A DNA stretch of 64,000 nucleotides from Nocardioides marinus (GTDB taxonomy: Bacteria; Pseudomonadota; Alphaproteobacteria; Rhodobacterales; Rhodobacteraceae). This document shows, piece by piece, positions 1 through 64,000 of the stretch (its first letter is position 1; each line of letters begins with the position of its first letter). The DNA lies in assembly GCA_019801415.1 (NCBI GenBank), contig JAHVJD010000006.1:62001-126000 (forward strand), read 5' to 3'. Under the pieces are notes generated by a model. The model saw only the letters and a list, made by a program, of their open reading frames with translations. It searched no databases and was not told the DNA's origin. A program made the position numbers and the translations under genes.

Positions 1-951
1 TGGGAGCACCTTGAACATGTTTTGGCCTACCTGGAGGACGCGCCGGTTCTGGCCTACCCTTCCGGCATGGCGGCAATTTCCGCGTCGCTCTTTGCCTGCG
101 TCAAGGCTGGATCCCGGATCCTGATCCCCTCGGATGGCTACTATGTTACCCGTCGGCTGAGCGAACGCTTCCTTGCACAGCTGGGCGTCGAGGTTGACCA
201 GCGCCCCAGTGCCAGCTTCGCCGAGGGTGGTTTCGCGGGCTACGATGTGGTCTTTGCCGAGACGCCTTCGAACCCCGGTCTGGAACTCTGCGACTTGCGC
301 GCCGTTTCGCAGGAAGTGCATGCCGCGGGCGGCACTCTGATCGTCGACAACACCACGATGACCCCGTTGGGCCAGCGCCCTTTGGAGCTGGGAGCGGATG
401 TGGTTGTTGCTTCCGACACCAAGGCGCCGGGTGGTCATTCCGATGTTCTGATGGGCCATTTGGCGACCCGAAACCCCGACATTCTTCAGGCCGCGCGCGA
501 GTGGCGTCAGTTTGGCGGTGGCATTCCTGGTCCGCAGGAGGCCTGGCTTGCGCATCGCGGGCTTGAAACGCTGGAACTGCGGTTTGACCGAATGTGCAAT
601 ACCGCAGAACTTCTTGCGGAGCGGCTGGCAGCCCATCCCAAAGTGGGCGAGGTGCGCTATCCGGGTTTGCCGCAAGATCCTGCGCATGCGCTGGCCAAAC
701 GGCAGATGGCGCGTTTCGGGTTCCTGATCTCGCTGACGCTTGACAGTGCCGAGCAGGCCGATGCCTTCATCAACGGCTGCCCGCTACTGCGCGCGGCGAC
801 GTCGTTTGGCGGTGTGCACAGTTCTGCCGAACGGCGCGCGCGCTGGGGGGATGATGTCGCTCCGGGCTTCGTGCGGCTGTCGGTCGGTACCGAACCGGCC
901 GAGGAACTGTGGAGCGCCATCGCGGCATCCCTTGACGCGCTGGACAGCTGA
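1..951 (+). CDS. Cystathionine gamma-lyase/synthase-type PLP enzyme, 5' truncated by window edge
   Basis: The reading frame is open from base 1, so the true start lies upstream. The visible 316 residues match the Cys/Met-metabolism PLP family (fold type I), which cleaves or forms cystathionine in the cytoplasm. Seen directly: a PSGMAAIS segment, ETPSNPGLELCDL, DNTT, and SDTKAPGGHSDVLMGHL, in which the Lys of SDTK is the expected Schiff-base residue. The C-terminus (RLSVGTEPAEELW) is typical, so the 3' end is intact. Exact substrate (cystathionine, methionine or O-acylhomoserine) cannot be told from the sequence. The next gene starts 330 bases downstream and is unrelated, so this is the end of its transcription unit. 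Confidence 0.85.
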   Translation, partial: WEHLEHVLAYLEDAPVLAYPSGMAAISASLFACVKAGSRILIPSDGYYVTRRLSERFLAQLGVEVDQRPSASFAEGGFAGYDVVFAETPSNPGLELCDLRAVSQEVHAAGGTLIVDNTTMTPLGQRPLELGADVVVASDTKAPGGHSDVLMGHLATRNPDILQAAREWRQFGGGIPGPQEAWLAHRGLETLELRFDRMCNTAELLAERLAAHPKVGEVRYPGLPQDPAHALAKRQMARFGFLISLTLDSAEQADAFINGCPLLRAATSFGGVHSSAERRARWGDDVAPGFVRLSVGTEPAEELWSAIAASLDALDS

Positions 952-1281
952 CCCTGTCGGGCGCAACCCTCCGCTGCAGAGTGATTAGAATTGAACGGAC
1001 CCGAACCGTCGAGGCCGCGCCCGACCGGTGTCCGGGGCCGTTGATTTCGCGCGGTCCGCCGTAAAGCATTGAAAGTCTATAAAATATCCCAAGGATAACA
1101 AACGTCTACCGTGCTCGCCCGACCTTCTGGCGGATTTGCCGGCGTGTCAGCCCTGTCGGAACGTGCAAGCTGGCGAGATTTTTCGCCTGATTTACGATAT
1201 ACGTTTTGTCAGGGAATTCCTGTCTAGGCTGCTCAAATCCCGGATCCATGCCGGAATCCGCCTTGCAGGAGTTTGCCTCGT
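952..1281. other. Intergenic region upstream of chemoreceptor
   Basis: No convincing gene. The GC-rich first half has no clear terminator hairpin with a T-run. An AT-richer patch near 1069-1100 (TTGAAA followed by TATAAAAT) could hold a promoter for the chemoreceptor, but spacing to a second box is not convincing. A good ribosome binding site (CAGGAG, 1266-1271) precedes the chemoreceptor ATG. Confidence 0.4.
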
Positions 1282-3531
1282 ATGTCCCGTTTGCCGCGTC
1301 TGACCAAATTGCCGCTGAAGCTGAAGCTGCCGTTGATCATGGTAGCGTTGACCGGCGCCTTTCTGGTGACCGTGTCCTTGCTGGTCTATTCGGTCGCCGA
1401 GCGCAGTATCCGTGAAAACGCCTTCTCGGCGCAGGAAATTGAGGCGAAATCCGGCGCCCAGGCGCTGTCCTTCCTGATTCAGGCGGCGCGCTCGGACGTG
1501 TCCAGCCTTGCAGGGCAGCCTGCGGTGTTCCGCGCCATCAGCAATTTCGAGCGTGTGATCGGCATGGTCGAAGAGGACGATCCGGTCGCGTATCTGAAAC
1601 AGACCTATGCAGCGGAGAACCCCCATCCCGCCCATCAGCGGGAGGAGCTTCTGGATGCCGGTGATGGCAGCTACTACAATCAGTCGCATGTGACCTACCA
1701 TCCCACATTCCTGCAGAGCCTGCGGCTGAACGGCTACCAGGATCTGTACCTGATCAGTGCCGCTGGGCAGGTCGTCTATTCGGTGCGCAAGCAGGGCGAT
1801 TTCATGACTGCGGTTCAGGATGCGCCGAAGAGCGGATTGGCGCAGGTTTTCAACGCCGCGCTGGAGGCCGAACCCGGAACCGTGGTGACCGCGGATTTTG
1901 CCAGCTATGCCCATAGTGCCGATGGTGTGGCTGCCTTCATGGCCGCTCCGGTATTTACCAAGAGCAAGAAGATTGCAGGTGTCATTGCCGTGCAGTTCGG
2001 AAGCGCGGGCGTTGTTAATGCCCTGACCAGCAATCTGTCGGGGGACAGCCACCAGAACATTTTCGTGGTCAGCGCCGATGGCAAGGCGCGCAGCCCCTCT
2101 TCGGTGTCGGGTCTGTTCCCGATCCTTGAACCGCTGGCGCAGACGCCGCAGATCCAGGCTGCCATGGCGCGTGAGCGCGGACAGTTTCTGGCCGACACTT
2201 CCAGCCTCGGCAAACCGGCGATCGCCATGGTGTTGCCGCTGGAACTGCCAGGTCTGGATTGGTCGCTGGTGCTGGAAACCGATACGCTGACGGCTTTTGC
2301 GGCTGTCGAACGGATCCGGTTGACCGCGGCGGTGCTGATCGGTGTGGCGCTGCTTGCGGCTGTCGCTGTCTCCTGGCTGGCAGCGCGCAGTGTGACGCGG
2401 CCGGTGCACGGCCTGCGCGAGGCAACAAATGCTCTGGCTGACAGTCAGTATGACACTCTGATTCCGGGGCGGGATCGCGGCGATGAGCTGGGCGATCTGG
2501 CCCGCAGTCTCGACAGCTTCCGCGGCAAACTGAAAGAGGCGGATGCGGCAGCTGCCCGCGAGGTGGAAGCTGCGCGCCACACGGCGGCGGTGGTCGATAG
2601 CATGAGCGCGGCCTTGGCCGAATTGCAGCGCGGCAATCTGGCCTGCGATATCGAAGTCCCGTTCGATGGCCAGTACGAAACCCTGAGAGAGAACTTCAAT
2701 CGTAGCCTTTGCCGGTTGCGCAGTTCGCTGGCAGAGGTTGTCGGAGCGGCGCAGAATGTCGGACGGTTCTCCGAGGAGCAGCGCGGTGCGGCCACCGAGA
2801 TGGCGCATCGAACCGAAAGTCAGGCCGCAACGCTGGAAGAGACGGCGACGGCAATCCGGGACCTGACCGGCAGCATCCGCGCCACCGCGGAGCGGGCCGG
2901 CCGGATGGACGAGACCATGCGCGGCGCGCGCACCGAGGCGGAGCAGAGCACCGAAGTGGTGACCTCCGCCGTCGAGGCAATGGATCAGATCCAGGCCGCG
3001 TCGGCAGAGATCTCCAAGATTATCAACCTGATTGACGACGTGGCCTTTCAGACCAACTTGCTGGCGCTCAATGCCGGTGTCGAGGCGGCGCGTGCGGGGC
3101 CAGCTGGGGCGGGCTTTGCGGTTGTTGCGTCGGAGGTGCGGGCACTGGCCCAGCGGGCGTCCAATGCGGCGGGGCAGATCAAGGCGCTGACCAACGCCAG
3201 CGAGGAACATGTGGCCAACGGTGTTTCCATGGTTGGGCGCGCGGGCGATGCGCTAAACAGCATCATTTCGCAGGTTGCCGATGTATCCGGCCTGGTCAGT
3301 GAGATTGCCGAAGGTGTGCGCAGTCAGTCCCTGGGGCTGGAAAAGATCGATGGCGCGATGCATCAGCTGGACAACATGACCCAGCAGAATGCCGCGATGG
3401 CCGAGGAAGGCGCAGCGTCGAGCCAGCTGTTGCAGAACGAGGCGCATAGCCTGTCTGCGGTGGTTGGCCAATTCGAGCTTGGCCATCCAACCGAGGCCGC
3501 GCAGCCGACACCGCTTCGTCGTATCGCCTGA
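1282..3531 (+). CDS. Methyl-accepting chemotaxis protein with periplasmic sensor, HAMP and signalling domains
   Basis: A 749-residue transmembrane chemoreceptor. TM1 is at about residues 17-38, followed by a long periplasmic region of about 300 residues with a Cache-like strand (YLISAAGQVVYSV, 156-168). TM2 is at 348-367, then HAMP (368-420) and the cytoplasmic coiled-coil. The hairpin tip carries DDVAFQTNLLALNAGVEAAR followed by AGPAGAGF, where the usual family form is AGExGRGF: Pro607 and Ala610 replace two strongly conserved residues. ATG at 1282 is preferred over an in-frame TTG at 1273 because CAGGAG (1266-1271) sits 10 bases before the ATG and only one base before the TTG. The ligand is unknown. 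It signals through CheW/CheA, which are not encoded here. Confidence 0.93.
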   Translation: MSRLPRLTKLPLKLKLPLIMVALTGAFLVTVSLLVYSVAERSIRENAFSAQEIEAKSGAQALSFLIQAARSDVSSLAGQPAVFRAISNFERVIGMVEEDDPVAYLKQTYAAENPHPAHQREELLDAGDGSYYNQSHVTYHPTFLQSLRLNGYQDLYLISAAGQVVYSVRKQGDFMTAVQDAPKSGLAQVFNAALEAEPGTVVTADFASYAHSADGVAAFMAAPVFTKSKKIAGVIAVQFGSAGVVNALTSNLSGDSHQNIFVVSADGKARSPSSVSGLFPILEPLAQTPQIQAAMARERGQFLADTSSLGKPAIAMVLPLELPGLDWSLVLETDTLTAFAAVERIRLTAAVLIGVALLAAVAVSWLAARSVTRPVHGLREATNALADSQYDTLIPGRDRGDELGDLARSLDSFRGKLKEADAAAAREVEAARHTAAVVDSMSAALAELQRGNLACDIEVPFDGQYETLRENFNRSLCRLRSSLAEVVGAAQNVGRFSEEQRGAATEMAHRTESQAATLEETATAIRDLTGSIRATAERAGRMDETMRGARTEAEQSTEVVTSAVEAMDQIQAASAEISKIINLIDDVAFQTNLLALNAGVEAARAGPAGAGFAVVASEVRALAQRASNAAGQIKALTNASEEHVANGVSMVGRAGDALNSIISQVADVSGLVSEIAEGVRSQSLGLEKIDGAMHQLDNMTQQNAAMAEEGAASSQLLQNEAHSLSAVVGQFELGHPTEAAQPTPLRRIA

Positions 3532-3544
3532 TCGATCAGGCCGG

Positions 3545-3581
3545 AAACCGGAGGGCGGCTCATTGCGCGCCCTCCGGTTTT
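3545..3581. terminator. Bidirectional terminator between convergent chemoreceptor and ugpQ
   Basis: A perfect 13-bp inverted repeat (AAACCGGAGGGCG at 3545-3557, its complement at 3568-3580) with a 10-base loop. It ends in TTTT on the + strand and in TTT on the - strand. Its position between two convergent stop codons fits use in both directions. Confidence 0.85.
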
Positions 3582-3585
3582 CAGT

Positions 3586-4539
3586 TCAAGCCACCGTCGG
3601 GGCGACTTGCCAATGCAGGCCGTTGCGTCGCAGCAGGTGCTGCACCCGTCCGGGATAGTCGGTGCAAATCGCGTCCACGCCCAGTTCGATCATGCGCGAA
3701 ATGTCCGCAGGCTCGTTTGCGGTCCAGACCACGGTGATCAGGCCCAGTTCGCGGGCGCGGGCCAAGGACTCGGCGGTAATGTCGAGAAAGTAGGGGCACC
3801 AGAACTGACCACCAGCCGCGGCTACCCTGTCCGGTAGCTCCAGCGCGGTAAAACCCTCGACCGGGTTGACGGCCTTGGAGGAATCCTCGCCAATGTCGTC
3901 GTCATTCTCGGGCATCTGAGTGAGGAAGGAGGCGGGCATCTCTGGTGCCAGCCGCTGACAATCCGCCAGAAGATCCCAGTCGAAACTGTGCAGAACCGTG
4001 CGATTTTGAACCCCTGCCGCCCGCACTTCGGCTACCACGGCCTGCACCAGCGTGTTGCGGGCAGCGCTGTCGGCCATCAGGTCAGGATCGGACTTGATTT
4101 CCAACAGCAGGTGAACGCCTTGGTTCTGGTCTTGCTGAAGCAATGCCAGCAACTCCGACAGGCGCGGGATGCGGGTCTGTTCCAGAAACCCCTGATCCGG
4201 GAAGCGCATGCCATAGGCGCTGCGGCTGTCCAGCCCGCCCACGTCATAGGGGCGCAGTTCGTCGTAGGTCAGCGCTGACACCTTGGGCGGTGAGCCTTGC
4301 AGCCAGTTGCCGTCGCCATCGCGCACCATAGAGGGGGTCAGATGGTGATTGTGGGTGATCACCACCACCCCGTCGCGGGTGGCGGTGACGTCCAGTTCCA
4401 AGAGCGAGACACCGGACTGCATCGCGAATTCGAAGCCCGCGATGGTGTTCTCCGGCAGAACCCCGCGTGCGCCACGGTGACCGACCAGGCGGATCACGCC
4501 CGGCGCGGCAGTGAAGGCGGCAAGTTGGGGAAAGACCAT
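3586..4539 (-). CDS. ugpQ: Glycerophosphodiester phosphodiesterase (GDPD, UgpQ-like)
   Basis: This 317-residue enzyme should hydrolyse glycerophosphodiesters to sn-glycerol-3-phosphate and an alcohol. GDPD-family residues are visible: His21-Arg22 in VGHRGARG, Glu30 in PENT, Glu48 and Asp50 in LLELDVT, and His63 in ITHNHHL. The C-terminal half keeps LLEIKSD and VWTANEPADI, typical of the TIM barrel. There is no signal peptide, so it is probably cytoplasmic and acts on imported diesters. Its ATG overlaps the ugpC stop by one base (TGATG), making it the last gene of the ugp operon. A shared terminator lies just past its stop. Confidence 0.92.
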   Translation of the reverse strand: MVFPQLAAFTAAPGVIRLVGHRGARGVLPENTIAGFEFAMQSGVSLLELDVTATRDGVVVITHNHHLTPSMVRDGDGNWLQGSPPKVSALTYDELRPYDVGGLDSRSAYGMRFPDQGFLEQTRIPRLSELLALLQQDQNQGVHLLLEIKSDPDLMADSAARNTLVQAVVAEVRAAGVQNRTVLHSFDWDLLADCQRLAPEMPASFLTQMPENDDDIGEDSSKAVNPVEGFTALELPDRVAAAGGQFWCPYFLDITAESLARARELGLITVVWTANEPADISRMIELGVDAICTDYPGRVQHLLRRNGLHWQVAPTVA

Positions 4540-5594
4540 CAGTCTGCCAACCGCTTGCCGCTGGTGGCGTCGAACAGGTGGCTGCGCTCGGCGGGCACCG
4601 CAAAGCGGCGCAGCGTGCCGGGCGCATCGATGGCATGTCCCGGCACGCTGGCGACCAGCGTGTGGTCAGTGCCCTGCAGACGCCCGTGCAACAGAGTGTT
4701 GGCGCCCAGTTGTTCCAGCATGTCGATCTGGATTGCGATTGGGCCGGCTTCATCCGCTTGCAGGTGCTCGGGGCGAATGCCGAAGGTGGCCTGGCCGGAA
4801 TGCTGCCCCATTACGGGCACTTGGGCACCGCCGGGCAGGAGGGCCTGGCCGTTCTGGACCTCCGCAGGCAGGAAATTCATCGCCGGGCTGCCGATGAACC
4901 CCGCAACGAAGACTGAGGCAGGCCGATCATAGAGTTCGATCGGTGTGCCGAACTGTTCGACATAGCCGCCATTCAGCACCATCAGCCGGTCGCCCAGCGT
5001 CATCGCCTCAACCTGATCGTGGGTCACGTAGATCGAGGTCACGCCGAGGCTCTGCTGCAGCTTGCGGATTTCCAGCCGCATCTGCACCCGCAGTTTCGCA
5101 TCGAGGTTCGAGAGCGGTTCGTCGAAAAGGAACACCTGCGGGTCGCGCACGATTGCACGGCCCATGGCAACCCGCTGACGCTGACCACCGGACAGCTGCC
5201 GCGGCTTGCGGTCAAGATACTGTTTGATCTCAAGGATTTCCGCCGCCTCTTCGACGCGGCGGTTGATTTCCTCCTTCGAGAGTTTGCGGATCTTGAGCCC
5301 GTAAGCCATGTTCTCGCGCACCGACATATGCGGGTACAGCGCGTAGTTCTGGAACACCATGGCGATGTCACGGGAGGCGGGCTCCAGTTCGTTCACCCGT
5401 TTGCCGCCAATGGCGATCTCGCCCGAGGTCACGGTTTCTAAGCCTGCGATCATACGCAGAAGTGTGGATTTGCCACAGCCCGAGGGGCCGACAATGACGA
5501 TGAACTCGCCATCCTTGATGTCGCCTTCGATGTGGTGCAGCACCTCGGTCGGCCCGTAGGATTTCACCAGATCTTTGAGTTGAATATCTGCCAT
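4539..5594 (-). CDS. ugpC: ABC importer ATPase for sn-glycerol-3-phosphate (UgpC-like)
   Basis: A 351-residue CUT1-type ATPase that powers import by the UgpA/UgpE permease pair. Walker A is GPSGCGKST, the signature is [14 protein letters not shown], Walker B is [13 protein letters not shown], and the switch His is in [12 protein letters not shown]. The C-terminal TOBE/OB regulatory region ([18 protein letters not shown] and after) is complete, as expected for the MalK/UgpC group. It starts 11 bases after the ugpE stop and overlaps ugpQ, so it is translationally coupled within the operon. Confidence 0.93.
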
Positions 5595-5605
5595 GTCTCG
5601 GCGCC

Positions 5606-6457
5606 TTACTTATCGGTTTCCGTCAAGCCCTGCACAAAGAGCTTTTGCATTGCGATGACCACGAAGACTGGCGGGATCATCGCCAGAAGGGCCGTGGCCA
5701 TGATGATGTTCCACTGCGGGCTTTGCTCTGCTGCTTCCAGCATCTGCTTGATCGACATCACGATGGTGGTCATCGAGGTGTCCGTGGTGATCAGGAGCGG
5801 CCAGAGGTACTGGTTCCAGCCGTAGATGAAGAGGATCACGAAGAGCGCCGCGATATTGGTACGCGACAGCGGCAGCAGGATGTCGAAGAAGAACCTCAGC
5901 GGCCCGGCGCCATCGATCCGCGCACTTTCCAGCATCTCGTCCGGGACCGTCAGGAAGACCTGGCGGAACATGAAGGTTGCCGTTGCCGAGGCAATCAGCG
6001 GCACCGAGAGGCCCCAGTAGCTGTTGAGCATGCCCAGATCTGCTACCACCTCAAAGGTGGGCAGGATACGGACCTCAACCGGCAGCATCAGGGTGATGAA
6101 GATCATCCAGAAGAAGGTCATCCGGAAGGGGAACTTGAAATAGACGATCGCAAACGCCGACAGCAGCGAAATGATGATCTTGCCCGTGGAGATCATCAGC
6201 GCCATTGCCAGAGAGTTCAGCAGCATCAGCCAGACCGGCGCACCCTCCGTGCCGCTGAGCCCGGAGCCGAACAGGGTCTGCTTCATGTTGGTAAGGAAAT
6301 GATCGCCAGGCCACATCGGCAATGGGGCCTGGCCCATGCGCAGCGGGTCATGGGTGGCGGCAACAAAGGTGATCCAGACCGGCAGCGCAATGGCAATGAC
6401 GCCGAGCACCAGCACCAGATGGGTCAGGAAAGTTGCGAAGGGGCGGTTTTCGACCAT
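5606..6457 (-). CDS. ugpE: Glycerol-3-phosphate ABC permease UgpE
   Basis: An inner-membrane permease of 283 residues, the usual UgpE length, with six hydrophobic segments. The coupling EAA loop is visible as [22 protein letters not shown]. The periplasmic stretch [20 protein letters not shown] after TM1 resembles UgpE proteins. It overlaps ugpA by one base (TGATG at 6459-6455) and is followed by ugpC. It pairs with UgpA to form the translocation channel. Confidence 0.92.
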
Positions 6458-7338
6458 CAGTATTCCACCTTTCTTTCAACAAAGCGGAACTGGACCACGG
6501 TCATGGCGATGACCAGAACCATCAGAACCACCGATTGTGCGGCGGAGCCGCCGAGGTCGAGCCCGACAAAACCGTCGTTGAACACCTTGTAGACCAGGAT
6601 GGTGGTCGAGGTGCCTGGGCCGCCCTGGGTCACCGCGTGGATTATGCCGAAGGTTTCGAAGAAGGCGTAGACCATGTTGATGACCAGCAGGAAAAACGTG
6701 GTGGGGGAGATCAGCGGGAAGATGATCGTCCAGAACCGCCGCGCCGGGCCTGCGCCGTCAATGGCTGCTGCCTCGATCACGGAATTCGGGATCGACTGCA
6801 TCGCGGCAAGGTAGAACAGGAAATTGTAGGCGACCTGTTTCCAGGCCGCGGCCATGATGACCAGCGCCATTGCCTGATTTCCGCTCAGATAGTGGTTCCA
6901 GGTGATGCCCACCATTTCCAGGAAATAGGGAAATATCCCGAGAGTGGGATTGAACATGAACACCCAGAGCGCACCCGCCAGAACCGGCGCCACAGCATAG
7001 GGCCAGATCAGGAGTGTGCGATAGAACATCGCGCCGCGCACAACCCGTTGGGCAAAGCCCGCCAAGATCAGGGCAGTGCCCATCGACAGGGCCGCCACCA
7101 GCAGTGAAAACACTGCCGTGCGTTGGAAACTGGCGAGATAATGGCTGTCGGTCAGCAGTTGCTCGAAATTCTCGAACCAGACAAATTCCGTCCCGAGGCC
7201 AAAGGCGTCCTCGATCAGGAACGACTGGTACATGGCCTGGCTGGCGGGCCAGAGAAAGAACACCAGCGTGATGATGATCTGCGGTGCCACCAAGAGGTAT
7301 GGCAGCAGCGAAGAAGGGAAATGCACCCGTTTGAGCAT
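6457..7338 (-). CDS. ugpA: Glycerol-3-phosphate ABC permease UgpA
   Basis: A 293-residue permease with N-terminal hydrophobic segment [20 protein letters not shown] and the UgpA-like periplasmic region beginning [20 protein letters not shown]. The EAA loop reads [20 protein letters not shown]. It lies 69 bases downstream of ugpB, and a hairpin with a T-run fills that gap, so its expression is probably lower than that of the binding protein. It forms a heterodimer with UgpE. Confidence 0.92.
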
Positions 7339-7353
7339 GAAGCCCCCAATCAG

Positions 7354-7390
7354 AAAAAGCCCTGCCGCCCGGAATTGGGAGCGGCAGGGC
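7354..7390 (-). terminator. Hairpin with T-run between ugpB and ugpA (attenuator or partial terminator)
   Basis: Read on the - strand, a perfect 10-bp stem (GCCCTGCCGC paired with its complement; 7359-7368 and 7381-7390) with a 12-base loop is followed at once by TTTTT (7358-7354). This is an intrinsic-terminator shape inside an operon. It would reduce, not abolish, read-through from ugpB into ugpAECQ. Confidence 0.8.
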
Positions 7391-7407
7391 CGGGTCGTCA
7401 GGATGGA

Positions 7408-8709
7408 TTACTTGGCCGAACGTTCAAAGCGACGCAGCAGGTCGTTGCCGCGTTCCACGGCTGCATCCAGTGCTTCCTTTGCCGTCTTCTCGCCGCCCCA
7501 CAGTGCTTCCAGCTCTTCGTTGATCACGTCGCGGATCTGCACGAAGTTACCGTAGCGGATGCCGCGGCTGTTGGCGGTGGGGGTGTTCAGGCTCAGCTGC
7601 TTGATGGCAATATCGGTGCCGGGGTTCTTTTCATAGAAGCCCTGCTCCTTGGACAGCTCGTAAGCGGCGGTTGTGATCGGCACATAGCCGGTCTCCTGGT
7701 GCCACCAGGCCTGTACTTCGGGCGACGACAGGTAGCTCAGGAACTTGGCAGTGCCCTTGTATTCTTCCTCGTCGTGACCGGCCAGCACCCACAGGGTCGC
7801 GCCACCGATGATGGAGTTCTGCGGGGCGTCCGCGATCTTGGTGTCCAGCGGCAGCATGGTCTGGCCGAACTCGAAATCCGCCTGCTCCGAAATCGAGCCG
7901 TAGTAGGCGGAGGAGTTCATCCACATGCCGCAGTCGCCATTGGTGAACATCGGCAGGCTGTCGCCGCGGCGGCCACCGTAAACGAACAGACCTTCCTTGC
8001 CCATGTCGGCAATGTCGTCCAGACGCGCAGCGACCTTGTCGTTGTTGAAGGTCAGCTCGGTGTCAAATCCGCCAAAGCCGTTTTCCTTGGTACCGGACGG
8101 CAGGTTGTGCCAGGCGGAGAAGTTCTCGATCATCACCCAGGACTGGTAGCCAAAGGAGACGCCGCATTTCATGCCGTTGTCGACCAGCTTCTGCGAAGCG
8201 GTGCGGACCTCTTCCCAGGTGGTGGGCACGTCGGCGCCGGCGGCATCCAGCGCGTCTTTGTTGTACCACAGGACCGGGGTGGAGCTGTTGAAGGGCATCG
8301 ACAGCAGCTCGCCTTCGGGGGTCTCGTAGTAAGAGACCACGGCGGGCAGGAAGGCGTCACCGTCGAACGGCTCGCCTGCGTCCTTCATCAGCTGTTCGAC
8401 CGGGTAGACGGCGCCCTTGGCAGCCATCATGGTGGCAGTGCCAACCTCGAAGACCTGTACGATCTCGGGGTGCTCCTTGGCACGGAAGGCCGCGATTGCC
8501 GCGGTCATGGTCTCGGTATAGTTGCCTTTGTAGACGGGTACGACTTTGTACTCATCCTGGCTGGCGTTGAAATCTTCGGCGATTTTGTTGACCCGTTCGC
8601 CGTTGGTGCCGCCCATGGCGTGCCACCACTGAATTTCGGTTTCTGCAAATGCGGTGCTACCAGCAACGGCCACGACCGCCGAGGCGCTGAGAATAGATTT
8701 GATGGACAT
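7408..8709 (-). CDS. ugpB: Glycerol-3-phosphate periplasmic binding protein UgpB
   Basis: A 433-residue extracytoplasmic solute-binding protein. A Sec signal peptide (MSIKSILSASAVVAVAGSTAFA, then E) is followed by IQWWHAMGGTNGERVN, the characteristic UgpB start. Other UgpB-like blocks are SMPFNSSTPVLWYNKD and GYVPITTAAYELS. The start is placed at ATG 8709 because GGGAG lies 8 bases upstream; the in-frame TTG at 8724 has none. It is the promoter-proximal gene of the ugp operon and is divergent from a LysR regulator. Binds G3P and possibly glycerophosphodiesters in the periplasm. Confidence 0.93.
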   Translation of the reverse strand: MSIKSILSASAVVAVAGSTAFAETEIQWWHAMGGTNGERVNKIAEDFNASQDEYKVVPVYKGNYTETMTAAIAAFRAKEHPEIVQVFEVGTATMMAAKGAVYPVEQLMKDAGEPFDGDAFLPAVVSYYETPEGELLSMPFNSSTPVLWYNKDALDAAGADVPTTWEEVRTASQKLVDNGMKCGVSFGYQSWVMIENFSAWHNLPSGTKENGFGGFDTELTFNNDKVAARLDDIADMGKEGLFVYGGRRGDSLPMFTNGDCGMWMNSSAYYGSISEQADFEFGQTMLPLDTKIADAPQNSIIGGATLWVLAGHDEEEYKGTAKFLSYLSSPEVQAWWHQETGYVPITTAAYELSKEQGFYEKNPGTDIAIKQLSLNTPTANSRGIRYGNFVQIRDVINEELEALWGGEKTAKEALDAAVERGNDLLRRFERSAK

Positions 8710-8781
8710 GAGCTGTACTCCCAAGGTTGGCTCTGCGCCTAGGTTTTGAGCGAGTCAGCAAATAATTCAAGCAAAAGTTTT

Positions 8782-8811
8782 TTGACAAATTTCATAACAT
8801 GATGTTATGTA
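8782..8811 (+). promoter_or_regulatory. Candidate promoter with overlapping palindromic operator between ugpB and LysR gene
   Basis: TTGACA (8782-8787) is followed after 17-18 bases by TTATGT/TATGTA (8805-8811), a plausible sigma-70 promoter for the LysR gene. A perfect inverted repeat CATAACAT-G-ATGTTATG (8793-8809, 8-bp arms, one-base centre) fills the spacer and the -10 box. Its placement fits LysR binding that represses its own gene and controls ugpB. On the opposite strand TTGTCA with TTATTT 17 bases later is a weak ugpB promoter candidate. Confidence 0.6.
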
Positions 8812-8835
8812 CTAGCGTGAAAATCCCTGTTAAGC

Positions 8836-9771
8836 GTGGCTAAGCCTTTGAAATTCAGTCTCCGCCAGCTAGAGGCCTTTCAGGCCGTCGCCCGCACCGG
8901 ATCGGTCACCCGAGCTGCGGAATCCCTTGGTATTTCGCAGCCGGCGGCCAGTCGGCTTCTTTCCGATTTTTCAAAATCAGTGGCGGTGGATCTGTTCACT
9001 CGAAAGGACGGAATCCTGATTCCCACCTCCGAGGCCCGCTATCTGCTATCGGAAGTGGGGCGGGTGTTCGATAGTCTGCACCATCTCGAGGAACTCAACC
9101 GCGACTTGACCGAGCGCACGGCGGGCCATCTGCGTATTGCCTGCTTGCCGGGCTTCGCCACGGCTCTGCTGCCGAAGTTGCTCGCGGGGTTTCTGGAGCA
9201 TCGCCCCGGCGTGCGGCTGACGCTGGAGCCGGACCGGCCAGAGCGGATTCTCGAGTGGATCATCGGCGAACAATACGACTGTGGTATAACAGATGAGTTT
9301 GCCACCCACCCGGCAGTGGAAAGCATGGACGTGCCGATTCGTACGGTTTGTGTGCTGCCCGAGGGCGATCCGCTTGCCAACCGGGACGCGGTGACGCCGC
9401 TGGATCTGGCCGATCGCAAGCTGATCCACACCCGCCGGGACAGCCCGTTTTTCCGCAAGCTCCTGCGGGCGTTTTCCGAAACCGGGGTGGAGATGAACAG
9501 CTGGATCGAGGTGCGTCAGTTCTCGACCGCCTGCATCGTCGTCAGCCAGGGGCAGGGGGCGACGGTGGTCAGCGCGCTGGATGCGGAGCAGTACCGCGGC
9601 CAGGGCATTGCCATCGTACCCTTCGAGCCGGAGATCAATCATCGGCTGTCGATCTTGCGGCCGGTGTCAGGCAGTCGGTCGCTGTTGGCGCTGGACTTCC
9701 TCGAGGCGTTTGCTGAAAGCCTGAAACCCTTTCGGGCAGAACCGGCCGAGGCCGAAACGCAGTCGATCTGA
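8836..9771 (+). CDS. LysR-family regulator divergent from the ugp operon
   Basis: A 311-residue LysR protein. The winged helix-turn-helix is at about residues 8-66 (LRQLEAFQAVARTGSVTRAA, then ISQPAASRLLSDF), with the usual C-terminal inducer-binding domain from about residue 95. It begins with GTG at 8836 and has no clear Shine-Dalgarno sequence; a TTG at 8848 is an alternative. Divergent placement and a perfect palindrome in the intergenic region make it the likely ugp regulator. That would be unusual, since enteric ugp is under PhoB control. The effector is not known. Confidence 0.85.
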   Translation: MAKPLKFSLRQLEAFQAVARTGSVTRAAESLGISQPAASRLLSDFSKSVAVDLFTRKDGILIPTSEARYLLSEVGRVFDSLHHLEELNRDLTERTAGHLRIACLPGFATALLPKLLAGFLEHRPGVRLTLEPDRPERILEWIIGEQYDCGITDEFATHPAVESMDVPIRTVCVLPEGDPLANRDAVTPLDLADRKLIHTRRDSPFFRKLLRAFSETGVEMNSWIEVRQFSTACIVVSQGQGATVVSALDAEQYRGQGIAIVPFEPEINHRLSILRPVSGSRSLLALDFLEAFAESLKPFRAEPAEAETQSI

Positions 9772-9786
9772 GATCATTCGGCGACG

Positions 9787-10677
9787 CTATCGCAGGGCAG
9801 CGGCCGCGGCGAGGATCAGATCGGCGGCGTGTGACACGCGGGCCGACAGGGTGCGGCCGCGTCGGGTCGCCAGCCAGAGCTCGTGCCAGCGCCGCTCCGG
9901 CAACTGGACCACCTTGAGGCGGTCCTTCTGCCCAAACGCTTCTACACCGCTCCGAGGCAACAAGGTGTAGCCAATCCCTTGGGCGACTGGTGACGGAATT
10001 TGTCCGATCTGGTTCACGTATCCGCGCACCTTGATCCTGTCCGCGCCGGGATAGTCGTCGGGAAAGTTGCGATGCAAAAGGTCGTCGGCGTAGGCAAATC
10101 CATCGGGGTGCGCGATGAAGCCACGCGCGTCGAGATCGGCAAAGCTTGGCGGTGTGTCTGCGGCGTCGGCGGGCAAAAGCAGGCAAAGCTCCTCGCGCCC
10201 CAGCTGCACCGCGTCCAGCCGCGCGTGCCCCGGGTCCGCCCCGAGTATGCCGAGATCAAAACGTGCGTCTAGCAATCCGTTCAGAATGTCCGATTGCGGC
10301 GCGGCCTGAAGGTGAATGGACAACTCGGGGGCCTGCTGCATCCAGGGCAATAGCTTTGGGTACAGCATCATGGCGAAGCTACCGGAGCAGGCGATGCGCA
10401 CGTCGCCTGCGTCCTTGTTGTCGGTTTCGATTGCTTCGCGCAGCGCCTTTTCCTCTTCCCGCCGTGTCAGGCCAAGGGCAAACACGGCCTCGCCCGCCGG
10501 GGTGAGGGTGAAACTCTTTCCCTGCTGAGTGATCAGAGCCTGGCCGAGCTGAAGCTCCAGCTTTCGCAGGTGTTGTGAAACGCCTGGTTGGGTCATGTTC
10601 AGCCGGGCTGCGGTGCGAGTGAAATGCCCGGTTTCACAGAGGGTGGTGAATGTGTTGAGCCAGGTGGCATTCAGCAT
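9787..10677 (-). CDS. LysR-family regulator divergent from a VOC-family gene
   Basis: A 296-residue LysR protein with N-terminal HTH (LNTFTTLCETGHFTRTAARL and MTQPGVSQHLRKLE, about residues 8-45) and a substrate-binding domain (VRIACSGSFAMMLYPKLLPW onward). It converges with the preceding LysR gene, leaving only 15 bases between stops. It is transcribed away from the VOC gene across about 100 bases, so that gene is its most likely target. The ATG at 10677 has no strong ribosome binding site. Effector unknown. Confidence 0.85.
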   Translation of the reverse strand: MLNATWLNTFTTLCETGHFTRTAARLNMTQPGVSQHLRKLELQLGQALITQQGKSFTLTPAGEAVFALGLTRREEEKALREAIETDNKDAGDVRIACSGSFAMMLYPKLLPWMQQAPELSIHLQAAPQSDILNGLLDARFDLGILGADPGHARLDAVQLGREELCLLLPADAADTPPSFADLDARGFIAHPDGFAYADDLLHRNFPDDYPGADRIKVRGYVNQIGQIPSPVAQGIGYTLLPRSGVEAFGQKDRLKVVQLPERRWHELWLATRRGRTLSARVSHAADLILAAAAALR

Positions 10678-10706
10678 CAGGTCGAAAACAGTCTGTTATT
10701 ATTTCC

Positions 10707-10721
10707 ATTCTAAATGATAAT
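10707..10721. promoter_or_regulatory. Possible LysR-type operator between LysR and VOC genes
   Basis: ATTCTAAATGATAAT is an imperfect dyad (4 of 5 arm positions) in an AT-rich stretch (10691-10731) between the divergent genes and fits the loose T-N11-A pattern of LysR boxes. The surrounding TTATTATTTCC and TTTCATATAT could supply promoter elements for both genes. Confidence 0.35.
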
Positions 10722-10781
10722 TTCATATATGGCAGCGCGGTGTCTACCTCAGCGTTACGAAACGCAAATGGAGATCATCGA

Positions 10782-11279
10782 ATGACCCCGACACCCCGAA
10801 CGTTTTCTCATATCGGCCTGTCCGTCCCGGATCTGGAGGCGGCGGTCAAATTCTACTCCGAGGTCCTTGGCTTTTACGTCGTGATGCAGCCGTCTGAGGC
10901 AGTCGAGGACGACAGTGCAATCGGCATGATGTGCACCGATGTTTTTGGCCCTGGATGGGGGTCCCTCAGGATCGCGCATCTCGCGACCGCGGACGGCATC
11001 GGCATAGAACTCTTTGAATTTCCTGAGAACTACGCGCCGGAGAACAATCTGGACCACCGTCGTCACGGCACGTTTCACTTTGCCATCCAGGACCCGGATG
11101 TTGAGGGGCTCGTCGAGCGCATCGTCGCGGCGGGTGGGCGTCAACGCATGCCGGTGCGGGAATATTTTCCGGGCAAGAAACCCTACCGCATGGTCTATGT
11201 CGAAGACCCCTTTGGCATCGTTTTCGAGCTGTACAGTCACAGCTACGAGCTCACCTATTCCGCAGGTGCCTACGAGTGA
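10782..11279 (+). CDS. VOC superfamily protein (glyoxalase/extradiol dioxygenase-like)
   Basis: A 165-residue protein with two beta-alpha-beta-beta-beta modules of the vicinal-oxygen-chelate fold. The first begins FSHIGLSVPDLEAAVKFY, the second GTFHFAIQDPDVEGLVERI and ends VYVEDPFGIVFELYSH. Candidate metal ligands are His in SHIGLSV, Glu in GIELFEF, His in FHFAIQD and Glu in VFELYSH. The ATG at 10782 is preferred because GGAG (10770-10773) precedes it by 8 bases; an in-frame GTG at 10740 lacks one. Substrate is not predictable; it stands alone downstream of a divergent LysR gene. Confidence 0.8.
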   Translation: MTPTPRTFSHIGLSVPDLEAAVKFYSEVLGFYVVMQPSEAVEDDSAIGMMCTDVFGPGWGSLRIAHLATADGIGIELFEFPENYAPENNLDHRRHGTFHFAIQDPDVEGLVERIVAAGGRQRMPVREYFPGKKPYRMVYVEDPFGIVFELYSHSYELTYSAGAYE

Positions 11280-11286
11280 GGTTGCG

Positions 11287-11319
11287 GGGCAGGAGGCGGC
11301 CAGGGTCGCCTGCCTGCCC
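11287..11319. terminator. GC-rich hairpin between convergent VOC and glutamate-synthase-like genes
   Basis: GGGCAGGAGGCG (11287-11298) pairs with CGCCTGCCTGCCC (11307-11319) with a one-base bulge and an 8-base loop. There is no T-run. It lies in the 50-base gap between two convergent stop codons and probably ends both transcripts or protects their 3' ends. Confidence 0.55.
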
Positions 11320-11329
11320 TTCGGCGGGC

Positions 11330-12847
11330 TCAGTGATTTCCGGTGGCTGGGGCGGCCAGCGGCTTCGGCGCCGGAAACAGCTCGGCCATCGAAATTGATC
11401 GGCCCGTGTCCAGCACGATCCGTGCGTGTTCACGACGCAGCTGCCGAGGACCTTCGACGCCGCAACTGTGCGCGATGATGTCCAGCTCCTTCGACATGTT
11501 TTGCGCATATTGTGCCACGCGGACCGATTTGCTGGCGGGATCCAGCCCGTATTGCAGCCGCGGATCATGAGTGGTGATGCCGGTGGGGCAGGTGTTCCTG
11601 TTGCACTGCAGAGCCTGGATGCAGCCAAGCGCAAACATGAACCCCCGCGCCGAAACCACCATGTCGGCACCTGCGCAATAGGCCCAGGCCACTTCCGACG
11701 GGTTGATCAGCTTGCCGCTGGCGCAAATCTTTATGCGGTCGCGCAACCCGTATGTGACCAGCACGTCGACCGCCAGCGGCAGGCTTTCACGCAGAGGCAT
11801 GCCCATGTTGTCGATAAGGCTCATCGGTGCGGCGCCAGTGCCGCCGTCAGCGCTGTCTATGGTGATGAAATCAGGGGCACTTTCGACACCGCGTGTCTGA
11901 ATTTCCTGGCACAGCGTGCGCAGGAACTCCTGACTGCCTATCACTGTCTTAAGGCCGGTCGGCTTTCCCGTCGTTTCGCGAATATGGTCGATCATGTCCA
12001 ACAGTCCGGCCACATCAGCGGCCTCCGGGTGTCGGTTGGGGCTGATCGCGTCAAGCCCTTCGGGAATACCACGGATCGCCGCGATCTCGGGGGTGACCTT
12101 GGCGCCCGGCAGGATGCCGCCCTTGCCGGGCTTGGCGCCTTGGGAGAGTTTCAACTCGAACATGCGCACAGTTTCGTGAGACGCCACCGCCCGAAGCTTG
12201 TCGTCATCAAAGCCGCCAGCAAGATCCCGCACGCCAAACTTACCGGTGCCGATCTGGAAAACGAGGTCGCAGCCGCCCTCCAGATGGTACGGGGACAGAC
12301 CGCCTTCACCGGTGTTGAGCCAGATACCGGCCTGTTTCGCGCCGCGTGACAGGGCGCGCACGGCGGGAACGGAAATGGCACCGAAACTCATACCCGAGAT
12401 GCAAAAGACCGCATTGGTGCTGTAGGGGTGACGGCTGTAAGGGCCGAACGTCAAAGGCGATGCAGCGCTGTTGTGGGCGAGGTCAGGGAAGGCACTGTTG
12501 ACGAAATAGACGGTACCGGCCGGGCGCAGGTCGCGGGTGGAGCCAAAAGCCACCGTGGAGTCTACATTCTTGGCCGCACGGTAGACCCAAGACCGCTCGG
12601 CCCGGTTGAAAGGCATCTCCTCCCGGTCAAGGGCGAAGAAGTATTGGCGAAAGAACTCCCCCAGATGTTCAAACAGATAGCGGAAACGCGCAAGCACGGG
12701 GTAGTTGCGGCGCAGGGTGCTGTCCGTCTGGGTCTTGTCGCGGATGTAAAGCACCACCAGGGTCAGCAAACCTAGGCCAATCGCAAAGATGAAGGTGAAG
12801 GCGAGGATCTCGAGCAGGGTCAACGCGGTGCCGGAGGGCTGGGGCAT
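11330..12847 (-). CDS. FMN-binding glutamate-synthase-family protein with N-terminal membrane anchor
   Basis: A 505-residue protein homologous to the FMN/Fe-S synthase domain of GltB, without the amidotransferase domain. A single hydrophobic helix (residues 11-35, LLEILAFTFIFAIGLGLLTL onward) precedes the catalytic region. Family blocks visible are GEGGLSPYHLEGG, LSQGAKPGKGGILPGAKV, IDSADGGTGAAP and CIQALQCNRNTCPTGI, the last holding the three Cys expected for a 3Fe-4S cluster. ATG 12847 has AGGAG 10 bases upstream; the longer frame to GTG 13021 lacks family-like sequence. The true reaction of these stand-alone proteins is not settled. Monocistronic. Confidence 0.85.
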   Translation of the reverse strand: MPQPSGTALTLLEILAFTFIFAIGLGLLTLVVLYIRDKTQTDSTLRRNYPVLARFRYLFEHLGEFFRQYFFALDREEMPFNRAERSWVYRAAKNVDSTVAFGSTRDLRPAGTVYFVNSAFPDLAHNSAASPLTFGPYSRHPYSTNAVFCISGMSFGAISVPAVRALSRGAKQAGIWLNTGEGGLSPYHLEGGCDLVFQIGTGKFGVRDLAGGFDDDKLRAVASHETVRMFELKLSQGAKPGKGGILPGAKVTPEIAAIRGIPEGLDAISPNRHPEAADVAGLLDMIDHIRETTGKPTGLKTVIGSQEFLRTLCQEIQTRGVESAPDFITIDSADGGTGAAPMSLIDNMGMPLRESLPLAVDVLVTYGLRDRIKICASGKLINPSEVAWAYCAGADMVVSARGFMFALGCIQALQCNRNTCPTGITTHDPRLQYGLDPASKSVRVAQYAQNMSKELDIIAHSCGVEGPRQLRREHARIVLDTGRSISMAELFPAPKPLAAPATGNH

Positions 12848-13183
12848 GGGGCTGTTGCTCCTTTGAGGCTGCTGGCGGCGACGATGCCCTAAAGTGCCGC
12901 TTCGAAGCGTATGGGCCGCAAGCGATGCCGGGGGCATGCCAGTAGGAAACGGGGTGGCTTGATGAATGTTCCATGTCGGGCGGTCGGTTGCAACGCCGAC
13001 TGTTTGCGATGCTGCCACCACCGTCAGGTGAATGCGCTGGAGTTCACGCAGTTGCGGGGTGAATGCTAGTATCGTGTCGGCAATCTGGAATGACGCTTCT
13101 GTCGACGGTGGGGCTTGCGTCTGGCCAGTATATCCGGTTTACCGCGCCGTTGGGAGGAGGCCGCACGAATACGAGAGACTCGG
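12848..13183. other. Intergenic region between glutamate-synthase-like gene and metN
   Basis: This divergent region should hold promoters for both genes. A perfect 12-bp palindrome CGCTTCGAAGCG lies at 12898-12909. No convincing SAM-type riboswitch could be recognised by eye upstream of metN. A strong GGGAGGAGG at 13152-13160 is too far from the metN ATG (24 bases) to be its main ribosome binding site. Confidence 0.4.
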
Positions 13184-14245
13184 ATGGCCGACAGACAGAC
13201 ATCGGGTGCCGCAATCACCTTTGAGAACCTGGAGAAGTCCTTTTACAAGAAGGGCACAGGCCAGGTCAAAGCGCTTGAGGGCGTAAACCTTGACGTGCCT
13301 GCGGGCACGATCACCGGAATTATCGGACGCTCCGGCGCTGGCAAGTCTACGCTGCTGCGCATGGTCAACGGGCTGGAACAGCCGACCTCCGGCACAGTCA
13401 CCGTTGCCGGGCACGACGTAGGTCGGGCGGGGGCCGCAGAGCTGCGACGTATTCGGCGTGATGTCGGCATGATCTTTCAGCATTTCAATCTGCTGAGTTC
13501 GCGTACGGTCTATGGCAACGTTGCCCTGCCGCTGGAAATCGCTGGCCTGCCGAGTGCAGAAATCAAGCCGCGTGTTGATGACCTCATCGCCCGAGTTGGT
13601 CTGGAACAGCTGAGTGGACGCTACCCGGCTGAGCTGTCGGGCGGTCAGAAACAGCGCGTTGGAATCGCGCGGGCGCTGGCCACGAAACCCAAGGTTCTGC
13701 TGTCGGACGAAGCCACCTCGGCGTTGGACCCTGAAACCACCCAAACGGTTCTGAAGCTGCTGGCCGATATCAACCGAGACCTCGGCTTGACGATCCTGCT
13801 CATCACGCATGAGATGGCGGTTGTGCGCGACATTGCCAGCCATGTGGCGGTGATCGATGGGGGGCGGATTGTCGAGGCAGGCACGACCTACGATGTATTT
13901 GCGGACCCGAAACATCCGACGACACGATCTTTCCTCTCTGGCATAACCGGCATCACCCTGCCCAGTTTTGTTTCGCACCGTCTAAAGGCGGAACGGCCGC
14001 AGGGGCACAGCGAAGAGGTGATCCGCATCACTTTTGCCGGGCGTCATGCCACGGATCCGATGCTGGCCAAGCTGACGTCCGAGCTGGGCATCCCCGTTAA
14101 TATTCTCGCCGGAGCGGTCGAAGAGATCGGCCCGCACCCGTTTGGTAATCTCTTGGTTTCGGTCGAGGCAGACCGCGGCCCCGAGGCCCGTGCCTATCTG
14201 GAACGTCATAACCTGCTTACGGAGGTTTTGGGCTATGTCGGCTAA
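13184..14245 (+). CDS. metN: Methionine ABC importer ATPase MetN
   Basis: A 353-residue ATPase for methionine uptake. Walker A is GRSGAGKST, the signature is LSGGQKQRVGIARA, and Walker B is VLLSDEATSALD, followed by the switch His in LITHEMAVVRDI. The C-terminal 75 residues (VIRITFAGRHATDPMLAKLT onward) form the NIL domain, which in MetN proteins binds methionine and inhibits transport. ATG 13184 starts the conserved part; GAGAG lies 6 bases before it. The gene overlaps metI by 11 bases and heads the metNIQ operon. Confidence 0.92.
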   Translation: MADRQTSGAAITFENLEKSFYKKGTGQVKALEGVNLDVPAGTITGIIGRSGAGKSTLLRMVNGLEQPTSGTVTVAGHDVGRAGAAELRRIRRDVGMIFQHFNLLSSRTVYGNVALPLEIAGLPSAEIKPRVDDLIARVGLEQLSGRYPAELSGGQKQRVGIARALATKPKVLLSDEATSALDPETTQTVLKLLADINRDLGLTILLITHEMAVVRDIASHVAVIDGGRIVEAGTTYDVFADPKHPTTRSFLSGITGITLPSFVSHRLKAERPQGHSEEVIRITFAGRHATDPMLAKLTSELGIPVNILAGAVEEIGPHPFGNLLVSVEADRGPEARAYLERHNLLTEVLGYVG

Positions 14246-14909
14246 TCTGATCAATATGCTGATCGAAGCGACCTTGCAGACGTTGTACATGGTCGCGATC
14301 TCCGGTCTGCTGGGCACGTTGGTGGGCCTGCCCGTTGGCGTTTATCTCGCGGTCTCACAGCGCGGAGAGCTGCTGTCCTCGCCGCTGGTGAACAAGGTGC
14401 TGGGACTGGTGGTCAACGCCGCGCGTTCGGTGCCGTTCATCATTCTGGTGGTGGCGATCATTCCCTTCACCCGACTGATCGCGGGGACCTCGATCGGGAC
14501 CACGGCTGCCATCGTGCCGCTGACCATCGCCGCCGCGCCCTTTATCGCGCGACTGGTGGAAAATGCGATCCGCGAGGTGGACAGCGGGTTGATCGAAGCG
14601 GCGCGCGCCATGGGGGCCACGCCGTTCCAGATCATCCGCAAGGTCCTGATCCCCGAAGCTCTTCCCGGTATCACGCTGGGCCTGACGCTCGCCGTGGTCA
14701 GCCTGATCGGCTACTCGGCCATGGTTGGCGCTGTCGGTGGTGAAGGGCTGGGAGATCTGGGCATTCGTTACGGATACCAGCGCTTCATGCCCGAGGTCAT
14801 GCTGGCGGTAGTCGTCATTCTCATCGTTCTGGTCCAGCTTGTGCAGTCCCTGGGTGAGGGGCTGGCCAGACTGGTCGACAAACGCGCGCCGCGCAATCGC
14901 GGCCGCTGA
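14235..14909 (+). CDS. metI: Methionine ABC permease MetI
   Basis: A 224-residue inner-membrane permease, the normal MetI length, with five hydrophobic segments and a coupling motif SGLIEAARAMGATPFQIIRK. The ATG at 14235 lies inside the end of metN (11-base overlap) and has GGAGGT 8 bases upstream, so translation is coupled. It works with MetN and the downstream MetQ. Confidence 0.92.
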   Translation: MSANLINMLIEATLQTLYMVAISGLLGTLVGLPVGVYLAVSQRGELLSSPLVNKVLGLVVNAARSVPFIILVVAIIPFTRLIAGTSIGTTAAIVPLTIAAAPFIARLVENAIREVDSGLIEAARAMGATPFQIIRKVLIPEALPGITLGLTLAVVSLIGYSAMVGAVGGEGLGDLGIRYGYQRFMPEVMLAVVVILIVLVQLVQSLGEGLARLVDKRAPRNRGR

Positions 14910-14954
14910 TCTGACAACATGCAGCACAGGCTGCCAAACCGAAGGAAAGACTTC

Positions 14955-15731
14955 ATGAAACGTTTGTTTCCGCTCGTTTCCGCCCTCGCAATGATCGCTG
15001 GCATGGCGACAGCCGCGGACATCAAGGTTGGCGTTTCGCCGGGTGAACACGCCGAGATCATGGAAGAGGTGGCAAAGATCGCTGAACCCATGGGCCTGAA
15101 TATCGACGTGGTCGAATTTTCTGACTACGTGGTGCCGAACCAGGCGCTCGCCGATGGCGACATTCAGGCCAACTCGTTCCAGCACAAGCCCTATCTGGAC
15201 AACCAGGTGAAGGACCGCGGTTTTGCGCTGGTGCCGGTGGCGACCACCATTACCACGCCGATGGGTGTCTATTCTGACAAGATCACGTCGCTGGACAATT
15301 TCCCCGAAGGCGGCTCCATGGGGATCCCGAACGATCCGACCAATGGCGGCCGCGCGCTGCTGGTGCTGCAACAGCTGGGTCTGATCAAACTGGCCGAAGG
15401 CACTGGCCTGGTTCCGACCGTGCTCGATGTGACCGACAACCCCAAGGACATCCGCTTCCGTGAACTGGACGCGGCACAGCTGCCGCGCTCGCTGGCAGAC
15501 CTGGACGCTGCGTTGATCAACACGAACTACGCGATTGCTTCGGGCCTGAACCCGAAAGAAGATGCGATTGCCGTGGAAAGCGCGGACAACCCCTATGTCA
15601 ACATCATCGTGGTACGCGACGGCGATCAAGAGGCGCCTTGGGTCCAGCCGCTGATCGACGCCTATCACAGCCCGGAGATCAAGGCATTCATCGAAGAGAA
15701 ATACCAAGGCACCGTGCTGACCTCCTGGTAA
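14955..15731 (+). CDS. metQ: Methionine-binding protein MetQ
   Basis: A 258-residue NlpA/MetQ-family binding protein. The signal sequence (MKRLFPLVSALAMIAGMATA, then AD) has no lipobox Cys, so it is probably a soluble periplasmic protein and not a lipoprotein as in E. coli. Family blocks: GVSPGEHAEIMEEV, QANSFQHKPYLDN, IPNDPTNGGRALLVLQ, and AALINTNYA. ATG 14955 follows GAAGGAAAG. Last gene of metNIQ, followed by a clear terminator. Confidence 0.92.
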   Translation: MKRLFPLVSALAMIAGMATAADIKVGVSPGEHAEIMEEVAKIAEPMGLNIDVVEFSDYVVPNQALADGDIQANSFQHKPYLDNQVKDRGFALVPVATTITTPMGVYSDKITSLDNFPEGGSMGIPNDPTNGGRALLVLQQLGLIKLAEGTGLVPTVLDVTDNPKDIRFRELDAAQLPRSLADLDAALINTNYAIASGLNPKEDAIAVESADNPYVNIIVVRDGDQEAPWVQPLIDAYHSPEIKAFIEEKYQGTVLTSW

Positions 15732-15755
15732 GCATGGTCGTCTGAAGCAACCAAG

Positions 15756-15791
15756 CAGGCAACTTTCCCGCAGGAGAGTTGCCTGTTTTTT
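15756..15791 (+). terminator. Intrinsic terminator of metNIQ
   Basis: A perfect 9-bp stem (CAGGCAACT at 15756-15764, complement at 15777-15785) with a 12-base loop is followed by six T (15786-15791). It also lies just beyond the convergent livF stop. Confidence 0.9.
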
Positions 15792-15808
15792 CTTATGTTC
15801 GCGTGGGT

Positions 15809-16498
15809 TCAGACACCGAGGTAGCGATCCGCCTGTTCTGCCTCCAATGCGCTGATCTTGCCGGTCCAAACGTTGCAGCCGCGGTTGAGGATCACCGCGT
15901 GATCGGCAACAGCCGACAGTTCGCGCAGGGATTTGTCGACCACAAGAATGGCAAGGCCGGTGTCCGCCTTCAGCCGTGCGATGGCGGCCCAGATCTCCTG
16001 TCGCACCACGGGTGCCAGACCCTCCGTTGCCTCATCTAGGATCAGCAGGCGCGGGTTGGTCATCAGCGCGCGGCCGATGGTCAGCATTTGCTGCTCGCCG
16101 CCCGACAGCGACCCTGCGGTCTGGTGGCGTCGCTCCTCCAGCCGGGGAAACAGTTCTGCCACCCGTTGCATGTCCCAAGGGCCGGGGCGGGCGGCGGCGG
16201 TCAGGTTTTCCTCCACTGTCAGCGGTGCGAAGCAGCGCCGCCCCTCCGGCACCAACCCGATGCCCAATCGGGCAATTTTATGTGAGGGCAGCGCGCGCAG
16301 ATCATGCCCGTCGAATTGCAAGGAGCCTGCGCTTGCCGCCAGCATGCCGCAGATTGTCTTGATGGTGGTGGATTTACCCATGCCGTTGCGGCCCATCAGC
16401 GCCACAACCTCGCCTTCGCCAATCTCCAGATCGACGCCGAACAGCGCCTTTGCCGGACCGTAGGAGGCTTCAACCCCTTGTAATTGCAGCAGGCTCAT
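15809..16498 (-). CDS. livF: Branched-chain amino acid-type ABC ATPase LivF
   Basis: A 229-residue ATPase, the normal LivF size. Walker A GRNGMGKST, signature LSGGEQQMLTIGRAL, Walker B RLLILDEATEGLAP. LivF-type start LLQLQGVEASYGPAKALFGV. Its ATG overlaps the livG stop (ATGA). It forms the nucleotide-binding pair with LivG for the LivH/LivM channel. The real substrate may be an amino acid, an aromatic acid or another carboxylate. Confidence 0.9.
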   Translation of the reverse strand: MSLLQLQGVEASYGPAKALFGVDLEIGEGEVVALMGRNGMGKSTTIKTICGMLAASAGSLQFDGHDLRALPSHKIARLGIGLVPEGRRCFAPLTVEENLTAAARPGPWDMQRVAELFPRLEERRHQTAGSLSGGEQQMLTIGRALMTNPRLLILDEATEGLAPVVRQEIWAAIARLKADTGLAILVVDKSLRELSAVADHAVILNRGCNVWTGKISALEAEQADRYLGV

Positions 16499-17250
16499 GC
16501 GGCGTCCTCCTCTCCCAGATAGGCGCGGCGCACTTCGGCGTTGGCGCGGATTTCCGCCGCGGTGCCGGTGGCGATGATCTGGCCGTAGACCAGCACGCTG
16601 ATCCGGTCCGCCAGCGCAAAAACCGCGTCCATGTCATGCTCGACCAGCAGGATCGGCGCCTCCTGCCGCAGCCCGTCCAGAAACCCCGTCAGCCGGTGCG
16701 AGCCGTCAGCACCAAGCCCCGCCATCGGCTCATCCATCAAGAACAGCTTCGGTTTCAGCGTCAGCGCCACCGCAACCTCCAGCTGGCGGCGCTGGCCGTG
16801 CGACAGATCGGCAGTTCGGCGGTCGGCGGCATCCGCCAGTCCGACCCGCTCCAGCGCGTCGCGGGCAACCGCCAGCAGCGCCGGGTCCTTCATCACGTTG
16901 CGGAAAAAGCGGAACACCCGCCCCTGCCCGCCGAGCGCGCCCAAGACTGCGTTCTGTAGCACCGTGTATTCCATCGCCAGCGCCGAGATCTGGAACGTCC
17001 GCCCCAGCCCCATCCGCGCCCGCGCTACGGTGTCCAGGGCCGTCACGTCACGCCCCAGCAGTTCCACCCTGCCGCTATCAGGTCGGAAGTTGCCGGCGAT
17101 CTGCTTGATAAGCGTTGATTTTCCCGCACCATTCGGCCCGATCAGCGCGTGGATTTCGCCCGCCCGCAAATCCAGCGAGACATCGCTGCTGGCCTTCAGC
17201 GCGCCGAAGCTCTTGCACAGGTTCTCGGTTCTCAGCACCACCTCAGCCAT
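16495..17250 (-). CDS. livG: Branched-chain amino acid-type ABC ATPase LivG
   Basis: A 251-residue ATPase with Walker A GPNGAGKST, signature LSHGQRRQLEVAVAL and Walker B LFLMDEPMAGLGADG, as in LivG. The ATG at 17250 has GGGAG upstream and overlaps the livM stop by 8 bases; an upstream TTG at 17271 is not supported. The His switch is in LLVEHDMDAVFALADRI. Confidence 0.9.
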   Translation of the reverse strand: MAEVVLRTENLCKSFGALKASSDVSLDLRAGEIHALIGPNGAGKSTLIKQIAGNFRPDSGRVELLGRDVTALDTVARARMGLGRTFQISALAMEYTVLQNAVLGALGGQGRVFRFFRNVMKDPALLAVARDALERVGLADAADRRTADLSHGQRRQLEVAVALTLKPKLFLMDEPMAGLGADGSHRLTGFLDGLRQEAPILLVEHDMDAVFALADRISVLVYGQIIATGTAAEIRANAEVRRAYLGEEDAA

Positions 17251-18229
17251 GCGCTTTCTCCCGTCCGGCAATAGCCCCGATCAGCCCGCCGCGGGCAAAC
17301 AGCACGATCAGCAGCAGAAGAACGCCCAGGAAGATCTGCCAGTAATCGCTGATCCCGCCCAGAAGATGCTCCAGCAGGATATACAGCGCGGCACCCGCGA
17401 CCGGGCCGTACAAGCGACCCACGCCGCCAAGGATCACAAAGATCATGATCTCGCCGCTTGTGTGCCAGCTCAGCATGGTGGGGCTGACAAAGCGGTTCAG
17501 ATCCGCAAACAGCGCCCCCGCCAGCCCGGTGATCGCGCCCGAGATCACAAAGGCCGCCAGCCGCAGCTTGAACGGCGTCAGCCCGACGGCCTCGACCCGG
17601 TCCTCGTTCTGCCGTGCAGCCGCCAGCGCCAGACCAAAGGGCGACGCCGCCAGCCGCGCCGCAAAAAACAGCGCCAGGCACAGGATCACATAGGCAATGG
17701 CAAAGAACTGGATCGGATCCAGCGTGTTCAGCCCGGGAAATTCATTGCGCACCCAGATCGACAGGCCGTCCTCGCCGCCATAGGCGCTCCAGCTGATCGC
17801 GAAGTAGTACAGCATCTGCCCGAAGGCGAGGGTGATCATGATGAAATAGACACCCGAGGTGCGCAAGGACAGCGCGCCAATTACCAGCGCCGCAAGCGCG
17901 CTGAGCACAACCGCCACCAGCCAGATCAGCGGCATCTGGTTGCTGCCCTCGAACAGGAACGGCCAGTTGAACAGCGGCTCGTAGTTCTGCGCATGGGCCG
18001 CCAGAATGCCCATGGCATAGCCGCCGATCCCGAAAAACGCCGCATGGCCCAGGCTGATCAGCCCGCCCAGCCCCAGCGCGATGTTCAGCCCAACCCCGGC
18101 CAGCGCCAGGATCGCCGCCTTGGTGGCCAGCGTGATGATGAACGGCTCGTCCAGGCTCCACGCCGCCAGCGGCACGATCAGCAAAGCCGCGATCATCGCC
18201 CAGTTGAGAAGACTTTCGCGCGTCATCAT
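17243..18229 (-). CDS. livM: Branched-chain amino acid-type ABC permease LivM
   Basis: A 328-residue, highly hydrophobic permease with the family block ALAGVGLNIALGLGGLISLG and HAAFFGIGGYAMGIL early in the protein. Residues from about 205 on (GLALAAARQNEDRVEAVGL) correspond to the cytoplasmic coupling loop. Start is one of two adjacent ATG codons (18229 or 18226) after GGGAGGGAG, overlapping the livH stop. Confidence 0.9.
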   Translation of the reverse strand: MMTRESLLNWAMIAALLIVPLAAWSLDEPFIITLATKAAILALAGVGLNIALGLGGLISLGHAAFFGIGGYAMGILAAHAQNYEPLFNWPFLFEGSNQMPLIWLVAVVLSALAALVIGALSLRTSGVYFIMITLAFGQMLYYFAISWSAYGGEDGLSIWVRNEFPGLNTLDPIQFFAIAYVILCLALFFAARLAASPFGLALAAARQNEDRVEAVGLTPFKLRLAAFVISGAITGLAGALFADLNRFVSPTMLSWHTSGEIMIFVILGGVGRLYGPVAGAALYILLEHLLGGISDYWQIFLGVLLLLIVLFARGGLIGAIAGREKAHG

Positions 18230-19146
18230 GCGCTCCCTCCGTACAGGCCCGAGGGGCGTACCAACAGGATCGCCGCCATAAGAATGTAAATCAGCATCGA
18301 CGCCAGTGACGCCCCGGCAGAGGCCGCGCTGGCGGGCTCCATGAACAGGGCAAACAGCTGCGGCAGGAATACGCCGCCCAGCGTATCCGTCAGCCCCACC
18401 AGAAGTGCGCCTGCCAGCGCCCCCTTGATCGAGCCGATGCCGCCGATGACGATCACCACGAAGGCGAGGATCAGCACCGGCTCGCCCATGCCCACCTGTA
18501 CCGACTGGATCGCGCCCACCAGCGCGCCTGCCAGCCCGGCCAGCGCTGCGCCCAAGGCAAAGACCAGCGTGTAAAGTTTCGAGATATCAACGCCAAGCGC
18601 GGCAATCATCTCGCGGTCGGCCTCGCCAGCGCGGATCTGGATGCCGATGCGGGTCTTGGCAATCAGCAGAAACAGCCCCGCTGCAATCGCCAGCCCGATC
18701 AGGATGATGGTCAGCCGGTACAGCGGGTATTCAATCCCGCCCGGCAGACTGACCGGCCCCGACAGATAGGCGGGTACGTCCAGAAACAGCGGGAAAGAGC
18801 CGAACAGCCAGCGCGTGCCTTCGGAGAAGATCAGGATCAGCGCGAATGTCGCCAGCACCTGGTCCAGATGGTCGCGCCGGTACAGCCGCCGGATCACCAC
18901 CAGTTCCATCAGCGCGCCGGCCGCCGCGGCCGCGGCAAGGCTGGCAATCAGCGCCAGCAGGAACGATCCCGTCCAGCCCGCCACCGCCGCCGCGGCAAAG
19001 GCGCCGACCATATACAGCGATCCATGGGCGAGGTTGATGAGCCCCATCACCCCGAACACCAGCGTCAGCCCGGCTGCCATTAGGAACAGCATCACGCCCA
19101 GCTGAAGCCCGTTCAGGATCTGCTCCAGAACTAGAATATACGTCAT
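18226..19146 (-). CDS. livH: Branched-chain amino acid-type ABC permease LivH
   Basis: A 306-residue permease with the LivH block LTLVFGVMGLINLAHGSLYM near the N-terminus and GEADREMIAALGVDISKLYT as the coupling loop. ATG 19146 starts the conserved sequence; an upstream in-frame extension to 19191 looks non-coding. It follows the binding-protein gene after 69 bases, which hold a hairpin. Confidence 0.9.
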   Translation of the reverse strand: MTYILVLEQILNGLQLGVMLFLMAAGLTLVFGVMGLINLAHGSLYMVGAFAAAAVAGWTGSFLLALIASLAAAAAAGALMELVVIRRLYRRDHLDQVLATFALILIFSEGTRWLFGSFPLFLDVPAYLSGPVSLPGGIEYPLYRLTIILIGLAIAAGLFLLIAKTRIGIQIRAGEADREMIAALGVDISKLYTLVFALGAALAGLAGALVGAIQSVQVGMGEPVLILAFVVIVIGGIGSIKGALAGALLVGLTDTLGGVFLPQLFALFMEPASAASAGASLASMLIYILMAAILLVRPSGLYGGSA

Positions 19147-19176
19147 CTTGATTGTCCGAGGGGAAGTGAGGCCAGC

Positions 19177-19203
19177 GGCGCAGACCCGCATGGAGCCTGC
19201 GCC
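19177..19203 (-). terminator. Hairpin between the HAAT binding-protein gene and livH
   Basis: A perfect 7-bp stem (GGCGCAG, 19177-19183; complement 19197-19203) with a 13-base loop and no T-run. It is shorter than hairpins in the same place in other operons here. Possibly a 3'-end stabiliser of the binding-protein message. Confidence 0.4.
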
Positions 19204-19215
19204 CGTTGGTCTGTC

Positions 19216-20364
19216 TTACATCTTGCACTCAGCCGCGTAGGCGTCGGCGTGGTTTTCCAGGCCGGTGGCGACGATCTTGTTGGTGTAGACATCGCCCTCC
19301 TTGATCACCTCGCGCACATAGATGTTCTGCACCGGGTGGTGGTTGTCGCCGAATTTGAAGTCACCGCGCACAGAGGCGAAATCCGCTTCCTTCAGCGCCG
19401 CACGAAAGGCGTCCTGATCGGACACTTCGGCCTTGTCCAGCGCGCTGAGGATCAGGTTGGCGGTGTCAAACCCCTGGCTGGCATAAAGCGACGGCAGACG
19501 GCCGTATTTCTCCTGGAAGGCCGCCACGAACTCGACATTGGCCTCATTGTCCAGATCCTTGCTCCACTGCGAGGTGTTCTTGACCCCCAGTGCCGCGTCG
19601 CCTACCGCCTGCAGGATGCCCTGATCGAACGAGAACGCAGGTCCCACCACCGGCAGGTCCACGCCGCTGCCCGCGTATTGTTTCAGGAAGGAAATCCCCA
19701 TGCCGCCGGGCAGGAAGAAATAGACGGAATCCGCGCCCGAAGCCCGGATCTGCGCAATTTCCGCCGCATAATCGGTCTGACCCAGCTTGGTGTAGATTTC
19801 GCCTGCCAGCTCGCCCTTGTACATGCGCTTGTAGCCGGTCAGCGCGTCCTGGCCCGCCGGGTAGTTCGGCGCGAGGATAAAGCTGTTTTTCAGGCCCGCG
19901 TCATTGGCATAGGCGCCCGCGGCTTCGTGCAGGTTGTCGTTCTGCCAGGCCACGTTGAAATAATTTTCATGACAGCGCTTGCCCGCCAAGGCGGAGGGGC
20001 CGGCATTGGGCGACAGGTAGAACACGCCCTGCGCGGTCGCCGCCGGGATCACCGCCATCGCCAGGTTTGACCAGATGATGCCGGTCATGATGTCGACCTT
20101 CTCGGACTGGATCATGCGGTCGGCGATCTGTACCGCGATATCGGGTTTGCGCTGATCGTCTTCGATCACCACTTCGACACCCTCGCGGCCGTCTTGTTCG
20201 ATCGCCAGCATGAAGCCGTCGCGCACATCCACGCCAAGGCCCGCGCCGCCGCCGGACAGGGTTGTGATCATTCCGATCTTTGTGTCCGCCAGCGCGCCGG
20301 TGGCGCCCGCCGCTGCCAGCGCTGGAATTGCCGCGGCCATCGCCAGTTTGCGAATTGATTTCAT
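19216..20364 (-). CDS. HAAT-family periplasmic binding protein (LivK-like)
   Basis: A 382-residue type I periplasmic binding protein. A signal peptide (MKSIRKLAMAAAIPALAAAG, cleavage after GALA) precedes DTKIGMITTLSGGGAGLGVD. A Cys-His pair in GKRCHENYFNVAW and AGADSVYFFLPGGMGISFLK are typical of the subgroup whose members bind branched-chain amino acids or aromatic and other organic acids, so the ligand is left open. ATG 20364 has GGAGG upstream. First gene of the liv-type operon. Confidence 0.85.
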   Translation of the reverse strand: MKSIRKLAMAAAIPALAAAGATGALADTKIGMITTLSGGGAGLGVDVRDGFMLAIEQDGREGVEVVIEDDQRKPDIAVQIADRMIQSEKVDIMTGIIWSNLAMAVIPAATAQGVFYLSPNAGPSALAGKRCHENYFNVAWQNDNLHEAAGAYANDAGLKNSFILAPNYPAGQDALTGYKRMYKGELAGEIYTKLGQTDYAAEIAQIRASGADSVYFFLPGGMGISFLKQYAGSGVDLPVVGPAFSFDQGILQAVGDAALGVKNTSQWSKDLDNEANVEFVAAFQEKYGRLPSLYASQGFDTANLILSALDKAEVSDQDAFRAALKEADFASVRGDFKFGDNHHPVQNIYVREVIKEGDVYTNKIVATGLENHADAYAAECKM

Positions 20365-20754
20365 AACGTCTTGTCCTCCCACGATATGACCGGCGGGTGG
20401 CCGGAACAGTTGTGCAATGATTGCGACAATACCGCGGCGGTGACATAAGCCAAGCCAAGCGGTAACCCGCATCCCTGCGGCTGATCTTGTGCCAGCCCTG
20501 AGGAAGAGCCTACGCAGGCTCGCATAGATATTTCAAGATTAAAATATATCCGGCAACAATCTTGTCGTTTCTGCGCCTGCGAAACTGGCATCGGCAATCC
20601 TGCCATTGCGATGGCTTGAAAATCACGTTTGAGGATGGTCGACGTAAGCGGCAATGTCGCCCGCCCTGCAAGCAGGGTTTTCGGGCGTCGCTCGAAACCT
20701 GAACGCGCTCCGATCAGCCAAGAAGGCGCGTGGTTGTGCGTCTTGCGAAGCCGT
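20365..20754. other. Intergenic region upstream of the HAAT operon
   Basis: No gene supported. It should carry the promoter of the liv-type operon. An AT-rich imperfect dyad (GATATTT ... AAATATATC, 20527-20550) may be a regulator site. A 7-bp hairpin at the end of the GntR gene (GAAGCCG at 20747-20753, complement 20760-20766) spans that gene's stop codon and may end its transcript. Confidence 0.4.
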
Positions 20755-21411
20755 CTAATCGGCTTCCGATTTCAGTGTGGCCATCAGCTGATGAAACTTC
20801 TCCCCCTGCACCGCCACGTGGCCACGCAACGTATCGGCGGCCTGGTCAGCCGTTCCCCGTTCCAGGGCCTGCACGACCAGCTCATGCTCAGCCATGGACT
20901 GCGCCATTCGGCCTCGGAAGCGAAGTTGCTGACGGCGAAACGGCTTCAGGCGTTTGTGCAATTTGGCGGCCTCCTGGGCAAGGAAGCTGTTGCCTGACTG
21001 CTGGTAGATGATCATGTGAAAGCGTTCGTTTTCAATGTAGTAGGTATCAGCATCCCGATTATCTACAGCGGCCTGACACTTGGCGTTGGCGTCGCGCAAT
21101 TCCTCCAGCGCGTCGTCGGAAATTCGCAGGGCGGCGAGGCGACCGCAGACTGCTTCCAGCTCTGCCATCACTTCGAACATTTCCATCAGCTCAACCGGGC
21201 CGGGCTGGCGGACAAAAGCGCCGCGGCGGGGAATCAATTCAACCAGGCCAGAGAGGGCAAGCCGTTGAAAGGCTTCCCGCAGCGGGGTGCGGGACACGCC
21301 GAATTGCTCGGCCAGGCGCACCTCATCCAACCGGTCACCGTTGGAGAAAGTTCCGTTGAAAATCAGCTCTTCCAGCTGTTCGGCGATGTTGTCGGCGCGG
21401 CGTTGTTCCAT
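20755..21411 (-). CDS. matR: GntR/FCD-family regulator, probable malonate regulator MatR
   Basis: A 218-residue FadR-subgroup GntR protein. The winged HTH spans about residues 6-70 (DRLDEVRLAEQFGVSRTPLR then EAFQRLALSGLVELIPRRGA) and the FCD ligand domain follows from about 80 (MEMFEVMAELEAVCGRLAAL). It is divergent from the TRAP/malonate operon with a strong palindrome between them. ATG 21411 is taken as start; the upstream TTG at 21417 is possible. By analogy with rhizobial MatR it should sense malonate or malonyl-CoA; that is inference from context. Confidence 0.8.
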   Translation of the reverse strand: MEQRRADNIAEQLEELIFNGTFSNGDRLDEVRLAEQFGVSRTPLREAFQRLALSGLVELIPRRGAFVRQPGPVELMEMFEVMAELEAVCGRLAALRISDDALEELRDANAKCQAAVDNRDADTYYIENERFHMIIYQQSGNSFLAQEAAKLHKRLKPFRRQQLRFRGRMAQSMAEHELVVQALERGTADQAADTLRGHVAVQGEKFHQLMATLKSEAD

Positions 21412-21443
21412 GAACAAGATCTATCCGGCGCCGATATCAAATT

Positions 21444-21478
21444 CAAGAACACTATTCTTGTATACAAAAATGTTGACA
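21444..21478. promoter_or_regulatory. Candidate MatR operator and promoter of the malonate operon
   Basis: A perfect 10-bp palindrome TTGTATACAA (21458-21467) has the TNGT-N-ACNA shape of FadR-group GntR operators. An overlapping 6-bp inverted repeat, CAAGAA (21444-21449) and TTCTTG (21455-21460), lies beside it. TTGACA at 21473-21478 could be a -35 box for the rightward operon, with a poor -10. The core TCTTGTA/TAC resembles the published R. leguminosarum MatR site as I recall it. Confidence 0.65.
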
Positions 21479-21545
21479 TGATAAACACCACGCGCCTACC
21501 GTCTTGCATCTTCTGGTTCGCCAGGAGGCATTCAGGGAGGAAAAC

Positions 21546-22532
21546 ATGAAATCTGTTCTTAAGGCCGCGGTGGCCGGGATGGCGCTGGCTGCGGCAGGCA
21601 GCCTGGCAAATGCAACCGAGCTGCGTCTGTCGCATCAATGGTCGAACAATGACGTGCGCCACAAGGTCGCCCAGATCGTTGCGGATGAAGTCGAAGCCGC
21701 CAATGTGGATCTAAGCATCAAGATTTTCGGCTCGAAATCGCTGTTCAAGCCGCGCGAGCAGTACAAGCCGCTGAGCCGCGGCCAGTTGGACATGACGGTG
21801 CTGCCGCTCTCCTACGCCGGCGGCCAGCAGCCCGCCTATAACCTGACGCTGATGCCGGGACTGGTGAAGAATCACGATCATGCGGCGCGTCTCAGCGACT
21901 CGCCTTTCATGGATGCGCTGGAAGAGAAGATGGCCGAAGATGACGTCATGGTTCTGGTCCATGGCTACCTCGCCGGCGGTTTTGCCGGCAAGGACAAGTG
22001 CATCACCAAGCCAGAGGATGTGGAGGGGCTGCAAACCCGCGCCGCCGGCAAGTCGTTTGAGCAGATGCTGGCCGGGGCCGGGGCGTCGATCGCCTCGATG
22101 GCCTCGTCGGAAATCTACAACGCGATGCAGACCGGCGTTTTGCAGGCAGCAAACACATCGTCCTCGTCCTTCGTATCCTACCGGATCTATGAGCAGGTCA
22201 GCTGCTACACCCCTGCAGGCGACGTCGCCCTTTGGTTCATGTACCAGCCGTTGCTGATGAACAAGAGCACCTTTGACGGTCTGACCGAGGATCAGCAGAA
22301 TGCGCTGCGCGCCGCCGCTGAAAAGGCGCAGGCCTATTACCTGGAAGAAGCCAAGAAACAGGACGCCGCATCGGCCGAGGTGTTTGCCGAGGCTGGTGTC
22401 GAGATTGCCGAGATGTCTGCCGAGGATTTCGAGGCCTGGCGCAAGCTGGCAATGGAAACCTCCTACAAGAAGTTTGTCGAAGAAGTGGCAGACGGTCAAA
22501 AGCTGCTGGACCTTGCATTGGCGGTCGAGTGA
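21546..22532 (+). CDS. matP: TRAP transporter binding protein, probable malonate (DctP/MatP)
   Basis: A 328-residue DctP-family periplasmic protein. Signal peptide MKSVLKAAVAGMALAAAGSL ends near ANA, followed by TELRLSHQWSNNDVRHKVAQ. The TRAP signature region reads GKSFEQMLAGAGASIASMAS and SEIYNAMQTGVLQAANTSSS, including the ligand-carboxylate Arg expected just before (LQTRAAGKS). GGGAGG at 21535-21540 supports ATG 21546. Gene order with matA and matB argues for malonate as ligand. Confidence 0.88.
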   Translation: MKSVLKAAVAGMALAAAGSLANATELRLSHQWSNNDVRHKVAQIVADEVEAANVDLSIKIFGSKSLFKPREQYKPLSRGQLDMTVLPLSYAGGQQPAYNLTLMPGLVKNHDHAARLSDSPFMDALEEKMAEDDVMVLVHGYLAGGFAGKDKCITKPEDVEGLQTRAAGKSFEQMLAGAGASIASMASSEIYNAMQTGVLQAANTSSSSFVSYRIYEQVSCYTPAGDVALWFMYQPLLMNKSTFDGLTEDQQNALRAAAEKAQAYYLEEAKKQDAASAEVFAEAGVEIAEMSAEDFEAWRKLAMETSYKKFVEEVADGQKLLDLALAVE

Positions 22533-22552
22533 TCCCCCTCGATCGACTGCCT

Positions 22553-22578
22553 GCGGAGCGGCCCTCGAGCCGCTCCGC
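22553..22578 (+). terminator. Hairpin between TRAP binding-protein and small-permease genes
   Basis: A perfect 10-bp GC-rich stem (GCGGAGCGGC at 22553-22562, complement 22569-22578) with a 6-base loop and no T-run. It probably acts as a 3' stabiliser or weak attenuator that raises the binding protein above the permease subunits. Confidence 0.6.
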
Positions 22579-22610
22579 CCCTTGTTACCTTTCAACTACG
22601 GGAGATGCTG

Positions 22611-23153
22611 ATGGCCAGCCATAGCAATGCCGCCATTGCCCGATCCGGCAACAACTCCTTTCTGCGTCTCGCTGCGGCGCTGTCGACCCTTGCGGGCTGG
22701 TGTGCCGCTGCGATGATCGTTGCAGCGGTTGCCATCACCTGCCAGATGATCGTGGTGCGGTTCGTCCTGAACGGGTCCACCATCTGGCAGACCGAAGCCG
22801 TGATCTATCTGATCATTGCCGCAACCCTGGTTGGTCTGCCCTACGTGCAGCGGCTGCGCGGCCATGTGAACGTCGATCTGATCCCGCTGTCGTTGGCACC
22901 ACGTGCCCGGTTTGCACTGGCGGTTCTGACGGCGGTGCTGTCGATCGCAATCACCGCGGTCATGCTGTGGTACGGCTTTGAATACTGGCATTTCGCCTGG
23001 GAGCGCGGCTGGCGGTCGGACACCGTCTGGGGTGTGCGCCTGTGGATTCCCTATCTCTCGATCCCCGTCGGCTTCGGTCTCTTGCTGCTGCAACTTGTTG
23101 CAGATCTGGTGGCCGTGCTGACCGGCGTCGATAAACCATTTGGACTGGAGTAA
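22611..23153 (+). CDS. matQ: TRAP transporter small permease (DctQ/MatQ)
   Basis: A 180-residue protein with four hydrophobic segments and the DctQ-type blocks WQTEAVIYLIIAATLVGLPY and RLRGHVNVDLIPLSLAPRAR. It is the small membrane subunit of the TRAP importer. ATG 22611 is preferred over ATG 22605 because GGGAG (22600-22604) touches the latter but is 6 bases from the former. It is 5 bases upstream of the large permease. Confidence 0.88.
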   Translation: MASHSNAAIARSGNNSFLRLAAALSTLAGWCAAAMIVAAVAITCQMIVVRFVLNGSTIWQTEAVIYLIIAATLVGLPYVQRLRGHVNVDLIPLSLAPRARFALAVLTAVLSIAITAVMLWYGFEYWHFAWERGWRSDTVWGVRLWIPYLSIPVGFGLLLLQLVADLVAVLTGVDKPFGLE

Positions 23154-23158
23154 GGCTG

Positions 23159-24475
23159 ATGGACCCGCTTCTGCTCGGCGGCATCGTGGCACTGGCCACC
23201 ATTGTCGTATTGTTTTCCGGCGTTTCAGTAGCCATTGGCCTGCTGATCGTTTCCGCCGGTTTCCTGATCGTCTTCGACGGCCCGCGTTCGCTGGAGCTGA
23301 TGCCGGAAATCCTGTTCGGCAAGCTGGACAACTTCGCGCTGCTGTCCATCCCGATGTTCATCATCATGGGCGCCTCGATTGCTTCGACCCGCGCGGGAGC
23401 CGACCTGTACGAGGCGTTGGAGCGCTGGCTGACGCGTATTCCCGGTGGGCTGGTGGTGTCCAACCTCGGCGCCTGCGCCCTGTTCGCGGCGATGTCGGGC
23501 TCGTCACCCGCGACCTGTGCGGCCATCGGCAAGATGGGCATCCCCGAGATGCGCAAGCGCGGTTACCCGGACGGCGTTGCCGCTGGCTCGATCGCGGCGG
23601 GTGGTACGCTGGGCATCCTGATCCCGCCATCGGTCACCATGATCGTCTACGGAATCGCCACCGAAACCTCGATCGGGCGTCTGTTTCTGGCGGGGGTCAT
23701 CCCGGGGCTGCTGCTGGTGGGGTTGTTCATGGCGTGGTCTCTGTATTCCACCTGGCGGTCGGGTGACGCGACGCTGCTGGCATCGGGCAGCTACAGCTGG
23801 CGTCAGCGGTTTGAGATCCTGCCGCGGGTGCTGCCGTTTCTGGCCATTATCCTCGGCGTGCTGTACGCGATGTACGGTGGCATTGCGACACCATCGGAAA
23901 CCGCCGCGGTGGGGGCGCTTTTGTGCCTGCTGATCGCGGTCATCATTTACAAGCTGTGGAACCCGCGCGATCTCTGGGTGGTGCTGCGCGACAGCACCAA
24001 GGAAAGCGTGATGATCCTGTTCATCGTCGCGGCCGCGGGCGTGTTTTCTTACATGCTGTCATCGCTGTTCATTACCCAGGCAATCGCCGAGTGGATTGGC
24101 ACGCTGGAGGTGAACCGCTGGGTGCTGATGGGGGCAGTGAATGTCTTTCTGCTGATTGCGGGCTTCTTCCTGCCACCGGTTGCGGTGATCCTGATGGCAG
24201 CGCCGATCCTCTTGCCGATCATTACCACCGCGGGCTTTGATCCGATCTGGTTTGCGGTCGTACTGACCATCAACATGGAAATCGGGCTGATCTCGCCGCC
24301 GGTTGGGCTGAACCTATACGTCATCAATGGCATTGCGCCCGACATCTCGCTGAAGACGATCCTGACCGGTTCTTTGCCTTTCGTGGCCTGCATGGTGCTG
24401 GCGATCGTGCTGCTGTGCCTGTTTCCGGGACTGGCCACCTGGCTGCCCAATCTGGTGATGGGGGCCGCGGTATGA
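23159..24475 (+). CDS. matM: TRAP transporter large permease (DctM/MatM)
   Basis: A 438-residue, 12-13 helix sodium-coupled permease. DctM blocks: MSGSSPATCAAIGKMGIPEM, AGSIAAGGTLGILIPPSVTM and IGLISPPVGLNLYVINGIAP. Its stop overlaps the matA start (ATGA, 24472-24475), coupling transport to malonyl-CoA metabolism. Confidence 0.92.
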   Translation: MDPLLLGGIVALATIVVLFSGVSVAIGLLIVSAGFLIVFDGPRSLELMPEILFGKLDNFALLSIPMFIIMGASIASTRAGADLYEALERWLTRIPGGLVVSNLGACALFAAMSGSSPATCAAIGKMGIPEMRKRGYPDGVAAGSIAAGGTLGILIPPSVTMIVYGIATETSIGRLFLAGVIPGLLLVGLFMAWSLYSTWRSGDATLLASGSYSWRQRFEILPRVLPFLAIILGVLYAMYGGIATPSETAAVGALLCLLIAVIIYKLWNPRDLWVVLRDSTKESVMILFIVAAAGVFSYMLSSLFITQAIAEWIGTLEVNRWVLMGAVNVFLLIAGFFLPPVAVILMAAPILLPIITTAGFDPIWFAVVLTINMEIGLISPPVGLNLYVINGIAPDISLKTILTGSLPFVACMVLAIVLLCLFPGLATWLPNLVMGAAV

Positions 24476-25737
24476 GCCTGCTTGCAGAGCTTCTGTCCAC
24501 CGTCTTCGAGCGGCGCCAGCGCCGCGAGGCCGCCGCGGCGCCCGATGGCCGCCCGCTGGAGGAGCTGGCCAGCGCGCTGGTCGGCTCCACCGGGGAGACC
24601 TCGGGGCTGGCGCTGGCGGAGGAGATACTGGCGCGGTTCAAGGCATTGGGCGATGACGGCAAGCGGGCTTTCTTCCGACATCTGGCAATGGAAATGAACA
24701 TCGCCCCGGAGACCGTCCGGGCGACGCTGGATGCCTACGAGAAGAACCCGTCGAAGGCGAGCTACCGCGCCTTCATGGCGGCTTCCGAGCCGCGGCGGCA
24801 GGAATTGATCCGCAGGCTGAACAAAGTGCCGGACGCCACGGGAGCCTTGGTTCGGATGCGCGCGGATCTTTTGCGGCTGGGCCGTGGCGAGCCGGAACTG
24901 GAGGCGTTGGATCTGGACTTTCGCCACCTGTTCGCCAGCTGGTTCAATCGCGGTTTTCTGGTGTTGCGACCGATCAGTTGGGAAAGCCCGGCACATATCT
25001 TGGAAAAGATCATTGCGTATGAAGCGGTGCACGCAATCGACAGTTGGGACGACTTGCGTCGCCGTCTCCAACCGTCTGACCGGCGCTGCTTTGCCTTCTT
25101 TCATCCCTCCATGCCGGATGAGCCTTTGATCTTTGTAGAGGTGGCGCTGACGCGGGATGTCCCCGGGTCGATCCAGGCACTGCTTGCCGAGGACCGTGAG
25201 GCGATGCCGGCCGAGGGTGCCACCACCGCCGTCTTCTACTCGATTTCTAACTGCCAGGCCGGTCTCGCCAGCATCTCCTTTGGCAACTCGCTGATCAAGC
25301 AGGTGGCCAGCGACCTGGCGGCGGAGCTTTCGGGGCTGGACACTTTCGTTACCCTGTCGCCAATCCCCGGGCTGAGCAAATGGATACGAGAAGAGGGGAT
25401 TGATATGCCTCTGCAGGACGCGGAAGGCATGCGTGCAATCGCGGCGCGATACCTGCTGACCGCGAAAAACAAGCGAGGCCAGCCCTATGATCCCGTGGCG
25501 CGGTTCCATCTTGGAAATGGGGCGATCGTCCACGCTGTTCATGCTGACGCCGATACATCGCCGAAAGGGCGTGCGCAGTCCGGCGGAGCCATGGTCAATT
25601 ATCTTTACGATCTGGGGAAAACCGCGCAAAACCACGAACGTTTCGCGGAGACCCAAGAGGTGATTGCCGCGGCCGGGGTGCAGACCCTGGCGGCCGCCGC
25701 AAGCGCACAGGCACAAGAAAGGCATTCAAATGGCTAA
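24472..25737 (+). CDS. matA: Malonyl-CoA decarboxylase MatA
   Basis: A 421-residue enzyme of the malonyl-CoA decarboxylase family, which converts malonyl-CoA to acetyl-CoA and CO2. The N-terminal half is the helical oligomerisation region (LDLDFRHLFASWFNRGFLVL at its end). The catalytic half has the GNAT-like fold with VFYSISNCQAGLASISFGNS, TLSPIPGLSKW and PVARFHLGNGAIVHAVHADA, which carry the conserved Ser and His. No mitochondrial or peroxisomal targeting is expected. It overlaps matM by 4 bases and matB by 8. Confidence 0.92.
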   Translation: MSLLAELLSTVFERRQRREAAAAPDGRPLEELASALVGSTGETSGLALAEEILARFKALGDDGKRAFFRHLAMEMNIAPETVRATLDAYEKNPSKASYRAFMAASEPRRQELIRRLNKVPDATGALVRMRADLLRLGRGEPELEALDLDFRHLFASWFNRGFLVLRPISWESPAHILEKIIAYEAVHAIDSWDDLRRRLQPSDRRCFAFFHPSMPDEPLIFVEVALTRDVPGSIQALLAEDREAMPAEGATTAVFYSISNCQAGLASISFGNSLIKQVASDLAAELSGLDTFVTLSPIPGLSKWIREEGIDMPLQDAEGMRAIAARYLLTAKNKRGQPYDPVARFHLGNGAIVHAVHADADTSPKGRAQSGGAMVNYLYDLGKTAQNHERFAETQEVIAAAGVQTLAAAASAQAQERHSNG

Positions 25738-27244
25738 CCCATTGTTCGACCGTCTGTTCGGCATCCATGCTGGCAAGGCGACACCATTCCTGCATTTGCC
25801 GGACGGTGAGATCGTGACACACCAAGATTTTCTGGGCCGCGCGGCGCAAATCGCCAATGTGTTCGCCCAAACGGGCCTGGAGCCGGGGGATCGGGTCGCG
25901 GCGCAGGTCGAAAAATCGCCGGAAGCGCTGGCGCTATACGCCGCTTGTGTGCAGGCCGGGTTGATCTTCCTGCCGCTGAACACGGCCTATACCGCCGACG
26001 AGCTGACTTACTTCATAGAAAACAGCGGTGCCTCCGTGGTGGTCTGCGATGGCCGCCGCGAAGCGACGTTGGCCCCGATTGCCAAACGGCTCGGCGCGGC
26101 GGTGGAAACGCTCAACGGCGACGGCTCTGGCACATTGATGGACCAAGCCGCCGCCATGCCGCTGGCCTTTTCCACGGTGGATCGGGAGGGCGATGATCTC
26201 GCCGCGTTTCTTTATACCTCGGGGACGACAGGGCGCTCCAAGGGGGCGATGCTGACGCAGGATAACCTGCTGTCCAATGCAGAAACCCTGGTGCGGGAAT
26301 GGCGTTTCACCGACAGCGACGTCCTGCTTCATGCGCTGCCGATTTTTCACACCCACGGTTTGTTCGTCGCGAGCAACGTCACCTTGGCGGCGGGGGGCAG
26401 CATGATCTTTCTGCCGAAGTTCGATGTCGACGTCGTGCTGGAGAAGTTGCCGCAAGCCACCACCATGATGGGGGTGCCGACGTTCTACACGCGCCTTCTG
26501 GGCGACGACCGGTTCACCCGAGAGCTCGCAGAACCGATGCGGCTGTTCATCTCCGGCTCGGCACCGCTGCTGGCGGAAACCCATGTCCAGTTCGAACAGC
26601 GGACCGGTCACCGCATTCTGGAACGCTACGGGATGACAGAGACCAATATGAACACTTCCAACCCCTATGACGGGGAGCGCCGCGCAGGCACGGTTGGGTT
26701 TCCCCTGCCGGGTGTCGAGCTAAAGATCACGGATGCCGAAAGTGGCGAGGTCTTGCCGCAGGGGGAAATCGGCCAGATCGAGGTGCGCGGTCCGAATGTG
26801 TTCAAGGGCTACTGGCAGATGCCGGAAAAAACGGCGGCAGAATTGCGCGAAGACGGGTTCTTCATCACCGGCGATCTGGGGCGGATTGACGAAGACGGTT
26901 ATGTGCATATCGTTGGCCGCAACAAGGATCTGATCATTTCGGGTGGCTACAACATCTACCCCAAGGAGATAGAGCTGGTATTGGACGAGCAGCCCGGCGT
27001 ACTGGAAAGTGCGGTGATCGGCGTCCCACACCCTGATTTTGGCGAGACGGTGCTGGGAATCGTCGTACCCGTCCCCGGCCAGTCCCCGGATCTGGAAGCC
27101 ATGACGGTGGCGGTGCAGCAGTCGTTGGCGCGGTTCAAACATCCACGGAAGTTGATCCTGCTTGATGAGTTGCCGCGCAACACCATGGGCAAGGTGCAGA
27201 AGAACATCCTCCGAGAGCGATACAAGGATATGTTCGTCGGTTGA
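25730..27244 (+). CDS. matB: Malonyl-CoA synthetase MatB
   Basis: A 504-residue acyl-adenylate-forming enzyme making malonyl-CoA from malonate, ATP and CoA. A P-loop-like motif LYTSGTTGRSKGAM, the YGMTETNMN block, TGDLGRIDEDGYVHIVGRNK, and the C-terminal Lys in PRNTMGKVQK are present. The ATG at 25730 lies inside the end of matA. Length and order (decarboxylase then synthetase after TRAP genes) match known malonate operons. Last gene of the unit. Confidence 0.93.
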   Translation: MANPLFDRLFGIHAGKATPFLHLPDGEIVTHQDFLGRAAQIANVFAQTGLEPGDRVAAQVEKSPEALALYAACVQAGLIFLPLNTAYTADELTYFIENSGASVVVCDGRREATLAPIAKRLGAAVETLNGDGSGTLMDQAAAMPLAFSTVDREGDDLAAFLYTSGTTGRSKGAMLTQDNLLSNAETLVREWRFTDSDVLLHALPIFHTHGLFVASNVTLAAGGSMIFLPKFDVDVVLEKLPQATTMMGVPTFYTRLLGDDRFTRELAEPMRLFISGSAPLLAETHVQFEQRTGHRILERYGMTETNMNTSNPYDGERRAGTVGFPLPGVELKITDAESGEVLPQGEIGQIEVRGPNVFKGYWQMPEKTAAELREDGFFITGDLGRIDEDGYVHIVGRNKDLIISGGYNIYPKEIELVLDEQPGVLESAVIGVPHPDFGETVLGIVVPVPGQSPDLEAMTVAVQQSLARFKHPRKLILLDELPRNTMGKVQKNILRERYKDMFVG

Positions 27245-27386
27245 TTTCCGTCGGGAGGCAGTCGGGCAGGGCGCCGCCCAGCCCCCCCAACCCGAAGCTG
27301 AGACTGGTTTGACGAGGGCGGTGTCGGGTGCGAACAGGTGGGCCATGTGTTCCGCTCCTTCCGTCGGTACCCACAGGCCATGACAA
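27245..27386. other. Intergenic spacer after matB with GC-rich hairpin
   Basis: A near-perfect dyad GGGCAGGGCG / CGCCCAGCCC lies at 27264-27284 with one mismatch and almost no loop. No T-run follows. It may end the malonate transcript. No gene is supported before the DctM-like remnant. Confidence 0.4.
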
Positions 27387-27626
27387 TTCAGGCAGGGTGT
27401 GCTGGTGATGGTCACCCTAGCCACCGGCTTGATAACGTCGCCGGTTGGGATCAACCTCTGTGTCGCAGCCAATGTGACCCCGCTGCCCATAGAACCCGTT
27501 GCGCGGGGCGGGCTGAAATTTCTGGTCGCTTGCCTTTTCGGCTTGGCGGTGATCGGGCTTGTGCCGCAACTGGCAACCCCGCTGCTGCAGACAGAAAACT
27601 ACCGAGATCGAGGAGACCTTTCATGA
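27387..27626 (+). pseudogene. C-terminal remnant of a TRAP large permease (DctM)
   Basis: About 79 codons are open after an in-frame TGA at 27381-27383. The translated segment (VTLATGLITSPVGINLCVAA, then NVTPLPIEPVARG and LFGLAVIGLVPQLAT) matches the last 70 residues of DctM proteins, including GLITSPVGINL, which parallels GLISPPVGLNL in matM. Only one to two helices of the usual 12-13 remain. No start with a ribosome binding site is evident; GTG 27399 is the first possible. Its stop overlaps the next ATG (ATGA, 27623-27626), the coupling expected of an intact permease-enzyme operon. It appears to be a deletion scar of a second TRAP system. Confidence 0.75.
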
Positions 27627-28375
27627 CCCAGAGAACTGCCATTGTCACCGGTGCCGCGCGCGGCATCGGCCTCGCCACCACCAGGCAATTTCTGGCAGAG
27701 GGGCGGCGCGTCGCCATGATCGACCGCGACTCCGAGGCCCTGATGGCCGAAGCCTCGCAGATGGAGGGTGTGTTGCCGATCGTCTGTGACGTGTCAAAGC
27801 CGGACGAGGTGGCGAACATGATTGATGCCTGCGCTGCGCAACTCGGTCGTATCGATGCCCTGGTGAACAATGCCGGCGTCGCGGATTTCGGCCCGATCGA
27901 GGAAACCGGCTTTGATCGCTGGCGCCGCGTGATGGCAACCAATCTCGACGGTGTCTTCTTGTGCTCGCAGGCCGCAATTCCGCACCTCAGGGAAACCCGC
28001 GGGGCCATTGTCAACATTGCCTCGATATCTGGGCTGCGTGCCTCGACGCTGCGGGTAGCCTACGGGACTTCCAAGGCTGCTGTGATCCATTTGACACAAC
28101 AACAGGCGGTGGAACTGGGAGAGTACGGAATCCGCGCAAACTGCGTTGCGCCGGGGCCCGTGCGCACCAAGCTGGCGATGGCGGTTCACAGTCAGGAGAT
28201 CATTGACGCTTATCACGACGCCATCCCCTTGAACCGATACGGTACCGAGGACGAAATCGCTTCGGTGATCGTGTTCCTGTGTTCGGAAAAGGCCAGCTAC
28301 GTGACGGGGCAGACCATTGCCTCGGACGGTGGGTTTCAGGCTACCGGTGTCGGGCTGCCTGCGTTGCGGCGCTGA
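27623..28375 (+). CDS. Short-chain dehydrogenase/reductase
   Basis: A 250-residue classical SDR. The NAD(P) motif TGAARGIG is at residues 9-16 and NNAG at 82-85. The catalytic residues Ser134, Tyr147 and Lys151 (VAYGTSK) have the normal spacing. Asp34 after the second beta strand (AMIDRD) favours NAD over NADP. ATG 27623 has AGGAG (27611-27615) upstream and overlaps the stop of the DctM remnant, so it was probably the enzyme of a lost TRAP-linked operon. Substrate unknown. Confidence 0.88.
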   Translation: MTQRTAIVTGAARGIGLATTRQFLAEGRRVAMIDRDSEALMAEASQMEGVLPIVCDVSKPDEVANMIDACAAQLGRIDALVNNAGVADFGPIEETGFDRWRRVMATNLDGVFLCSQAAIPHLRETRGAIVNIASISGLRASTLRVAYGTSKAAVIHLTQQQAVELGEYGIRANCVAPGPVRTKLAMAVHSQEIIDAYHDAIPLNRYGTEDEIASVIVFLCSEKASYVTGQTIASDGGFQATGVGLPALRR

Positions 28376-28727
28376 GCCAAACCGAACACTGTGTATCGCT
28401 GCACGCCGGCCGTGCAGCATCTCACGATATTCACGCGCTTCTGTGATCTGTTTCATAGTCGGTTACCGTGCGTGACATGCTAATCCCACGGCAAACGGGC
28501 GATCCTGAGATTGGGTCGCCCGCGTCGACGCTTCGTTGTCCGGTCTGCGCGCCGGATTGCATCAACTGAAATGGGACAGCAGCCGTGAGCCTGCCGCAGA
28601 AGACCGCCCCGTCGGGCTGTGCCAGTTGGTTGGAACCTGCGTTCCGGCCGAGGCGCTGTCTGTCCCTGCACATCCAGACCATATGGGTCGATTTCAAGCA
28701 CCGCGCGGCGGTTGCCGGGAGAAAACC
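28376..28727. other. Intergenic region upstream of the RND operon
   Basis: A perfect 8-bp hairpin (GCTGCACG at 28398-28405, complement 28411-28418, 5-base loop, no T-run) lies 22 bases after the SDR stop and may be its terminator. The rest should hold the promoter of the RND operon, but no clear boxes or operator were found. No local regulator gene is present. Confidence 0.45.
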
Positions 28728-29888
28728 ATGAATTTGCTTTGCAACATAATGCGACTGTCAAAAGGGACAGCTGCGGTCCTGTTGGCACTTGCCGCGGCTG
28801 CGGCCACGGCGCAGGAAGGACGCCCGCCCCAGCCCGTGACCGTGGTAACTCTGCAATCCGAGGACGTGACGCTGACTTCGGAGCTGCCGGGGCGGGTTGT
28901 GGCGCTCGGGGTCGCGGAAGTTCGCCCGCAAGTGTCTGGCATCATCGTTGAACGGCTGTTCCAGGAAGGTGGCCTGGTTGCCGCGGGCGATCCGTTGTAT
29001 CGCATCGATGATGCGATCTACAAGGCGCGCGTTGCCCAGGCCCGGGCCAGCGTAGCCCAGGCTAAGGCAAATCTGACGGCTGCGGAAAAAGAGGAAAAGC
29101 GCCTTGCGGAATTGTTCCAGCGCGGCGTTGCCAGCCAGCAGGCGATCGACGATTCCGTGGCTGCGCGTGATGCTGCGCGCGCCGGTCTCTTGGTGGCTGA
29201 AGCGCAACTGCAGGCGGCTGAGATCGATCTTGAACACACGGTTATCAAGGCCCCCCTGTCCGGGCGAGTGGGGCGAGCCCTCACCACTCAAGGCGCGCTG
29301 GTGACCGCGCAACAGGCAGACGCGCTGGCGGTTATCCGGGAGATCGACAGTGTCTACGTGGATGTCACGGCCTCGACCACCGATGTGCTGCGCTATTCCC
29401 GTGCCAGAGACGAGAGGGAAAAGGGTGCCAACGAACCTGCCCTGGACCCGACTGTAACGCTGACCCTTGCAGACGGGATGAGTTTCGAACATCGCGGAAC
29501 GCTTCTGGCCGCTGAGCCGCAAGTTGACCCGCAGACCGGTGTGGCAGTTCTGCGGCTGAAATTTCCCAACCCGGACGAATTGTTGCTGCCGGGCATGTAC
29601 GTAAAGGCACATGTGCCGGTGGGTCTGGCCCACAATGTTGTTCTGGCACCGCAACGTGGCGTCGGGCGGGATCGAAGGGGCCAGCCGACGGCTATGGTCG
29701 TGAACGATGACAACGTGGTGGAGGCACGCGTGCTGACGGTGCTGGGGACTCGGGGAAGTGACTGGATCGTCTCAGAGGGGCTAGCGGCAGGTGATCGTCT
29801 GATTGTTGCGGGTCTGCAAAAGATTGCCCCCGGCGCGATGGTCGCTCCGGAAGAATTCCACACCGCTGCCCTGGCATCGCAACATTAG
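28728..29888 (+). CDS. RND efflux periplasmic adaptor (membrane-fusion protein)
   Basis: A 386-residue AcrA/MexA-type adaptor. An N-terminal signal sequence (hydrophobic AAVLLALAAAAATAQ) is followed by the lipoyl half-motif (EVRPQVSGIIVERLFQEGGL), an alpha-helical hairpin (about residues 100-180) and the second lipoyl half (TVIKAPLSGRVGRALTTQGA). No lipobox was seen, so it is probably not lipidated. ATG 28728 has CGGGAGA upstream; ATG 28749 is an alternative. It links the RND pump to an outer-membrane channel that must come from elsewhere. Confidence 0.92.
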   Translation: MNLLCNIMRLSKGTAAVLLALAAAAATAQEGRPPQPVTVVTLQSEDVTLTSELPGRVVALGVAEVRPQVSGIIVERLFQEGGLVAAGDPLYRIDDAIYKARVAQARASVAQAKANLTAAEKEEKRLAELFQRGVASQQAIDDSVAARDAARAGLLVAEAQLQAAEIDLEHTVIKAPLSGRVGRALTTQGALVTAQQADALAVIREIDSVYVDVTASTTDVLRYSRARDEREKGANEPALDPTVTLTLADGMSFEHRGTLLAAEPQVDPQTGVAVLRLKFPNPDELLLPGMYVKAHVPVGLAHNVVLAPQRGVGRDRRGQPTAMVVNDDNVVEARVLTVLGTRGSDWIVSEGLAAGDRLIVAGLQKIAPGAMVAPEEFHTAALASQH

Positions 29889-29924
29889 GCCGCGGATCGC
29901 CAGAGCATTTGGCAAGGATAAGAA

Positions 29925-32900
29925 ATGGCACGTTATTTCATTGACCGCCCGGTTTTTGCCTGGGTGATTTCGATCCTCCTGATGGGGGTCGGGGTTTTGG
30001 CCGTCATGGTGTTGCCGGTGGCGCAATATCCGCAGATCGCGCCGCCGACGGTGGAGGTGAGCGCCAGCTATCCCGGCGCTTCGGCCCAGACGGTGAACAA
30101 TACCGTCACCCAGGTAATCGAAGAGCAGATGACCGGGCTCGACGGTCTGCGCTACATCAATTCCTCGTCGACCTCTACCGGCTCCGCGTCGGTGACACTG
30201 ACCTTCGAGACGGGGACCGATCCGGACATCGCGCAGGTCCAGGTTCAGAACAAGCTCAGCCAAGCCACGCCGCTACTGCCCGAAGCCGTGCAGCGGCAGG
30301 GGGTGACGGTGCGCAAATCTTCCGGCGGTTTCCTCCTGGTTGCGGCACTGGTGTCGACCGATGGGCGGCTGGATGCCGTTGATCTGTCGGACTACATGGT
30401 GTCGAGCATGGTCGACGAGTTCAGCCGCCTTGAAGGTGTTGGGGATGTACAGGTTTTCGGGGCGCAATATGCCATGCGGATCTGGCTCAACCCCGAGCAA
30501 TTGGCGGCATTCGAACTTAGCCCTGGGGATATCGTCCAGGCTGTTTCGCGTGAGAACGCTCAGGTCTCGGCGGGGGCCTTCGGCTCCTTGCCGGCGGTCG
30601 AGGGCCAGGCGCTGAACGCGACCATCACGGCCCAGTCTTTGCTGTCGACACCGGAAGACTTCGAGCAGATCGTGGTGCGCGCCGAGACGGACGGCGGACT
30701 TGTCCTGCTGCGTGACGTCGCGCGTGTGGAGATCGGTGCCGAGAACTACACAACATCGGCCCGTTTCAACGGCTCGCCAACGGCTGGCATGGCGATCCAG
30801 CTCGCGTCCGGTGCCAATGCTCTGGAAACCGCTGAGCGGGTGAAGGCGCGGCTGGAGGAAGTCTCACAATTCTTCCCGGAAGGCGTGGAATATGTGGTGC
30901 CTTATGACACTACGCCTTTTGTGAAGATCTCGATCGAAGAGGTGGTGAAAACCCTGTTCGAGGCAATTGTGCTGGTGTTCCTTGTGATGTTCCTGTTCCT
31001 GCAGAACCTGCGGGCCACGCTGATCCCGACGCTGGCGGTGCCGGTGGTGCTGCTGGGAACATTCGGGGTGATGGCGGTCTTTGGATTTTCCATCAACACC
31101 TTGACGATGCTGGCCATGGTGCTGGCGATCGGCCTGTTGGTGGATGATGCCATTGTCGTGGTCGAAAACGTTGAACGGATCATGGAGGAAGAAGGCCTTG
31201 ATCCGGTAGCAGCCACCCGCAAATCGATGGGGCAGATTACCGGCGCGTTGATCGGTATCGCGCTGGTGCTCTCGGCCGTTTTCGTGCCGATGGCGTTCTT
31301 TGGCGGGTCAACCGGGGTAATCTATCAACAGTTCGCGATCACCATCGTCTCGGCGATGATGTTGTCCGTTGTGGTGGCGTTGACGCTGACTCCGGCCCTC
31401 TGTGCCACGATGTTGCGAAAGCCGGACCATGCGGCCAGAGCCCGCGGCGTCTTTGGCCTGTTCAACCGGGCGTTCGATCGACTGACCCGCGGCTATGGGG
31501 CGACCGTTGGCTATGTCATCCGCCGCCCGCTGCGCATTGGGGTGCTGTACCTGATGATCGGCGCGCTGATGGTGGGCCTGTTCCTGCGCACCCCGACCGG
31601 GTTCTTGCCGGAAGAAGATCAGGGCATCCTGTTTACCCTGGTCCAGGGGCCAACCGGCAGCACGGCCGAGGCTACCGAAGACGTGCTCAAGCGTTTGGAA
31701 ACCCATTACCTTGAAACCGAGGCTGATAACGTGAGCTCATTGTTCACCGTGCGTGGTTTCAGTTTCGCCGGGCAGGGCCAGAACATGGGTCTCGCCTTTG
31801 TGAGCCTCAAGGACTGGGACGAGCGCAGCACGCCGGACCGCAGCGCTCAGGCGATTGCGGGACGGGCCTTTGGGGTCTTTTCCCAGATCCGTGAAGCATT
31901 TGTCTTTCCGATCGTGCCACCCGCGGTGATCGAGCTGGGCAACGTCAGCGGTTTTGATTTCTACCTGCAGGCCCGTAACGGCCAGACGCACGAGGAGCTT
32001 GTCGCGGCGCGCAATCAGCTTATGGGACTGGCGGCGCAAAGCAGCAAGATCGCCTCGATCCGTCCGAACGGGTTGGAAGATGCGGCGCAGTTCAATCTGG
32101 ATGTGGACTGGCGGGCTGCGGGGGCCATGGGCCTGTCCGCCACCGATGTGGGTGACCTGCTTTCGGTTGCCTGGGCGGGCCGCTACGTGAACGACTTTCT
32201 CGACCGGGGGCGGATCAAGCGTGTCTATGTACAGGGCGATGCGCCCTACCGCATGGTGCCCGAGGACATCGAACAATGGCGTGTTCGCAATGCGTCCGGC
32301 GGTATGGTGCCTTTCTCCAACTTCGCCAAGGCCAGCTGGCAGTTCGGACCGCAGGGGCTTTACCGGTACAACGGCGTGGCCGCCATTCAGTTGCAGGGTA
32401 GCCCGGCTGCCGGTGTGACCACCGGGGAGGCGATGGCCGAAATCGAAGCGCTGGTGGAACAGTTGCCACCGGGCTTCCAGGTTGCCTGGACCGGGTTGTC
32501 GCTGGAGGAGCGGGAGGCCGGGGATCAGGCCGCACTCCTCTATGCGCTGTCACTCGCCGCGGTCTTCCTCTGTCTCGCGGCCTTGTATGAAAGCTGGTCA
32601 ATTCCTTTTGCCGTAATGCTGGCGATGCCGATCGGGGTGGTTGGTGCCCTAGTGGGCGCGTGGACCGGGGGTTTCGAAAACGGCGTCTATTTCCAAGTGG
32701 CGCTGCTGACTGTGATTGGCCTGACCGGCAAGAACGCGATTTTGATCGTCGAATTTGCCCGTGACAAGGTCGAGGCCGGCGAGGCCTTGCTGGCGGCGGT
32801 GGCAGATGCCTCGCAACAGCGTTTCCGTCCGATCCTGATGACGTCCATGGCGTTTTCGCTTGGTGTCCTGCCGCTGGTCCTGTCGTCCGGGGCCGGGGCA

Positions 32901-33041
32901 GGTGGTCGCACGGCAATGGGCTCCGGTGTCATGGGCGGCGTCATTTCAGCCACTGTTCTGGGTGTGCTGTTCGTACCGCTGTTTTTTGTCGTGATCCATC
33001 GCTTGACCCGTCTGAGGCAGAAGAGTCCATCGGTCGCCTGA
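29925..33041 (+). CDS. RND (HAE1) multidrug efflux pump, AcrB/MexB-like
   Basis: A 1038-residue inner-membrane pump of normal length. The start MARYFIDRPVFAWVISILLM is characteristic. TM4 has the proton-relay Asp pair (GLLVDDAIVVVENVERI) and TM10 the conserved Lys (GLTGKNAILIVEFA). Two large periplasmic domains are intact. It lies 36 bases after the adaptor. No TolC-like gene or TetR regulator adjoins it. Exports hydrophobic or amphiphilic toxicants; substrate range cannot be predicted. Confidence 0.94.
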   Translation: MARYFIDRPVFAWVISILLMGVGVLAVMVLPVAQYPQIAPPTVEVSASYPGASAQTVNNTVTQVIEEQMTGLDGLRYINSSSTSTGSASVTLTFETGTDPDIAQVQVQNKLSQATPLLPEAVQRQGVTVRKSSGGFLLVAALVSTDGRLDAVDLSDYMVSSMVDEFSRLEGVGDVQVFGAQYAMRIWLNPEQLAAFELSPGDIVQAVSRENAQVSAGAFGSLPAVEGQALNATITAQSLLSTPEDFEQIVVRAETDGGLVLLRDVARVEIGAENYTTSARFNGSPTAGMAIQLASGANALETAERVKARLEEVSQFFPEGVEYVVPYDTTPFVKISIEEVVKTLFEAIVLVFLVMFLFLQNLRATLIPTLAVPVVLLGTFGVMAVFGFSINTLTMLAMVLAIGLLVDDAIVVVENVERIMEEEGLDPVAATRKSMGQITGALIGIALVLSAVFVPMAFFGGSTGVIYQQFAITIVSAMMLSVVVALTLTPALCATMLRKPDHAARARGVFGLFNRAFDRLTRGYGATVGYVIRRPLRIGVLYLMIGALMVGLFLRTPTGFLPEEDQGILFTLVQGPTGSTAEATEDVLKRLETHYLETEADNVSSLFTVRGFSFAGQGQNMGLAFVSLKDWDERSTPDRSAQAIAGRAFGVFSQIREAFVFPIVPPAVIELGNVSGFDFYLQARNGQTHEELVAARNQLMGLAAQSSKIASIRPNGLEDAAQFNLDVDWRAAGAMGLSATDVGDLLSVAWAGRYVNDFLDRGRIKRVYVQGDAPYRMVPEDIEQWRVRNASGGMVPFSNFAKASWQFGPQGLYRYNGVAAIQLQGSPAAGVTTGEAMAEIEALVEQLPPGFQVAWTGLSLEEREAGDQAALLYALSLAAVFLCLAALYESWSIPFAVMLAMPIGVVGALVGAWTGGFENGVYFQVALLTVIGLTGKNAILIVEFARDKVEAGEALLAAVADASQQRFRPILMTSMAFSLGVLPLVLSSGAGAGGRTAMGSGVMGGVISATVLGVLFVPLFFVVIHRLTRLRQKSPSVA

Positions 33042-33068
33042 TGTCTACGCGGCCTGGATTGGCTGTAT

Positions 33069-33104
33069 AAAAAGAGCCAGACCTGCCTCGCGCCGGTCTG
33101 GCTC
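33069..33104 (-). terminator. Terminator downstream of the divergent galactoside ATPase, also behind the RND gene
   Basis: A perfect 10-bp stem (GAGCCAGACC at 33074-33083, complement 33095-33104) with an 11-base loop. On the - strand it is followed by TTTTT (33073-33069), so it is a proper intrinsic terminator for the leftward ATPase gene. The hairpin may also stop rightward RND transcripts. Confidence 0.85.
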
Positions 33105-33155
33105 ATCCTGAATATGCCGTGGTGCCAATGCGGCAAACCCCGCGACAGGTTGGAG

Positions 33156-34214
33156 TTATCGCAGCCGATTTTCTGTCGTTGCATCAAACAGGAAGACATC
33201 GTCGTCGGAAAAGTCCAGGCGGACCGACGCGCCCTCTTCCAAGCTGTCTTCGCCGCGGGTCTCGACAATGATCTTGGAACCATCAGCGCAGATCAGGTGA
33301 TCGTAGGCAACCGCGCCCAAACGTTCGCGCAGCTCCAGTGTCGCGGGCCCCTGCGGGCTGACCGTTATGTGCTGTGGTCGCAGACCGACGATGACCTTGG
33401 CGCCATCGGCTGGCAGTGCGATGGGGGTGATGATTTCCCGGCCGCCAAAGGCCGCGACGGTGACCTTGCCACCGCGCACTTCGCCTTCGACGAAGTTCAT
33501 GCTGGGCGAGCCAATGAAACCCGCGACGAACCGATTGTCAGGATCGTTGTAGAGATCCATCGGCTTGCCGACCTGCTCGACCCGACCGGCCCGCAGCACC
33601 ACGATCTTGTCGGCGAGTGTCATCGCCTCGACCTGGTCGTGGGTCACATAGATCATGGTCGCGCCGATTTCCTTGTGCAGCCGGGCGATTTCAACCCGCA
33701 TATCAACCCGCAGTTCGGCATCCAGGTTGGACAACGGTTCATCAAACAGAAAGACCTCCGGGCCGCGCACGATCGCCCGCCCGATGGCGACACGCTGGCG
33801 CTGGCCGCCGGACAGTGCCTTGGGCTTGCGCTTCAGATACGGATCGAGCTTCAGGATGCGGGAGGCTTCGGCGACTTTGGCCTTTATCTCCTCCTTCGGA
33901 TGACCCGTCATCTTGAGGCCGAACCCCATGTTTTCCTCGACGGTCATATGGGGGTAAAGCGCATAGGACTGGAACACCATGGCCACACCACGTTCGGCGG
34001 CATCCAGATGGGTGACATCGCGGTTGCCGATGTGGATCTTGCCTGCAGTTGTTTCCTCCAGCCCTGCGACCATCCGCAACAGGGTGGACTTGCCACAACC
34101 CGAGGGTCCTACGAAGACGCAGAACTCGCCATCTTCGATCTCGAGGTTGACATCGAAGATGGTCTGGACTTCGCCGTATCTCTTTACAGCATTGGTCAAT
34201 GTGACGCCGGTCAT
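33156..34214 (-). CDS. CUT1-family ABC ATPase (UgpC/MsmK-like) for galactoside import
   Basis: A 352-residue ATPase: Walker [10 protein letters not shown], signature [14 protein letters not shown], Walker [18 protein letters not shown], switch [12 protein letters not shown] and a C-terminal TOBE region ([18 protein letters not shown] onward). The binding-protein and permease genes at 35203-38367 lack their own ATPase, and this gene is next to them in the divergent arm, so it should energise that importer. It follows the IclR gene after 56 bases, probably in one transcript. Confidence 0.9.
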   Translation of the reverse strand: MTGVTLTNAVKRYGEVQTIFDVNLEIEDGEFCVFVGPSGCGKSTLLRMVAGLEETTAGKIHIGNRDVTHLDAAERGVAMVFQSYALYPHMTVEENMGFGLKMTGHPKEEIKAKVAEASRILKLDPYLKRKPKALSGGQRQRVAIGRAIVRGPEVFLFDEPLSNLDAELRVDMRVEIARLHKEIGATMIYVTHDQVEAMTLADKIVVLRAGRVEQVGKPMDLYNDPDNRFVAGFIGSPSMNFVEGEVRGGKVTVAAFGGREIITPIALPADGAKVIVGLRPQHITVSPQGPATLELRERLGAVAYDHLICADGSKIIVETRGEDSLEEGASVRLDFSDDDVFLFDATTENRLR

Positions 34215-34270
34215 GCGTGTTTATCCTTTCTGCCGACGCGGGCGAATTCAGGCCCGGCGCCGCTCCTCCT

Positions 34271-35062
34271 TCAGGTGGGGAACTGCCAGTTTTCGGCAGC
34301 TTCCGCGATCTCTTGTGCTGTCTTCAAAAGCAGTGGCTGCAGCGCCATGAGCCCTTCCAGCGACTGTCGTTCGGTCGACGATGTGATTGACAGCCCCCCC
34401 ATGACCCGTCCCTTGGATGAAAGGATCGGTGCGGCGATGCAGATGATGCCGGGTTCATGTTCTTCGCGGTCAAAGGCAATGCCTTGCGTGCGGATGGCGT
34501 CGAGCTCGGCGCGGAAGGCGGCTTCGTCGCCCAAGGTGTGCGGCGTATGCCGGAAGAACGCCTGGCGGCGAATGGCATCCTCGCGGGCGTCGCCATCAAG
34601 ATGCGCGATCATCGCTTTGCCGACACCGGTGCAATAACCGGGGCCGATCTTGCCGGCCTGGCTGAACATTTCGATCGGGGTGCGGGCGTTGCGCTTGTCG
34701 ACGTAGAGCACCTGACCCCGGTCCAGCTGTGCCAGGTGGATGGTCTCCCCCACCTCTGTCGACAGGGCATCCAGATGCGCACGAGCGACCGGCGCGAGCG
34801 AGCTTTGCCGCCAGGCCGCATGCGCGAGGCGCACCAGCCGTAAACCGGGGGAATAAGCCTGCTGCTCGTCGTCGAAACAAAGCATCCCCTGATTCGTCAG
34901 CGTCTGGACCAATCGGTAGAGCGTGGCCTTGGGGTGCGGTGAGGCCGAGAGCAACTCGCCGAACCGCACAGGTCGCCCGTATTCGGCAACCTGGTCCAAA
35001 ACTTCCAAGGCTTTTCCGACGGTTCCGTCAGTGCCGCGCTGCGGCGTGTCCGGCGTTGCCAT
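34271..35062 (-). CDS. IclR-family regulator of the galactoside locus
   Basis: A 263-residue IclR protein: winged HTH at about residues 14-75 (VGKALEVLDQVAEYGRPVRF, then LLSASPHPKATLYRLVQTLT) and the effector domain with the family C-terminal block SAPILSSKGRVMGGLSITSS shifted to IAAPILSSKGRVMGGL. It is divergent from the galactoside operon, and nested palindromes with an IclR-like core lie between them. It probably responds to a galactose or galactonate intermediate. Co-transcribed with the ATPase gene. Confidence 0.87.
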   Translation of the reverse strand: MATPDTPQRGTDGTVGKALEVLDQVAEYGRPVRFGELLSASPHPKATLYRLVQTLTNQGMLCFDDEQQAYSPGLRLVRLAHAAWRQSSLAPVARAHLDALSTEVGETIHLAQLDRGQVLYVDKRNARTPIEMFSQAGKIGPGYCTGVGKAMIAHLDGDAREDAIRRQAFFRHTPHTLGDEAAFRAELDAIRTQGIAFDREEHEPGIICIAAPILSSKGRVMGGLSITSSTERQSLEGLMALQPLLLKTAQEIAEAAENWQFPT

Positions 35063-35132
35063 TGCTGTCCTCCCTTACGTCCCTGTCCCCGAAGGTGAAG
35101 AGACTGTTGACATTCATAGCCAAACTCTTCCA

Positions 35133-35173
35133 TGGTTTCAATAGTTGGAAACTGGTTCCATTATTTGAAACCA
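35133..35173. promoter_or_regulatory. Nested palindromic operator of the galactoside operon (IclR type)
   Basis: The inner site TGGAAACTGGTTCCA (35146-35160) has 5-bp perfect arms and matches the known E. coli IclR pattern TGGAAATNATTTCCA closely. It is framed by a perfect 9-bp inverted repeat, TGGTTTCAA (35133-35141) and TTGAAACCA (35165-35173). All half-sites share a GAAAC/GAACC core, suggesting two dimers side by side. TTGACA at 35108-35113 may be a -35 element. Confidence 0.7.
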
Positions 35174-35202
35174 ATGACCGGCAGTCAACATGGGAGGATA
35201 CA

Positions 35203-36456
35203 ATGAACTTGCTGAAGGGAACGGTTGCAGGTCTTGCGATGGCCGCCGGTTTGGCCGCATCGGCGCAGGCTGCAGAGCTGAGCGGGACGCTCAAGATTTT
35301 CTCGGATATGTCGAACCCGGCGCCGCGGGCAGTGATGGAGAAGCTGGCGTCGGATTTCGACGCGCTGCATCCCGATCTGACGGTTGAGCTGACCGTGATC
35401 GACCGCGAAGCCTACAAGACCCAGATCCGCAACTTCCTGACCGCCAACGCGCCGGATGTTGCCAACTGGTATGCTGCCAACCGCATGCGCCCCTATGTCT
35501 CTGCCGGTCTGTTCGAGGATGTGTCGGACCTCTGGGCCGAACCCGAGATCGCCGATAACCTCGCCTCGACCAAAGGGGCGATGACGCTGGACGGCAAGCA
35601 GTGGGGCGTGCCCTATACCTATTACCAGTGGGGCGTCTACTACCGCGAGGACATCTACAACGAGCTTGGCCTGGAGGAGCCCAAGGACTGGGAGACCTTC
35701 AAGGCAAACTGCCAGAAGATCCTGGACAGCGGCAAGAAGTGCTTCACCATCGGCACCAAGTTCTTGTGGACCGCGGGTGGCTGGTTTGACTACCTCAACA
35801 TGCGCACCAACGGCTATGATTTCCACATGGCGCTGACCAACGGCGAGGTGGAATGGACCGACGAGCGCGTCCGCCAGACCTTTGCCAACTGGCGCGAGCT
35901 GATCGACATGGGCGCGTTTATCGACAACCATCAGTCCTATAGCTGGCAGGAAGCGCTGCCCTTCATGGTCAACGGAGAGGCCGCGGCCTATCTGATGGGC
36001 AACTTCGCGGTGGCCCCCCTGCGTGAGGCCGGACTGAGCGACGAGCAGCTCGATTTCTACCAGTTTCCGGTCATCAACCCGGATGTGGAACTGGCGGAAG
36101 ATGCGCCGACAGATACCTTCCACATTCCGGCTGCGGCCGAGAACAAGGAAGCTGCACGCGAATTCCTGCGCTACGTGGTTTCTGCCGACGTGCAGACCGC
36201 GATCAACGCGGGTGACGCGCTCGGGCAGCTCCCGGTCAATGCGTCCTCCTCTGTGGATGATGACGAGATGCTGAACCAGGGGTTCGAGATGCTGTCGTCG
36301 AACAGCCCCGGTGGCATCGCGCAGTTCTTTGACCGCGACGCCCCGGCCGAGATGGCCTCGGTGGCGATGGAGGGCTTCCAGGAGTTCATGGTGTTCCCCG
36401 ACAACCTGGACGACATCCTGAACCGGCTCGAAAAGGCCCGCCAGCGGATTTACTGA
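35203..36456 (+). CDS. Galactoside ABC importer periplasmic binding protein (CUT1)
   Basis: A 417-residue extracellular solute-binding protein. Signal peptide MNLLKGTVAGLAMAAGLAAS ends near AQA, then AELSGTLKIFSDMSNPAPRA. Family-1 SBP blocks: GVPYTYYQWGVYYREDIYNE and FWTAGGWFDYL-like LWTAGGWFDYLNMRTNGYDF. GGGAGG (35192-35197) supports ATG 35203. It heads the ten-gene galactoside operon; linkage to alpha- and beta-galactosidases suggests melibiose, raffinose, galactosyl-glycerol or lactose-like ligands, not distinguishable here. Confidence 0.88.
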   Translation: MNLLKGTVAGLAMAAGLAASAQAAELSGTLKIFSDMSNPAPRAVMEKLASDFDALHPDLTVELTVIDREAYKTQIRNFLTANAPDVANWYAANRMRPYVSAGLFEDVSDLWAEPEIADNLASTKGAMTLDGKQWGVPYTYYQWGVYYREDIYNELGLEEPKDWETFKANCQKILDSGKKCFTIGTKFLWTAGGWFDYLNMRTNGYDFHMALTNGEVEWTDERVRQTFANWRELIDMGAFIDNHQSYSWQEALPFMVNGEAAAYLMGNFAVAPLREAGLSDEQLDFYQFPVINPDVELAEDAPTDTFHIPAAAENKEAAREFLRYVVSADVQTAINAGDALGQLPVNASSSVDDDEMLNQGFEMLSSNSPGGIAQFFDRDAPAEMASVAMEGFQEFMVFPDNLDDILNRLEKARQRIY

Positions 36457-36466
36457 ACCTGAAATC

Positions 36467-36490
36467 CCGGGCGGGGATTTTCCCGCCCGG
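36467..36490 (+). terminator. Hairpin after galactoside binding-protein gene
   Basis: A perfect 9-bp stem (CCGGGCGGG at 36467-36475, complement 36482-36490) with a 6-base loop starts 10 bases after the stop. No T-run follows. It probably stabilises the binding-protein message or attenuates the permease genes. Confidence 0.6.
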
Positions 36491-36595
36491 ACCGACCGCA
36501 TGGCCATCGGGCCGCGCGGCCGACCTGTACTAACTTTCTGCCCGCCCGCTCTGAGATGATCCTGAGCGAGATGCGTGTATCCGGGAGATACGCCC

Positions 36596-37519
36596 TTGGC
36601 TGACATCACGACTTCCCTCAACGAGGCGCCGCCGGGCTGGATCCGGCGCAATCGCCAGACGCTTGCCCCGGTCCTGTTCCTGCTGCCGGGCGTGCTGTTC
36701 TTTCTGTTCTACGTGATCTTTCCGATCCTCCAGAGCTTCAACCTGTCGTTCTACCGCTGGGACGGGCTGGGAGAGCCGGTTTACGTCGGCATGGAAAACT
36801 ACGCCGAGTTGTTGGATGACCGCGCCTTTGAAGTCTCGATGTGGAACAACGCGAAATGGCTGCTGCTGTACCTGCTGGCAATTCCGGCGGGGTTGGGGAT
36901 CGCGCTGTTCCTGAATCAGAACGTGGTTGGCATCCGCCTGTACAAGTCACTGTTTTTCTTTCCTTTTGTGATCAGTCAAGTGGTCGTGGGGCTGGTGTTC
37001 AGCTGGTTCTACGATCCGACTTTCGGTTTTTTGAACCAGATCCTTGGATTCTTCGGCCTTGGCACGCTCAACGTGCTGGGAGATCCGACCCTGGTGACCT
37101 ACGGTATCATCGTGGCCGGGCTTTGGCCGCAGACTGCCTATTGCATGATCCTCTATCTGACCGGGTTGAACGCGGTGGACCCCGAACAAGTCGAGGCCGC
37201 GCGGCTGGATGGGGCCAAAGGGTTCAAGATGCTGTGGTACGTCATCATCCCGCAGCTGCGGCCTGCAACCTTCATTGCCTTCGTGGTGACCATCATCGGC
37301 GCGCTGCGCTCGTTTGACCTGATCTCCATCATGACCAACGGCGGCCCGTTCGGCTCGTCGCGGGTGCTGTCATTCTACATGTTTGAAAAGGCGCTGTCGG
37401 AATATGGCTTTCGCATGGGCTATGGCGCGGCCATCGCGGTGGTGCTGTTCCTGATCATGCTGCTGTTCATCGCCTATTTCCTGTGGTCGATGTACCAAGA
37501 AGAGAAGGGGGGCCGCTGA
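36596..37519 (+). CDS. Galactoside ABC permease (MalF/UgpA type)
   Basis: A 307-residue permease with six helices (LAPVLFLLPGVLFFLFYVIF first) and the EAA loop QVEAARLDGAKGFKMLWYVI. The start is TTG 36596, 9 bases after GGGAG (36582-36586); an upstream in-frame GTG at 36575 is less likely. Overlaps the next permease by one base (TGATG). Forms the channel with its partner and the divergent ATPase. Confidence 0.88.
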   Translation: MADITTSLNEAPPGWIRRNRQTLAPVLFLLPGVLFFLFYVIFPILQSFNLSFYRWDGLGEPVYVGMENYAELLDDRAFEVSMWNNAKWLLLYLLAIPAGLGIALFLNQNVVGIRLYKSLFFFPFVISQVVVGLVFSWFYDPTFGFLNQILGFFGLGTLNVLGDPTLVTYGIIVAGLWPQTAYCMILYLTGLNAVDPEQVEAARLDGAKGFKMLWYVIIPQLRPATFIAFVVTIIGALRSFDLISIMTNGGPFGSSRVLSFYMFEKALSEYGFRMGYGAAIAVVLFLIMLLFIAYFLWSMYQEEKGGR

Positions 37520-38367
37520 TGTTCCCGCGTCCGATTGAGAAATCCTCTCCCGCCTGGGCGGCCACCTATCAGGCGCTGGTGCCGATGGCGCTGATCCTCT
37601 GGCTGTTGCCGCTGATCGCGGTCGCTGTCTTCTCCATCAAGCCGGATGTGGATTTCACCACCGGTAATTACTGGGGCTGGCCCTCGGCCTTCAAAGGGTT
37701 CGAGAACTACGGCAAGGTGTTTTTTGCCTCCGACATGCCGCGCTATCTGCTGAATTCGGTGCTGATCACGGTGCCGACCGTCATCGGCGCGGTTGCACTG
37801 TCCTGCATGACCGGCTTCGCCCTGGGCGTGTACAAGTTCCGCGGCAACCTCTTGCTGTTCTTTATGTTCGTGGCGGGCAACTTCGTGCCCTTCCAGATCC
37901 TGATGGTGCCGGTGCGCGACCTGACGCTGGACATGGGGCTCTACAATACCAAGCTGGGGCTGGTGCTGTTCCATGTTGCCTTTCAGACCGGTTTCTGCAC
38001 CCTGTTCATGCGCAACTTTATCCGGGCGCTGCCGTTTGAACTGATTGAAGCGGCGCGGGTCGAGGGCGTGGCAGAATGGCGGATCTTCTGGTTCGTCGTG
38101 CTGCCCTTGATGAAGCCCGCGATTGCGGCGCTGTCGGTGCTGATCTTCACCTTCATCTGGAACGATTACTTCTGGGCGGTGGTGCTGACCCAAGGCGCGG
38201 AAAGCCAGCCGGTGACAGCGGGTATCACCTCGTTCAACGCGCAGTACCGCGCTGCCTATCACCTGATGAGCGCGGGCTCGATCGTGGCGGCGCTGCCGCC
38301 GGTGGCGATGTTCTTCCTGATGCAGCGGCATTTCATTGCCGGGCTGACCCTGGGGGCTGTGAAATGA
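37519..38367 (+). CDS. Galactoside ABC permease (MalG/UgpE type)
   Basis: A 282-residue permease. N-terminal hydrophobic segment LVPMALILWLLPLIAVAVFS; EAA loop LIEAARVEGVAEWRIFWFVV; the usual C-terminal end RHFIAGLTLGAVK. It overlaps the upstream permease (TGATG) and the alpha-galactosidase start (ATGA), so import and hydrolysis genes are translationally coupled. Confidence 0.9.
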   Translation: MFPRPIEKSSPAWAATYQALVPMALILWLLPLIAVAVFSIKPDVDFTTGNYWGWPSAFKGFENYGKVFFASDMPRYLLNSVLITVPTVIGAVALSCMTGFALGVYKFRGNLLLFFMFVAGNFVPFQILMVPVRDLTLDMGLYNTKLGLVLFHVAFQTGFCTLFMRNFIRALPFELIEAARVEGVAEWRIFWFVVLPLMKPAIAALSVLIFTFIWNDYFWAVVLTQGAESQPVTAGITSFNAQYRAAYHLMSAGSIVAALPPVAMFFLMQRHFIAGLTLGAVK

Positions 38368-40430
38368 GCGACGCGTTGCAGTTCTGGCGTATTGATGCGC
38401 CGGGTCAGACGCTGGTGCTGTCATCGGACGGCAGTATTCCCGGCGCGTTGTACTGGGGGCCTGCGCTGCACCCGGAGACGGATCTGGCCGCGCTGTCCCA
38501 CGCTTGCGAACAGGAGGTGACGGGCGGGATGATCGACCGGCTGCCGCCCCTGTCGCTGTGCCCCGAGGCGTCGTGGTCGTTCGAAGGCCAACCGGGTCTG
38601 GTGGCCTACCGGGATGGCAAACCACTGTATCCGCGCTTCCGGCTGGAAGTCACCGATGGGGCGGAGTTCACCTGCCGGGACAACGATCTGGGTCTGTCGC
38701 TGACCTTCCTGTTCGAGGTTGTCGGCCAGACGATCTCGGCGAAGGCAACACTGGAAAGCGACGCGGAAATCACCCTTCATCACCTCGCCGCACCGGTGCT
38801 GCCGGGGCCGCAGATGGGGCAGGAGATCGTCGATTTCTCCGGCCGTTGGATCGGTGAATTCCAAGTGGAACGCGCGCCCTGGCGGGCGGGCATCCACAAG
38901 CGGGAAGCGCGCACGGGGCGTTCCGGGCACGAACATCCACCACTGGCGTATTTCCCCGAAGCCGGGGCAAGCAACACCCAAGGCACGGTTTTTGCCATGC
39001 ATTATGGCTGGTCCGGCGGCCACGTCATGCTGGCAGAGGAACTGCCGTCGGGGCGGCGGCAGATCCAATGGAGCCACGCATGCGGCACACGGGCGGCTGG
39101 CACCCGTTTCGATACGGCTCCGCTGTATCTCGCGGTGTCGCAATCAGGCTTCAATGGCTGCGCCACCGCGTTTCAGCGCCTGCTGCGCGACCATGTGGTG
39201 ACTTGGCCCAAGCCGGAAACGCCGCGCCCGGTGCATTACAACTGCTGGGAAGCGGTCTATTTCGACCATGACATGGCCGTCCTGAGCGAGATCGCCGAGC
39301 GAGCCGCAGCCTTGGGCGCGGAACGGTTCGTGCTGGATGATGGCTGGTTCGGAAGACGCGATGACGACACCTCCAGCCTGGGCGATTGGGAAATTGACCG
39401 GCGCAAATGGCCGGATGGCCTGACACCGCTGATCAACCATGTTGAACGCCTTGGGATGACATTCGGCCTTTGGGTCGAGCCGGAAATGGTGAACCTGGAC
39501 AGTGATCTGGCGCGGGCGCATCCGGACTGGATCCTTGGGCCGCAGGACCAGATCGAAGGGCGCCAGCAGCGCGTTCTGGACCTGTCGAGGCCCGAGGTGC
39601 GGGACCACCTGTTCCGGAAGCTCTCGGCGCTGCTGCAGGACAACCGCATCGACTATTTGAAATGGGACCACAACCGGTTGCTGCCGATCGCAGATGCGGC
39701 CCAGACCGAGGGCATCTACGCGCTGCTCGGCGACCTGCGCCGCGCTTTCCCGAACGTCGAAATCGAAAGCTGCGCCTCGGGCGGCGGGCGGATCGATGCG
39801 GGCATTCTGAGTTTCACGCAGCGGGTCTGGCTGTCGGACAGCAACGACGCGCTGGAGCGGCTGCGCATTCAGCACGACGCAGCGCTGCTGCTGCCGATGT
39901 CCGTCACCGGCACGCATGTCGGGCCGCGGGTCTGCCACACGTCGGGTCGGACAATTGACATCCGCATGCGGGCGTGGATCGCCGCGCAGCGGCACATGGG
40001 GTTCGAGATGGACCCGCGCGAACTGACGGCTGAGGAAGCAGAGGTTCTGAAACGTGTCACCAGCTGGTGGAAGGACAACCGGCACTGGCGGATGCAGGCG
40101 GATATCCTGCGCCTCGACAGTGCCGACGCCAGCGTGATTGCGGAACAGCAGTTGGCGATGGATGGCAACCGGTTCGTGGTCTTTGCGGGCAAGGCGCGTT
40201 GTGCGCATCAGATCATGCCTCGTCCCTTGCGGCTGACCGGGCTGGATCCGCAGGCGCTCTATCGAATTGATCTCGTTAATCGCGACGAATTGCACCACCT
40301 CTCACGCGGGAACACCGCATTCAAGGATGGCCCGCTGGTGCTCAGCGGCCAGATTCTGATGCAGCAGGGGCTGACCCTGCCGTGGCAATTCCCCGAAACG
40401 GTCTGGGTGATCGAAGGAGAAAGACAATGA
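38364..40430 (+). CDS. Alpha-galactosidase, GH36
   Basis: A 688-residue GH36 enzyme with no signal peptide, so it hydrolyses imported alpha-galactosides in the cytoplasm. The N-terminal beta-sandwich covers about residues 1-285 and the catalytic barrel begins at NYCWEAVYFDHD (293-304). Nucleophile Asp435 is in DYLKWDHNR; acid/base Asp492 is in VWLSDSND. VLDDGWFG (323-330) and ESCASGGGR (468-476) are also typical. Overlaps its neighbours on both sides by 4 bases. Bacterial GH36 substrates include melibiose and raffinose. Confidence 0.93.
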   Translation: MSDALQFWRIDAPGQTLVLSSDGSIPGALYWGPALHPETDLAALSHACEQEVTGGMIDRLPPLSLCPEASWSFEGQPGLVAYRDGKPLYPRFRLEVTDGAEFTCRDNDLGLSLTFLFEVVGQTISAKATLESDAEITLHHLAAPVLPGPQMGQEIVDFSGRWIGEFQVERAPWRAGIHKREARTGRSGHEHPPLAYFPEAGASNTQGTVFAMHYGWSGGHVMLAEELPSGRRQIQWSHACGTRAAGTRFDTAPLYLAVSQSGFNGCATAFQRLLRDHVVTWPKPETPRPVHYNCWEAVYFDHDMAVLSEIAERAAALGAERFVLDDGWFGRRDDDTSSLGDWEIDRRKWPDGLTPLINHVERLGMTFGLWVEPEMVNLDSDLARAHPDWILGPQDQIEGRQQRVLDLSRPEVRDHLFRKLSALLQDNRIDYLKWDHNRLLPIADAAQTEGIYALLGDLRRAFPNVEIESCASGGGRIDAGILSFTQRVWLSDSNDALERLRIQHDAALLLPMSVTGTHVGPRVCHTSGRTIDIRMRAWIAAQRHMGFEMDPRELTAEEAEVLKRVTSWWKDNRHWRMQADILRLDSADASVIAEQQLAMDGNRFVVFAGKARCAHQIMPRPLRLTGLDPQALYRIDLVNRDELHHLSRGNTAFKDGPLVLSGQILMQQGLTLPWQFPETVWVIEGERQ

Positions 40431-42142
40431 CCAAGGACCGCCGCAGCCAGGGCTGGTACGGCAAGCTGGACAAGGACGGCTTCATCCATCGTTCCTGGAT
40501 GAAGAACCAGGGGTTTCCCGATCACGCCTTTGACGGGCGGCCGATCATCGGTATCTGCAACACTTGGTCCGAGCTGACACCCTGCAACTCCGGCCTGCGG
40601 GATCTGGCCGAAGGCGTGAAGCGCGGCGTCTGGGAGGCTGGGGGCTTTCCGGTGGAATTCCCGGTGATGAGCCTCGGCGAGACCCAGATGAAGCCGACCG
40701 CGATGCTGTTTCGCAATCTCCTGGCGATGGACGTCGAGGAGTCGATCCGCGCCTATGGCATCGACGGCGTGGTGCTGCTCGGCGGTTGCGACAAGACCAC
40801 GCCTGGCCAGTTGATGGGCGCCGCCTCGGTTGATCTGCCGTCCATCGTCGTCTCCTCCGGGCCGATGCTGAACGGCAAATACCGCGGGCAGGACATCGGC
40901 TCGGGCACGGATGTGTGGAAATTCTCCGAAGCGGTGCGCGCGGGTGAGATGACGCTGAAGGACTTCATGAACGCTGAATCCGGCATGAGTCGGTCCAAGG
41001 GTGTCTGCATGACCATGGGCACGGCTTCCACCATGGCCTCGGTGGTTGAGGCGATGGGCATGTCGCTGCCTACGAACGCCGCGCTGCCGGCGGTGGACGC
41101 GCGACGGATGGCGCTGGCGCATCTGACCGGCAAGCGAATTGTCGAGATGGTCGAGGAAGACCTGAAACCGTCGGACGTATTGACCAAGGCCGCGTTCGAA
41201 AACGCGATCCTTGCCAATGCCGCCGTGGGGGGATCGACAAATGCCGTGGTGCATCTGTTGGCACTTGCCGCCCGTGTGGGGGTGGAGCTTGATCTGAAGG
41301 ATTTCGAGATCGGGTCCGAGATCCCGCTGCTGGTCAACTGCATGCCCTCGGGCAAATACCTGATGGAGGATTTCTGTTACGCTGGCGGCATGCCCGTTGT
41401 GCTGAAGCAGTTGCAGGACCAAGGTCATCTGCGCAGCGCCAAAACGGTTCTGGGCGGCGACATCACCGCCTATGCCGAGGGTGCGGAGTGTTTCAACGAG
41501 GATGTTATCCGTACATTTGATGCCCCGGTGAAACCCGCCGCGGGCTTGCGGGTGTTGCGCGGCAATCTGGCTCCCAACGGCGCCATCGTGAAGCCCTCGG
41601 CAGCCTCGGATCATCTGCTGGAGCACGAGGGGGAGGCCTATGTCTTCGAGAGCATCGAGGACATGAAAGCCAATATCGACCGCGAGGACCTGCCGGTGAC
41701 ACGGGACACCATCCTTGTCCTCAAGGGCTGCGGGCCGAAGGGGTATCCGGGCATGCCGGAGGTCGGCAACATGCCGATTCCGCGTCGGCTGGTGACCCAA
41801 GGGGTGAAGGACATGATCCGCGTCTCGGACGCGCGCATGTCCGGCACCGCATTCGGAACCGTGATCCTGCATGTCTCGCCCGAGGCGCAGGCGGGCGGAC
41901 CGCTGGCGCTGGTCCGGACCGGCGACCGCATCCGGGTGTCGGCGTCCAAGGGCGAGCTGGAGTTGCTGATCTCGGCCGAGGAAATGGACGCCCGCCGCGC
42001 CGCTTGGCAGCCCGACCCGCCGCATTACACCCGCGGTTATGCCAAGCTGTACATCGATCACGTGCTGCAGGCCGACAAAGGCGCGGATCTGGATTTCCTG
42101 GTGGGCAAGGATACCCGCCCAGTGACGAGGGAGAGCCACTGA
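40427..42142 (+). CDS. IlvD/Edd-family sugar-acid dehydratase, probably galactonate or arabinonate dehydratase
   Basis: A 571-residue Fe-S dehydratase. The expected cluster cysteines are Cys53 (TPCNSG), Cys121 (GGCDKT) and Cys194 (GVCMTMGTAS), with Asp122 and Lys123 beside the Mg site and SDARMSGT holding the catalytic Ser. Cys spacing is that of the L-arabinonate/D-galactonate dehydratase subgroup as I recall it, and the length is closer to that group than to Edd (about 600). In this operon it should convert D-galactonate to 2-keto-3-deoxygalactonate, replacing the enolase-type DgoD of E. coli. ATG overlaps the alpha-galactosidase stop (ATGA). Confidence 0.88.
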   Translation: MTKDRRSQGWYGKLDKDGFIHRSWMKNQGFPDHAFDGRPIIGICNTWSELTPCNSGLRDLAEGVKRGVWEAGGFPVEFPVMSLGETQMKPTAMLFRNLLAMDVEESIRAYGIDGVVLLGGCDKTTPGQLMGAASVDLPSIVVSSGPMLNGKYRGQDIGSGTDVWKFSEAVRAGEMTLKDFMNAESGMSRSKGVCMTMGTASTMASVVEAMGMSLPTNAALPAVDARRMALAHLTGKRIVEMVEEDLKPSDVLTKAAFENAILANAAVGGSTNAVVHLLALAARVGVELDLKDFEIGSEIPLLVNCMPSGKYLMEDFCYAGGMPVVLKQLQDQGHLRSAKTVLGGDITAYAEGAECFNEDVIRTFDAPVKPAAGLRVLRGNLAPNGAIVKPSAASDHLLEHEGEAYVFESIEDMKANIDREDLPVTRDTILVLKGCGPKGYPGMPEVGNMPIPRRLVTQGVKDMIRVSDARMSGTAFGTVILHVSPEAQAGGPLALVRTGDRIRVSASKGELELLISAEEMDARRAAWQPDPPHYTRGYAKLYIDHVLQADKGADLDFLVGKDTRPVTRESH

Positions 42143-42143
42143 C

Positions 42144-42914
42144 ATGGACCTGAACGCAACTTTCCGCGACCTCCAGGGCGCCTCTGTCTTCATCACCGGC
42201 GGAGGCTCAGGTATCGGTGCGGCCCTGACCGAGGGCTTCCTGCGCCAGGGCGCCAAGGTGGCTTTTGTCGGGCGCTCGGATGCCACTGCATTCGCTGATC
42301 GAATGGCAGAGGAGACCGGCAACAGGCCGTTGTTCATCCAATGCGACATCACCGACATTTCGGCCCTGAAGGCGGCAATTGATCAGGCGGCCAAGGCGCA
42401 TGGCCCGGTCGGCGTGTTGGTCAACAACGCCGCGAACGACCAGCGCCACGCGACGCTGGAGGTGGACGAGGCATTCTGGGACTGGTCACAGGCGATCAAC
42501 CTCAAGGCCTATTTCTTTGCCTGCCAAGCCGTGCTGCCGGGCATGCAGAAACTGGGCGGCGGCTCGATCGTGAACTTCACCTCAATCAGCTACATGATGG
42601 GCAATGCAGGCTACCCTGCTTACACCACGGCCAATGCTGGCATCAACGGCATGACCCGAAGCCTCGCACGGGAATTCGGCGCTGATCGCATCCGGGTGAA
42701 CGCGCTGGCACCGGGCTGGGTGCTGACCGAAAAGCAGCTCGACAAATGGGCCACCCCCGAGGCGCTGGCTGCGCACCTGGAGCGCCAGTGTCTAAAGGAT
42801 CACCTCGCGCCACAGGACATTGTCGAGTCGACGCTGTTCCTGGCCTCCAAGGCCAGCCGCATGATTTCGGGTCAGGCGTTGGTGGTTGACGGTGGCGTCG
42901 TGGTGTCGGGATGA
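42144..42914 (+). CDS. SDR-family sugar dehydrogenase, probable D-galactose 1-dehydrogenase, with atypical catalytic residue
   Basis: A 256-residue SDR. GGGSGIG (20-25 region) binds NAD(P) and NNAAN is at 94-98. Ser147 and Tyr160 stand 13 apart as usual, but the residue four after Tyr160 is Asn164 (YTTAN, codon AAT at 42633-42635) where classical SDRs have Lys. The rest of the fold looks intact and the C-terminus is normal ([17 protein letters not shown]). By position between dehydratase and kinase it should oxidise galactose (or arabinose) to the lactone. Starts one base after the dehydratase stop and overlaps dgoK. Confidence 0.82.
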   Translation: MDLNATFRDLQGASVFITGGGSGIGAALTEGFLRQGAKVAFVGRSDATAFADRMAEETGNRPLFIQCDITDISALKAAIDQAAKAHGPVGVLVNNAANDQRHATLEVDEAFWDWSQAINLKAYFFACQAVLPGMQKLGGGSIVNFTSISYMMGNAGYPAYTTANAGINGMTRSLAREFGADRIRVNALAPGWVLTEKQLDKWATPEALAAHLERQCLKDHLAPQDIVESTLFLASKASRMISGQALVVDGGVVVSG

Positions 42915-43831
42915 TTGGCGCGGATCGCAAGGCGGTTTCATGGGTCGCGGCCGACTGGGGCACGTCGCACCTGCGGCTCTGGCCTATCGGTGCAGATGGC
43001 GCGCCGCTGGGCCGGATCGACTCGGACAATGGAATGTCAAACCTGAAACCGAGGGAATACGAACCGACACTTCTGGCGCTTCTGGAGCCTTATCTGGATC
43101 CTGACAGACGCCTAGATGTGATCTGCTGCGGTATGGCGGGTTCCCGGCAGGGCTGGATGGAAGCCCCCTACGTCCACGTGCCTTGTCCGCCGCCATCATT
43201 TGGCACGGCGACGCAGATCAAGACGCAGGATGCCCGGCTCAGGGTGAATATCCTTTCCGGGGTGAAACAGGCCGACCCTGCAGATGTAATGCGCGGAGAG
43301 GAGACCCAGATTGCTGGAGTGCTGTCGCAGCAACCGGATTTTGACGGGGTCATCTGCCTGCCTGGCACCCATACGAAATGGGTGTCGGTCCAGAACGGCG
43401 AAATCACTGGCTTTGCCACGTTCTTGTCCGGGGAGCTGTTTCAGCTGGTGTGCAACCACTCCGTCCTGCGGCATACACTTGCGCGCGAAGGCTGGGACGC
43501 TCCGGCTTTCGAAGCGGGTTGCGCGGAAGGTGCGGCCAGTCCGGACCGCCTTGCCAATGCGCTGTTTGGCCTGCGAGCCGGCGCTCTCCTGAGCGACCTT
43601 GATCCGGTAGCAGCGCGATCACGCGCCTCCGGTTACATCCTTGGCATGGAAGTCGCCGCGGTGCGCGATGAATGGCAGGGCAGGCCAGTGGTCATCGTTG
43701 GCGAAAATGAAATCGCGCAGGCCTACGCTGCGGCGCTGAGCCTACAGGACGCTGAGGCAGCGGTGAAAGATGCAGAAACTGTAACGCTGGCAGGGCTTTG
43801 CGCGGCCCGGGCGGAAATGATGCGAGGATAG
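42911..43831 (+). CDS. dgoK: 2-dehydro-3-deoxygalactonokinase DgoK
   Basis: A 306-residue kinase of the DgoK family phosphorylating 2-keto-3-deoxygalactonate at the 6-position. N-terminal phosphate motif [13 protein letters not shown], then [27 protein letters not shown] and FLSGELFQL are family blocks of the actin-like ATPase fold. ATG overlaps the dehydrogenase stop (ATGA); the aldolase gene follows 4 bases after its stop. Confidence 0.92.
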
Positions 43832-43835
43832 ATTG

Positions 43836-44441
43836 ATGAGCCGCAACCTGATCGCCATTCTGCGGGGGCTGACACCGCAGGAGGCGCTGCCCGTCACTGA
43901 CGCGCTGATCGCCGCCGGGATCACCCGGATCGAGGTGCCGCTGAACTCCCCCCAGCCCTTTGATAGCATCGCGGCGATGGTCAGCCATGCGTCGGACCGG
44001 GCCTTGATCGGGGCGGGAACCGTGCTGGATCGGCAATCGGTCGCGCGCCTCAGGGAAATCGGTGCCGGGATGGTTGTCTCGCCCGATTGCAATCCGGAGG
44101 TCATTGAGGCGGCCAAGGCTTCCGGCATGCTCTCTTTCCCCGGCGTCTTCACCCCGACCGAGGCCTTCACGGCCCTGCGCGCGGGCGCGGACGGGCTGAA
44201 GTTCTTCCCGGCGTTCAAACTGGGGCTCGACGGCTTCAAGGCGCTGAAGGCGGTGCTGCCGCCGGACGCGGCGACCTATGCCGTGGGCGGTGTCGGACCT
44301 GCGAACTTCGCCGAGTGGAAGGCCGCGGGCATCAGCGGTTTCGGTATCGGGTCCAACCTGTTCAAGCCCGGTATGTCCGTCGCAGACGTTGCTGCGAATG
44401 CAAAAGACATGGTCCGCGCCTATGACGAGGATTTCGCATGA
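43836..44441 (+). CDS. dgoA: 2-dehydro-3-deoxy-6-phosphogalactonate aldolase DgoA
   Basis: A 201-residue class I KDPG/KDPGal aldolase giving pyruvate and glyceraldehyde-3-phosphate. Glu33 (RIEVPLNSP) and the Schiff-base Lys122 (GLKFFPA) are present; VPLNSP is the variant found in the KDPGal branch. ATG 43836 has GAGGA 8 bases upstream; the preceding in-frame TTG at 43833 is less likely. Overlaps the lactonase start by 4 bases. Confidence 0.93.
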
Positions 44442-45283
44442 CCGCTGTGGTTTACAACACCACTGCCTGCACGCTGGGCGAAGGGCCGTTGTGGCACCCG
44501 GAGCGTCAGCAGCTGTTCTGGTTCGACATTTTGGGCAAGCGGCTGCTGACGGTCGAGGATGGGGAAGAGCGGGTCTGGCAATTCGACGAATGCGTTTCTG
44601 CCGCGGGTTGGGTCGATCATGAGTCCCTGCTGATGGCCAGCCAGACCGGCCTCTGGCGGTTTGACCTCGTTACCGGGGAGCGCAGCCTGATTTGTCCGCT
44701 TGAGGCTGACAACCCGGTGACCCGCTCCAACGACGGGCGCGCAGATCCCTGGGGCGGGTTCTGGATCGGGACCATGGGCTTCAATGCAGAGCCGGGGGCA
44801 GGGGCCATCTACCGCTACTATCGAGGCGAGCTGCGCAAGCTGGTCCCGAATGTGACAATTTCCAACGCCATCTGCTTCGCGCCGGACCGCTCCTGCGCCT
44901 ATTTCGCAGATACTGCTGTCGGCAAGATCATGCGCCAGCCGCTGGCCGCAGACGATGGCTGGCCCGAGGGGGAAGCGCAGGTGCATATCGACCTCAGCGG
45001 CGAAGATTTTGGCGTGGACGGTGCGGTGGTGGACGCAAGCGGCAACCTGTGGAATGCGCAGTGGGGCATCGGCCGCGTGGCCTGCTACAGCCCCGAGGGC
45101 ACCCTGCTCGAAACCGTTGCGGTGCTCACGCCGCAGGCCTCCTGCCCGGCCTTTGGCGGGACCGATCTGTCCACACTCTACATCACCACTGCGGCTGAGG
45201 GGGTGAATGCAGCACCCGCCGGCCAGACCTTCAGCGCCTCGACTTCTGCGGTGGGGCAGCGTGAACACCAAGTTATCCTGTGA
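44438..45283 (+). CDS. SMP-30/gluconolactonase-family sugar lactonase
   Basis: A 281-residue beta-propeller lactonase. Metal-ligand regions: Glu15 in [44 protein letters not shown] and [17 protein letters not shown], as in sugar lactonases. It should open galactono-1,4- or 1,5-lactone to galactonate. The C-terminal EHQVIL ending looks native, so there is no frameshift. Overlaps dgoA (ATGA) and lies 7 bases before the beta-galactosidase. Confidence 0.9.
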
Positions 45284-45290
45284 GACAGCC

Positions 45291-47198
45291 ATGAAACGAA
45301 CCCTAGGCGCCTGTTATTATCCTGAGCATTGGCCGGAGGAGATCTGGGCCGAAGACGCAGCCCGCATGGCGGCGGCGGGCCTCACGTGGATCCGCATCGG
45401 CGAATTCTCCTGGTCGAAGCTTGAACCGACCCCGGGCGAGTTGCACTGGGACTGGCTCGACCGCGCGATTGAAACGCTTGGGGCGCAGGGCCTCAAGGTT
45501 GTGCTGGGTACGCCAACCGCGACCCCCCCGCGCTGGATGGCAGAGCGGCACCCGGACATGTTCGCCGTGGATGAACAGGGCCGGGCGCGTGGCTTTGGCT
45601 CTCGTCGACACTATTGCTTCAGCCACAAGGGGTATCTTGAGGAAAGCCGGCGGATCACCCGCCTGATGGCAGAACGCTACGGAGACAATCCACATGTGGC
45701 GGCCTGGCAGACGGACAATGAATACGGCTGCCATGATACGGTTATCAGCTATTCCGATGCCGCCAAGGCCGCTTTCCGAGATTGGCTGCGGGAAGCCTTT
45801 GACGGCGACATCGGTGCGCTGAACACAGCCTGGGGCAATGTCTTCTGGTCGATGGAATACGGCAGCTTTGACGAGATCGGCCTGCCGAACCTGACCGTGA
45901 CCGAGCCGAACCCGGCTCATGTCCTTGCTTTCAAACGGTTCAGTTCGGACCAGGTGGTAGCCTTCAACCGCGCGCAGGCTGAGATCATCAGGGAGTTCTC
46001 CAACGCACCGGTTTCGCATAACTATATGGGGCGGGTGACGGAATTCGACCACTTCAAGGTGGGCAAGGATCTCGAGATCGCGACCTGGGACAGCTATCCT
46101 CTTGGCTTCCTTGAGGATCGCGTGGGCGCGACTGCCGAAGAGCAGCGCAGGTATGCGCGGCAAGGCGATCCCGACTTTCAGGCGCTGCATCACGATCTTT
46201 ACCGCGCGGTTGGCCGCGGCCGCTGGTGGGTGATGGAGCAGCAACCGGGGCCGGTCAATTGGGCCTCCTACAATCCGTCGCCCCTGCCGGGGATGGTGCG
46301 GCTGTGGACCTGGGAAGCCTTTGCCCACGGGGCGGAGGCAGTCTGTTACTTCCGCTGGCGGCAGGCGCCCTTCGCGCAGGAACAGATGCATGCGGGCCTC
46401 CTGCGCCCGGACAGCAAGGATGCCCCTGCCATCGCCGAAGCTCGACAAGTGGCGCAGGAACTGGGTGACGCACCCGAGGTTCAACCCGCTCAGGCGCCGG
46501 TGGCGATCCTGTTCGGCTATGACGCGGACTGGGCCTGGTCGACGCAGCCGCACGGGGCTGGGTTGAGCTATTTCCAGCTGATCCTTGATTACTACAAGGC
46601 GCTGCGCCGGGCAGGGCAGACGATCGACATCCTGCCGCCCGACACTCGGGATTTCACTGGATACAAGCTGATCCTCGCGCCGGGGCTGATGCATATGCCG
46701 CAGGATTTGAAGATCGCGCTTGCAGAAAGCGGCGCTGAGATCCTGTACGGTCCCCGCAGCGGTGCGCGGGACGGGCATTTCAGCATTCCCACCGACCCGC
46801 TGCCCCCCGCGCTGCCGGGGCTCGATGTAACCGTGTCCCGGGTCGAGAGCTTGCGGCCCGACATGCCGGTTGCGCTGAAGGATGGCGGCGCTGCGCACCG
46901 CTATCTGGAGGAGCTGGAGGGCCGTGCCGAGGTGGTGTTGGAAACGGAGGCCGGTGCTCCGGTTGCGCTTCGGGAAGGTCGACAGACCTATTGTGGGGGC
47001 TGGCTCGACGCGGCCGGGCTTGACCGTCTGATCGCGGTTCTGGCGGAGGCGGCGGGTCTGGCCTTGCGCTCAATGCCGGAAGGGGTACGAACCCGCCGAA
47101 CTGCAACGGAGGAGTTCTGGTTCAACCATTGCGCTGAGCCGGTACAGACGGAGGTTGGTCTGCTGCCTGCGGCAGGCGTGCTGCGGCGCCCTCTTTGA
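45291..47198 (+). CDS. Beta-galactosidase, GH42
   Basis: A 635-residue cytoplasmic GH42 enzyme. The N-terminus LGACYYPEHWPEEIWAEDAA is typical. Acid/base Glu144 lies in WQTDNEYGCH and nucleophile Glu316 in WWVMEQQPGPVNW. Trimerisation and C-terminal domains follow. Last gene of the galactoside operon, followed by a strong hairpin. Together with the GH36 enzyme it lets the operon use both anomers. Confidence 0.93.
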   Translation: MKRTLGACYYPEHWPEEIWAEDAARMAAAGLTWIRIGEFSWSKLEPTPGELHWDWLDRAIETLGAQGLKVVLGTPTATPPRWMAERHPDMFAVDEQGRARGFGSRRHYCFSHKGYLEESRRITRLMAERYGDNPHVAAWQTDNEYGCHDTVISYSDAAKAAFRDWLREAFDGDIGALNTAWGNVFWSMEYGSFDEIGLPNLTVTEPNPAHVLAFKRFSSDQVVAFNRAQAEIIREFSNAPVSHNYMGRVTEFDHFKVGKDLEIATWDSYPLGFLEDRVGATAEEQRRYARQGDPDFQALHHDLYRAVGRGRWWVMEQQPGPVNWASYNPSPLPGMVRLWTWEAFAHGAEAVCYFRWRQAPFAQEQMHAGLLRPDSKDAPAIAEARQVAQELGDAPEVQPAQAPVAILFGYDADWAWSTQPHGAGLSYFQLILDYYKALRRAGQTIDILPPDTRDFTGYKLILAPGLMHMPQDLKIALAESGAEILYGPRSGARDGHFSIPTDPLPPALPGLDVTVSRVESLRPDMPVALKDGGAAHRYLEELEGRAEVVLETEAGAPVALREGRQTYCGGWLDAAGLDRLIAVLAEAAGLALRSMPEGVRTRRTATEEFWFNHCAEPVQTEVGLLPAAGVLRRPL

Positions 47199-47207
47199 AG
47201 AAACACT

Positions 47208-47237
47208 GCCCTTCCGCTGCATTGGAAGCGGAAGGGC
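47208..47237 (+). terminator. Strong hairpin ending the galactoside operon
   Basis: A perfect 11-bp stem (GCCCTTCCGCT at 47208-47218, complement 47227-47237) with an 8-base loop, 9 bases after the beta-galactosidase stop. No T-run follows on the + strand. Probable transcript end. Confidence 0.6.
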
Positions 47238-47283
47238 TGGGTCGAAAAGGTTGGCCGAGCCGTCAGCAAAGGAACGCGAAAGC

Positions 47284-47307
47284 GAACGGCAAAATGGATT
47301 GCCGTTC
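47284..47307. repeat. Second inverted repeat in the galactosidase-secDF gap
   Basis: A perfect 9-bp inverted repeat (GAACGGCAA at 47284-47292, complement 47299-47307) with a 6-base loop. It lies between convergent genes, downstream of secDF as well, and may act as that gene's terminator. No long T-run on either strand. Confidence 0.5.
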
Positions 47308-47412
47308 GGGAGTTGGGTCAGCGTGCCCGGAAGGGCCAGGTCGGGCTTGTCAGATGACAATTGACCTGTGCTTCGGCAGCCTGCCCCCTTGACGTCACGG
47401 TCAAGCGGAAGG

Positions 47413-49998
47413 CTAGGCTTCGATGTGGTCGAATTTGCCTTTCGCTCTGCGGGCTTCCGGGTGTCTCCGGTCAACGCCAAGGATCAGAACAATGTTCTTG
47501 GCGACATAGATTGACGAATAGGTCCCCACCACGACACCAAAAGAAATGGCCAGCGCAAAGCTGCGGATGACATCACCGCCGAACACCAGCAGGGCCAGCA
47601 AGGCTGCCAATGTGGTTGCCGAGGTGAGGATCGTGCGGCTCAGCGTTTCGCAGGCGGACAGGTTCAGGACGTCGCGCAAGGGCAATGCACTATGGCGCCG
47701 CAGGTTTTCACGCACCCGATCGAAGACGACCACCGTGTCATTGATCGAATATCCAAGAATGGTCAGGACCGCGGCCACGAATGCCAGATCAACCTTCAGA
47801 CCGAGCATCGCAAACAGGCCCAGCGTCAGCAACACATCATGCCCAAGCGCGATGACGGCCCCCACGGCAAACTGCCATTCAAAGCGCATCCAGACGTAGC
47901 CGAGTATCGACAGAACACCGCCCGATATGGCCAGCACGGCCGCGCGCACCAGTTCTGGTGACACTTTGCCCCCGATGCTTTCGCTTGCGGTGAAGCGAAT
48001 GTCCGGATCGACGGTCAGCAACGCAGCGCGGACCTCCTGCAATTGATCAGAGGATAGCACCGCCCCTTCCTCGCCTGCTGCGGCGAGGCGGAGGTTGGCG
48101 ACGTTCGCGTTGTCGACATTGCCCGCTGAAAACACCTCAGTGACAGAGACATCGGCCAAGCCCATGTTGTTCAGCACGTCACGATAGGCATCAAGGTGTA
48201 ATGCATGCGGTGTTTCGATGCGCAAACTGGTGCCGCCGGTGAAATCGATGCCCAAGTTCAACCCGAGCATTCCGATCACCAAGAGCGAGGCCAGCACGGC
48301 TGTGAGCGAGGCACCGAAAGTGACCTTTTGCAGCCGGAAGAAGTCGATCACATGGCGCCGCTCAAGAAAGCCGAGGCCCCCCCGCATGGGCAATTCCTTG
48401 GGCCGACGCCACTCCAGCCAGCTTTGCAGGATGAGTTTCGTAACGATCAAAGCCGTAAACATGGAAGTCAGAATGCCCAGCCCCAAGGTTATCGCAAAGC
48501 CACGCACCGGGCCTGCGCCGAGCCACAACATCAACCCGGCAGTCAGCAGTCCGGTCAGGTTGGCGTCCAGGATTGACGAAAATGCATTGTCAAAGCCGTT
48601 GCCGACGGCCCGCCACAGGTTGCGTTCGCGGCGCAGTTCCTCGCGTATCCGCTCGAAGATAAGGACATTGGCATCGACCGCCATTCCAAGTGTCAGGACG
48701 ATGCCGGCAATGCCCGGCAGGGTCAGGGTTGCGCCCACAAGGGTCAGCACGGCGACGAGGATCACCATGTTGATGGCCAGCGCGGCCACGGCAACCAGAC
48801 CCAGGCCGCCGTAGCAGGCTACCATCAGGGCACAAACGGCGGCCAGCCCGATCAAGGCTGCGCGCACCCCGGCTGCGATACTGTCGCTGCCCAGCTCTGG
48901 GCCAACGGTCTTTTCTTCCAGGAATGTCAGCTCTGCCGGAAGGGATCCGGCTCGAAGCAAGGTTGCGAGCTGCGATGTCTCCTCGACCGAGAACTGGCCG
49001 GTGATGATGCCGCTGCCACCGGCAATGTGCGACTGGATGACTGGCGCTGACAGAACCGTGTTGTCCAGCACGATGGCAAATGGGCTGCCGACGTGTCCGG
49101 CGGTGAAGTCTCCAAACGCAAGGGCCCCAGCTGTATCAAACCGGAAGGAGACCGCTGGGCGCCCGTTCGGATCAAAGCTTGCCTGCGCATCGGTCAGTTG
49201 TTCGCCCGACACCACCGGCCTTGGGTCAACGCGATAGGTGACGGCGGGGTTTGTTGCATCCGGCAGCATCAAGGCGTCGCCCGGTGCGGTTTCGCTCGCT
49301 GGCAAGACGGCGTGGAACGAGAGTTGCGCAGTGGTCCCGATCAGTGCCTTCAGCGCGTCCGCATCAGAAAAGCCCGGAACCTCGATCAGGATGCGATCGC
49401 TACCCTGTCGAACGATGGTGGGCTCCCGGGTTCCGGCCTCGTCGATCCGGCGTCGTACCGTTTCGAGGCTCTGTGTTACCAGCTGGTTGGCGAGGGCGTC
49501 TCTGCCGACGGCGCTGTAGCGCAGTTCCAGAATGCCGTTTTCGGCCGTTATCTCCAGATCCGGGGTGCTCGGTCCAGAGGTCCCCGCGACGTGGGTTGCA
49601 AAGCGCGTTGCGACGTCCCGTGCCCGCGGGGCGAAGCTGGCGGGTGTGACAGCGACGCGCAAAACGCCGGATGGCGCAGTGAGTTTGCGAACCTGAACCG
49701 TGCGGCCGCCCTCATCCCGCAGCGCGTCGCGCAAGCTTGGCCACAAGGCGGCGAGGCGCTGGTCGATTGCGCCGGTAACGTCCACCTCGGCGAGCAGATG
49801 TGCGCCGCCGCGCAGGTCAAGGCCGAGGTTGATCAGTCCGGACGGCAATAGGCGTTGCCAGGCGGTTTCCGCGGTGGGTCTGGTGTCGGTATCCTGCGCG
49901 TCCATTTGCGCGTAAAAGGCGTTGGGGAGGGCGAGCCACAGGCAGAGCAGGCAGATGCCCCATACGCCGAGGCGTTTCAAAAAGGTTGGTCTTTGCAT
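47413..49998 (-). CDS. secDF: Fused protein-export membrane protein SecDF
   Basis: An 861-residue fusion of SecD and SecF. The SecD half has TM1 (about 10-30), LGLDLRGGAHLLAEVD (57-73), a large periplasmic P1 domain and a five-helix block with TLGMAVDANVLIFERIREEL. The SecF half starts near residue 555 (FFRLQKVTFG) with GIDFTGGTSLRIE and GYSINDTVVVFDRVRENLRR. The two halves carry the conserved Asp residues used in proton-driven pulling. Alphaproteobacteria usually have separate secD and secF, so this may be a second copy. ATG 49998 follows GGAGAGATC. Confidence 0.9.
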   Translation of the reverse strand: MQRPTFLKRLGVWGICLLCLWLALPNAFYAQMDAQDTDTRPTAETAWQRLLPSGLINLGLDLRGGAHLLAEVDVTGAIDQRLAALWPSLRDALRDEGGRTVQVRKLTAPSGVLRVAVTPASFAPRARDVATRFATHVAGTSGPSTPDLEITAENGILELRYSAVGRDALANQLVTQSLETVRRRIDEAGTREPTIVRQGSDRILIEVPGFSDADALKALIGTTAQLSFHAVLPASETAPGDALMLPDATNPAVTYRVDPRPVVSGEQLTDAQASFDPNGRPAVSFRFDTAGALAFGDFTAGHVGSPFAIVLDNTVLSAPVIQSHIAGGSGIITGQFSVEETSQLATLLRAGSLPAELTFLEEKTVGPELGSDSIAAGVRAALIGLAAVCALMVACYGGLGLVAVAALAINMVILVAVLTLVGATLTLPGIAGIVLTLGMAVDANVLIFERIREELRRERNLWRAVGNGFDNAFSSILDANLTGLLTAGLMLWLGAGPVRGFAITLGLGILTSMFTALIVTKLILQSWLEWRRPKELPMRGGLGFLERRHVIDFFRLQKVTFGASLTAVLASLLVIGMLGLNLGIDFTGGTSLRIETPHALHLDAYRDVLNNMGLADVSVTEVFSAGNVDNANVANLRLAAAGEEGAVLSSDQLQEVRAALLTVDPDIRFTASESIGGKVSPELVRAAVLAISGGVLSILGYVWMRFEWQFAVGAVIALGHDVLLTLGLFAMLGLKVDLAFVAAVLTILGYSINDTVVVFDRVRENLRRHSALPLRDVLNLSACETLSRTILTSATTLAALLALLVFGGDVIRSFALAISFGVVVGTYSSIYVAKNIVLILGVDRRHPEARRAKGKFDHIEA

Positions 49999-50120
49999 GA
50001 TCTCTCCACGGCAGAGTTGGGCGGATAGCCCCGCGTCCCCCTGCCGGTTTCCGTATGAGTTTTGAGGAAGGCAAACACCGATGCGCCCCTTGTCACAGAC
50101 AGGAGCGGATCGGTGCGTGG

Positions 50121-50495
50121 TCAGATCATGTCGACCGGGGGCGCTCGGGCGCGATTTGCCCGGCGAAGTGTCCGCGCGAAGAGCGGCGGTGCCCGGGCTT
50201 CGGCCAGTAGCAGCAGCCGCTCGACGGGCGGGAATTGCGCAGCCGTCTGGGTCAGGTGGGCGTCATCAGCCGCGTTGCCGTTGGCTGACGCTGCCTGGTC
50301 CGGTCGCTGGATTTGCGATCGTTCCTTGGCGGTGACGCTTGCCAGTTGCAGCGTCGCCGAATGCAATTGTTCGACCTTGGGAACAACCGGCGTATACGGT
50401 TGTCGAATGGCCTCACCCAGCCCACCCGCAACCAGAAACAGCAGGACAAGAACGGTCCTGATGCAGGCAAGTGGAAGTTGGGCGGAGTATTTCAT
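50121..50495 (-). CDS. Hypothetical small exported or membrane-anchored protein upstream of secDF
   Basis: Not recognised. A 124-residue frame starts MKYSAQLPLACIRTVLVLLF and continues with a hydrophobic VAGGLGEA, giving a signal-peptide or anchor shape, then a hydrophilic tail rich in Ala, Gln and Arg (ARTLRRANRARAPP near the end). It lies between the antiporter and secDF on the same strand, 68 and 122 bases from them, where a gene is expected. Longer in-frame starts up to 50588 would overlap the antiporter. Could be a spurious frame; context and the N-terminal profile favour a real gene. Confidence 0.5.
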   Translation of the reverse strand: MKYSAQLPLACIRTVLVLLFLVAGGLGEAIRQPYTPVVPKVEQLHSATLQLASVTAKERSQIQRPDQAASANGNAADDAHLTQTAAQFPPVERLLLLAEARAPPLFARTLRRANRARAPPVDMI

Positions 50496-50562
50496 CCCCG
50501 GCATTTGGCTGTTGGCGGCTGGTTTGTCAATTGCCCCCGCAAGGCGGCAAGCGTGGGGTATT

Positions 50563-53055
50563 TCAACCAAGGTCCGGCAGGCTGACACCGCGCTTCCTGG
50601 CGCTTTCCTGAACCGCGGAACGGAGTGTCTTGCTGCGGCTCAGCAGGCGGCGGAAGCGGTTCTCGTCCAGCTCCAGCAGGGTTGTCGGTGCAATGACCCG
50701 GATCTCGGTGGGGAGAGTTCTCCTCGCCAGAATTGCCATTTGCCCAAACATGTCTCCCCGGCCCAATCGAACGACCTGGCCGGCCGTTTCCGCCTCCACG
50801 GCACCGGAGGCGATGAAATAGACGCTGCGCACCGCCGTGTCCTTGCGCAGGATGACTTTCCCTGCGTTGACGTAATGCGTTTTCAGAACCCGTGCCAGGC
50901 GACGGGTTGCGGTCTCGTCCAGATCGGCGAAGAGGGGAAATTGACGGACCAGCGCGGTCTTCTGCACCGCGATGTCAAGCCGGGGGCGCGTTTCGGCCTT
51001 GGCCCGCCGCGCCTCCAGATCCTGCATAACCGACATGTAGACCTCGGCTCCGACCAACCCGTCCTCGCGCATCGACAGGTACTCGCGCTCCTCAAGCCGC
51101 AGTGCGGTACGGCGGATGAAGCGGCGCTCCAGCTGCTCGGCATAGCCGGGGTATTGCAGGCGTAAGCCGTCCAGAGCTGTCTCCACCGCGTCCACCCGGC
51201 GCGTCAACAACTCGTGCAGCAGTTCCGCGACCCGGCGGCCGTGAATGCGGCGGATGCGGTTGTCTATAAAGCTTCCCAAGTCACGTAGGATAAGCCGTTG
51301 AGACAGCAGGAGTTCAAACCGGTCGGCCGTGATCCTTGCCAAGGGCGCGGAGATGCCAAGCCGGGAATTCAGCCAGCCCGCGATCCGGAACGTCGGGCCA
51401 TAGGCAAGATTGCGCCTTGCGACGCGTTGGTATCCGCTGCGCCCTTGCGAGCGGGCACCTTCGATCAGGCGGTCTGCATTCGCCAGCGCCATTTCAGCCA
51501 TGCGTGCCGAAATCGTCTGTTCGCGCAGTCGCGCCAGAATGCTGTCGCGCTCGTGGCCCGCCAGCGCAATCAGCCCAAGGGTGATCCGGTCGCGATCAAG
51601 GATATCGGCGCTGTCCTCGGCCCGTTTCACGGCGGCTTCGAGACGCTCGCCAAACTGGATGGCCTCGGCGCGTACGGTTTCGCGGTTGAGCTCGTAGTTC
51701 TCGTTGGTCTGCGCGATATCTTCGCGCACTGTCTGCAGCGCCACGGCGACCACTTGGCGGGACAGCGCCTGGTCAATGGAGGACAGCTGGTCGAGGCCGA
51801 GGCGCCCGATCACCCAACGCAAGGTGGTGCCCTGTACCAACAACGTAAACAGGGTGAACCCGGTGGCGAGGATGCCGACCACGCGTTGGATCTCCGCGGG
51901 CACGCGAAAGCTCTCGGTCACGGCCAGGGCCAGCGCCAGCGTGACCGCCCCGCGAAGTCCGCCCCAGAGGATCGCGACCCGGTAGGGCCGTTCCACTTTC
52001 GGGGACAGCTTGACCTTGGTCAAAAGCGGCAGCAGCGCAAACAGGATAACGGCCCGTGCAGCGATTGCTGCAATGACCACCACGCCGACCAGCAAGACCT
52101 CCTGCAGCGAAACCTTCTCCAGCAGGCGCGGGATCAACAACGCGGCGAGGATAAAGATCAACGCCCCGGCCCAATGGGCCAGCACATCCCAAAGCTCGCG
52201 CAGGTTTGCCCAGGCTTGCGGCGGCAACCGCCCGGGCGCGGTGAGATTGAGTGTGAGACCACTGGCAACAACCGCGATGACGCCGGAGGCGCCGACGCTT
52301 TGCTCTGCGATGATATAGGCGAGGTAGGGCAGGGCGGCGGAGATGGAGACCTGCGCCAGCTCGTGACGCCGGAACAGTCCCATGATCCAGACCGCGGCGC
52401 GCGCCAAGGCCCAACCGGTTCCCGCGCCGCCTAGGATCAGAAGCGGGAACCGGGCCAGGGCCTCTTCCAGATCGGGATCAGGAAGCCCCAACATGACAAA
52501 CCCCATGAATAACCCGAACAGCGCAATCGCCGCGGCATCGTTTAAAAGGCTTTCACCCTCGATGATGCGCGCAAGTCGGCGGGGGGCAGAGATCGACCGA
52601 AAGATCGAGACAACTGCCGATGGATCGGTGGTTGAAACGATGGAGCCGATCAACAGGCACGCGGCGAGCGGCAGGGCGCTCACCCAAGCCAGCGCGTATC
52701 CCACGCTGAGGGTGGCGACGACCACCGCCACCACGGCCAGCATGAGGATCGGCACCCAGTCATCCAGCATCCGCCGCAGCTCCATGCCGAGTGTGGCCTG
52801 GAACAACAATGTTGGCAGAAATACGTAAAGGAACACATTTGAGCGGATCGGCAGGCCGAGAATTGCTTCTGCCACCGGATTCAGGGCGTCGGTGAGCTCG
52901 GTATGCAGGAAAAAGGCCGCAGCGATTGCGATCAGGCTGCCGAAAACAGCGAGGATCACGCTGTAAGGCAATCGCAGTCGTGCGGCCAGCGGTTCGGCCA
53001 CGCCAATTACAAGAAACAACGATGCGATAATTGTGGTGACGACAACGATATCCAT
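50563..53055 (-). CDS. CPA1/NhaP-type cation:proton antiporter with C-terminal cyclic-nucleotide-binding-like domain
   Basis: An 830-residue protein. About residues 1-410 form a 12-13 helix antiporter with the CPA1 motif IVSTTDPSAVV and the ESLLNDAAAIALFG motif. A long helical cytoplasmic region follows (about 430-700), then a cNMP-binding fold from about residue 706 (FPLFADLDETATRRLARVLK). In that fold the phosphate-binding cassette reads GDMFGQMAILARRTLPTE: Gln772 replaces the usual Glu and Leu781 falls where the usual Arg sits, so cAMP or cGMP binding is doubtful. Architecture recalls SOS1-type Na+/H+ antiporters. Role: pH or sodium homeostasis. Confidence 0.9.
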   Translation of the reverse strand: MDIVVVTTIIASLFLVIGVAEPLAARLRLPYSVILAVFGSLIAIAAAFFLHTELTDALNPVAEAILGLPIRSNVFLYVFLPTLLFQATLGMELRRMLDDWVPILMLAVVAVVVATLSVGYALAWVSALPLAACLLIGSIVSTTDPSAVVSIFRSISAPRRLARIIEGESLLNDAAAIALFGLFMGFVMLGLPDPDLEEALARFPLLILGGAGTGWALARAAVWIMGLFRRHELAQVSISAALPYLAYIIAEQSVGASGVIAVVASGLTLNLTAPGRLPPQAWANLRELWDVLAHWAGALIFILAALLIPRLLEKVSLQEVLLVGVVVIAAIAARAVILFALLPLLTKVKLSPKVERPYRVAILWGGLRGAVTLALALAVTESFRVPAEIQRVVGILATGFTLFTLLVQGTTLRWVIGRLGLDQLSSIDQALSRQVVAVALQTVREDIAQTNENYELNRETVRAEAIQFGERLEAAVKRAEDSADILDRDRITLGLIALAGHERDSILARLREQTISARMAEMALANADRLIEGARSQGRSGYQRVARRNLAYGPTFRIAGWLNSRLGISAPLARITADRFELLLSQRLILRDLGSFIDNRIRRIHGRRVAELLHELLTRRVDAVETALDGLRLQYPGYAEQLERRFIRRTALRLEEREYLSMREDGLVGAEVYMSVMQDLEARRAKAETRPRLDIAVQKTALVRQFPLFADLDETATRRLARVLKTHYVNAGKVILRKDTAVRSVYFIASGAVEAETAGQVVRLGRGDMFGQMAILARRTLPTEIRVIAPTTLLELDENRFRRLLSRSKTLRSAVQESARKRGVSLPDLG

Positions 53056-53137
53056 GACGTTCCGTTACCCCAACAACTCCCGGACGTGTATCGCAATTTA
53101 CGGGTTCCTGCGGATATCAGCCGTGCGTGCCGAATTT

Positions 53138-53968
53138 TTATTCAGCGGCCACGGTGGGTTTGGCCCAATCCTCCCATCCGGTGCCTGTTCGGGTGATCGG
53201 TCCATCCCAGGCAAAGGGAATTTGGTGTATCGTGGTGTCTTTTCCTTCAGTGCAAATCACGAAATAGGCGGGTGCCATCGGCGCGCCTTGCAGAAATTCG
53301 CTCTCGTTCATGTCGGGCAACGACTGGTTGCCGGTCGATGGCACGCTGGCAAACGGCACACCTGCAAAGACGCCGTGAACAGGCGCGTGAACATGGCCAA
53401 AGTGGATATAGTCAATCTTTGCAGCATGCTGGCGGATCAGCGCATGAAGTGGCGCACGGTGCTCTTCGATAAGTGCGATTTTGTCCTCGGCAGGCAGCCC
53501 CAGCGGCATCGGGTTGTGATGCAGGAAGATCCTTGCACGCGCGCAGCTTTCCAGCTCGGTCGCCAACCAAGCGCGGCGGGCAGAGCAAAAATGACCTGCA
53601 TGCGTTCGCTCGCCCACGCTGTCGAGGTAGATGAAACGGGTTTCGCCGACCGTTTCGGCATGATTGACGAACCCGTGCGGATCGAGGGGGTGATCGTCAA
53701 AGACGGAACGGAATTGGGCGCGGTCATCGTGGTTACCAATCATCAGGCGGACGGGGATGCTCAGACCTGATATGGCCGTTTTCAGAGCTTCATAGGCGGC
53801 GCGCTCCCCCCAATGCGCCAGATCACCAGTGATGATGATCCGGGCAGCGTCGGGATGGTGTTCGGCCACATGCCTCAGCGCCTGATCAAAGCGCGCATGC
53901 GGATCGAGGCCGCCCATCTCTTCGCCTGGGATGGTCAGGTGGATATCGGAAATGTGAATGATTTTCAT
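53138..53968 (-). CDS. Calcineurin-like phosphodiesterase (GpdQ/CpdA family)
   Basis: A 276-residue metallophosphoesterase with all five family motifs: DIH (Asp8, His10), GDLAHWG (Asp49), GNHDD (Asn79, His80), FLHHNP and HFGHVHAP. The family covers glycerophosphodiesterase GpdQ and cAMP phosphodiesterase CpdA. It follows a ugp-like binding-protein gene after 65 bases on the same strand, which favours a glycerophosphodiesterase role; a cNMP-type antiporter gene next on the same strand leaves the cAMP option open. ATG 53968 starts the conserved MKIIHISDIH. No signal peptide. Confidence 0.88.
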   Translation of the reverse strand: MKIIHISDIHLTIPGEEMGGLDPHARFDQALRHVAEHHPDAARIIITGDLAHWGERAAYEALKTAISGLSIPVRLMIGNHDDRAQFRSVFDDHPLDPHGFVNHAETVGETRFIYLDSVGERTHAGHFCSARRAWLATELESCARARIFLHHNPMPLGLPAEDKIALIEEHRAPLHALIRQHAAKIDYIHFGHVHAPVHGVFAGVPFASVPSTGNQSLPDMNESEFLQGAPMAPAYFVICTEGKDTTIHQIPFAWDGPITRTGTGWEDWAKPTVAAE

Positions 53969-54033
53969 GTGTTTGCTCTGGTCACTTGAGGGCCCGACCG
54001 CGCAAGTGGCCTTGGCGCGGCCGGGCTGTATCA

Positions 54034-55281
54034 TTAGCTGTTCGGCAGCAGGTCAGAGATTTCGTCGACCAGCTCTTCTTGCAGTGCTTTCATGTCGGTG
54101 GCGTCGCCGGTGACGATCCGTTCGATCCCGTCATAGATCACCTGGGTGATGGCCAGCCCGTTGGTGCCGGGATAGGCCTGCCAATCGCGCAGAAGCGGCA
54201 GTTGGTCCACTGCGGTCTGCTTGTTGGGGTTGCGTTCGTAGAAGTCGGCGAGGATCACCTCGTTTGCGGCTTTGTTCGGCGGCATGTAGCCGGTGGTCTT
54301 GGCAACTTCGGCTGCGCCGCTGCCCGAGGTGATGAATTTCAGCCAGGCCCAGGCTGCCTTCTGTACCTTGGGATCGTCGGAAGTCGAGGTCAGCATCGCT
54401 GCGTTGCCGCCAGCAGGCAGTCCCGTGGGGGGCGTCCCCATGCCCGGGAAGGGGCCGGTGACCAGTTCAAAGTCGCCTTGCGACCGTTCGACAGCGCCCA
54501 AAGCCGACGTCGACCAGAACATCATGCCGATTTCCCCGGCGGAAAAGGAGGCCAGAGCGGCTTTCCAATCCAGGTTCTGCATGTCGCACCGGGTGAAGAT
54601 CTCCTGCATCTGCTGGAGGGCTGCCAGGGCCTCGGGGCTGTCCATGGTCACGGCACCGTTTTCGACGATCGCCTTGTCCTGCGACCACATCAACGCTTGC
54701 AGAAACCAGTTTCCGGTAACGTTCCAGCCCCAGAAGATCGGGTTGTCCACCCCTTCGGCTTTCATGGTTTCGCAGGCTGCGATGACCTCGTCCCAGGTCT
54801 CGGGCAACGCGTCAACCCCTGCTTTGCGCAGGATATCCATGTTGTAGTAACCGACCGGCAGCGAGACCGAAAATGGCAGGCTGTAGACCGCTCCGACAAA
54901 GGTCGAGAGGGAGAGCATGGCATCGTGATAGCCGTCTTTGGCGAAATCCGCTTCTTCGGCAATGAACAGGTCCAGCGGTTTGGCGATGCCTTTTTCGACC
55001 AGGATCTGCTGCCGGTTCAGACCCTGCATTGTCACGTCGGGCAGGTTTCCCGAAACGGCTTCGCGCAGGATCGTGTTGGTGCCGTCCTCATAGGAGTCAT
55101 AAGTGGCGCGAAACTTCACCTCGATGTTGGGATGGGCCGCCTTGAACTCGGGCATCATCGCCTCGTAGGTGACGTCAAACAGGTGGCTGTAGGGGTAGGC
55201 GAACTCGATGGTCACGGTGTCCTGGGCCATCGCGACGGAGGCAGATACCGCAAGGGCGATTGCGGGCAGGGTGGGTTTCAT
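54034..55281 (-). CDS. UgpB-like periplasmic binding protein of second ugp-type importer
   Basis: A 415-residue SBP with signal peptide MKPTLPAIALAVSASVAMA, then QDTVTIEFAYPYSHLFDVTY. UgpB-like features: FSVSLPVGYYNMDILRKAGV and TTGYMPPNKAANEVI. Several Cys are present (for example CETMK and RCDMQ). It is unusual in lying behind the ATPase and permeases instead of in front of them. Ligand likely glycerol-3-phosphate, a glycerophosphodiester or a related phosphorylated compound. Confidence 0.87.
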   Translation of the reverse strand: MKPTLPAIALAVSASVAMAQDTVTIEFAYPYSHLFDVTYEAMMPEFKAAHPNIEVKFRATYDSYEDGTNTILREAVSGNLPDVTMQGLNRQQILVEKGIAKPLDLFIAEEADFAKDGYHDAMLSLSTFVGAVYSLPFSVSLPVGYYNMDILRKAGVDALPETWDEVIAACETMKAEGVDNPIFWGWNVTGNWFLQALMWSQDKAIVENGAVTMDSPEALAALQQMQEIFTRCDMQNLDWKAALASFSAGEIGMMFWSTSALGAVERSQGDFELVTGPFPGMGTPPTGLPAGGNAAMLTSTSDDPKVQKAAWAWLKFITSGSGAAEVAKTTGYMPPNKAANEVILADFYERNPNKQTAVDQLPLLRDWQAYPGTNGLAITQVIYDGIERIVTGDATDMKALQEELVDEISDLLPNS

Positions 55282-55343
55282 GGAACTCTTCCTCTCATTC
55301 CTGGATTGGAGCGCAGGTGTTTGGCAAAGCGCGCTCTGCTATG

Positions 55344-55388
55344 ATCCCGGTCGGGATTTCGGGCGGGTGCGGCGTGTGCCGCACCCGC
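55344..55388 (-). terminator. Hairpins between second permease and its binding-protein gene
   Basis: A perfect 11-bp stem with a 4-base loop (GCGGGTGCGGC at 55363-55373, complement 55378-55388) starts 3 bases past the permease stop. A 6-bp palindrome ATCCCG-GT-CGGGAT (55344-55357) follows. No T-run. They may separate expression of the permease segment from the binding-protein/phosphoesterase segment, or hide a second promoter region. Confidence 0.55.
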
Positions 55389-55391
55389 AAA

Positions 55392-56354
55392 TCACTTCAT
55401 TCCGCTCAGGGTGATGCCTTCGATGAACCGCTTCTGTGCCAGCAGGAAGGCAACGATCAGCGGCGTGACGATGACGGTGGCCGTCGCCATCATCGGGCCG
55501 AAGTAGGATCCGTCACCGTCTCCTTTGAATTCGCGGAGCCCCAGCGGCGGGGTGAACAGATCCCGGTTGCCCGTCACCACGATGCGCGGCCAGAAGTAGT
55601 CGTTCCAATGTGCAACGATCGAGAAGATGGCGAAGGCCAGCAGTGCGGGGATGGCCGTGGGCAACATCACGCGCCACACAATTGCGAATTCGCCCATCCC
55701 GTCCATGCGCGCGGCATCGATCAGATCATCGGGGACCGTCATGAAGAACTGTCGCATCAGGAAGATCCCGAAAACGCTGATGGTCCACGGCACCACCAGC
55801 GCCGCATAGGTGTTGGTCAAACCGAGTTTCGCCAGGATTATGTAGAGCGGCAGCGCGATGGCATGGACCGGGATCAGCAAGCAGAACAGCACCAGGCCGA
55901 ACACCGCTTCCCGTCCCCAGAATTTCAGTTTGGCCAAGGCATAGGCCGCAGGGAGCGCCACAACTGCCTGGATCAGAAAGATCGACACCGTCACCGCGAT
56001 CCCGTTCAGCAGGTAGCGCAGCAGTGGCGCTTCCGAGAACGCCTTGGTGTAATTGAACACAACCGGCCGCATGGAGCAGGCGCTCTTCGCCTCGGCGATC
56101 AGAGCGGTTCGGATCGCATTTTCGGTCTGGCCGGGAAAGCGTTGGCTGGCTGCTGCGATATCCTTGCGGTCAGGTGCACGCAGGCTGACACAGCGTTCAT
56201 CGACCATCAGCTCCTGCCGACCAAAGAAGCCGCCTTCCCCCCTCTCGATTTCGCCGGGGGATTTGAAAGAATAGCTGACCATCAGGTAGAAGGGCGCGAT
56301 GACGACGATCATGCCAAGGATCAGGATCAGATGTTTCCACCAGTCGCGTGTCAT
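55392..56354 (-). CDS. UgpE-like permease with enlarged periplasmic loop
   Basis: A 320-residue permease, about 35-40 residues longer than ugpE at 5606-6457. The C-terminal two thirds are standard (EAA loop DLIDAARMDGMGEFAIVWRV). After TM1 the periplasmic loop has an extra segment of about 55 residues (roughly 38-95) holding Cys55 and Cys93. The insertion is hydrophilic and could bind the SBP or be stabilised by a disulfide. Overlaps the partner permease stop by one base. Confidence 0.87.
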   Translation of the reverse strand: MTRDWWKHLILILGMIVVIAPFYLMVSYSFKSPGEIERGEGGFFGRQELMVDERCVSLRAPDRKDIAAASQRFPGQTENAIRTALIAEAKSACSMRPVVFNYTKAFSEAPLLRYLLNGIAVTVSIFLIQAVVALPAAYALAKLKFWGREAVFGLVLFCLLIPVHAIALPLYIILAKLGLTNTYAALVVPWTISVFGIFLMRQFFMTVPDDLIDAARMDGMGEFAIVWRVMLPTAIPALLAFAIFSIVAHWNDYFWPRIVVTGNRDLFTPPLGLREFKGDGDGSYFGPMMATATVIVTPLIVAFLLAQKRFIEGITLSGMK

Positions 56355-57349
56355 CAGTAATGAACCTTTCTTTCGACCAGCCAGCGTTGGATGAGGGTCA
56401 GGAACATGACGAAGGTCAGAAACAGCATGGTGATGGCGGAGCCGATCCCGATCAGGTTCTGTTGCACGCCTTTCTCGAAGATGGCGAACATCATCACGTA
56501 GGTTGACTTGTTGGGCCCGCCGCCCTGGGGCCAGAAGGCTTCGACCGTGTCAAAGACCTGGAAGGCGCGGATGCAGGTGATGGTGACAACGAAAACGGTG
56601 GTGGGGCCGAGCGCTGGCCAGGTTACTAGCCGGAACCGGTCCCATGCGGATCTGGCGCCATCCATTTCGGCAGCGTGGTAGAGCTCACGATGGACGGAGG
56701 TCAGCCCGGCCAGATAGAGCACCATGTTGAAGCCGAACCCCTGCCAGACTCCGATGAAGCAGATCACCCAGATGGCGTAGCGCTTATCTCCGAGCCAGAC
56801 CGGAAAGCGATCCGCGCAGCCGTTGGCGAGGAAGGGCCAGACCCGTTCCAGAAGTGTCCCGCAGCCCAGTTCCAGCGTCCGGTTGAGCATGCCGATTGTC
56901 GGGTGCAGCATGAACTCCCAGGCGATTGACATCGCCAGCAGCGTGGCCATCACGGGCAGAAAATAGATCGTCTTGTAGAGGGCGCCGAACCGTCCCAGAG
57001 AATGGATTAGAATGGCCGCCCCCAGTCCCAAGGCGACGGATAGGGGCACGACGGTGACAACATACGTCAGCGTTGCGACGAACATCTTTTCGTAGGAGGC
57101 GCGCGTGAATAGCTTTTCGTAGTTCGCGCTGCCGATCCAGTTGAAGCTGTCGCTGCCCAGCGAGTAGTCGGTGAAGGAGAGCAAGCCCGCGATAGCGACC
57201 GGTACCAGTAGGATCAGGACCATCAGGATCAGTGCGGGACCAGTCAGGGTCCAAGCCGCTCGATAATCTCTGATTACTGGGGCGGAATTGGTAGGGGTCG
57301 GCGGGGGCGTGCTCGCCTTCCCGGCGGATGGGACGTCAGGTGCAGGCAT
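56354..57349 (-). CDS. UgpA-like permease with inserted Cys-pair loop
   Basis: A 331-residue permease. The N-terminus is a Pro-rich tail (about residues 1-30), then TM1 (35-57). Between the LHPTIGMLN block and WLGDKRYAIW there is an extra periplasmic stretch of about 20 residues with Cys163 and Cys178, missing in ugpA at 6457-7338. The EAA loop is LYHAAEMDGARSAWDRFRLV. ATG 57349 follows the ATPase stop by one base; the longer frame to 57478 overlaps the ATPase and is rejected. Confidence 0.87.
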   Translation of the reverse strand: MPAPDVPSAGKASTPPPTPTNSAPVIRDYRAAWTLTGPALILMVLILLVPVAIAGLLSFTDYSLGSDSFNWIGSANYEKLFTRASYEKMFVATLTYVVTVVPLSVALGLGAAILIHSLGRFGALYKTIYFLPVMATLLAMSIAWEFMLHPTIGMLNRTLELGCGTLLERVWPFLANGCADRFPVWLGDKRYAIWVICFIGVWQGFGFNMVLYLAGLTSVHRELYHAAEMDGARSAWDRFRLVTWPALGPTTVFVVTITCIRAFQVFDTVEAFWPQGGGPNKSTYVMMFAIFEKGVQQNLIGIGSAITMLFLTFVMFLTLIQRWLVERKVHY

Positions 57350-57350
57350 G

Positions 57351-58508
57351 TTACGCGACCTCGGGTTTTGCGGCGAACGTCGGGCGCAGCTGCCGCAGGC
57401 GCTTGCCATGGGGATCGAACAGCAGGGCTTTTGCAGGATCGAATTCCAACCCCACCGGTGAGCCAAGTTGAAGCGCACGGCGTTGCTCGGGGTTCGCTCG
57501 CAGTGTGACGCGCTCTTTCAAAGCTGCGACTTCGACTTGTACGAAAAGCTCCGCGCCAAGGTTTTCGCGGTGTACGACATGGCCACGGATCGGGGCATTC
57601 TCACCCGCAAGCCGCAGCGCTTCGGGACGCAGGCCCAGCGAGCCCACGCCACGGCCGGCGCCGACGACCGAGAGCTCCAAGCGGCGGTCCAACAGGTGCA
57701 GTTGGCCGTCATCAGCGATCTCCACGGGGAGGATGTTGATCTTGTGAGCGCAGATGAACTCCGCCACGTCGATGTGGTCAGGATCTTCGTAAATGGTTTC
57801 TGGTGTTGCGCATTGCAGGATGCGCCCCCCCATCATCACCGCGATCCGGTCTGACATCGTCATCGCTTCCACCTGATCGTGGGTCACATAGACAAAGGTG
57901 GCCCGCAGTCGGCGATGCAGCTGCGCGATTTCCGCCCGGGTCTGCACCCGCAGCTTGGCGTCGAGGTTGGAGAGCGGCTCGTCCAGAAGGAAGGCCGCGG
58001 GCTCCCGGACCAGGGCCCGCCCCAAGGCAACCCGTTGGCGTTGCCCGCCCGAGAGCTGCCCAGGTTTGCGGTTCAGGAGATGCTCGATCTCCAGCATCTT
58101 CGCCGCTTGGTGGACGTCGTATTCGATTTTGCGGCTAGCGGCGCGACCCGACGGCAGCAGTCGAGCCGCCAGGGGCAGGCGCTGGAGCCTGCTCAACCGG
58201 CGCATCTTCAGCGGCACGGCAATGTTGTCCGCAACGCTGAGATGTGGGTAGAGCGCGTATGATTGAAAGACCATTGAAAGGTTGCGATCGGCGGCCCGAC
58301 GGTCGACAACCGACTGGCCCGCAATTCGGATATCGCCACTGGTCTGTGCCTCCAGCCCGGCGATGATACGCAGCAAGGTGGATTTGCCGCAGCCGGACGG
58401 GCCAACCAGAGAGACGAACTCTCCGTCTGCAATATCCAGTGAAACACCTTTGAGCACGTCCGTCTCATCAAAGCGCTTCGTCACGTTCACGATGCTCAGC
58501 TCGGTCAT
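57351..58508 (-). CDS. UgpC/MalK-type ATPase of second ugp-like importer
   Basis: A 385-residue ATPase: Walker [10 protein letters not shown], signature [14 protein letters not shown], Walker [14 protein letters not shown], switch [13 protein letters not shown] basic, Arg/Leu-rich insertion of about 30 residues (RLSRLQRLPLAARLLPSGRA) sits between the Q-loop and the signature, where ugpC at 4539-5594 has a short link. A TOBE domain follows. GGAGG precedes ATG 58508. First gene of this operon, divergent from a LysR gene. Confidence 0.9.
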   Translation of the reverse strand: MTELSIVNVTKRFDETDVLKGVSLDIADGEFVSLVGPSGCGKSTLLRIIAGLEAQTSGDIRIAGQSVVDRRAADRNLSMVFQSYALYPHLSVADNIAVPLKMRRLSRLQRLPLAARLLPSGRAASRKIEYDVHQAAKMLEIEHLLNRKPGQLSGGQRQRVALGRALVREPAAFLLDEPLSNLDAKLRVQTRAEIAQLHRRLRATFVYVTHDQVEAMTMSDRIAVMMGGRILQCATPETIYEDPDHIDVAEFICAHKINILPVEIADDGQLHLLDRRLELSVVGAGRGVGSLGLRPEALRLAGENAPIRGHVVHRENLGAELFVQVEVAALKERVTLRANPEQRRALQLGSPVGLEFDPAKALLFDPHGKRLRQLRPTFAAKPEVA

Positions 58509-58551
58509 CTGATTCCTCCGTCTGATGGAGGCGGTGTAAGAAGCTGAGCCT

Positions 58552-58577
58552 TCACTTTTGTGACGTCATATAAGTGA
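58552..58577. promoter_or_regulatory. 26-bp near-perfect palindrome between second ugp-like operon and LysR gene
   Basis: The dyad is TCACTT (58552-58557), TGACGTCA at the centre (58561-58568) and AAGTGA (58572-58577). Arms and centre are perfectly symmetric, with mismatches only in the two 3-base spacers (TTG and TAT). It lies 44 bases from the ATPase start and 43 from the LysR start, a typical LysR operator position. Confidence 0.7.
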
Positions 58578-58619
58578 GACTAATGGCAGCTAGGAGTGCG
58601 GCCAAAAGGGACCGATGCC

Positions 58620-59495
58620 ATGCGCGCCAACCATCACCAGTTCGTTGCCTTTGCCTACGTCGTGCGCGCGGGCAGTTTCTCGGCCGCGGCGACGCGGCTC
58701 GGGGTGTCGCAATCCGCGGTTACGCAACATGTGGCCAAACTGGAAAAACAGGTCGGATCGCAGCTGTTGTTGCGCAGCCGGGATGGCATTTCGCTGACGC
58801 GAACAGGGCAGGAGTTCTATGATCTCGCCGACCGTCTGGTCGCGCTGGATTCCGAAATCAGCGAGCGTCTTGAAGGCTTTGAAGCCATGGCGCGCGGACA
58901 CATCAAGGTCATTGCGAATGCCCCTCTGCCCGCTCTCAGGGCGATCAGCCTGTTCCGGCAAAGCTACCCTGATGTCGAAATAGACTTTGGTGTTTACGCA
59001 TGGACGACGGCAGTGCGATTGCTGCGGGAAAGGAAAGCGGATGTCGGGTTGATCACCGATCCCCCAAAAACCGAAGATTGGGAGCGGGTTCCGGTCCAGA
59101 CGGTTCGCTATGCCGCTTATCTGCACCCGTCATCGCCGCTGGCAAACCGCGAAGTGCTGCGGTTCGAGGATCTGGCCAAGGAAACGGTCATCCTGCCGGA
59201 AAGCGGCTCATTGACGGAACGCGTGGTCCGCGAAGCTCTGGTAAAACACGGGTGCGGGTTTCATCGTACCATAAAGATCACCACCTTTCCGCTCATGTGC
59301 GAGGCGGTGCTGCAGGGCGCTGGCGTCGCCATCTTCCTTGGCAACAGCGGATTGATCGCGCGTGGGTTGGTGGAATTGCCCGTCGCCGAATTGTCGCATA
59401 GGCATGAGACTGCGGTTGTTGCACCGAAAGACAGGGCGCGGCTTCGGTTGGTCAAAGCCTTTGTCGAGTTGGCATCCTCGTCAGACTTTCGCTGA
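58620..59495 (+). CDS. LysR-family regulator divergent from second ugp-like operon
   Basis: A 291-residue LysR protein: HTH at about residues 5-45 (QFVAFAYVVRAGSFSAAATR and GVSQSAVTQHVAKLEKQVGS) and a substrate domain from about 85 (GHIKVIANAPLPALRAISLF). ATG 58620 has GGGA upstream; an in-frame GTG at 58596 is possible. It faces away from the ABC operon across a 26-bp palindrome and probably controls it. Confidence 0.85.
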   Translation: MRANHHQFVAFAYVVRAGSFSAAATRLGVSQSAVTQHVAKLEKQVGSQLLLRSRDGISLTRTGQEFYDLADRLVALDSEISERLEGFEAMARGHIKVIANAPLPALRAISLFRQSYPDVEIDFGVYAWTTAVRLLRERKADVGLITDPPKTEDWERVPVQTVRYAAYLHPSSPLANREVLRFEDLAKETVILPESGSLTERVVREALVKHGCGFHRTIKITTFPLMCEAVLQGAGVAIFLGNSGLIARGLVELPVAELSHRHETAVVAPKDRARLRLVKAFVELASSSDFR

Positions 59496-59532
59496 CGGGC
59501 GTCGGGGCAAGATGAGTGTGGGTCGTTCAAGT

Positions 59533-60423
59533 TCAGGCAATTGCGGAACAGCTCGCCTGATCCTGTAGCCACGCGACCAACGCGGAAACTTCCGGCCGGA
59601 ACCGATTGCGTTCCTTGGGGAGCACCAGATAGTGCCCCTGTCGCGGTGGCAGCGTAAGCTCGCTGGCCTGAACAAGGGTGCCACGCTCCAGGTAGGGTCT
59701 GGCAAAGACCTCGGCCACCAAGGCGGTCCCTTGACCACGGCTTGCCAGTTCCAGCGCGATCAGAGACTGGTCAACCTTGTAGGCAGGCTCGTCCATCTGG
59801 CAATCAGGAGCATGCAGGGCGAAAAAATGCCGCCATGTGTCGACGACGCCCGCCAGTTCTATCAACGGCCCCTGTGCCAATGCGTTTGGGCCATCTTGGG
59901 TGCGCAGGGCAGGGGCACAGACAGCGATGACTTCGTTGGTCATAAGCGGCAGTACTTCCCCGTCGGACCAGTTGCCATCGCCGTAGCGGATATCGACGTC
60001 GATCTCCTCTCCATCCGCGAGCTCGGCCCAGGATGCCGACAGAACCCGCAGGCGACTGTCCGGATGCGCGCCCCTGAAATGCTCCAGTCGGGGGACCAGC
60101 CACAGCAGGTTTAGTGAGCTGACACAGCGCAGGGTTATTTCTGCCTCGGCGCCCTTGCCAAACAGGTTTGAGGTCGTGGCATCGAGATCGGCAAATGCCT
60201 TGGCCACCACTGGCCTGTAGGCCTGCCCCAACCGTGTCAGCACAAGCGCCTTGCGCTCTCGTCTAAACAGCTTGTGACCGAGCTGCGCTTCAAGGCCCCG
60301 TACCTGATAGCTGACTGCAGAGGGCGTCAGACCTAACTCCTCGGCGGCGAGGGTGAAATTTCCGAGGCGGGCACTGGCATCGAAGGCGCGTAGCCAAGGC
60401 AAGGGGGGGAGCTCTTTGTACAT
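59533..60423 (-). CDS. GcvA-like LysR regulator divergent from GMC/enolase/ALDH operon
   Basis: A 296-residue protein of the GcvA subgroup: LPPLPWLRAFDASARLGNFT at the start, HTH to about residue 60 (LGLTPSAVSYQVRGLEAQLG), and the diagnostic DVDIRYGDGNW in the effector domain. It is divergent from the GMC oxidoreductase gene (119-base gap), so it probably regulates that operon. Converges with the previous LysR gene. Confidence 0.87.
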   Translation of the reverse strand: MYKELPPLPWLRAFDASARLGNFTLAAEELGLTPSAVSYQVRGLEAQLGHKLFRRERKALVLTRLGQAYRPVVAKAFADLDATTSNLFGKGAEAEITLRCVSSLNLLWLVPRLEHFRGAHPDSRLRVLSASWAELADGEEIDVDIRYGDGNWSDGEVLPLMTNEVIAVCAPALRTQDGPNALAQGPLIELAGVVDTWRHFFALHAPDCQMDEPAYKVDQSLIALELASRGQGTALVAEVFARPYLERGTLVQASELTLPPRQGHYLVLPKERNRFRPEVSALVAWLQDQASCSAIA

Positions 60424-60542
60424 TTCCCTACATTATCGGCTCTGCAAATTTTTTTAAGGCAATCACGAATTTTTTTTCGTTTTGGATTTGGCCGTGAGGT
60501 TTGTAACGGTCGTGCGACAACACCAGTATCAGGCAGGGCGCA
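60424..60542. promoter_or_regulatory. Divergent promoter region with A/T tracts
   Basis: Contains two long T-tracts (60449-60455 and 60470-60477). A small dyad ACGAA-N6-TTCGT (60465-60469, 60476-60480) frames the second. Both A/T tracts and the dyad could serve the GcvA-like regulator. No clear sigma-70 boxes were recognised. Confidence 0.35.
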
Positions 60543-62153
60543 GTGGCGGAGTACGACTACATCATCATCGGAGCAGGATCCGCCGGCTGCGTGCTGGCGG
60601 ACCGGCTGAGCGCTTCGGGACGTCACAAGGTTTTGGTGCTGGAGGCCGGTGGTCGCGGCTGGTCGCCGTGGATTGCGCTACCACTGGGCTACGGCAAGAC
60701 TTTCTTTGACCCCAAGGTCAACTGGAAATTCCAGACCGAACCGGAAGAAGCCCTCGCAGGGCGAAGCGGGTATTGGCCACGGGGCAAGGTGGTCGGCGGC
60801 TCTGGCGCGATAAACGCGCTGGTCTATGCCCGCGGGCTGCCCCGGGATTTCGACGACTGGGCCGACGCCGGGGCAGAGGGCTGGGATTGGGAGACTGTTC
60901 GCCAGACCTACGAAGCGATGGAAAGGCGCAGCGATGCGGACGGGACGTTGCAGGGCGAAGGGCCGCTGCATGTTCAGGATGTCTCGGATCAGATCCATCC
61001 TGCAAACCGGCATTTCTTTGCGGCTGCGCAGGAACTTGGTCTGCCGTCCACGGACGATATCAACGGTTTTGCAAACGAGGGCGCGGCGATCTATCGGATC
61101 AACACGCGGGGCGGCCGTCGGATGCATTCGGCGCGGGCGTTCCTGAAACCGGCGTTGAGGCGCTCCAATGTCGCGCTGATGACCGGGGTACTGGCAGAGC
61201 GGATCGTTTTCGAAGGTCAACGCGCGGCTGCGGTTCAGGTGCGGCACAAGGGCAAGCGACGTACCCTGAAAGCTGGTCGTGAAATCATTCTTTCAGCCGG
61301 GGCCGTGGGCTCGCCGCAGCTTCTGCAACTGTCGGGGATTGGCCCCGCGGAGGTTCTCAAATCTCATGGGATCACGCCGCGACTTGCAGCGCCGCATGTG
61401 GGTGGAAACCTGCAGGACCACTTGGGTATCAACTACTATTTCCGTGCAACTGAACCCACATTGAACAACATGCTGCGCCCCTTCACAGGCAAGGTTCGCG
61501 CTGCGCTGCAATATGCGTTGACCCGGCGTGGACCGCTGGCCCTGTCGGTCAATCAGTGCGGCGGATATTTCCGCTCCGGCCCGGATCAGCGCCACCCTGA
61601 CCAGCAGCTGTATTTCAACCCGGTCACCTATACCACGACGCCGAATGGCAGGCGTACGGTGGTGCAGCCGGACCCGTTTCCGGGCTTTATTATTGGATTT
61701 CAGCCGGCTCGCCCCACCAGCCGTGGCCGTATCGACATCAGTACTGCCGACCCGGCGGCCCCGCCCCGCATCCGCCCCAATTCGCTTGCGACCGCGGAGG
61801 ATCGCGCGCAGGTCGTGGCCGGCGGGCGCCTGTGCCAGCGCCTGATTACGACCGCCGCACTGGACAGGTTAGTGGACTCGGCGATGGAGCCGGATCTGCG
61901 GCGTATGGACGATGCGCAGATCCTGGACGATTTTCGCGAGCGTTGCGGCACCGTCTTTCACCCTGTCGGCACCTGCCGCATGGGGCGGGATGCGCAGGAC
62001 GCGGTGGTCAGTCCGCGGCTGAAGGTGCATGGGGTGCAGGGGCTGCGCGTCGTCGATGCCTCGGTTTTTCCCAATCTGACCTCGGGCAACACCAATGCCC
62101 CGACCATGATGCTGGCGTACCGCGCCGCTGATCTCATTCTGGAGGACGCATGA
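60543..62153 (+). CDS. GMC-family FAD oxidoreductase (choline dehydrogenase-like)
   Basis: A 536-residue flavoenzyme oxidising an alcohol to an aldehyde. FAD motif IIIGAGSAGCVLADRL (GxGxxG at 10-15) and the second GMC signature GAVGSPQLLQLSGIGP are present. The active-site His473 is in FHPVGTCRMG, with Asn residues in GNTNAP near 516-518. Its length is close to BetA (about 550), but neighbours differ from bet operons, so choline is not assumed. Start is GTG 60543 with a weak AGGG upstream. Overlaps the next gene by 4 bases. Confidence 0.88.
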   Translation: MAEYDYIIIGAGSAGCVLADRLSASGRHKVLVLEAGGRGWSPWIALPLGYGKTFFDPKVNWKFQTEPEEALAGRSGYWPRGKVVGGSGAINALVYARGLPRDFDDWADAGAEGWDWETVRQTYEAMERRSDADGTLQGEGPLHVQDVSDQIHPANRHFFAAAQELGLPSTDDINGFANEGAAIYRINTRGGRRMHSARAFLKPALRRSNVALMTGVLAERIVFEGQRAAAVQVRHKGKRRTLKAGREIILSAGAVGSPQLLQLSGIGPAEVLKSHGITPRLAAPHVGGNLQDHLGINYYFRATEPTLNNMLRPFTGKVRAALQYALTRRGPLALSVNQCGGYFRSGPDQRHPDQQLYFNPVTYTTTPNGRRTVVQPDPFPGFIIGFQPARPTSRGRIDISTADPAAPPRIRPNSLATAEDRAQVVAGGRLCQRLITTAALDRLVDSAMEPDLRRMDDAQILDDFRERCGTVFHPVGTCRMGRDAQDAVVSPRLKVHGVQGLRVVDASVFPNLTSGNTNAPTMMLAYRAADLILEDA

Positions 62154-63322
62154 GCACGCCTTATTCCATGTCCGGCGCGGTGCCGGTCGCCAACATTCGC
62201 GGCAAGGACGACACCGGTCCGCGGATCCGCCGGATCGAGACCTTCTGCACGCCTTTGGTCGGCTTTGTGCGGGTCACCGCAGAGGACGGCAGCACCGGCT
62301 GGGGGCAGGTGTCCACCTACAGCAGCGATCTGACCTGCGAGATCCTGCACCGGCAGGTGGCGCCCTGGGCGCTGGGGCGCGGTATGGATGCGCTGGAGGA
62401 CGTGATCGCCGAGATCCCGCTGCGCGAGCACAAGTTCCCTGGAACCTATCTGCGCCGGGCCATGGCGGGACTGGACACCGCGGTCTGGGACTGGCGCGGC
62501 AAGGCGGCGGGAAAGCCCGTGGCTGAACTGCTGGGCGGCACGGCAGGGCCGCTGCGGGCCTATGCCTCCTCGATGCGGCGCGACATCACGCCCGAGGATG
62601 AGGCCACGCGCCTGCAACGCCTGCGCGATGACTATGGTTTTGATGCCTTCAAGGTGCGGGTCGGCGCCGAATGCGGCCAGGATCGGGACGAATGGGAGGG
62701 ACGGACCGAGGCGATCATCCCGGCCATCCGCAAGGCCATGGGACCGGATGCGGCGTTGCTGGTCGACGGCAACTCGGGGTTTGGCCCCGCCCGCGCGATT
62801 GAGGTCGGGCGGATGCTGGAGGCCAACGGTTACGAACATTTTGAGGAGCCTTGCCCCTATTGGGAGCTGGAACAGACCGCCGAAGTCACCCGCGAATTGT
62901 CCATCGACGTGGCGGGTGGCGAGCAGGACTGGGACCTGCAGCAGTGGAAGCGGATCGTTGCGATGCGCGCGGTCGACATCATTCAGCCCGATATTCTGTA
63001 TCTGGGCGGCATGGTGCGCAGCATGGAGGTGGCCCGCATGGGCCATGCTGCCGGCCTGCCTTGCACCCCCCATGCGGCCAACCTGTCGCTGGTGACGCTG
63101 TTCACCATGCATCTGCTGCGCGCAGTGCCCAATCCGGGCCGCTACCTGGAGTTCTCGATCGAGGGCGACGACTACTATCCCTGGCAGCGTGAGTTGTTCC
63201 GCAACGATCCCTTCACCATCACGGACGGTCAGGCGGTTGTGAGTGATGCCCCCGGTTGGGGCGTCGAGATCTGCCCCGAGTGGCTGGCCAAATCCACCTA
63301 CAAATGCAGCGAGGACGCATGA
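62150..63322 (+). CDS. Enolase-superfamily protein, mandelate racemase-like (probable acid-sugar or related dehydratase)
   Basis: A 390-residue MR/MLE-type enzyme. Metal ligands Asp206 (LLVDGNSG), Glu232 (FEEP) and Glu258 (GGEQD) are present. Acid/base candidates are Lys168-x-Arg170 (FKVRVG) on one face and His308 (TPHAAN) with Asp281 on the other. This set fits the mandelate-racemase group, whose members abstract a proton alpha to a carboxylate. The substrate cannot be named. It overlaps both neighbours (ATGA), so it works with an alcohol and an aldehyde dehydrogenase. Confidence 0.87.
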   Translation: MSTPYSMSGAVPVANIRGKDDTGPRIRRIETFCTPLVGFVRVTAEDGSTGWGQVSTYSSDLTCEILHRQVAPWALGRGMDALEDVIAEIPLREHKFPGTYLRRAMAGLDTAVWDWRGKAAGKPVAELLGGTAGPLRAYASSMRRDITPEDEATRLQRLRDDYGFDAFKVRVGAECGQDRDEWEGRTEAIIPAIRKAMGPDAALLVDGNSGFGPARAIEVGRMLEANGYEHFEEPCPYWELEQTAEVTRELSIDVAGGEQDWDLQQWKRIVAMRAVDIIQPDILYLGGMVRSMEVARMGHAAGLPCTPHAANLSLVTLFTMHLLRAVPNPGRYLEFSIEGDDYYPWQRELFRNDPFTITDGQAVVSDAPGWGVEICPEWLAKSTYKCSEDA

Positions 63323-64000
63323 TGACCTCCGACCGGATGATTTCCACCTATTTCGAAACCGGCACCTTGCCGGATCTGCCGCGCGACCATTTCATCGATG
63401 GCGCATTCGTAGCGGCTGACAGCGGCAACCGCATGGAAAGCTTCGATCCCGGCACCGGCGAAGCCTTTGCCGATTTTGCCGCCGGCACCGCGGCCGATGT
63501 GGACCGCGCCGTGACCAGCGCCGCCGAAGGCTTCGAGGCCTGGCGCAACACGCCGCCCGCCCGCCGCTGCGCCATCCTGAACGAGGCGGCGCGCCTGATG
63601 CGCGCCGAGGCGGACAGGTTGGCGGTGGTCGAAAGCCTCGACAGCGGCAAGACGCTCGCTGAGGCGCAGGGGGACGTTGCGGGTTCGGCACGTCTGTTCG
63701 AATACTACGCAGGTGCCGCGGACAAGCTGGACGGGCGCAGCGTCAACCTTGGCAACGGCAACGCCGCTTTCACCCTGCGAGAGCCTGTGGGCGTGACCGC
63801 GCATATCGTGCCGTGGAACTATCCGACCTCGACGCTGGTACGCGGTATCGCCCCGGCGCTGGCGGCGGGCTGTTCGGCGGTGGTTAAACCGGCGGAAACC
63901 ACGCCCTTTACCGCGCTGATGATTGCCGAACTGCTGCTGCGCGCGGGCGTGCCTGCCGGGGTCGTCAACGTGGTCACCGGCACCGGCATCGAGGCCGGTG
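63319..64000 (+). CDS. Aldehyde dehydrogenase, 3' truncated by window edge
   Basis: The first 227 residues of an NAD(P)-dependent aldehyde dehydrogenase of the betaine-aldehyde type. Visible: DHFIDGAFVAADSGNRMESF, GEAFADFAAGTAADVDRAV, the VTAHIVPWNYPTSTLV block before the cofactor site, VVKPAETTPFTALMIAELLL and GVVNVVTGTG. The catalytic Cys lies beyond the window. ATG 63319 overlaps the enolase stop; a second ATG follows at once. It should oxidise the aldehyde made by the GMC enzyme. Confidence 0.9.
   Translation, partial: MMTSDRMISTYFETGTLPDLPRDHFIDGAFVAADSGNRMESFDPGTGEAFADFAAGTAADVDRAVTSAAEGFEAWRNTPPARRCAILNEAARLMRAEADRLAVVESLDSGKTLAEAQGDVAGSARLFEYYAGAADKLDGRSVNLGNGNAAFTLREPVGVTAHIVPWNYPTSTLVRGIAPALAAGCSAVVKPAETTPFTALMIAELLLRAGVPAGVVNVVTGTGIEAG

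Follow-up and report, generated by a model that had tools for sequence, protein, structure and literature searches.

Three adjacent genes at the end of the 64,000-nucleotide stretch analysed here (the window), which comes from a marine bacterium, encode a GMC oxidoreductase, an enolase of the mandelate racemase subgroup, and an aldehyde dehydrogenase (ALDH). They belong to a widespread, uncharacterised catabolic operon whose substrate, judging by the genes that neighbour their relatives, may be a hydroxylated nitrogen compound. The GMC–enolase pair is the core of this operon, and its arrangement is not due to chance: GMC lies directly upstream of enolase in 54 of the 55 loci of the window's enolase clade (clade A; among these rows, six pairs share the same enolase protein, entered separately from two collections), while the contig of the 55th (L030) starts inside GMC. 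A GMC match was found in just one of 40 control stretches, hand-picked at round coordinates in 14 enolase-holding genomes of the family, with seven of the stretches in the window's genome. The enolase family itself was present in 44 of 149 genomes sampled from the window's taxonomic family (Rhodobacteraceae).

Organization and regulation of the operon

Frame translation recovered GMC, enolase, and ALDH as open reading frames, and at both junctions an ATGA lets the next start overlap the preceding stop by 4 nt, as the initial annotation had described. The ALDH stop lies 806 bp beyond the window end in an extended version of the locus (L009). The genes downstream of position 64,000, whose inspection had been proposed earlier, comprise the end of ALDH and then, in the same orientation, SBP5, DppB, DppC, and DppDF; if the first listed starts are assumed, the spacings from ALDH onwards are 36, 24, 12, and 10 bp. 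These four genes are a dipeptide-type ABC transporter that continues the GMC–enolase–ALDH unit, and the whole run from GMC to DppDF looks like one transcription unit. The top PDB match of SBP5 was AgaA (116 bits), too weak a match for an opine reading, which we rejected.

Table 1. Features of the GMC–enolase–ALDH locus; L009 coordinates refer to the extended locus
Feature	Position	Strand	Description
LysR-type regulator, GcvA-like	59533..60423	-	Pfam HTH_1 and LysR_substrate
Probable LysR operator palindrome CRAA-N6-TTYG	60466..60479	.	CGAATTTTTTTTCG
GMC-family FAD alcohol oxidoreductase	60543..62153	+	536 aa, GTG start; Pfam GMC_oxred_N/C
Enolase, mandelate racemase subgroup, KxR type	62150..63322	+	390 aa; Pfam MR_MLE_N/C
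Aldehyde dehydrogenase (ALDH), first part	63319..64000	+	full length 495 aa (L009:8320-9807)
SBP5	L009:9844-11415	+	SBP5 family match; beyond window, after ALDH
DppB	L009:11440-12465	+	beyond window, after SBP5
DppC	L009:12478-13293	+	beyond window, after DppB
DppDF	L009:13304-14908	+	DppDF family match; beyond window, after DppC

The trio faces a divergent LysR gene 119 bp upstream of GMC, again in agreement with the initial annotation. Its best NCBIfam model was GcvA, but the score of 221.3 bits fell short of the cut-off (288), and we therefore call it GcvA-like rather than GcvA. A palindrome, CRAA-N6-TTYG, was matched in 24 of 25 LysR–GMC gaps, compared with about 0.024 matches per gap in shuffled sequences (dinucleotide shuffles, reverting to single bases upon failure), the pattern having been written after viewing the alignment of the gaps. 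This palindrome is probably the LysR operator, through which the divergent protein probably controls the operon. Further upstream, an ABC transporter, a phosphoesterase, and a second LysR gene (53138-59495) were set aside as a separate neighbour because they have scarcely any matches in the 95 other enolase loci—none for the binding protein and LysR, one for the phosphoesterase (L088, 31%), and two for one of the permeases (L088, 38%; L024, 30%).

Across clade A, a 4-nt stop/start overlap recurs in 47 of 55 loci, whereas ALDH is found in 18 (one being a 94-residue match), and transporters vary from locus to locus. The proposal of a three-gene operon thus stands in that the genes are linked here, but the conserved core is the pair and not the trio. 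Many loci outside clade A (the enolase tree holds 95 different rows of 101) carry the enolase with no adjoining GMC match.

Active site and family of the enolase

The enolase matches Pfam MR_MLE_C at 176.8 bits, and the catalytic residues first read from the sequence (K168-V-R170, D281, and H308) are at the expected places, as are D206, E232, and E258. K168, R170, D206, E232, E258, D281, H308, and E334 are all invariant in an alignment of 99 related enolases; the D-E-E metal ligands and the His–Asp dyad, each conserved in 99 of 99, place the protein in the mandelate racemase subgroup. The KxR motif had been considered a departure from the common KxK and a possible mark of an uncharacterised specificity. 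It is no peculiarity of this gene, however: R170 is present in 99 of 99 relatives, and KxR recurs in the four closest solved structures (3u4f, 3tcs, 3t8q, and 3t9p) as well as in the distant 3n4e. Because RhmD (K-x-P) and DgoD (K-x-N) of E. coli also lack the second lysine, we read the motif as speaking more to chemistry than to a rare specificity; by analogy with these two enzymes, loss of the second lysine base with retention of the His–Asp dyad favours one-base elimination over racemisation.

The enolase fell below the cut-off of all 15 NCBIfam models listed (best, 122.4 bits against 750). The L-rhamnonate (RhmD), D-galactonate (DgoD), and D-glucarate (GudD) dehydratases of E. coli align with it at the His and Asp of the dyad and at most of the metal ligands, but by curated cut-off the window enolase lies far outside their families, and in this distant alignment Y57, D60, H67, R144, and D260, invariant among its relatives, differ in these dehydratases. 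The four closest structures belong to the same family, at 540-600 bits over the enolase (599 bits for 3u4f), and bear generic PDB names, so that they give a fold and not a function; a close match to a characterised family, which would have argued against novelty, did not emerge. Literature mentioning these structures included, judged by title, nothing about the proteins themselves, and in the accessible portion of one paper 3T9P serves only as a helix template. No described pathway with exactly this trio was found, in keeping with the original suspicion, and the literature matches listed, from a coverage that excludes most subscription journals, gave no named function for the trio or the enolase family.

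Relatives of the operon beside amine genes

A related gene run lies on the megaplasmid of Ruegeria pomeroyi DSS-3, where SPO_RS21745-21790 (about SPOA0377-0386) encodes an enolase (62% identical), a GMC oxidoreductase (SPO_RS21790; 52%), an ALDH, and a polyamine-type ABC transporter, the enolase (SPO_RS21750) sitting between the ALDH gene and MocR, DAO, and ABC genes. This run differs from the window operon in gene order, in its MocR regulator, two DAO oxidases, and transporter type, and in an ALDH that is only 39% identical. Phaeobacter inhibens DSM 17395 likewise has relatives of the enolase (PGA1_RS18240) and of GMC (PGA1_RS18235). From gene order and product names, its ABC genes appear to be SPOA0381-0384, for which Mou et al. 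2010 is reportedly the source of a spermidine claim. Spermidine has neither a hydroxyl nor a carboxylate and therefore cannot be the substrate of the enolase. In the accessible part of one study, SPOA0381-0384 is listed as a spermidine influx system and is expressed in diatom co-culture with noon/night transcript ratios of 22.7-53.4, in which it is not special, 91% of R. pomeroyi influx genes peaking at noon (PMC9038784); mutants described in the accessible part of another attribute spermidine uptake to potFGHI (PMC10130141).

Amine-type neighbourhoods recur more widely. We compared 48 foreground stretches (43 of 80 loci, at least 15 kb, plus L009 and L104-L107, with L103, L108, and L109 left out) with the 40 controls and found amine markers, picked from these same 48 loci, in 23 of 48 as opposed to 5 of 40; the other 25 carried no marker. 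One locus, L048, was counted only via enzymes that are not carnitine enzymes, and its exclusion leaves 22 of 48 (p 6e-4). Within the window's clade, 11 of 30 stretches carried markers, compared with 5 of 40 controls (p 0.018). Several markers, among them MocR (6/48 vs 1/40, p 0.09) and DMGDH (5/48 vs 2/40, p 0.3), were not enriched on their own. Eight new loci were read after the markers had been chosen—seven hits with unseen surroundings and a Paraburkholderia plasmid, with enolases 57-65% identical—and are independent of marker choice, though not of ancestry. GMC, MocR, PotA, PotB, and a POT-type binding protein were each found in seven of them, DAO in five, and ALDH in three; one of the seven, L171, had weak matches (MocR 32%, binding protein 27%), and the eighth, L169, had none of the amine set.

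The connection to the window runs through L166, whose ALDH finds the window ALDH as its best match in the window genome (636 bits vs 394 for the next) and whose GMC finds the window GMC (583 vs 538), a test of a single locus in a single direction that is clear for ALDH and narrow for GMC. By this comparison, GMC, enolase, and ALDH all have orthologues in an amine-linked GMC–enolase cluster, and the same trio stands beside amine genes in other taxa. In the window operon, by contrast, no amine oxidase, MocR, aminotransferase, or other amine marker accompanies the trio, and the best MocR match in its genome is 35% identical and on another contig.

On this evidence, our preferred though tentative reading is that the GMC–enolase–ALDH and Dpp unit takes up and breaks down a small molecule that is hydroxylated and probably contains nitrogen, with the trio as its enzymatic part. 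In the order we infer, the SBP5–Dpp transporter would import the compound, GMC would oxidise a carbinol to an aldehyde, and ALDH would convert this to an acid; the His308–Asp281 single base of the enolase would then remove the proton alpha to the carboxylate, and a beta substituent (water or, less likely, an amine) would be expelled to give a 2-keto acid, as in sugar-acid dehydratases. Against this reading stand the absence of an amine gene from the operon, its dipeptide-type transporter and LysR regulator, L169, the unsuitability of spermidine, and the 25 loci without a marker. More specifically, and more doubtfully, the pathway could be a new one in which a hydroxylated amine of marine origin, either an amino polyol or a hydroxylated derivative of a polyamine, is oxidised at its terminal carbinol by GMC and ALDH to an amino hydroxy acid for beta-elimination, by dehydration or deamination, on the KxR enolase, with lineage-specific importers (peptide-type, polyamine-type, or other) and LysR or MocR control. 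Knowing the substrate would identify one part of the carbon and nitrogen flow from phytoplankton to bacteria, and would assign an activity to a clade of KxR enolases with four solved structures and no named function among them.

Alternative pathways for the gene trio

The alternative that survives best, though we consider it rather unlikely, is a plain sugar or sugar-alcohol pathway, in which an aldonate, formed by GMC and ALDH from a polyol or aldose, would be converted to a 2-keto-3-deoxyaldonate by the enolase, acting as an ordinary aldonate dehydratase. The nearest curated enolase models are indeed gluconate/galactonate, arabinonate, and galactonate dehydratases, but these matches are weak, at 114-122 bits against cut-offs of 311-750 (galactonate dehydratase, 114 against 311). 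A profile search added distant PDB relatives with chains named galactonate and talarate/galactarate dehydratase, and single loci offer sugar-type neighbours: a glucose-6-phosphate dehydrogenase gene after the enolase–Dpp genes (L063), a LacI-type regulator (near L015), and an RpiR-type regulator with a SIS domain (near L019). None of 40 Pfam-scanned neighbour proteins, a minority of all neighbours, is a PfkB-type sugar kinase or keto-deoxy-aldonate aldolase, however, and most of the transporters seen beside the enolase belong to the peptide or polyamine types, although some TRAP and MFS genes also occur. Of the substrates suggested initially for screening the GMC enzyme, polyols stay as part of this alternative, choline is argued against below, and the comparison of neighbourhoods adds amines.

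The GMC protein is a member of its superfamily by Pfam (GMC_oxred_N, 179.5 bits; GMC_oxred_C, 139.2 bits), and its active-site His is conserved in all 54 relatives aligned. Like the enolase, it lies below every NCBIfam cut-off listed (nine models), and ALDH lies below those of the best 25 of 37. The best curated models are choline dehydrogenase BetA (TIGR01810; 408.4-408.7 bits, cut-off 732.1) for GMC and betaine-aldehyde dehydrogenase (TIGR01804; 464.5 bits, cut-off 668.6) for ALDH, and the GMC–ALDH gene pair resembles betA-betB, GMC being 34% identical to BetA of E. coli and ALDH 37% identical to BetB. One might accordingly picture a quaternary-ammonium pathway, in which GMC and ALDH, as a diverged BetA/BetB pair, would act on a choline analogue or a compound of the carnitine type to produce a betaine for the enolase, but this is improbable. 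Elsewhere in this genome, contig C2 carries a separate betA (C2:346441-348027, 850.1 bits) next to a BADH gene (709.5 bits), both over cut-off, and the glutamate of the BetA QDHLE motif—which we take, from choline oxidase, to bind the ammonium group—is replaced by Gly (47) or Ala (7) in 54 of 54 GMCs. The sub-cut-off scores, the missing glutamate, and the separate pair led us to judge a choline/betaine role for the trio unlikely. Genes for BKACE, SDR, and carnitine 3-dehydrogenase (the last over cut-off) do directly follow GMC–enolase in the Roseicyclus-like L051, with homologues near the enolase in L038-L040 and L042, but this carnitine link was seen in one lineage and was not adopted; L048 has similar genes, but they fall under other models, and the set occurs in none of the eight new loci.

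A role for the enolase as a racemase or epimerase, correcting the stereochemistry of the acid produced by GMC and ALDH, is equally improbable: the mandelate racemase ligand set is present, 3tcs is named a putative racemase, and E334 falls at what we take to be the place of the electrophilic Glu of mandelate racemase, but a two-base mechanism needs a base on each face, and all 99 relatives have Arg in place of the second lysine of KxK. Least probable of all is that the genes share no pathway, their linkage being inherited while the enzymes act on different substrates; the coming and going of ALDH and transporters and the many enolases outside clade A with no adjoining GMC would fit, but the overlap is kept in 47 of 55 clade A loci, and GMC and enolase are together again, in a different gene order, in seven of the eight distant loci.

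Operon structure and identity of the enzymes

The window lies at G000:C6:62001-126000 of a 3.89 Mb genome. As the initial annotation had described, its GMC oxidoreductase, mandelate racemase-type enolase and aldehyde dehydrogenase (ALDH) genes are joined by ATGA overlaps and face a LysR gene. A check of the genes beyond position 64000 yielded the end of ALDH and then, on the same strand, SBP5, DppB, DppC and a fused DppDF; because the successive gaps from ALDH onwards are 36, 24, 12 and 10 bp, the trio looks like the first part of a seven-gene unit running from GMC to DppDF, which extends the operon beyond the three genes.

Features of the window, in window coordinates
Feature	Position	Remarks
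SMP-30/gluconolactonase and GH42 beta-galactosidase genes	44438-47198	adjoining
SecD and SecF domains	47413-49998	single 861-aa protein
Sodium/proton exchanger	50563-53055	C-terminal cyclic-nucleotide-binding domain
Sugar- or glycerophosphodiester-type ABC transporter genes	53138-59495	SBP_bac_1/8, two permeases, ATPase; with calcineurin-like phosphoesterase, facing a LysR gene
LysR gene	59533-60423	opposite the trio, 119 bp between
GMC gene	60543-62153	ATGA overlap with enolase
Enolase gene	62150-63322	ATGA overlap on both sides
ALDH gene	from 63319	ATGA overlap with enolase; ends past the window edge

All three products are unassigned, as had been claimed, each falling under the cut-off of all curated models listed. 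The GMC protein has both GMC domains and choline dehydrogenase as its best curated model (495.9 of 605 and 408.7 of 732.1 bits). For the ALDH, the closest model is that of betaine-aldehyde dehydrogenase (464.5 of 668.6 bits), and it reaches no curated cut-off among the 25 of 37 models listed. The enolase, placed in the mandelate racemase subgroup by domain search, stays far under the cut-off of every named family among the 15 listed (best, 122.4 of 750 bits). It matches four solved structures (3u4f, 3tcs, 3t8q and 3t9p) at 540-600 bits, all with generic names only; by title, none of twelve papers containing one of these codes concerns these proteins, and one of the twelve takes 3T9P as a helix template. 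The trio remains unassigned but is not a singular operon: it belongs to a broad, already structurally sampled family.

An invariant active site

Residues K168, R170, D206, E232, E258, D281, H308 and E334 are each invariant in 99/99 aligned enolases from public and family genomes, so that the K168-x-R170 motif and H308/D281 pair first read from the window's gene are borne out. The second motif position is K in E. coli GudD, N in DgoD and P in RhmD, whereas in the enolase family it is R, as it is in each of the four close structures and in 3n4e, a distant one. The contrast with KxK that had been drawn therefore holds as loss of the second lysine, though not as a departure specific to this gene. 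Given invariant D281/H308 and R170, the family retains the His-Asp base and lacks the opposite lysine base, an active site that would be more in keeping with elimination by a single base than with racemisation by two. KxR thus becomes an invariant signature with a likely meaning.

Conserved core and variable periphery

The enolase is present in 44 of 149 sampled genomes of the window's family, its own included (E <= 1e-60). Among 398 genomes sampled across the phylum, 9 have it (E <= 1e-80), and so do 69 plasmid records, of which 58 are from Phaeobacter; it is also found on plasmids of Shinella, Paraburkholderia and the haloarchaeal Haladaptatus. A Haladaptatus plasmid (L108:87-10125) has three mandelate-racemase-family genes in ~10 kb, one of the KxR family, on a long branch.

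In a tree of 99 enolases and two outgroup rows, the window's enolase belongs to a 55-member clade supported at 96/99. GMC and enolase are linked throughout this clade: GMC is immediately upstream in 54/55 loci, the contig of the 55th (L030) starting within GMC, and a 4-nt overlap occurs in 47/55. ALDH is downstream in 18/55, counting Ruegeria marina, and SBP5 in 4/55. The Ruegeria marina ALDH match (L012:10170-10451) covers only 94 residues, with GMC and enolase matching at full length, so ALDH would be dispensable or replaced there.

SBP5 directly follows the enolase in seven loci of another clade. Four (L063, L072, L080 and L083) have sufficient upstream sequence and no GMC match before the enolase; contigs of the other three (L082, L085 and L086) start within 0.8 kb. 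The enolase-adjacent SBP5 of L080 has the operon's SBP5 as its best match in the window's genome (566 vs 441 bits). Short-chain or zinc alcohol dehydrogenase genes near the GMC-less enolases of L080, L063 and L074 suggest that the alcohol oxidation step may be maintained by other enzymes in some cases. L074:8002-14657 shows another conserved setting: the enolase gene is grouped with genes for CorA, an SDR and a metallohydrolase of the CehA/McbA type, and opposite them lie flavin reductase, GntR and amidohydrolase genes. The window's genome itself has a second SBP5-Dpp operon (L117:5279-11355), whose SBP5 is close to that of the trio operon and after which comes a gene for a type I phosphodiesterase.

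Regulation and proposed mechanism

A divergent LysR gene lies 104-134 bp from GMC in 25 loci, and 24 of these gaps (all except L051) contain the palindrome CRAA-N6-TTYG, a pattern defined after the alignment was inspected (shuffles, ~0.024 per gap). CAAA-N6-TTTG is the form at the eight loci with a LysR of only 39-42% identity; the remaining 16 comprise ten CGAA-N6-TTCG and six with one half of each kind.

In the proposed mechanism, LysR would sense the compound or a product and switch the operon on, the ABC transporter would import the compound, GMC and ALDH would oxidise a carbinol to an acid, and the enolase would eliminate a beta substituent via a metal-stabilised enolate to yield a 2-keto acid. 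The linkage of GMC and enolase is shown, whereas the order of the oxidations, the substrate and the product are our inference.

Candidate substrates

At least one amine marker was found in 23/48 enolase stretches of 15 kb or longer vs 5/40 controls (Fisher p = 3e-4), the markers being drawn from the same loci as counted and related loci not being independent. L048 enters this count only through enzymes fitting curated models other than carnitine dehydrogenase; without it the figure is 22/48 (p = 6e-4), and for the window's clade alone 11/30 (p = 0.018). Taken singly across the same 48 and 40 stretches, DAO is enriched (7/48 vs 0/40, p = 0.012), but there is no clear enrichment of MocR (p = 0.09), DMGDH (p = 0.3), aminotransferase (p = 0.55) or the glutamine-synthetase-like protein (p = 0.08).

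A fairer test is provided by eight loci whose surroundings were unseen at marker choice. GMC, MocR, PotA and PotB homologues and a POT-type binding protein each occur in 7/8, DAO in 5/8 and ALDH in 3/8; matches to MocR and transporter are weak in L171 (27-45%), and L169 lacks all of these genes but has a DppB-like one. The ALDH and GMC of L166 have those of the window as best matches in its genome (636 vs 394 and 583 vs 538 bits), and by this locus only, the trio of the new amine-linked loci is putatively orthologous to the window's.

In L024 the enolase is followed by genes for a class-III aminotransferase and a glutamine-synthetase-like protein, and homologues of both occur in L034. L051:7214-13292 is a single run of GMC, enolase, BKACE, SDR and carnitine 3-dehydrogenase, which suggests a merger of the GMC-enolase pathway with carnitine breakdown in a lineage of Roseicyclus. 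In L048:12570-15992, genes over the cut-offs of the 3-hydroxyacyl-CoA dehydrogenase and 3,5-dioxohexanoate:acetyl-CoA transferase models, and an SDR gene, lie beside GMC-enolase-ALDH.

In Ruegeria pomeroyi, the run around enolase SPO_RS21750 comprises ALDH, MocR, DAO, polyamine-type ABC, a second DAO and GMC. PMC9870897 gives SPOA0374 as a TRAP binding protein and SPOA0381 as a polyamine-type one; the corresponding genes are likewise seven apart in the R. pomeroyi record. As gene order, product names and this spacing agree, we assign the ABC genes to SPOA0381-0384. The same paper reports SPOA0381 and SPOA0384 as 2.4- and 2.8-fold up with Micromonas. PMC9038784, citing Mou et al. 2010, classes SPOA0381-0384 as a system for spermidine influx; its noon/night transcript ratios are 22.7-53.4, a noon peak being seen in 91% of influx genes of that set. 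Because mutants described in PMC10130141, in whose main text no SPOA03 tag appears, show that potFGHI carries spermidine, putrescine and cadaverine, SPOA0381-0384 may in fact transport a different amine.

A plain sugar-alcohol or sugar pathway, with the enolase as an ordinary aldonate dehydratase, stays alive alongside this testable amine hypothesis, since a glucose-6-phosphate dehydrogenase gene lies behind the Dpp genes in L063 and LacI-type (L015) and RpiR-type (L019) regulators lie near GMC-enolase pairs. Choline is argued against as the trio's substrate: betA and BADH genes over cut-offs are adjacent on contig C2 of the window's genome, and the QDHLE glutamate of BetA, which we take to be its choline-relevant residue, is Gly or Ala in 54/54 GMCs of the trio's set.

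Other genes in the window

The ABC transporter and phosphoesterase genes upstream of the operon perhaps serve phosphodiester scavenging; the best model for their LysR is an aminoethylphosphonate regulator (159 of 341 bits), and these genes are not conserved beside the enolase at other enolase loci. The true start of the GH42 beta-galactosidase gene is probably later than that of its open frame, which begins within the SMP-30/gluconolactonase gene.
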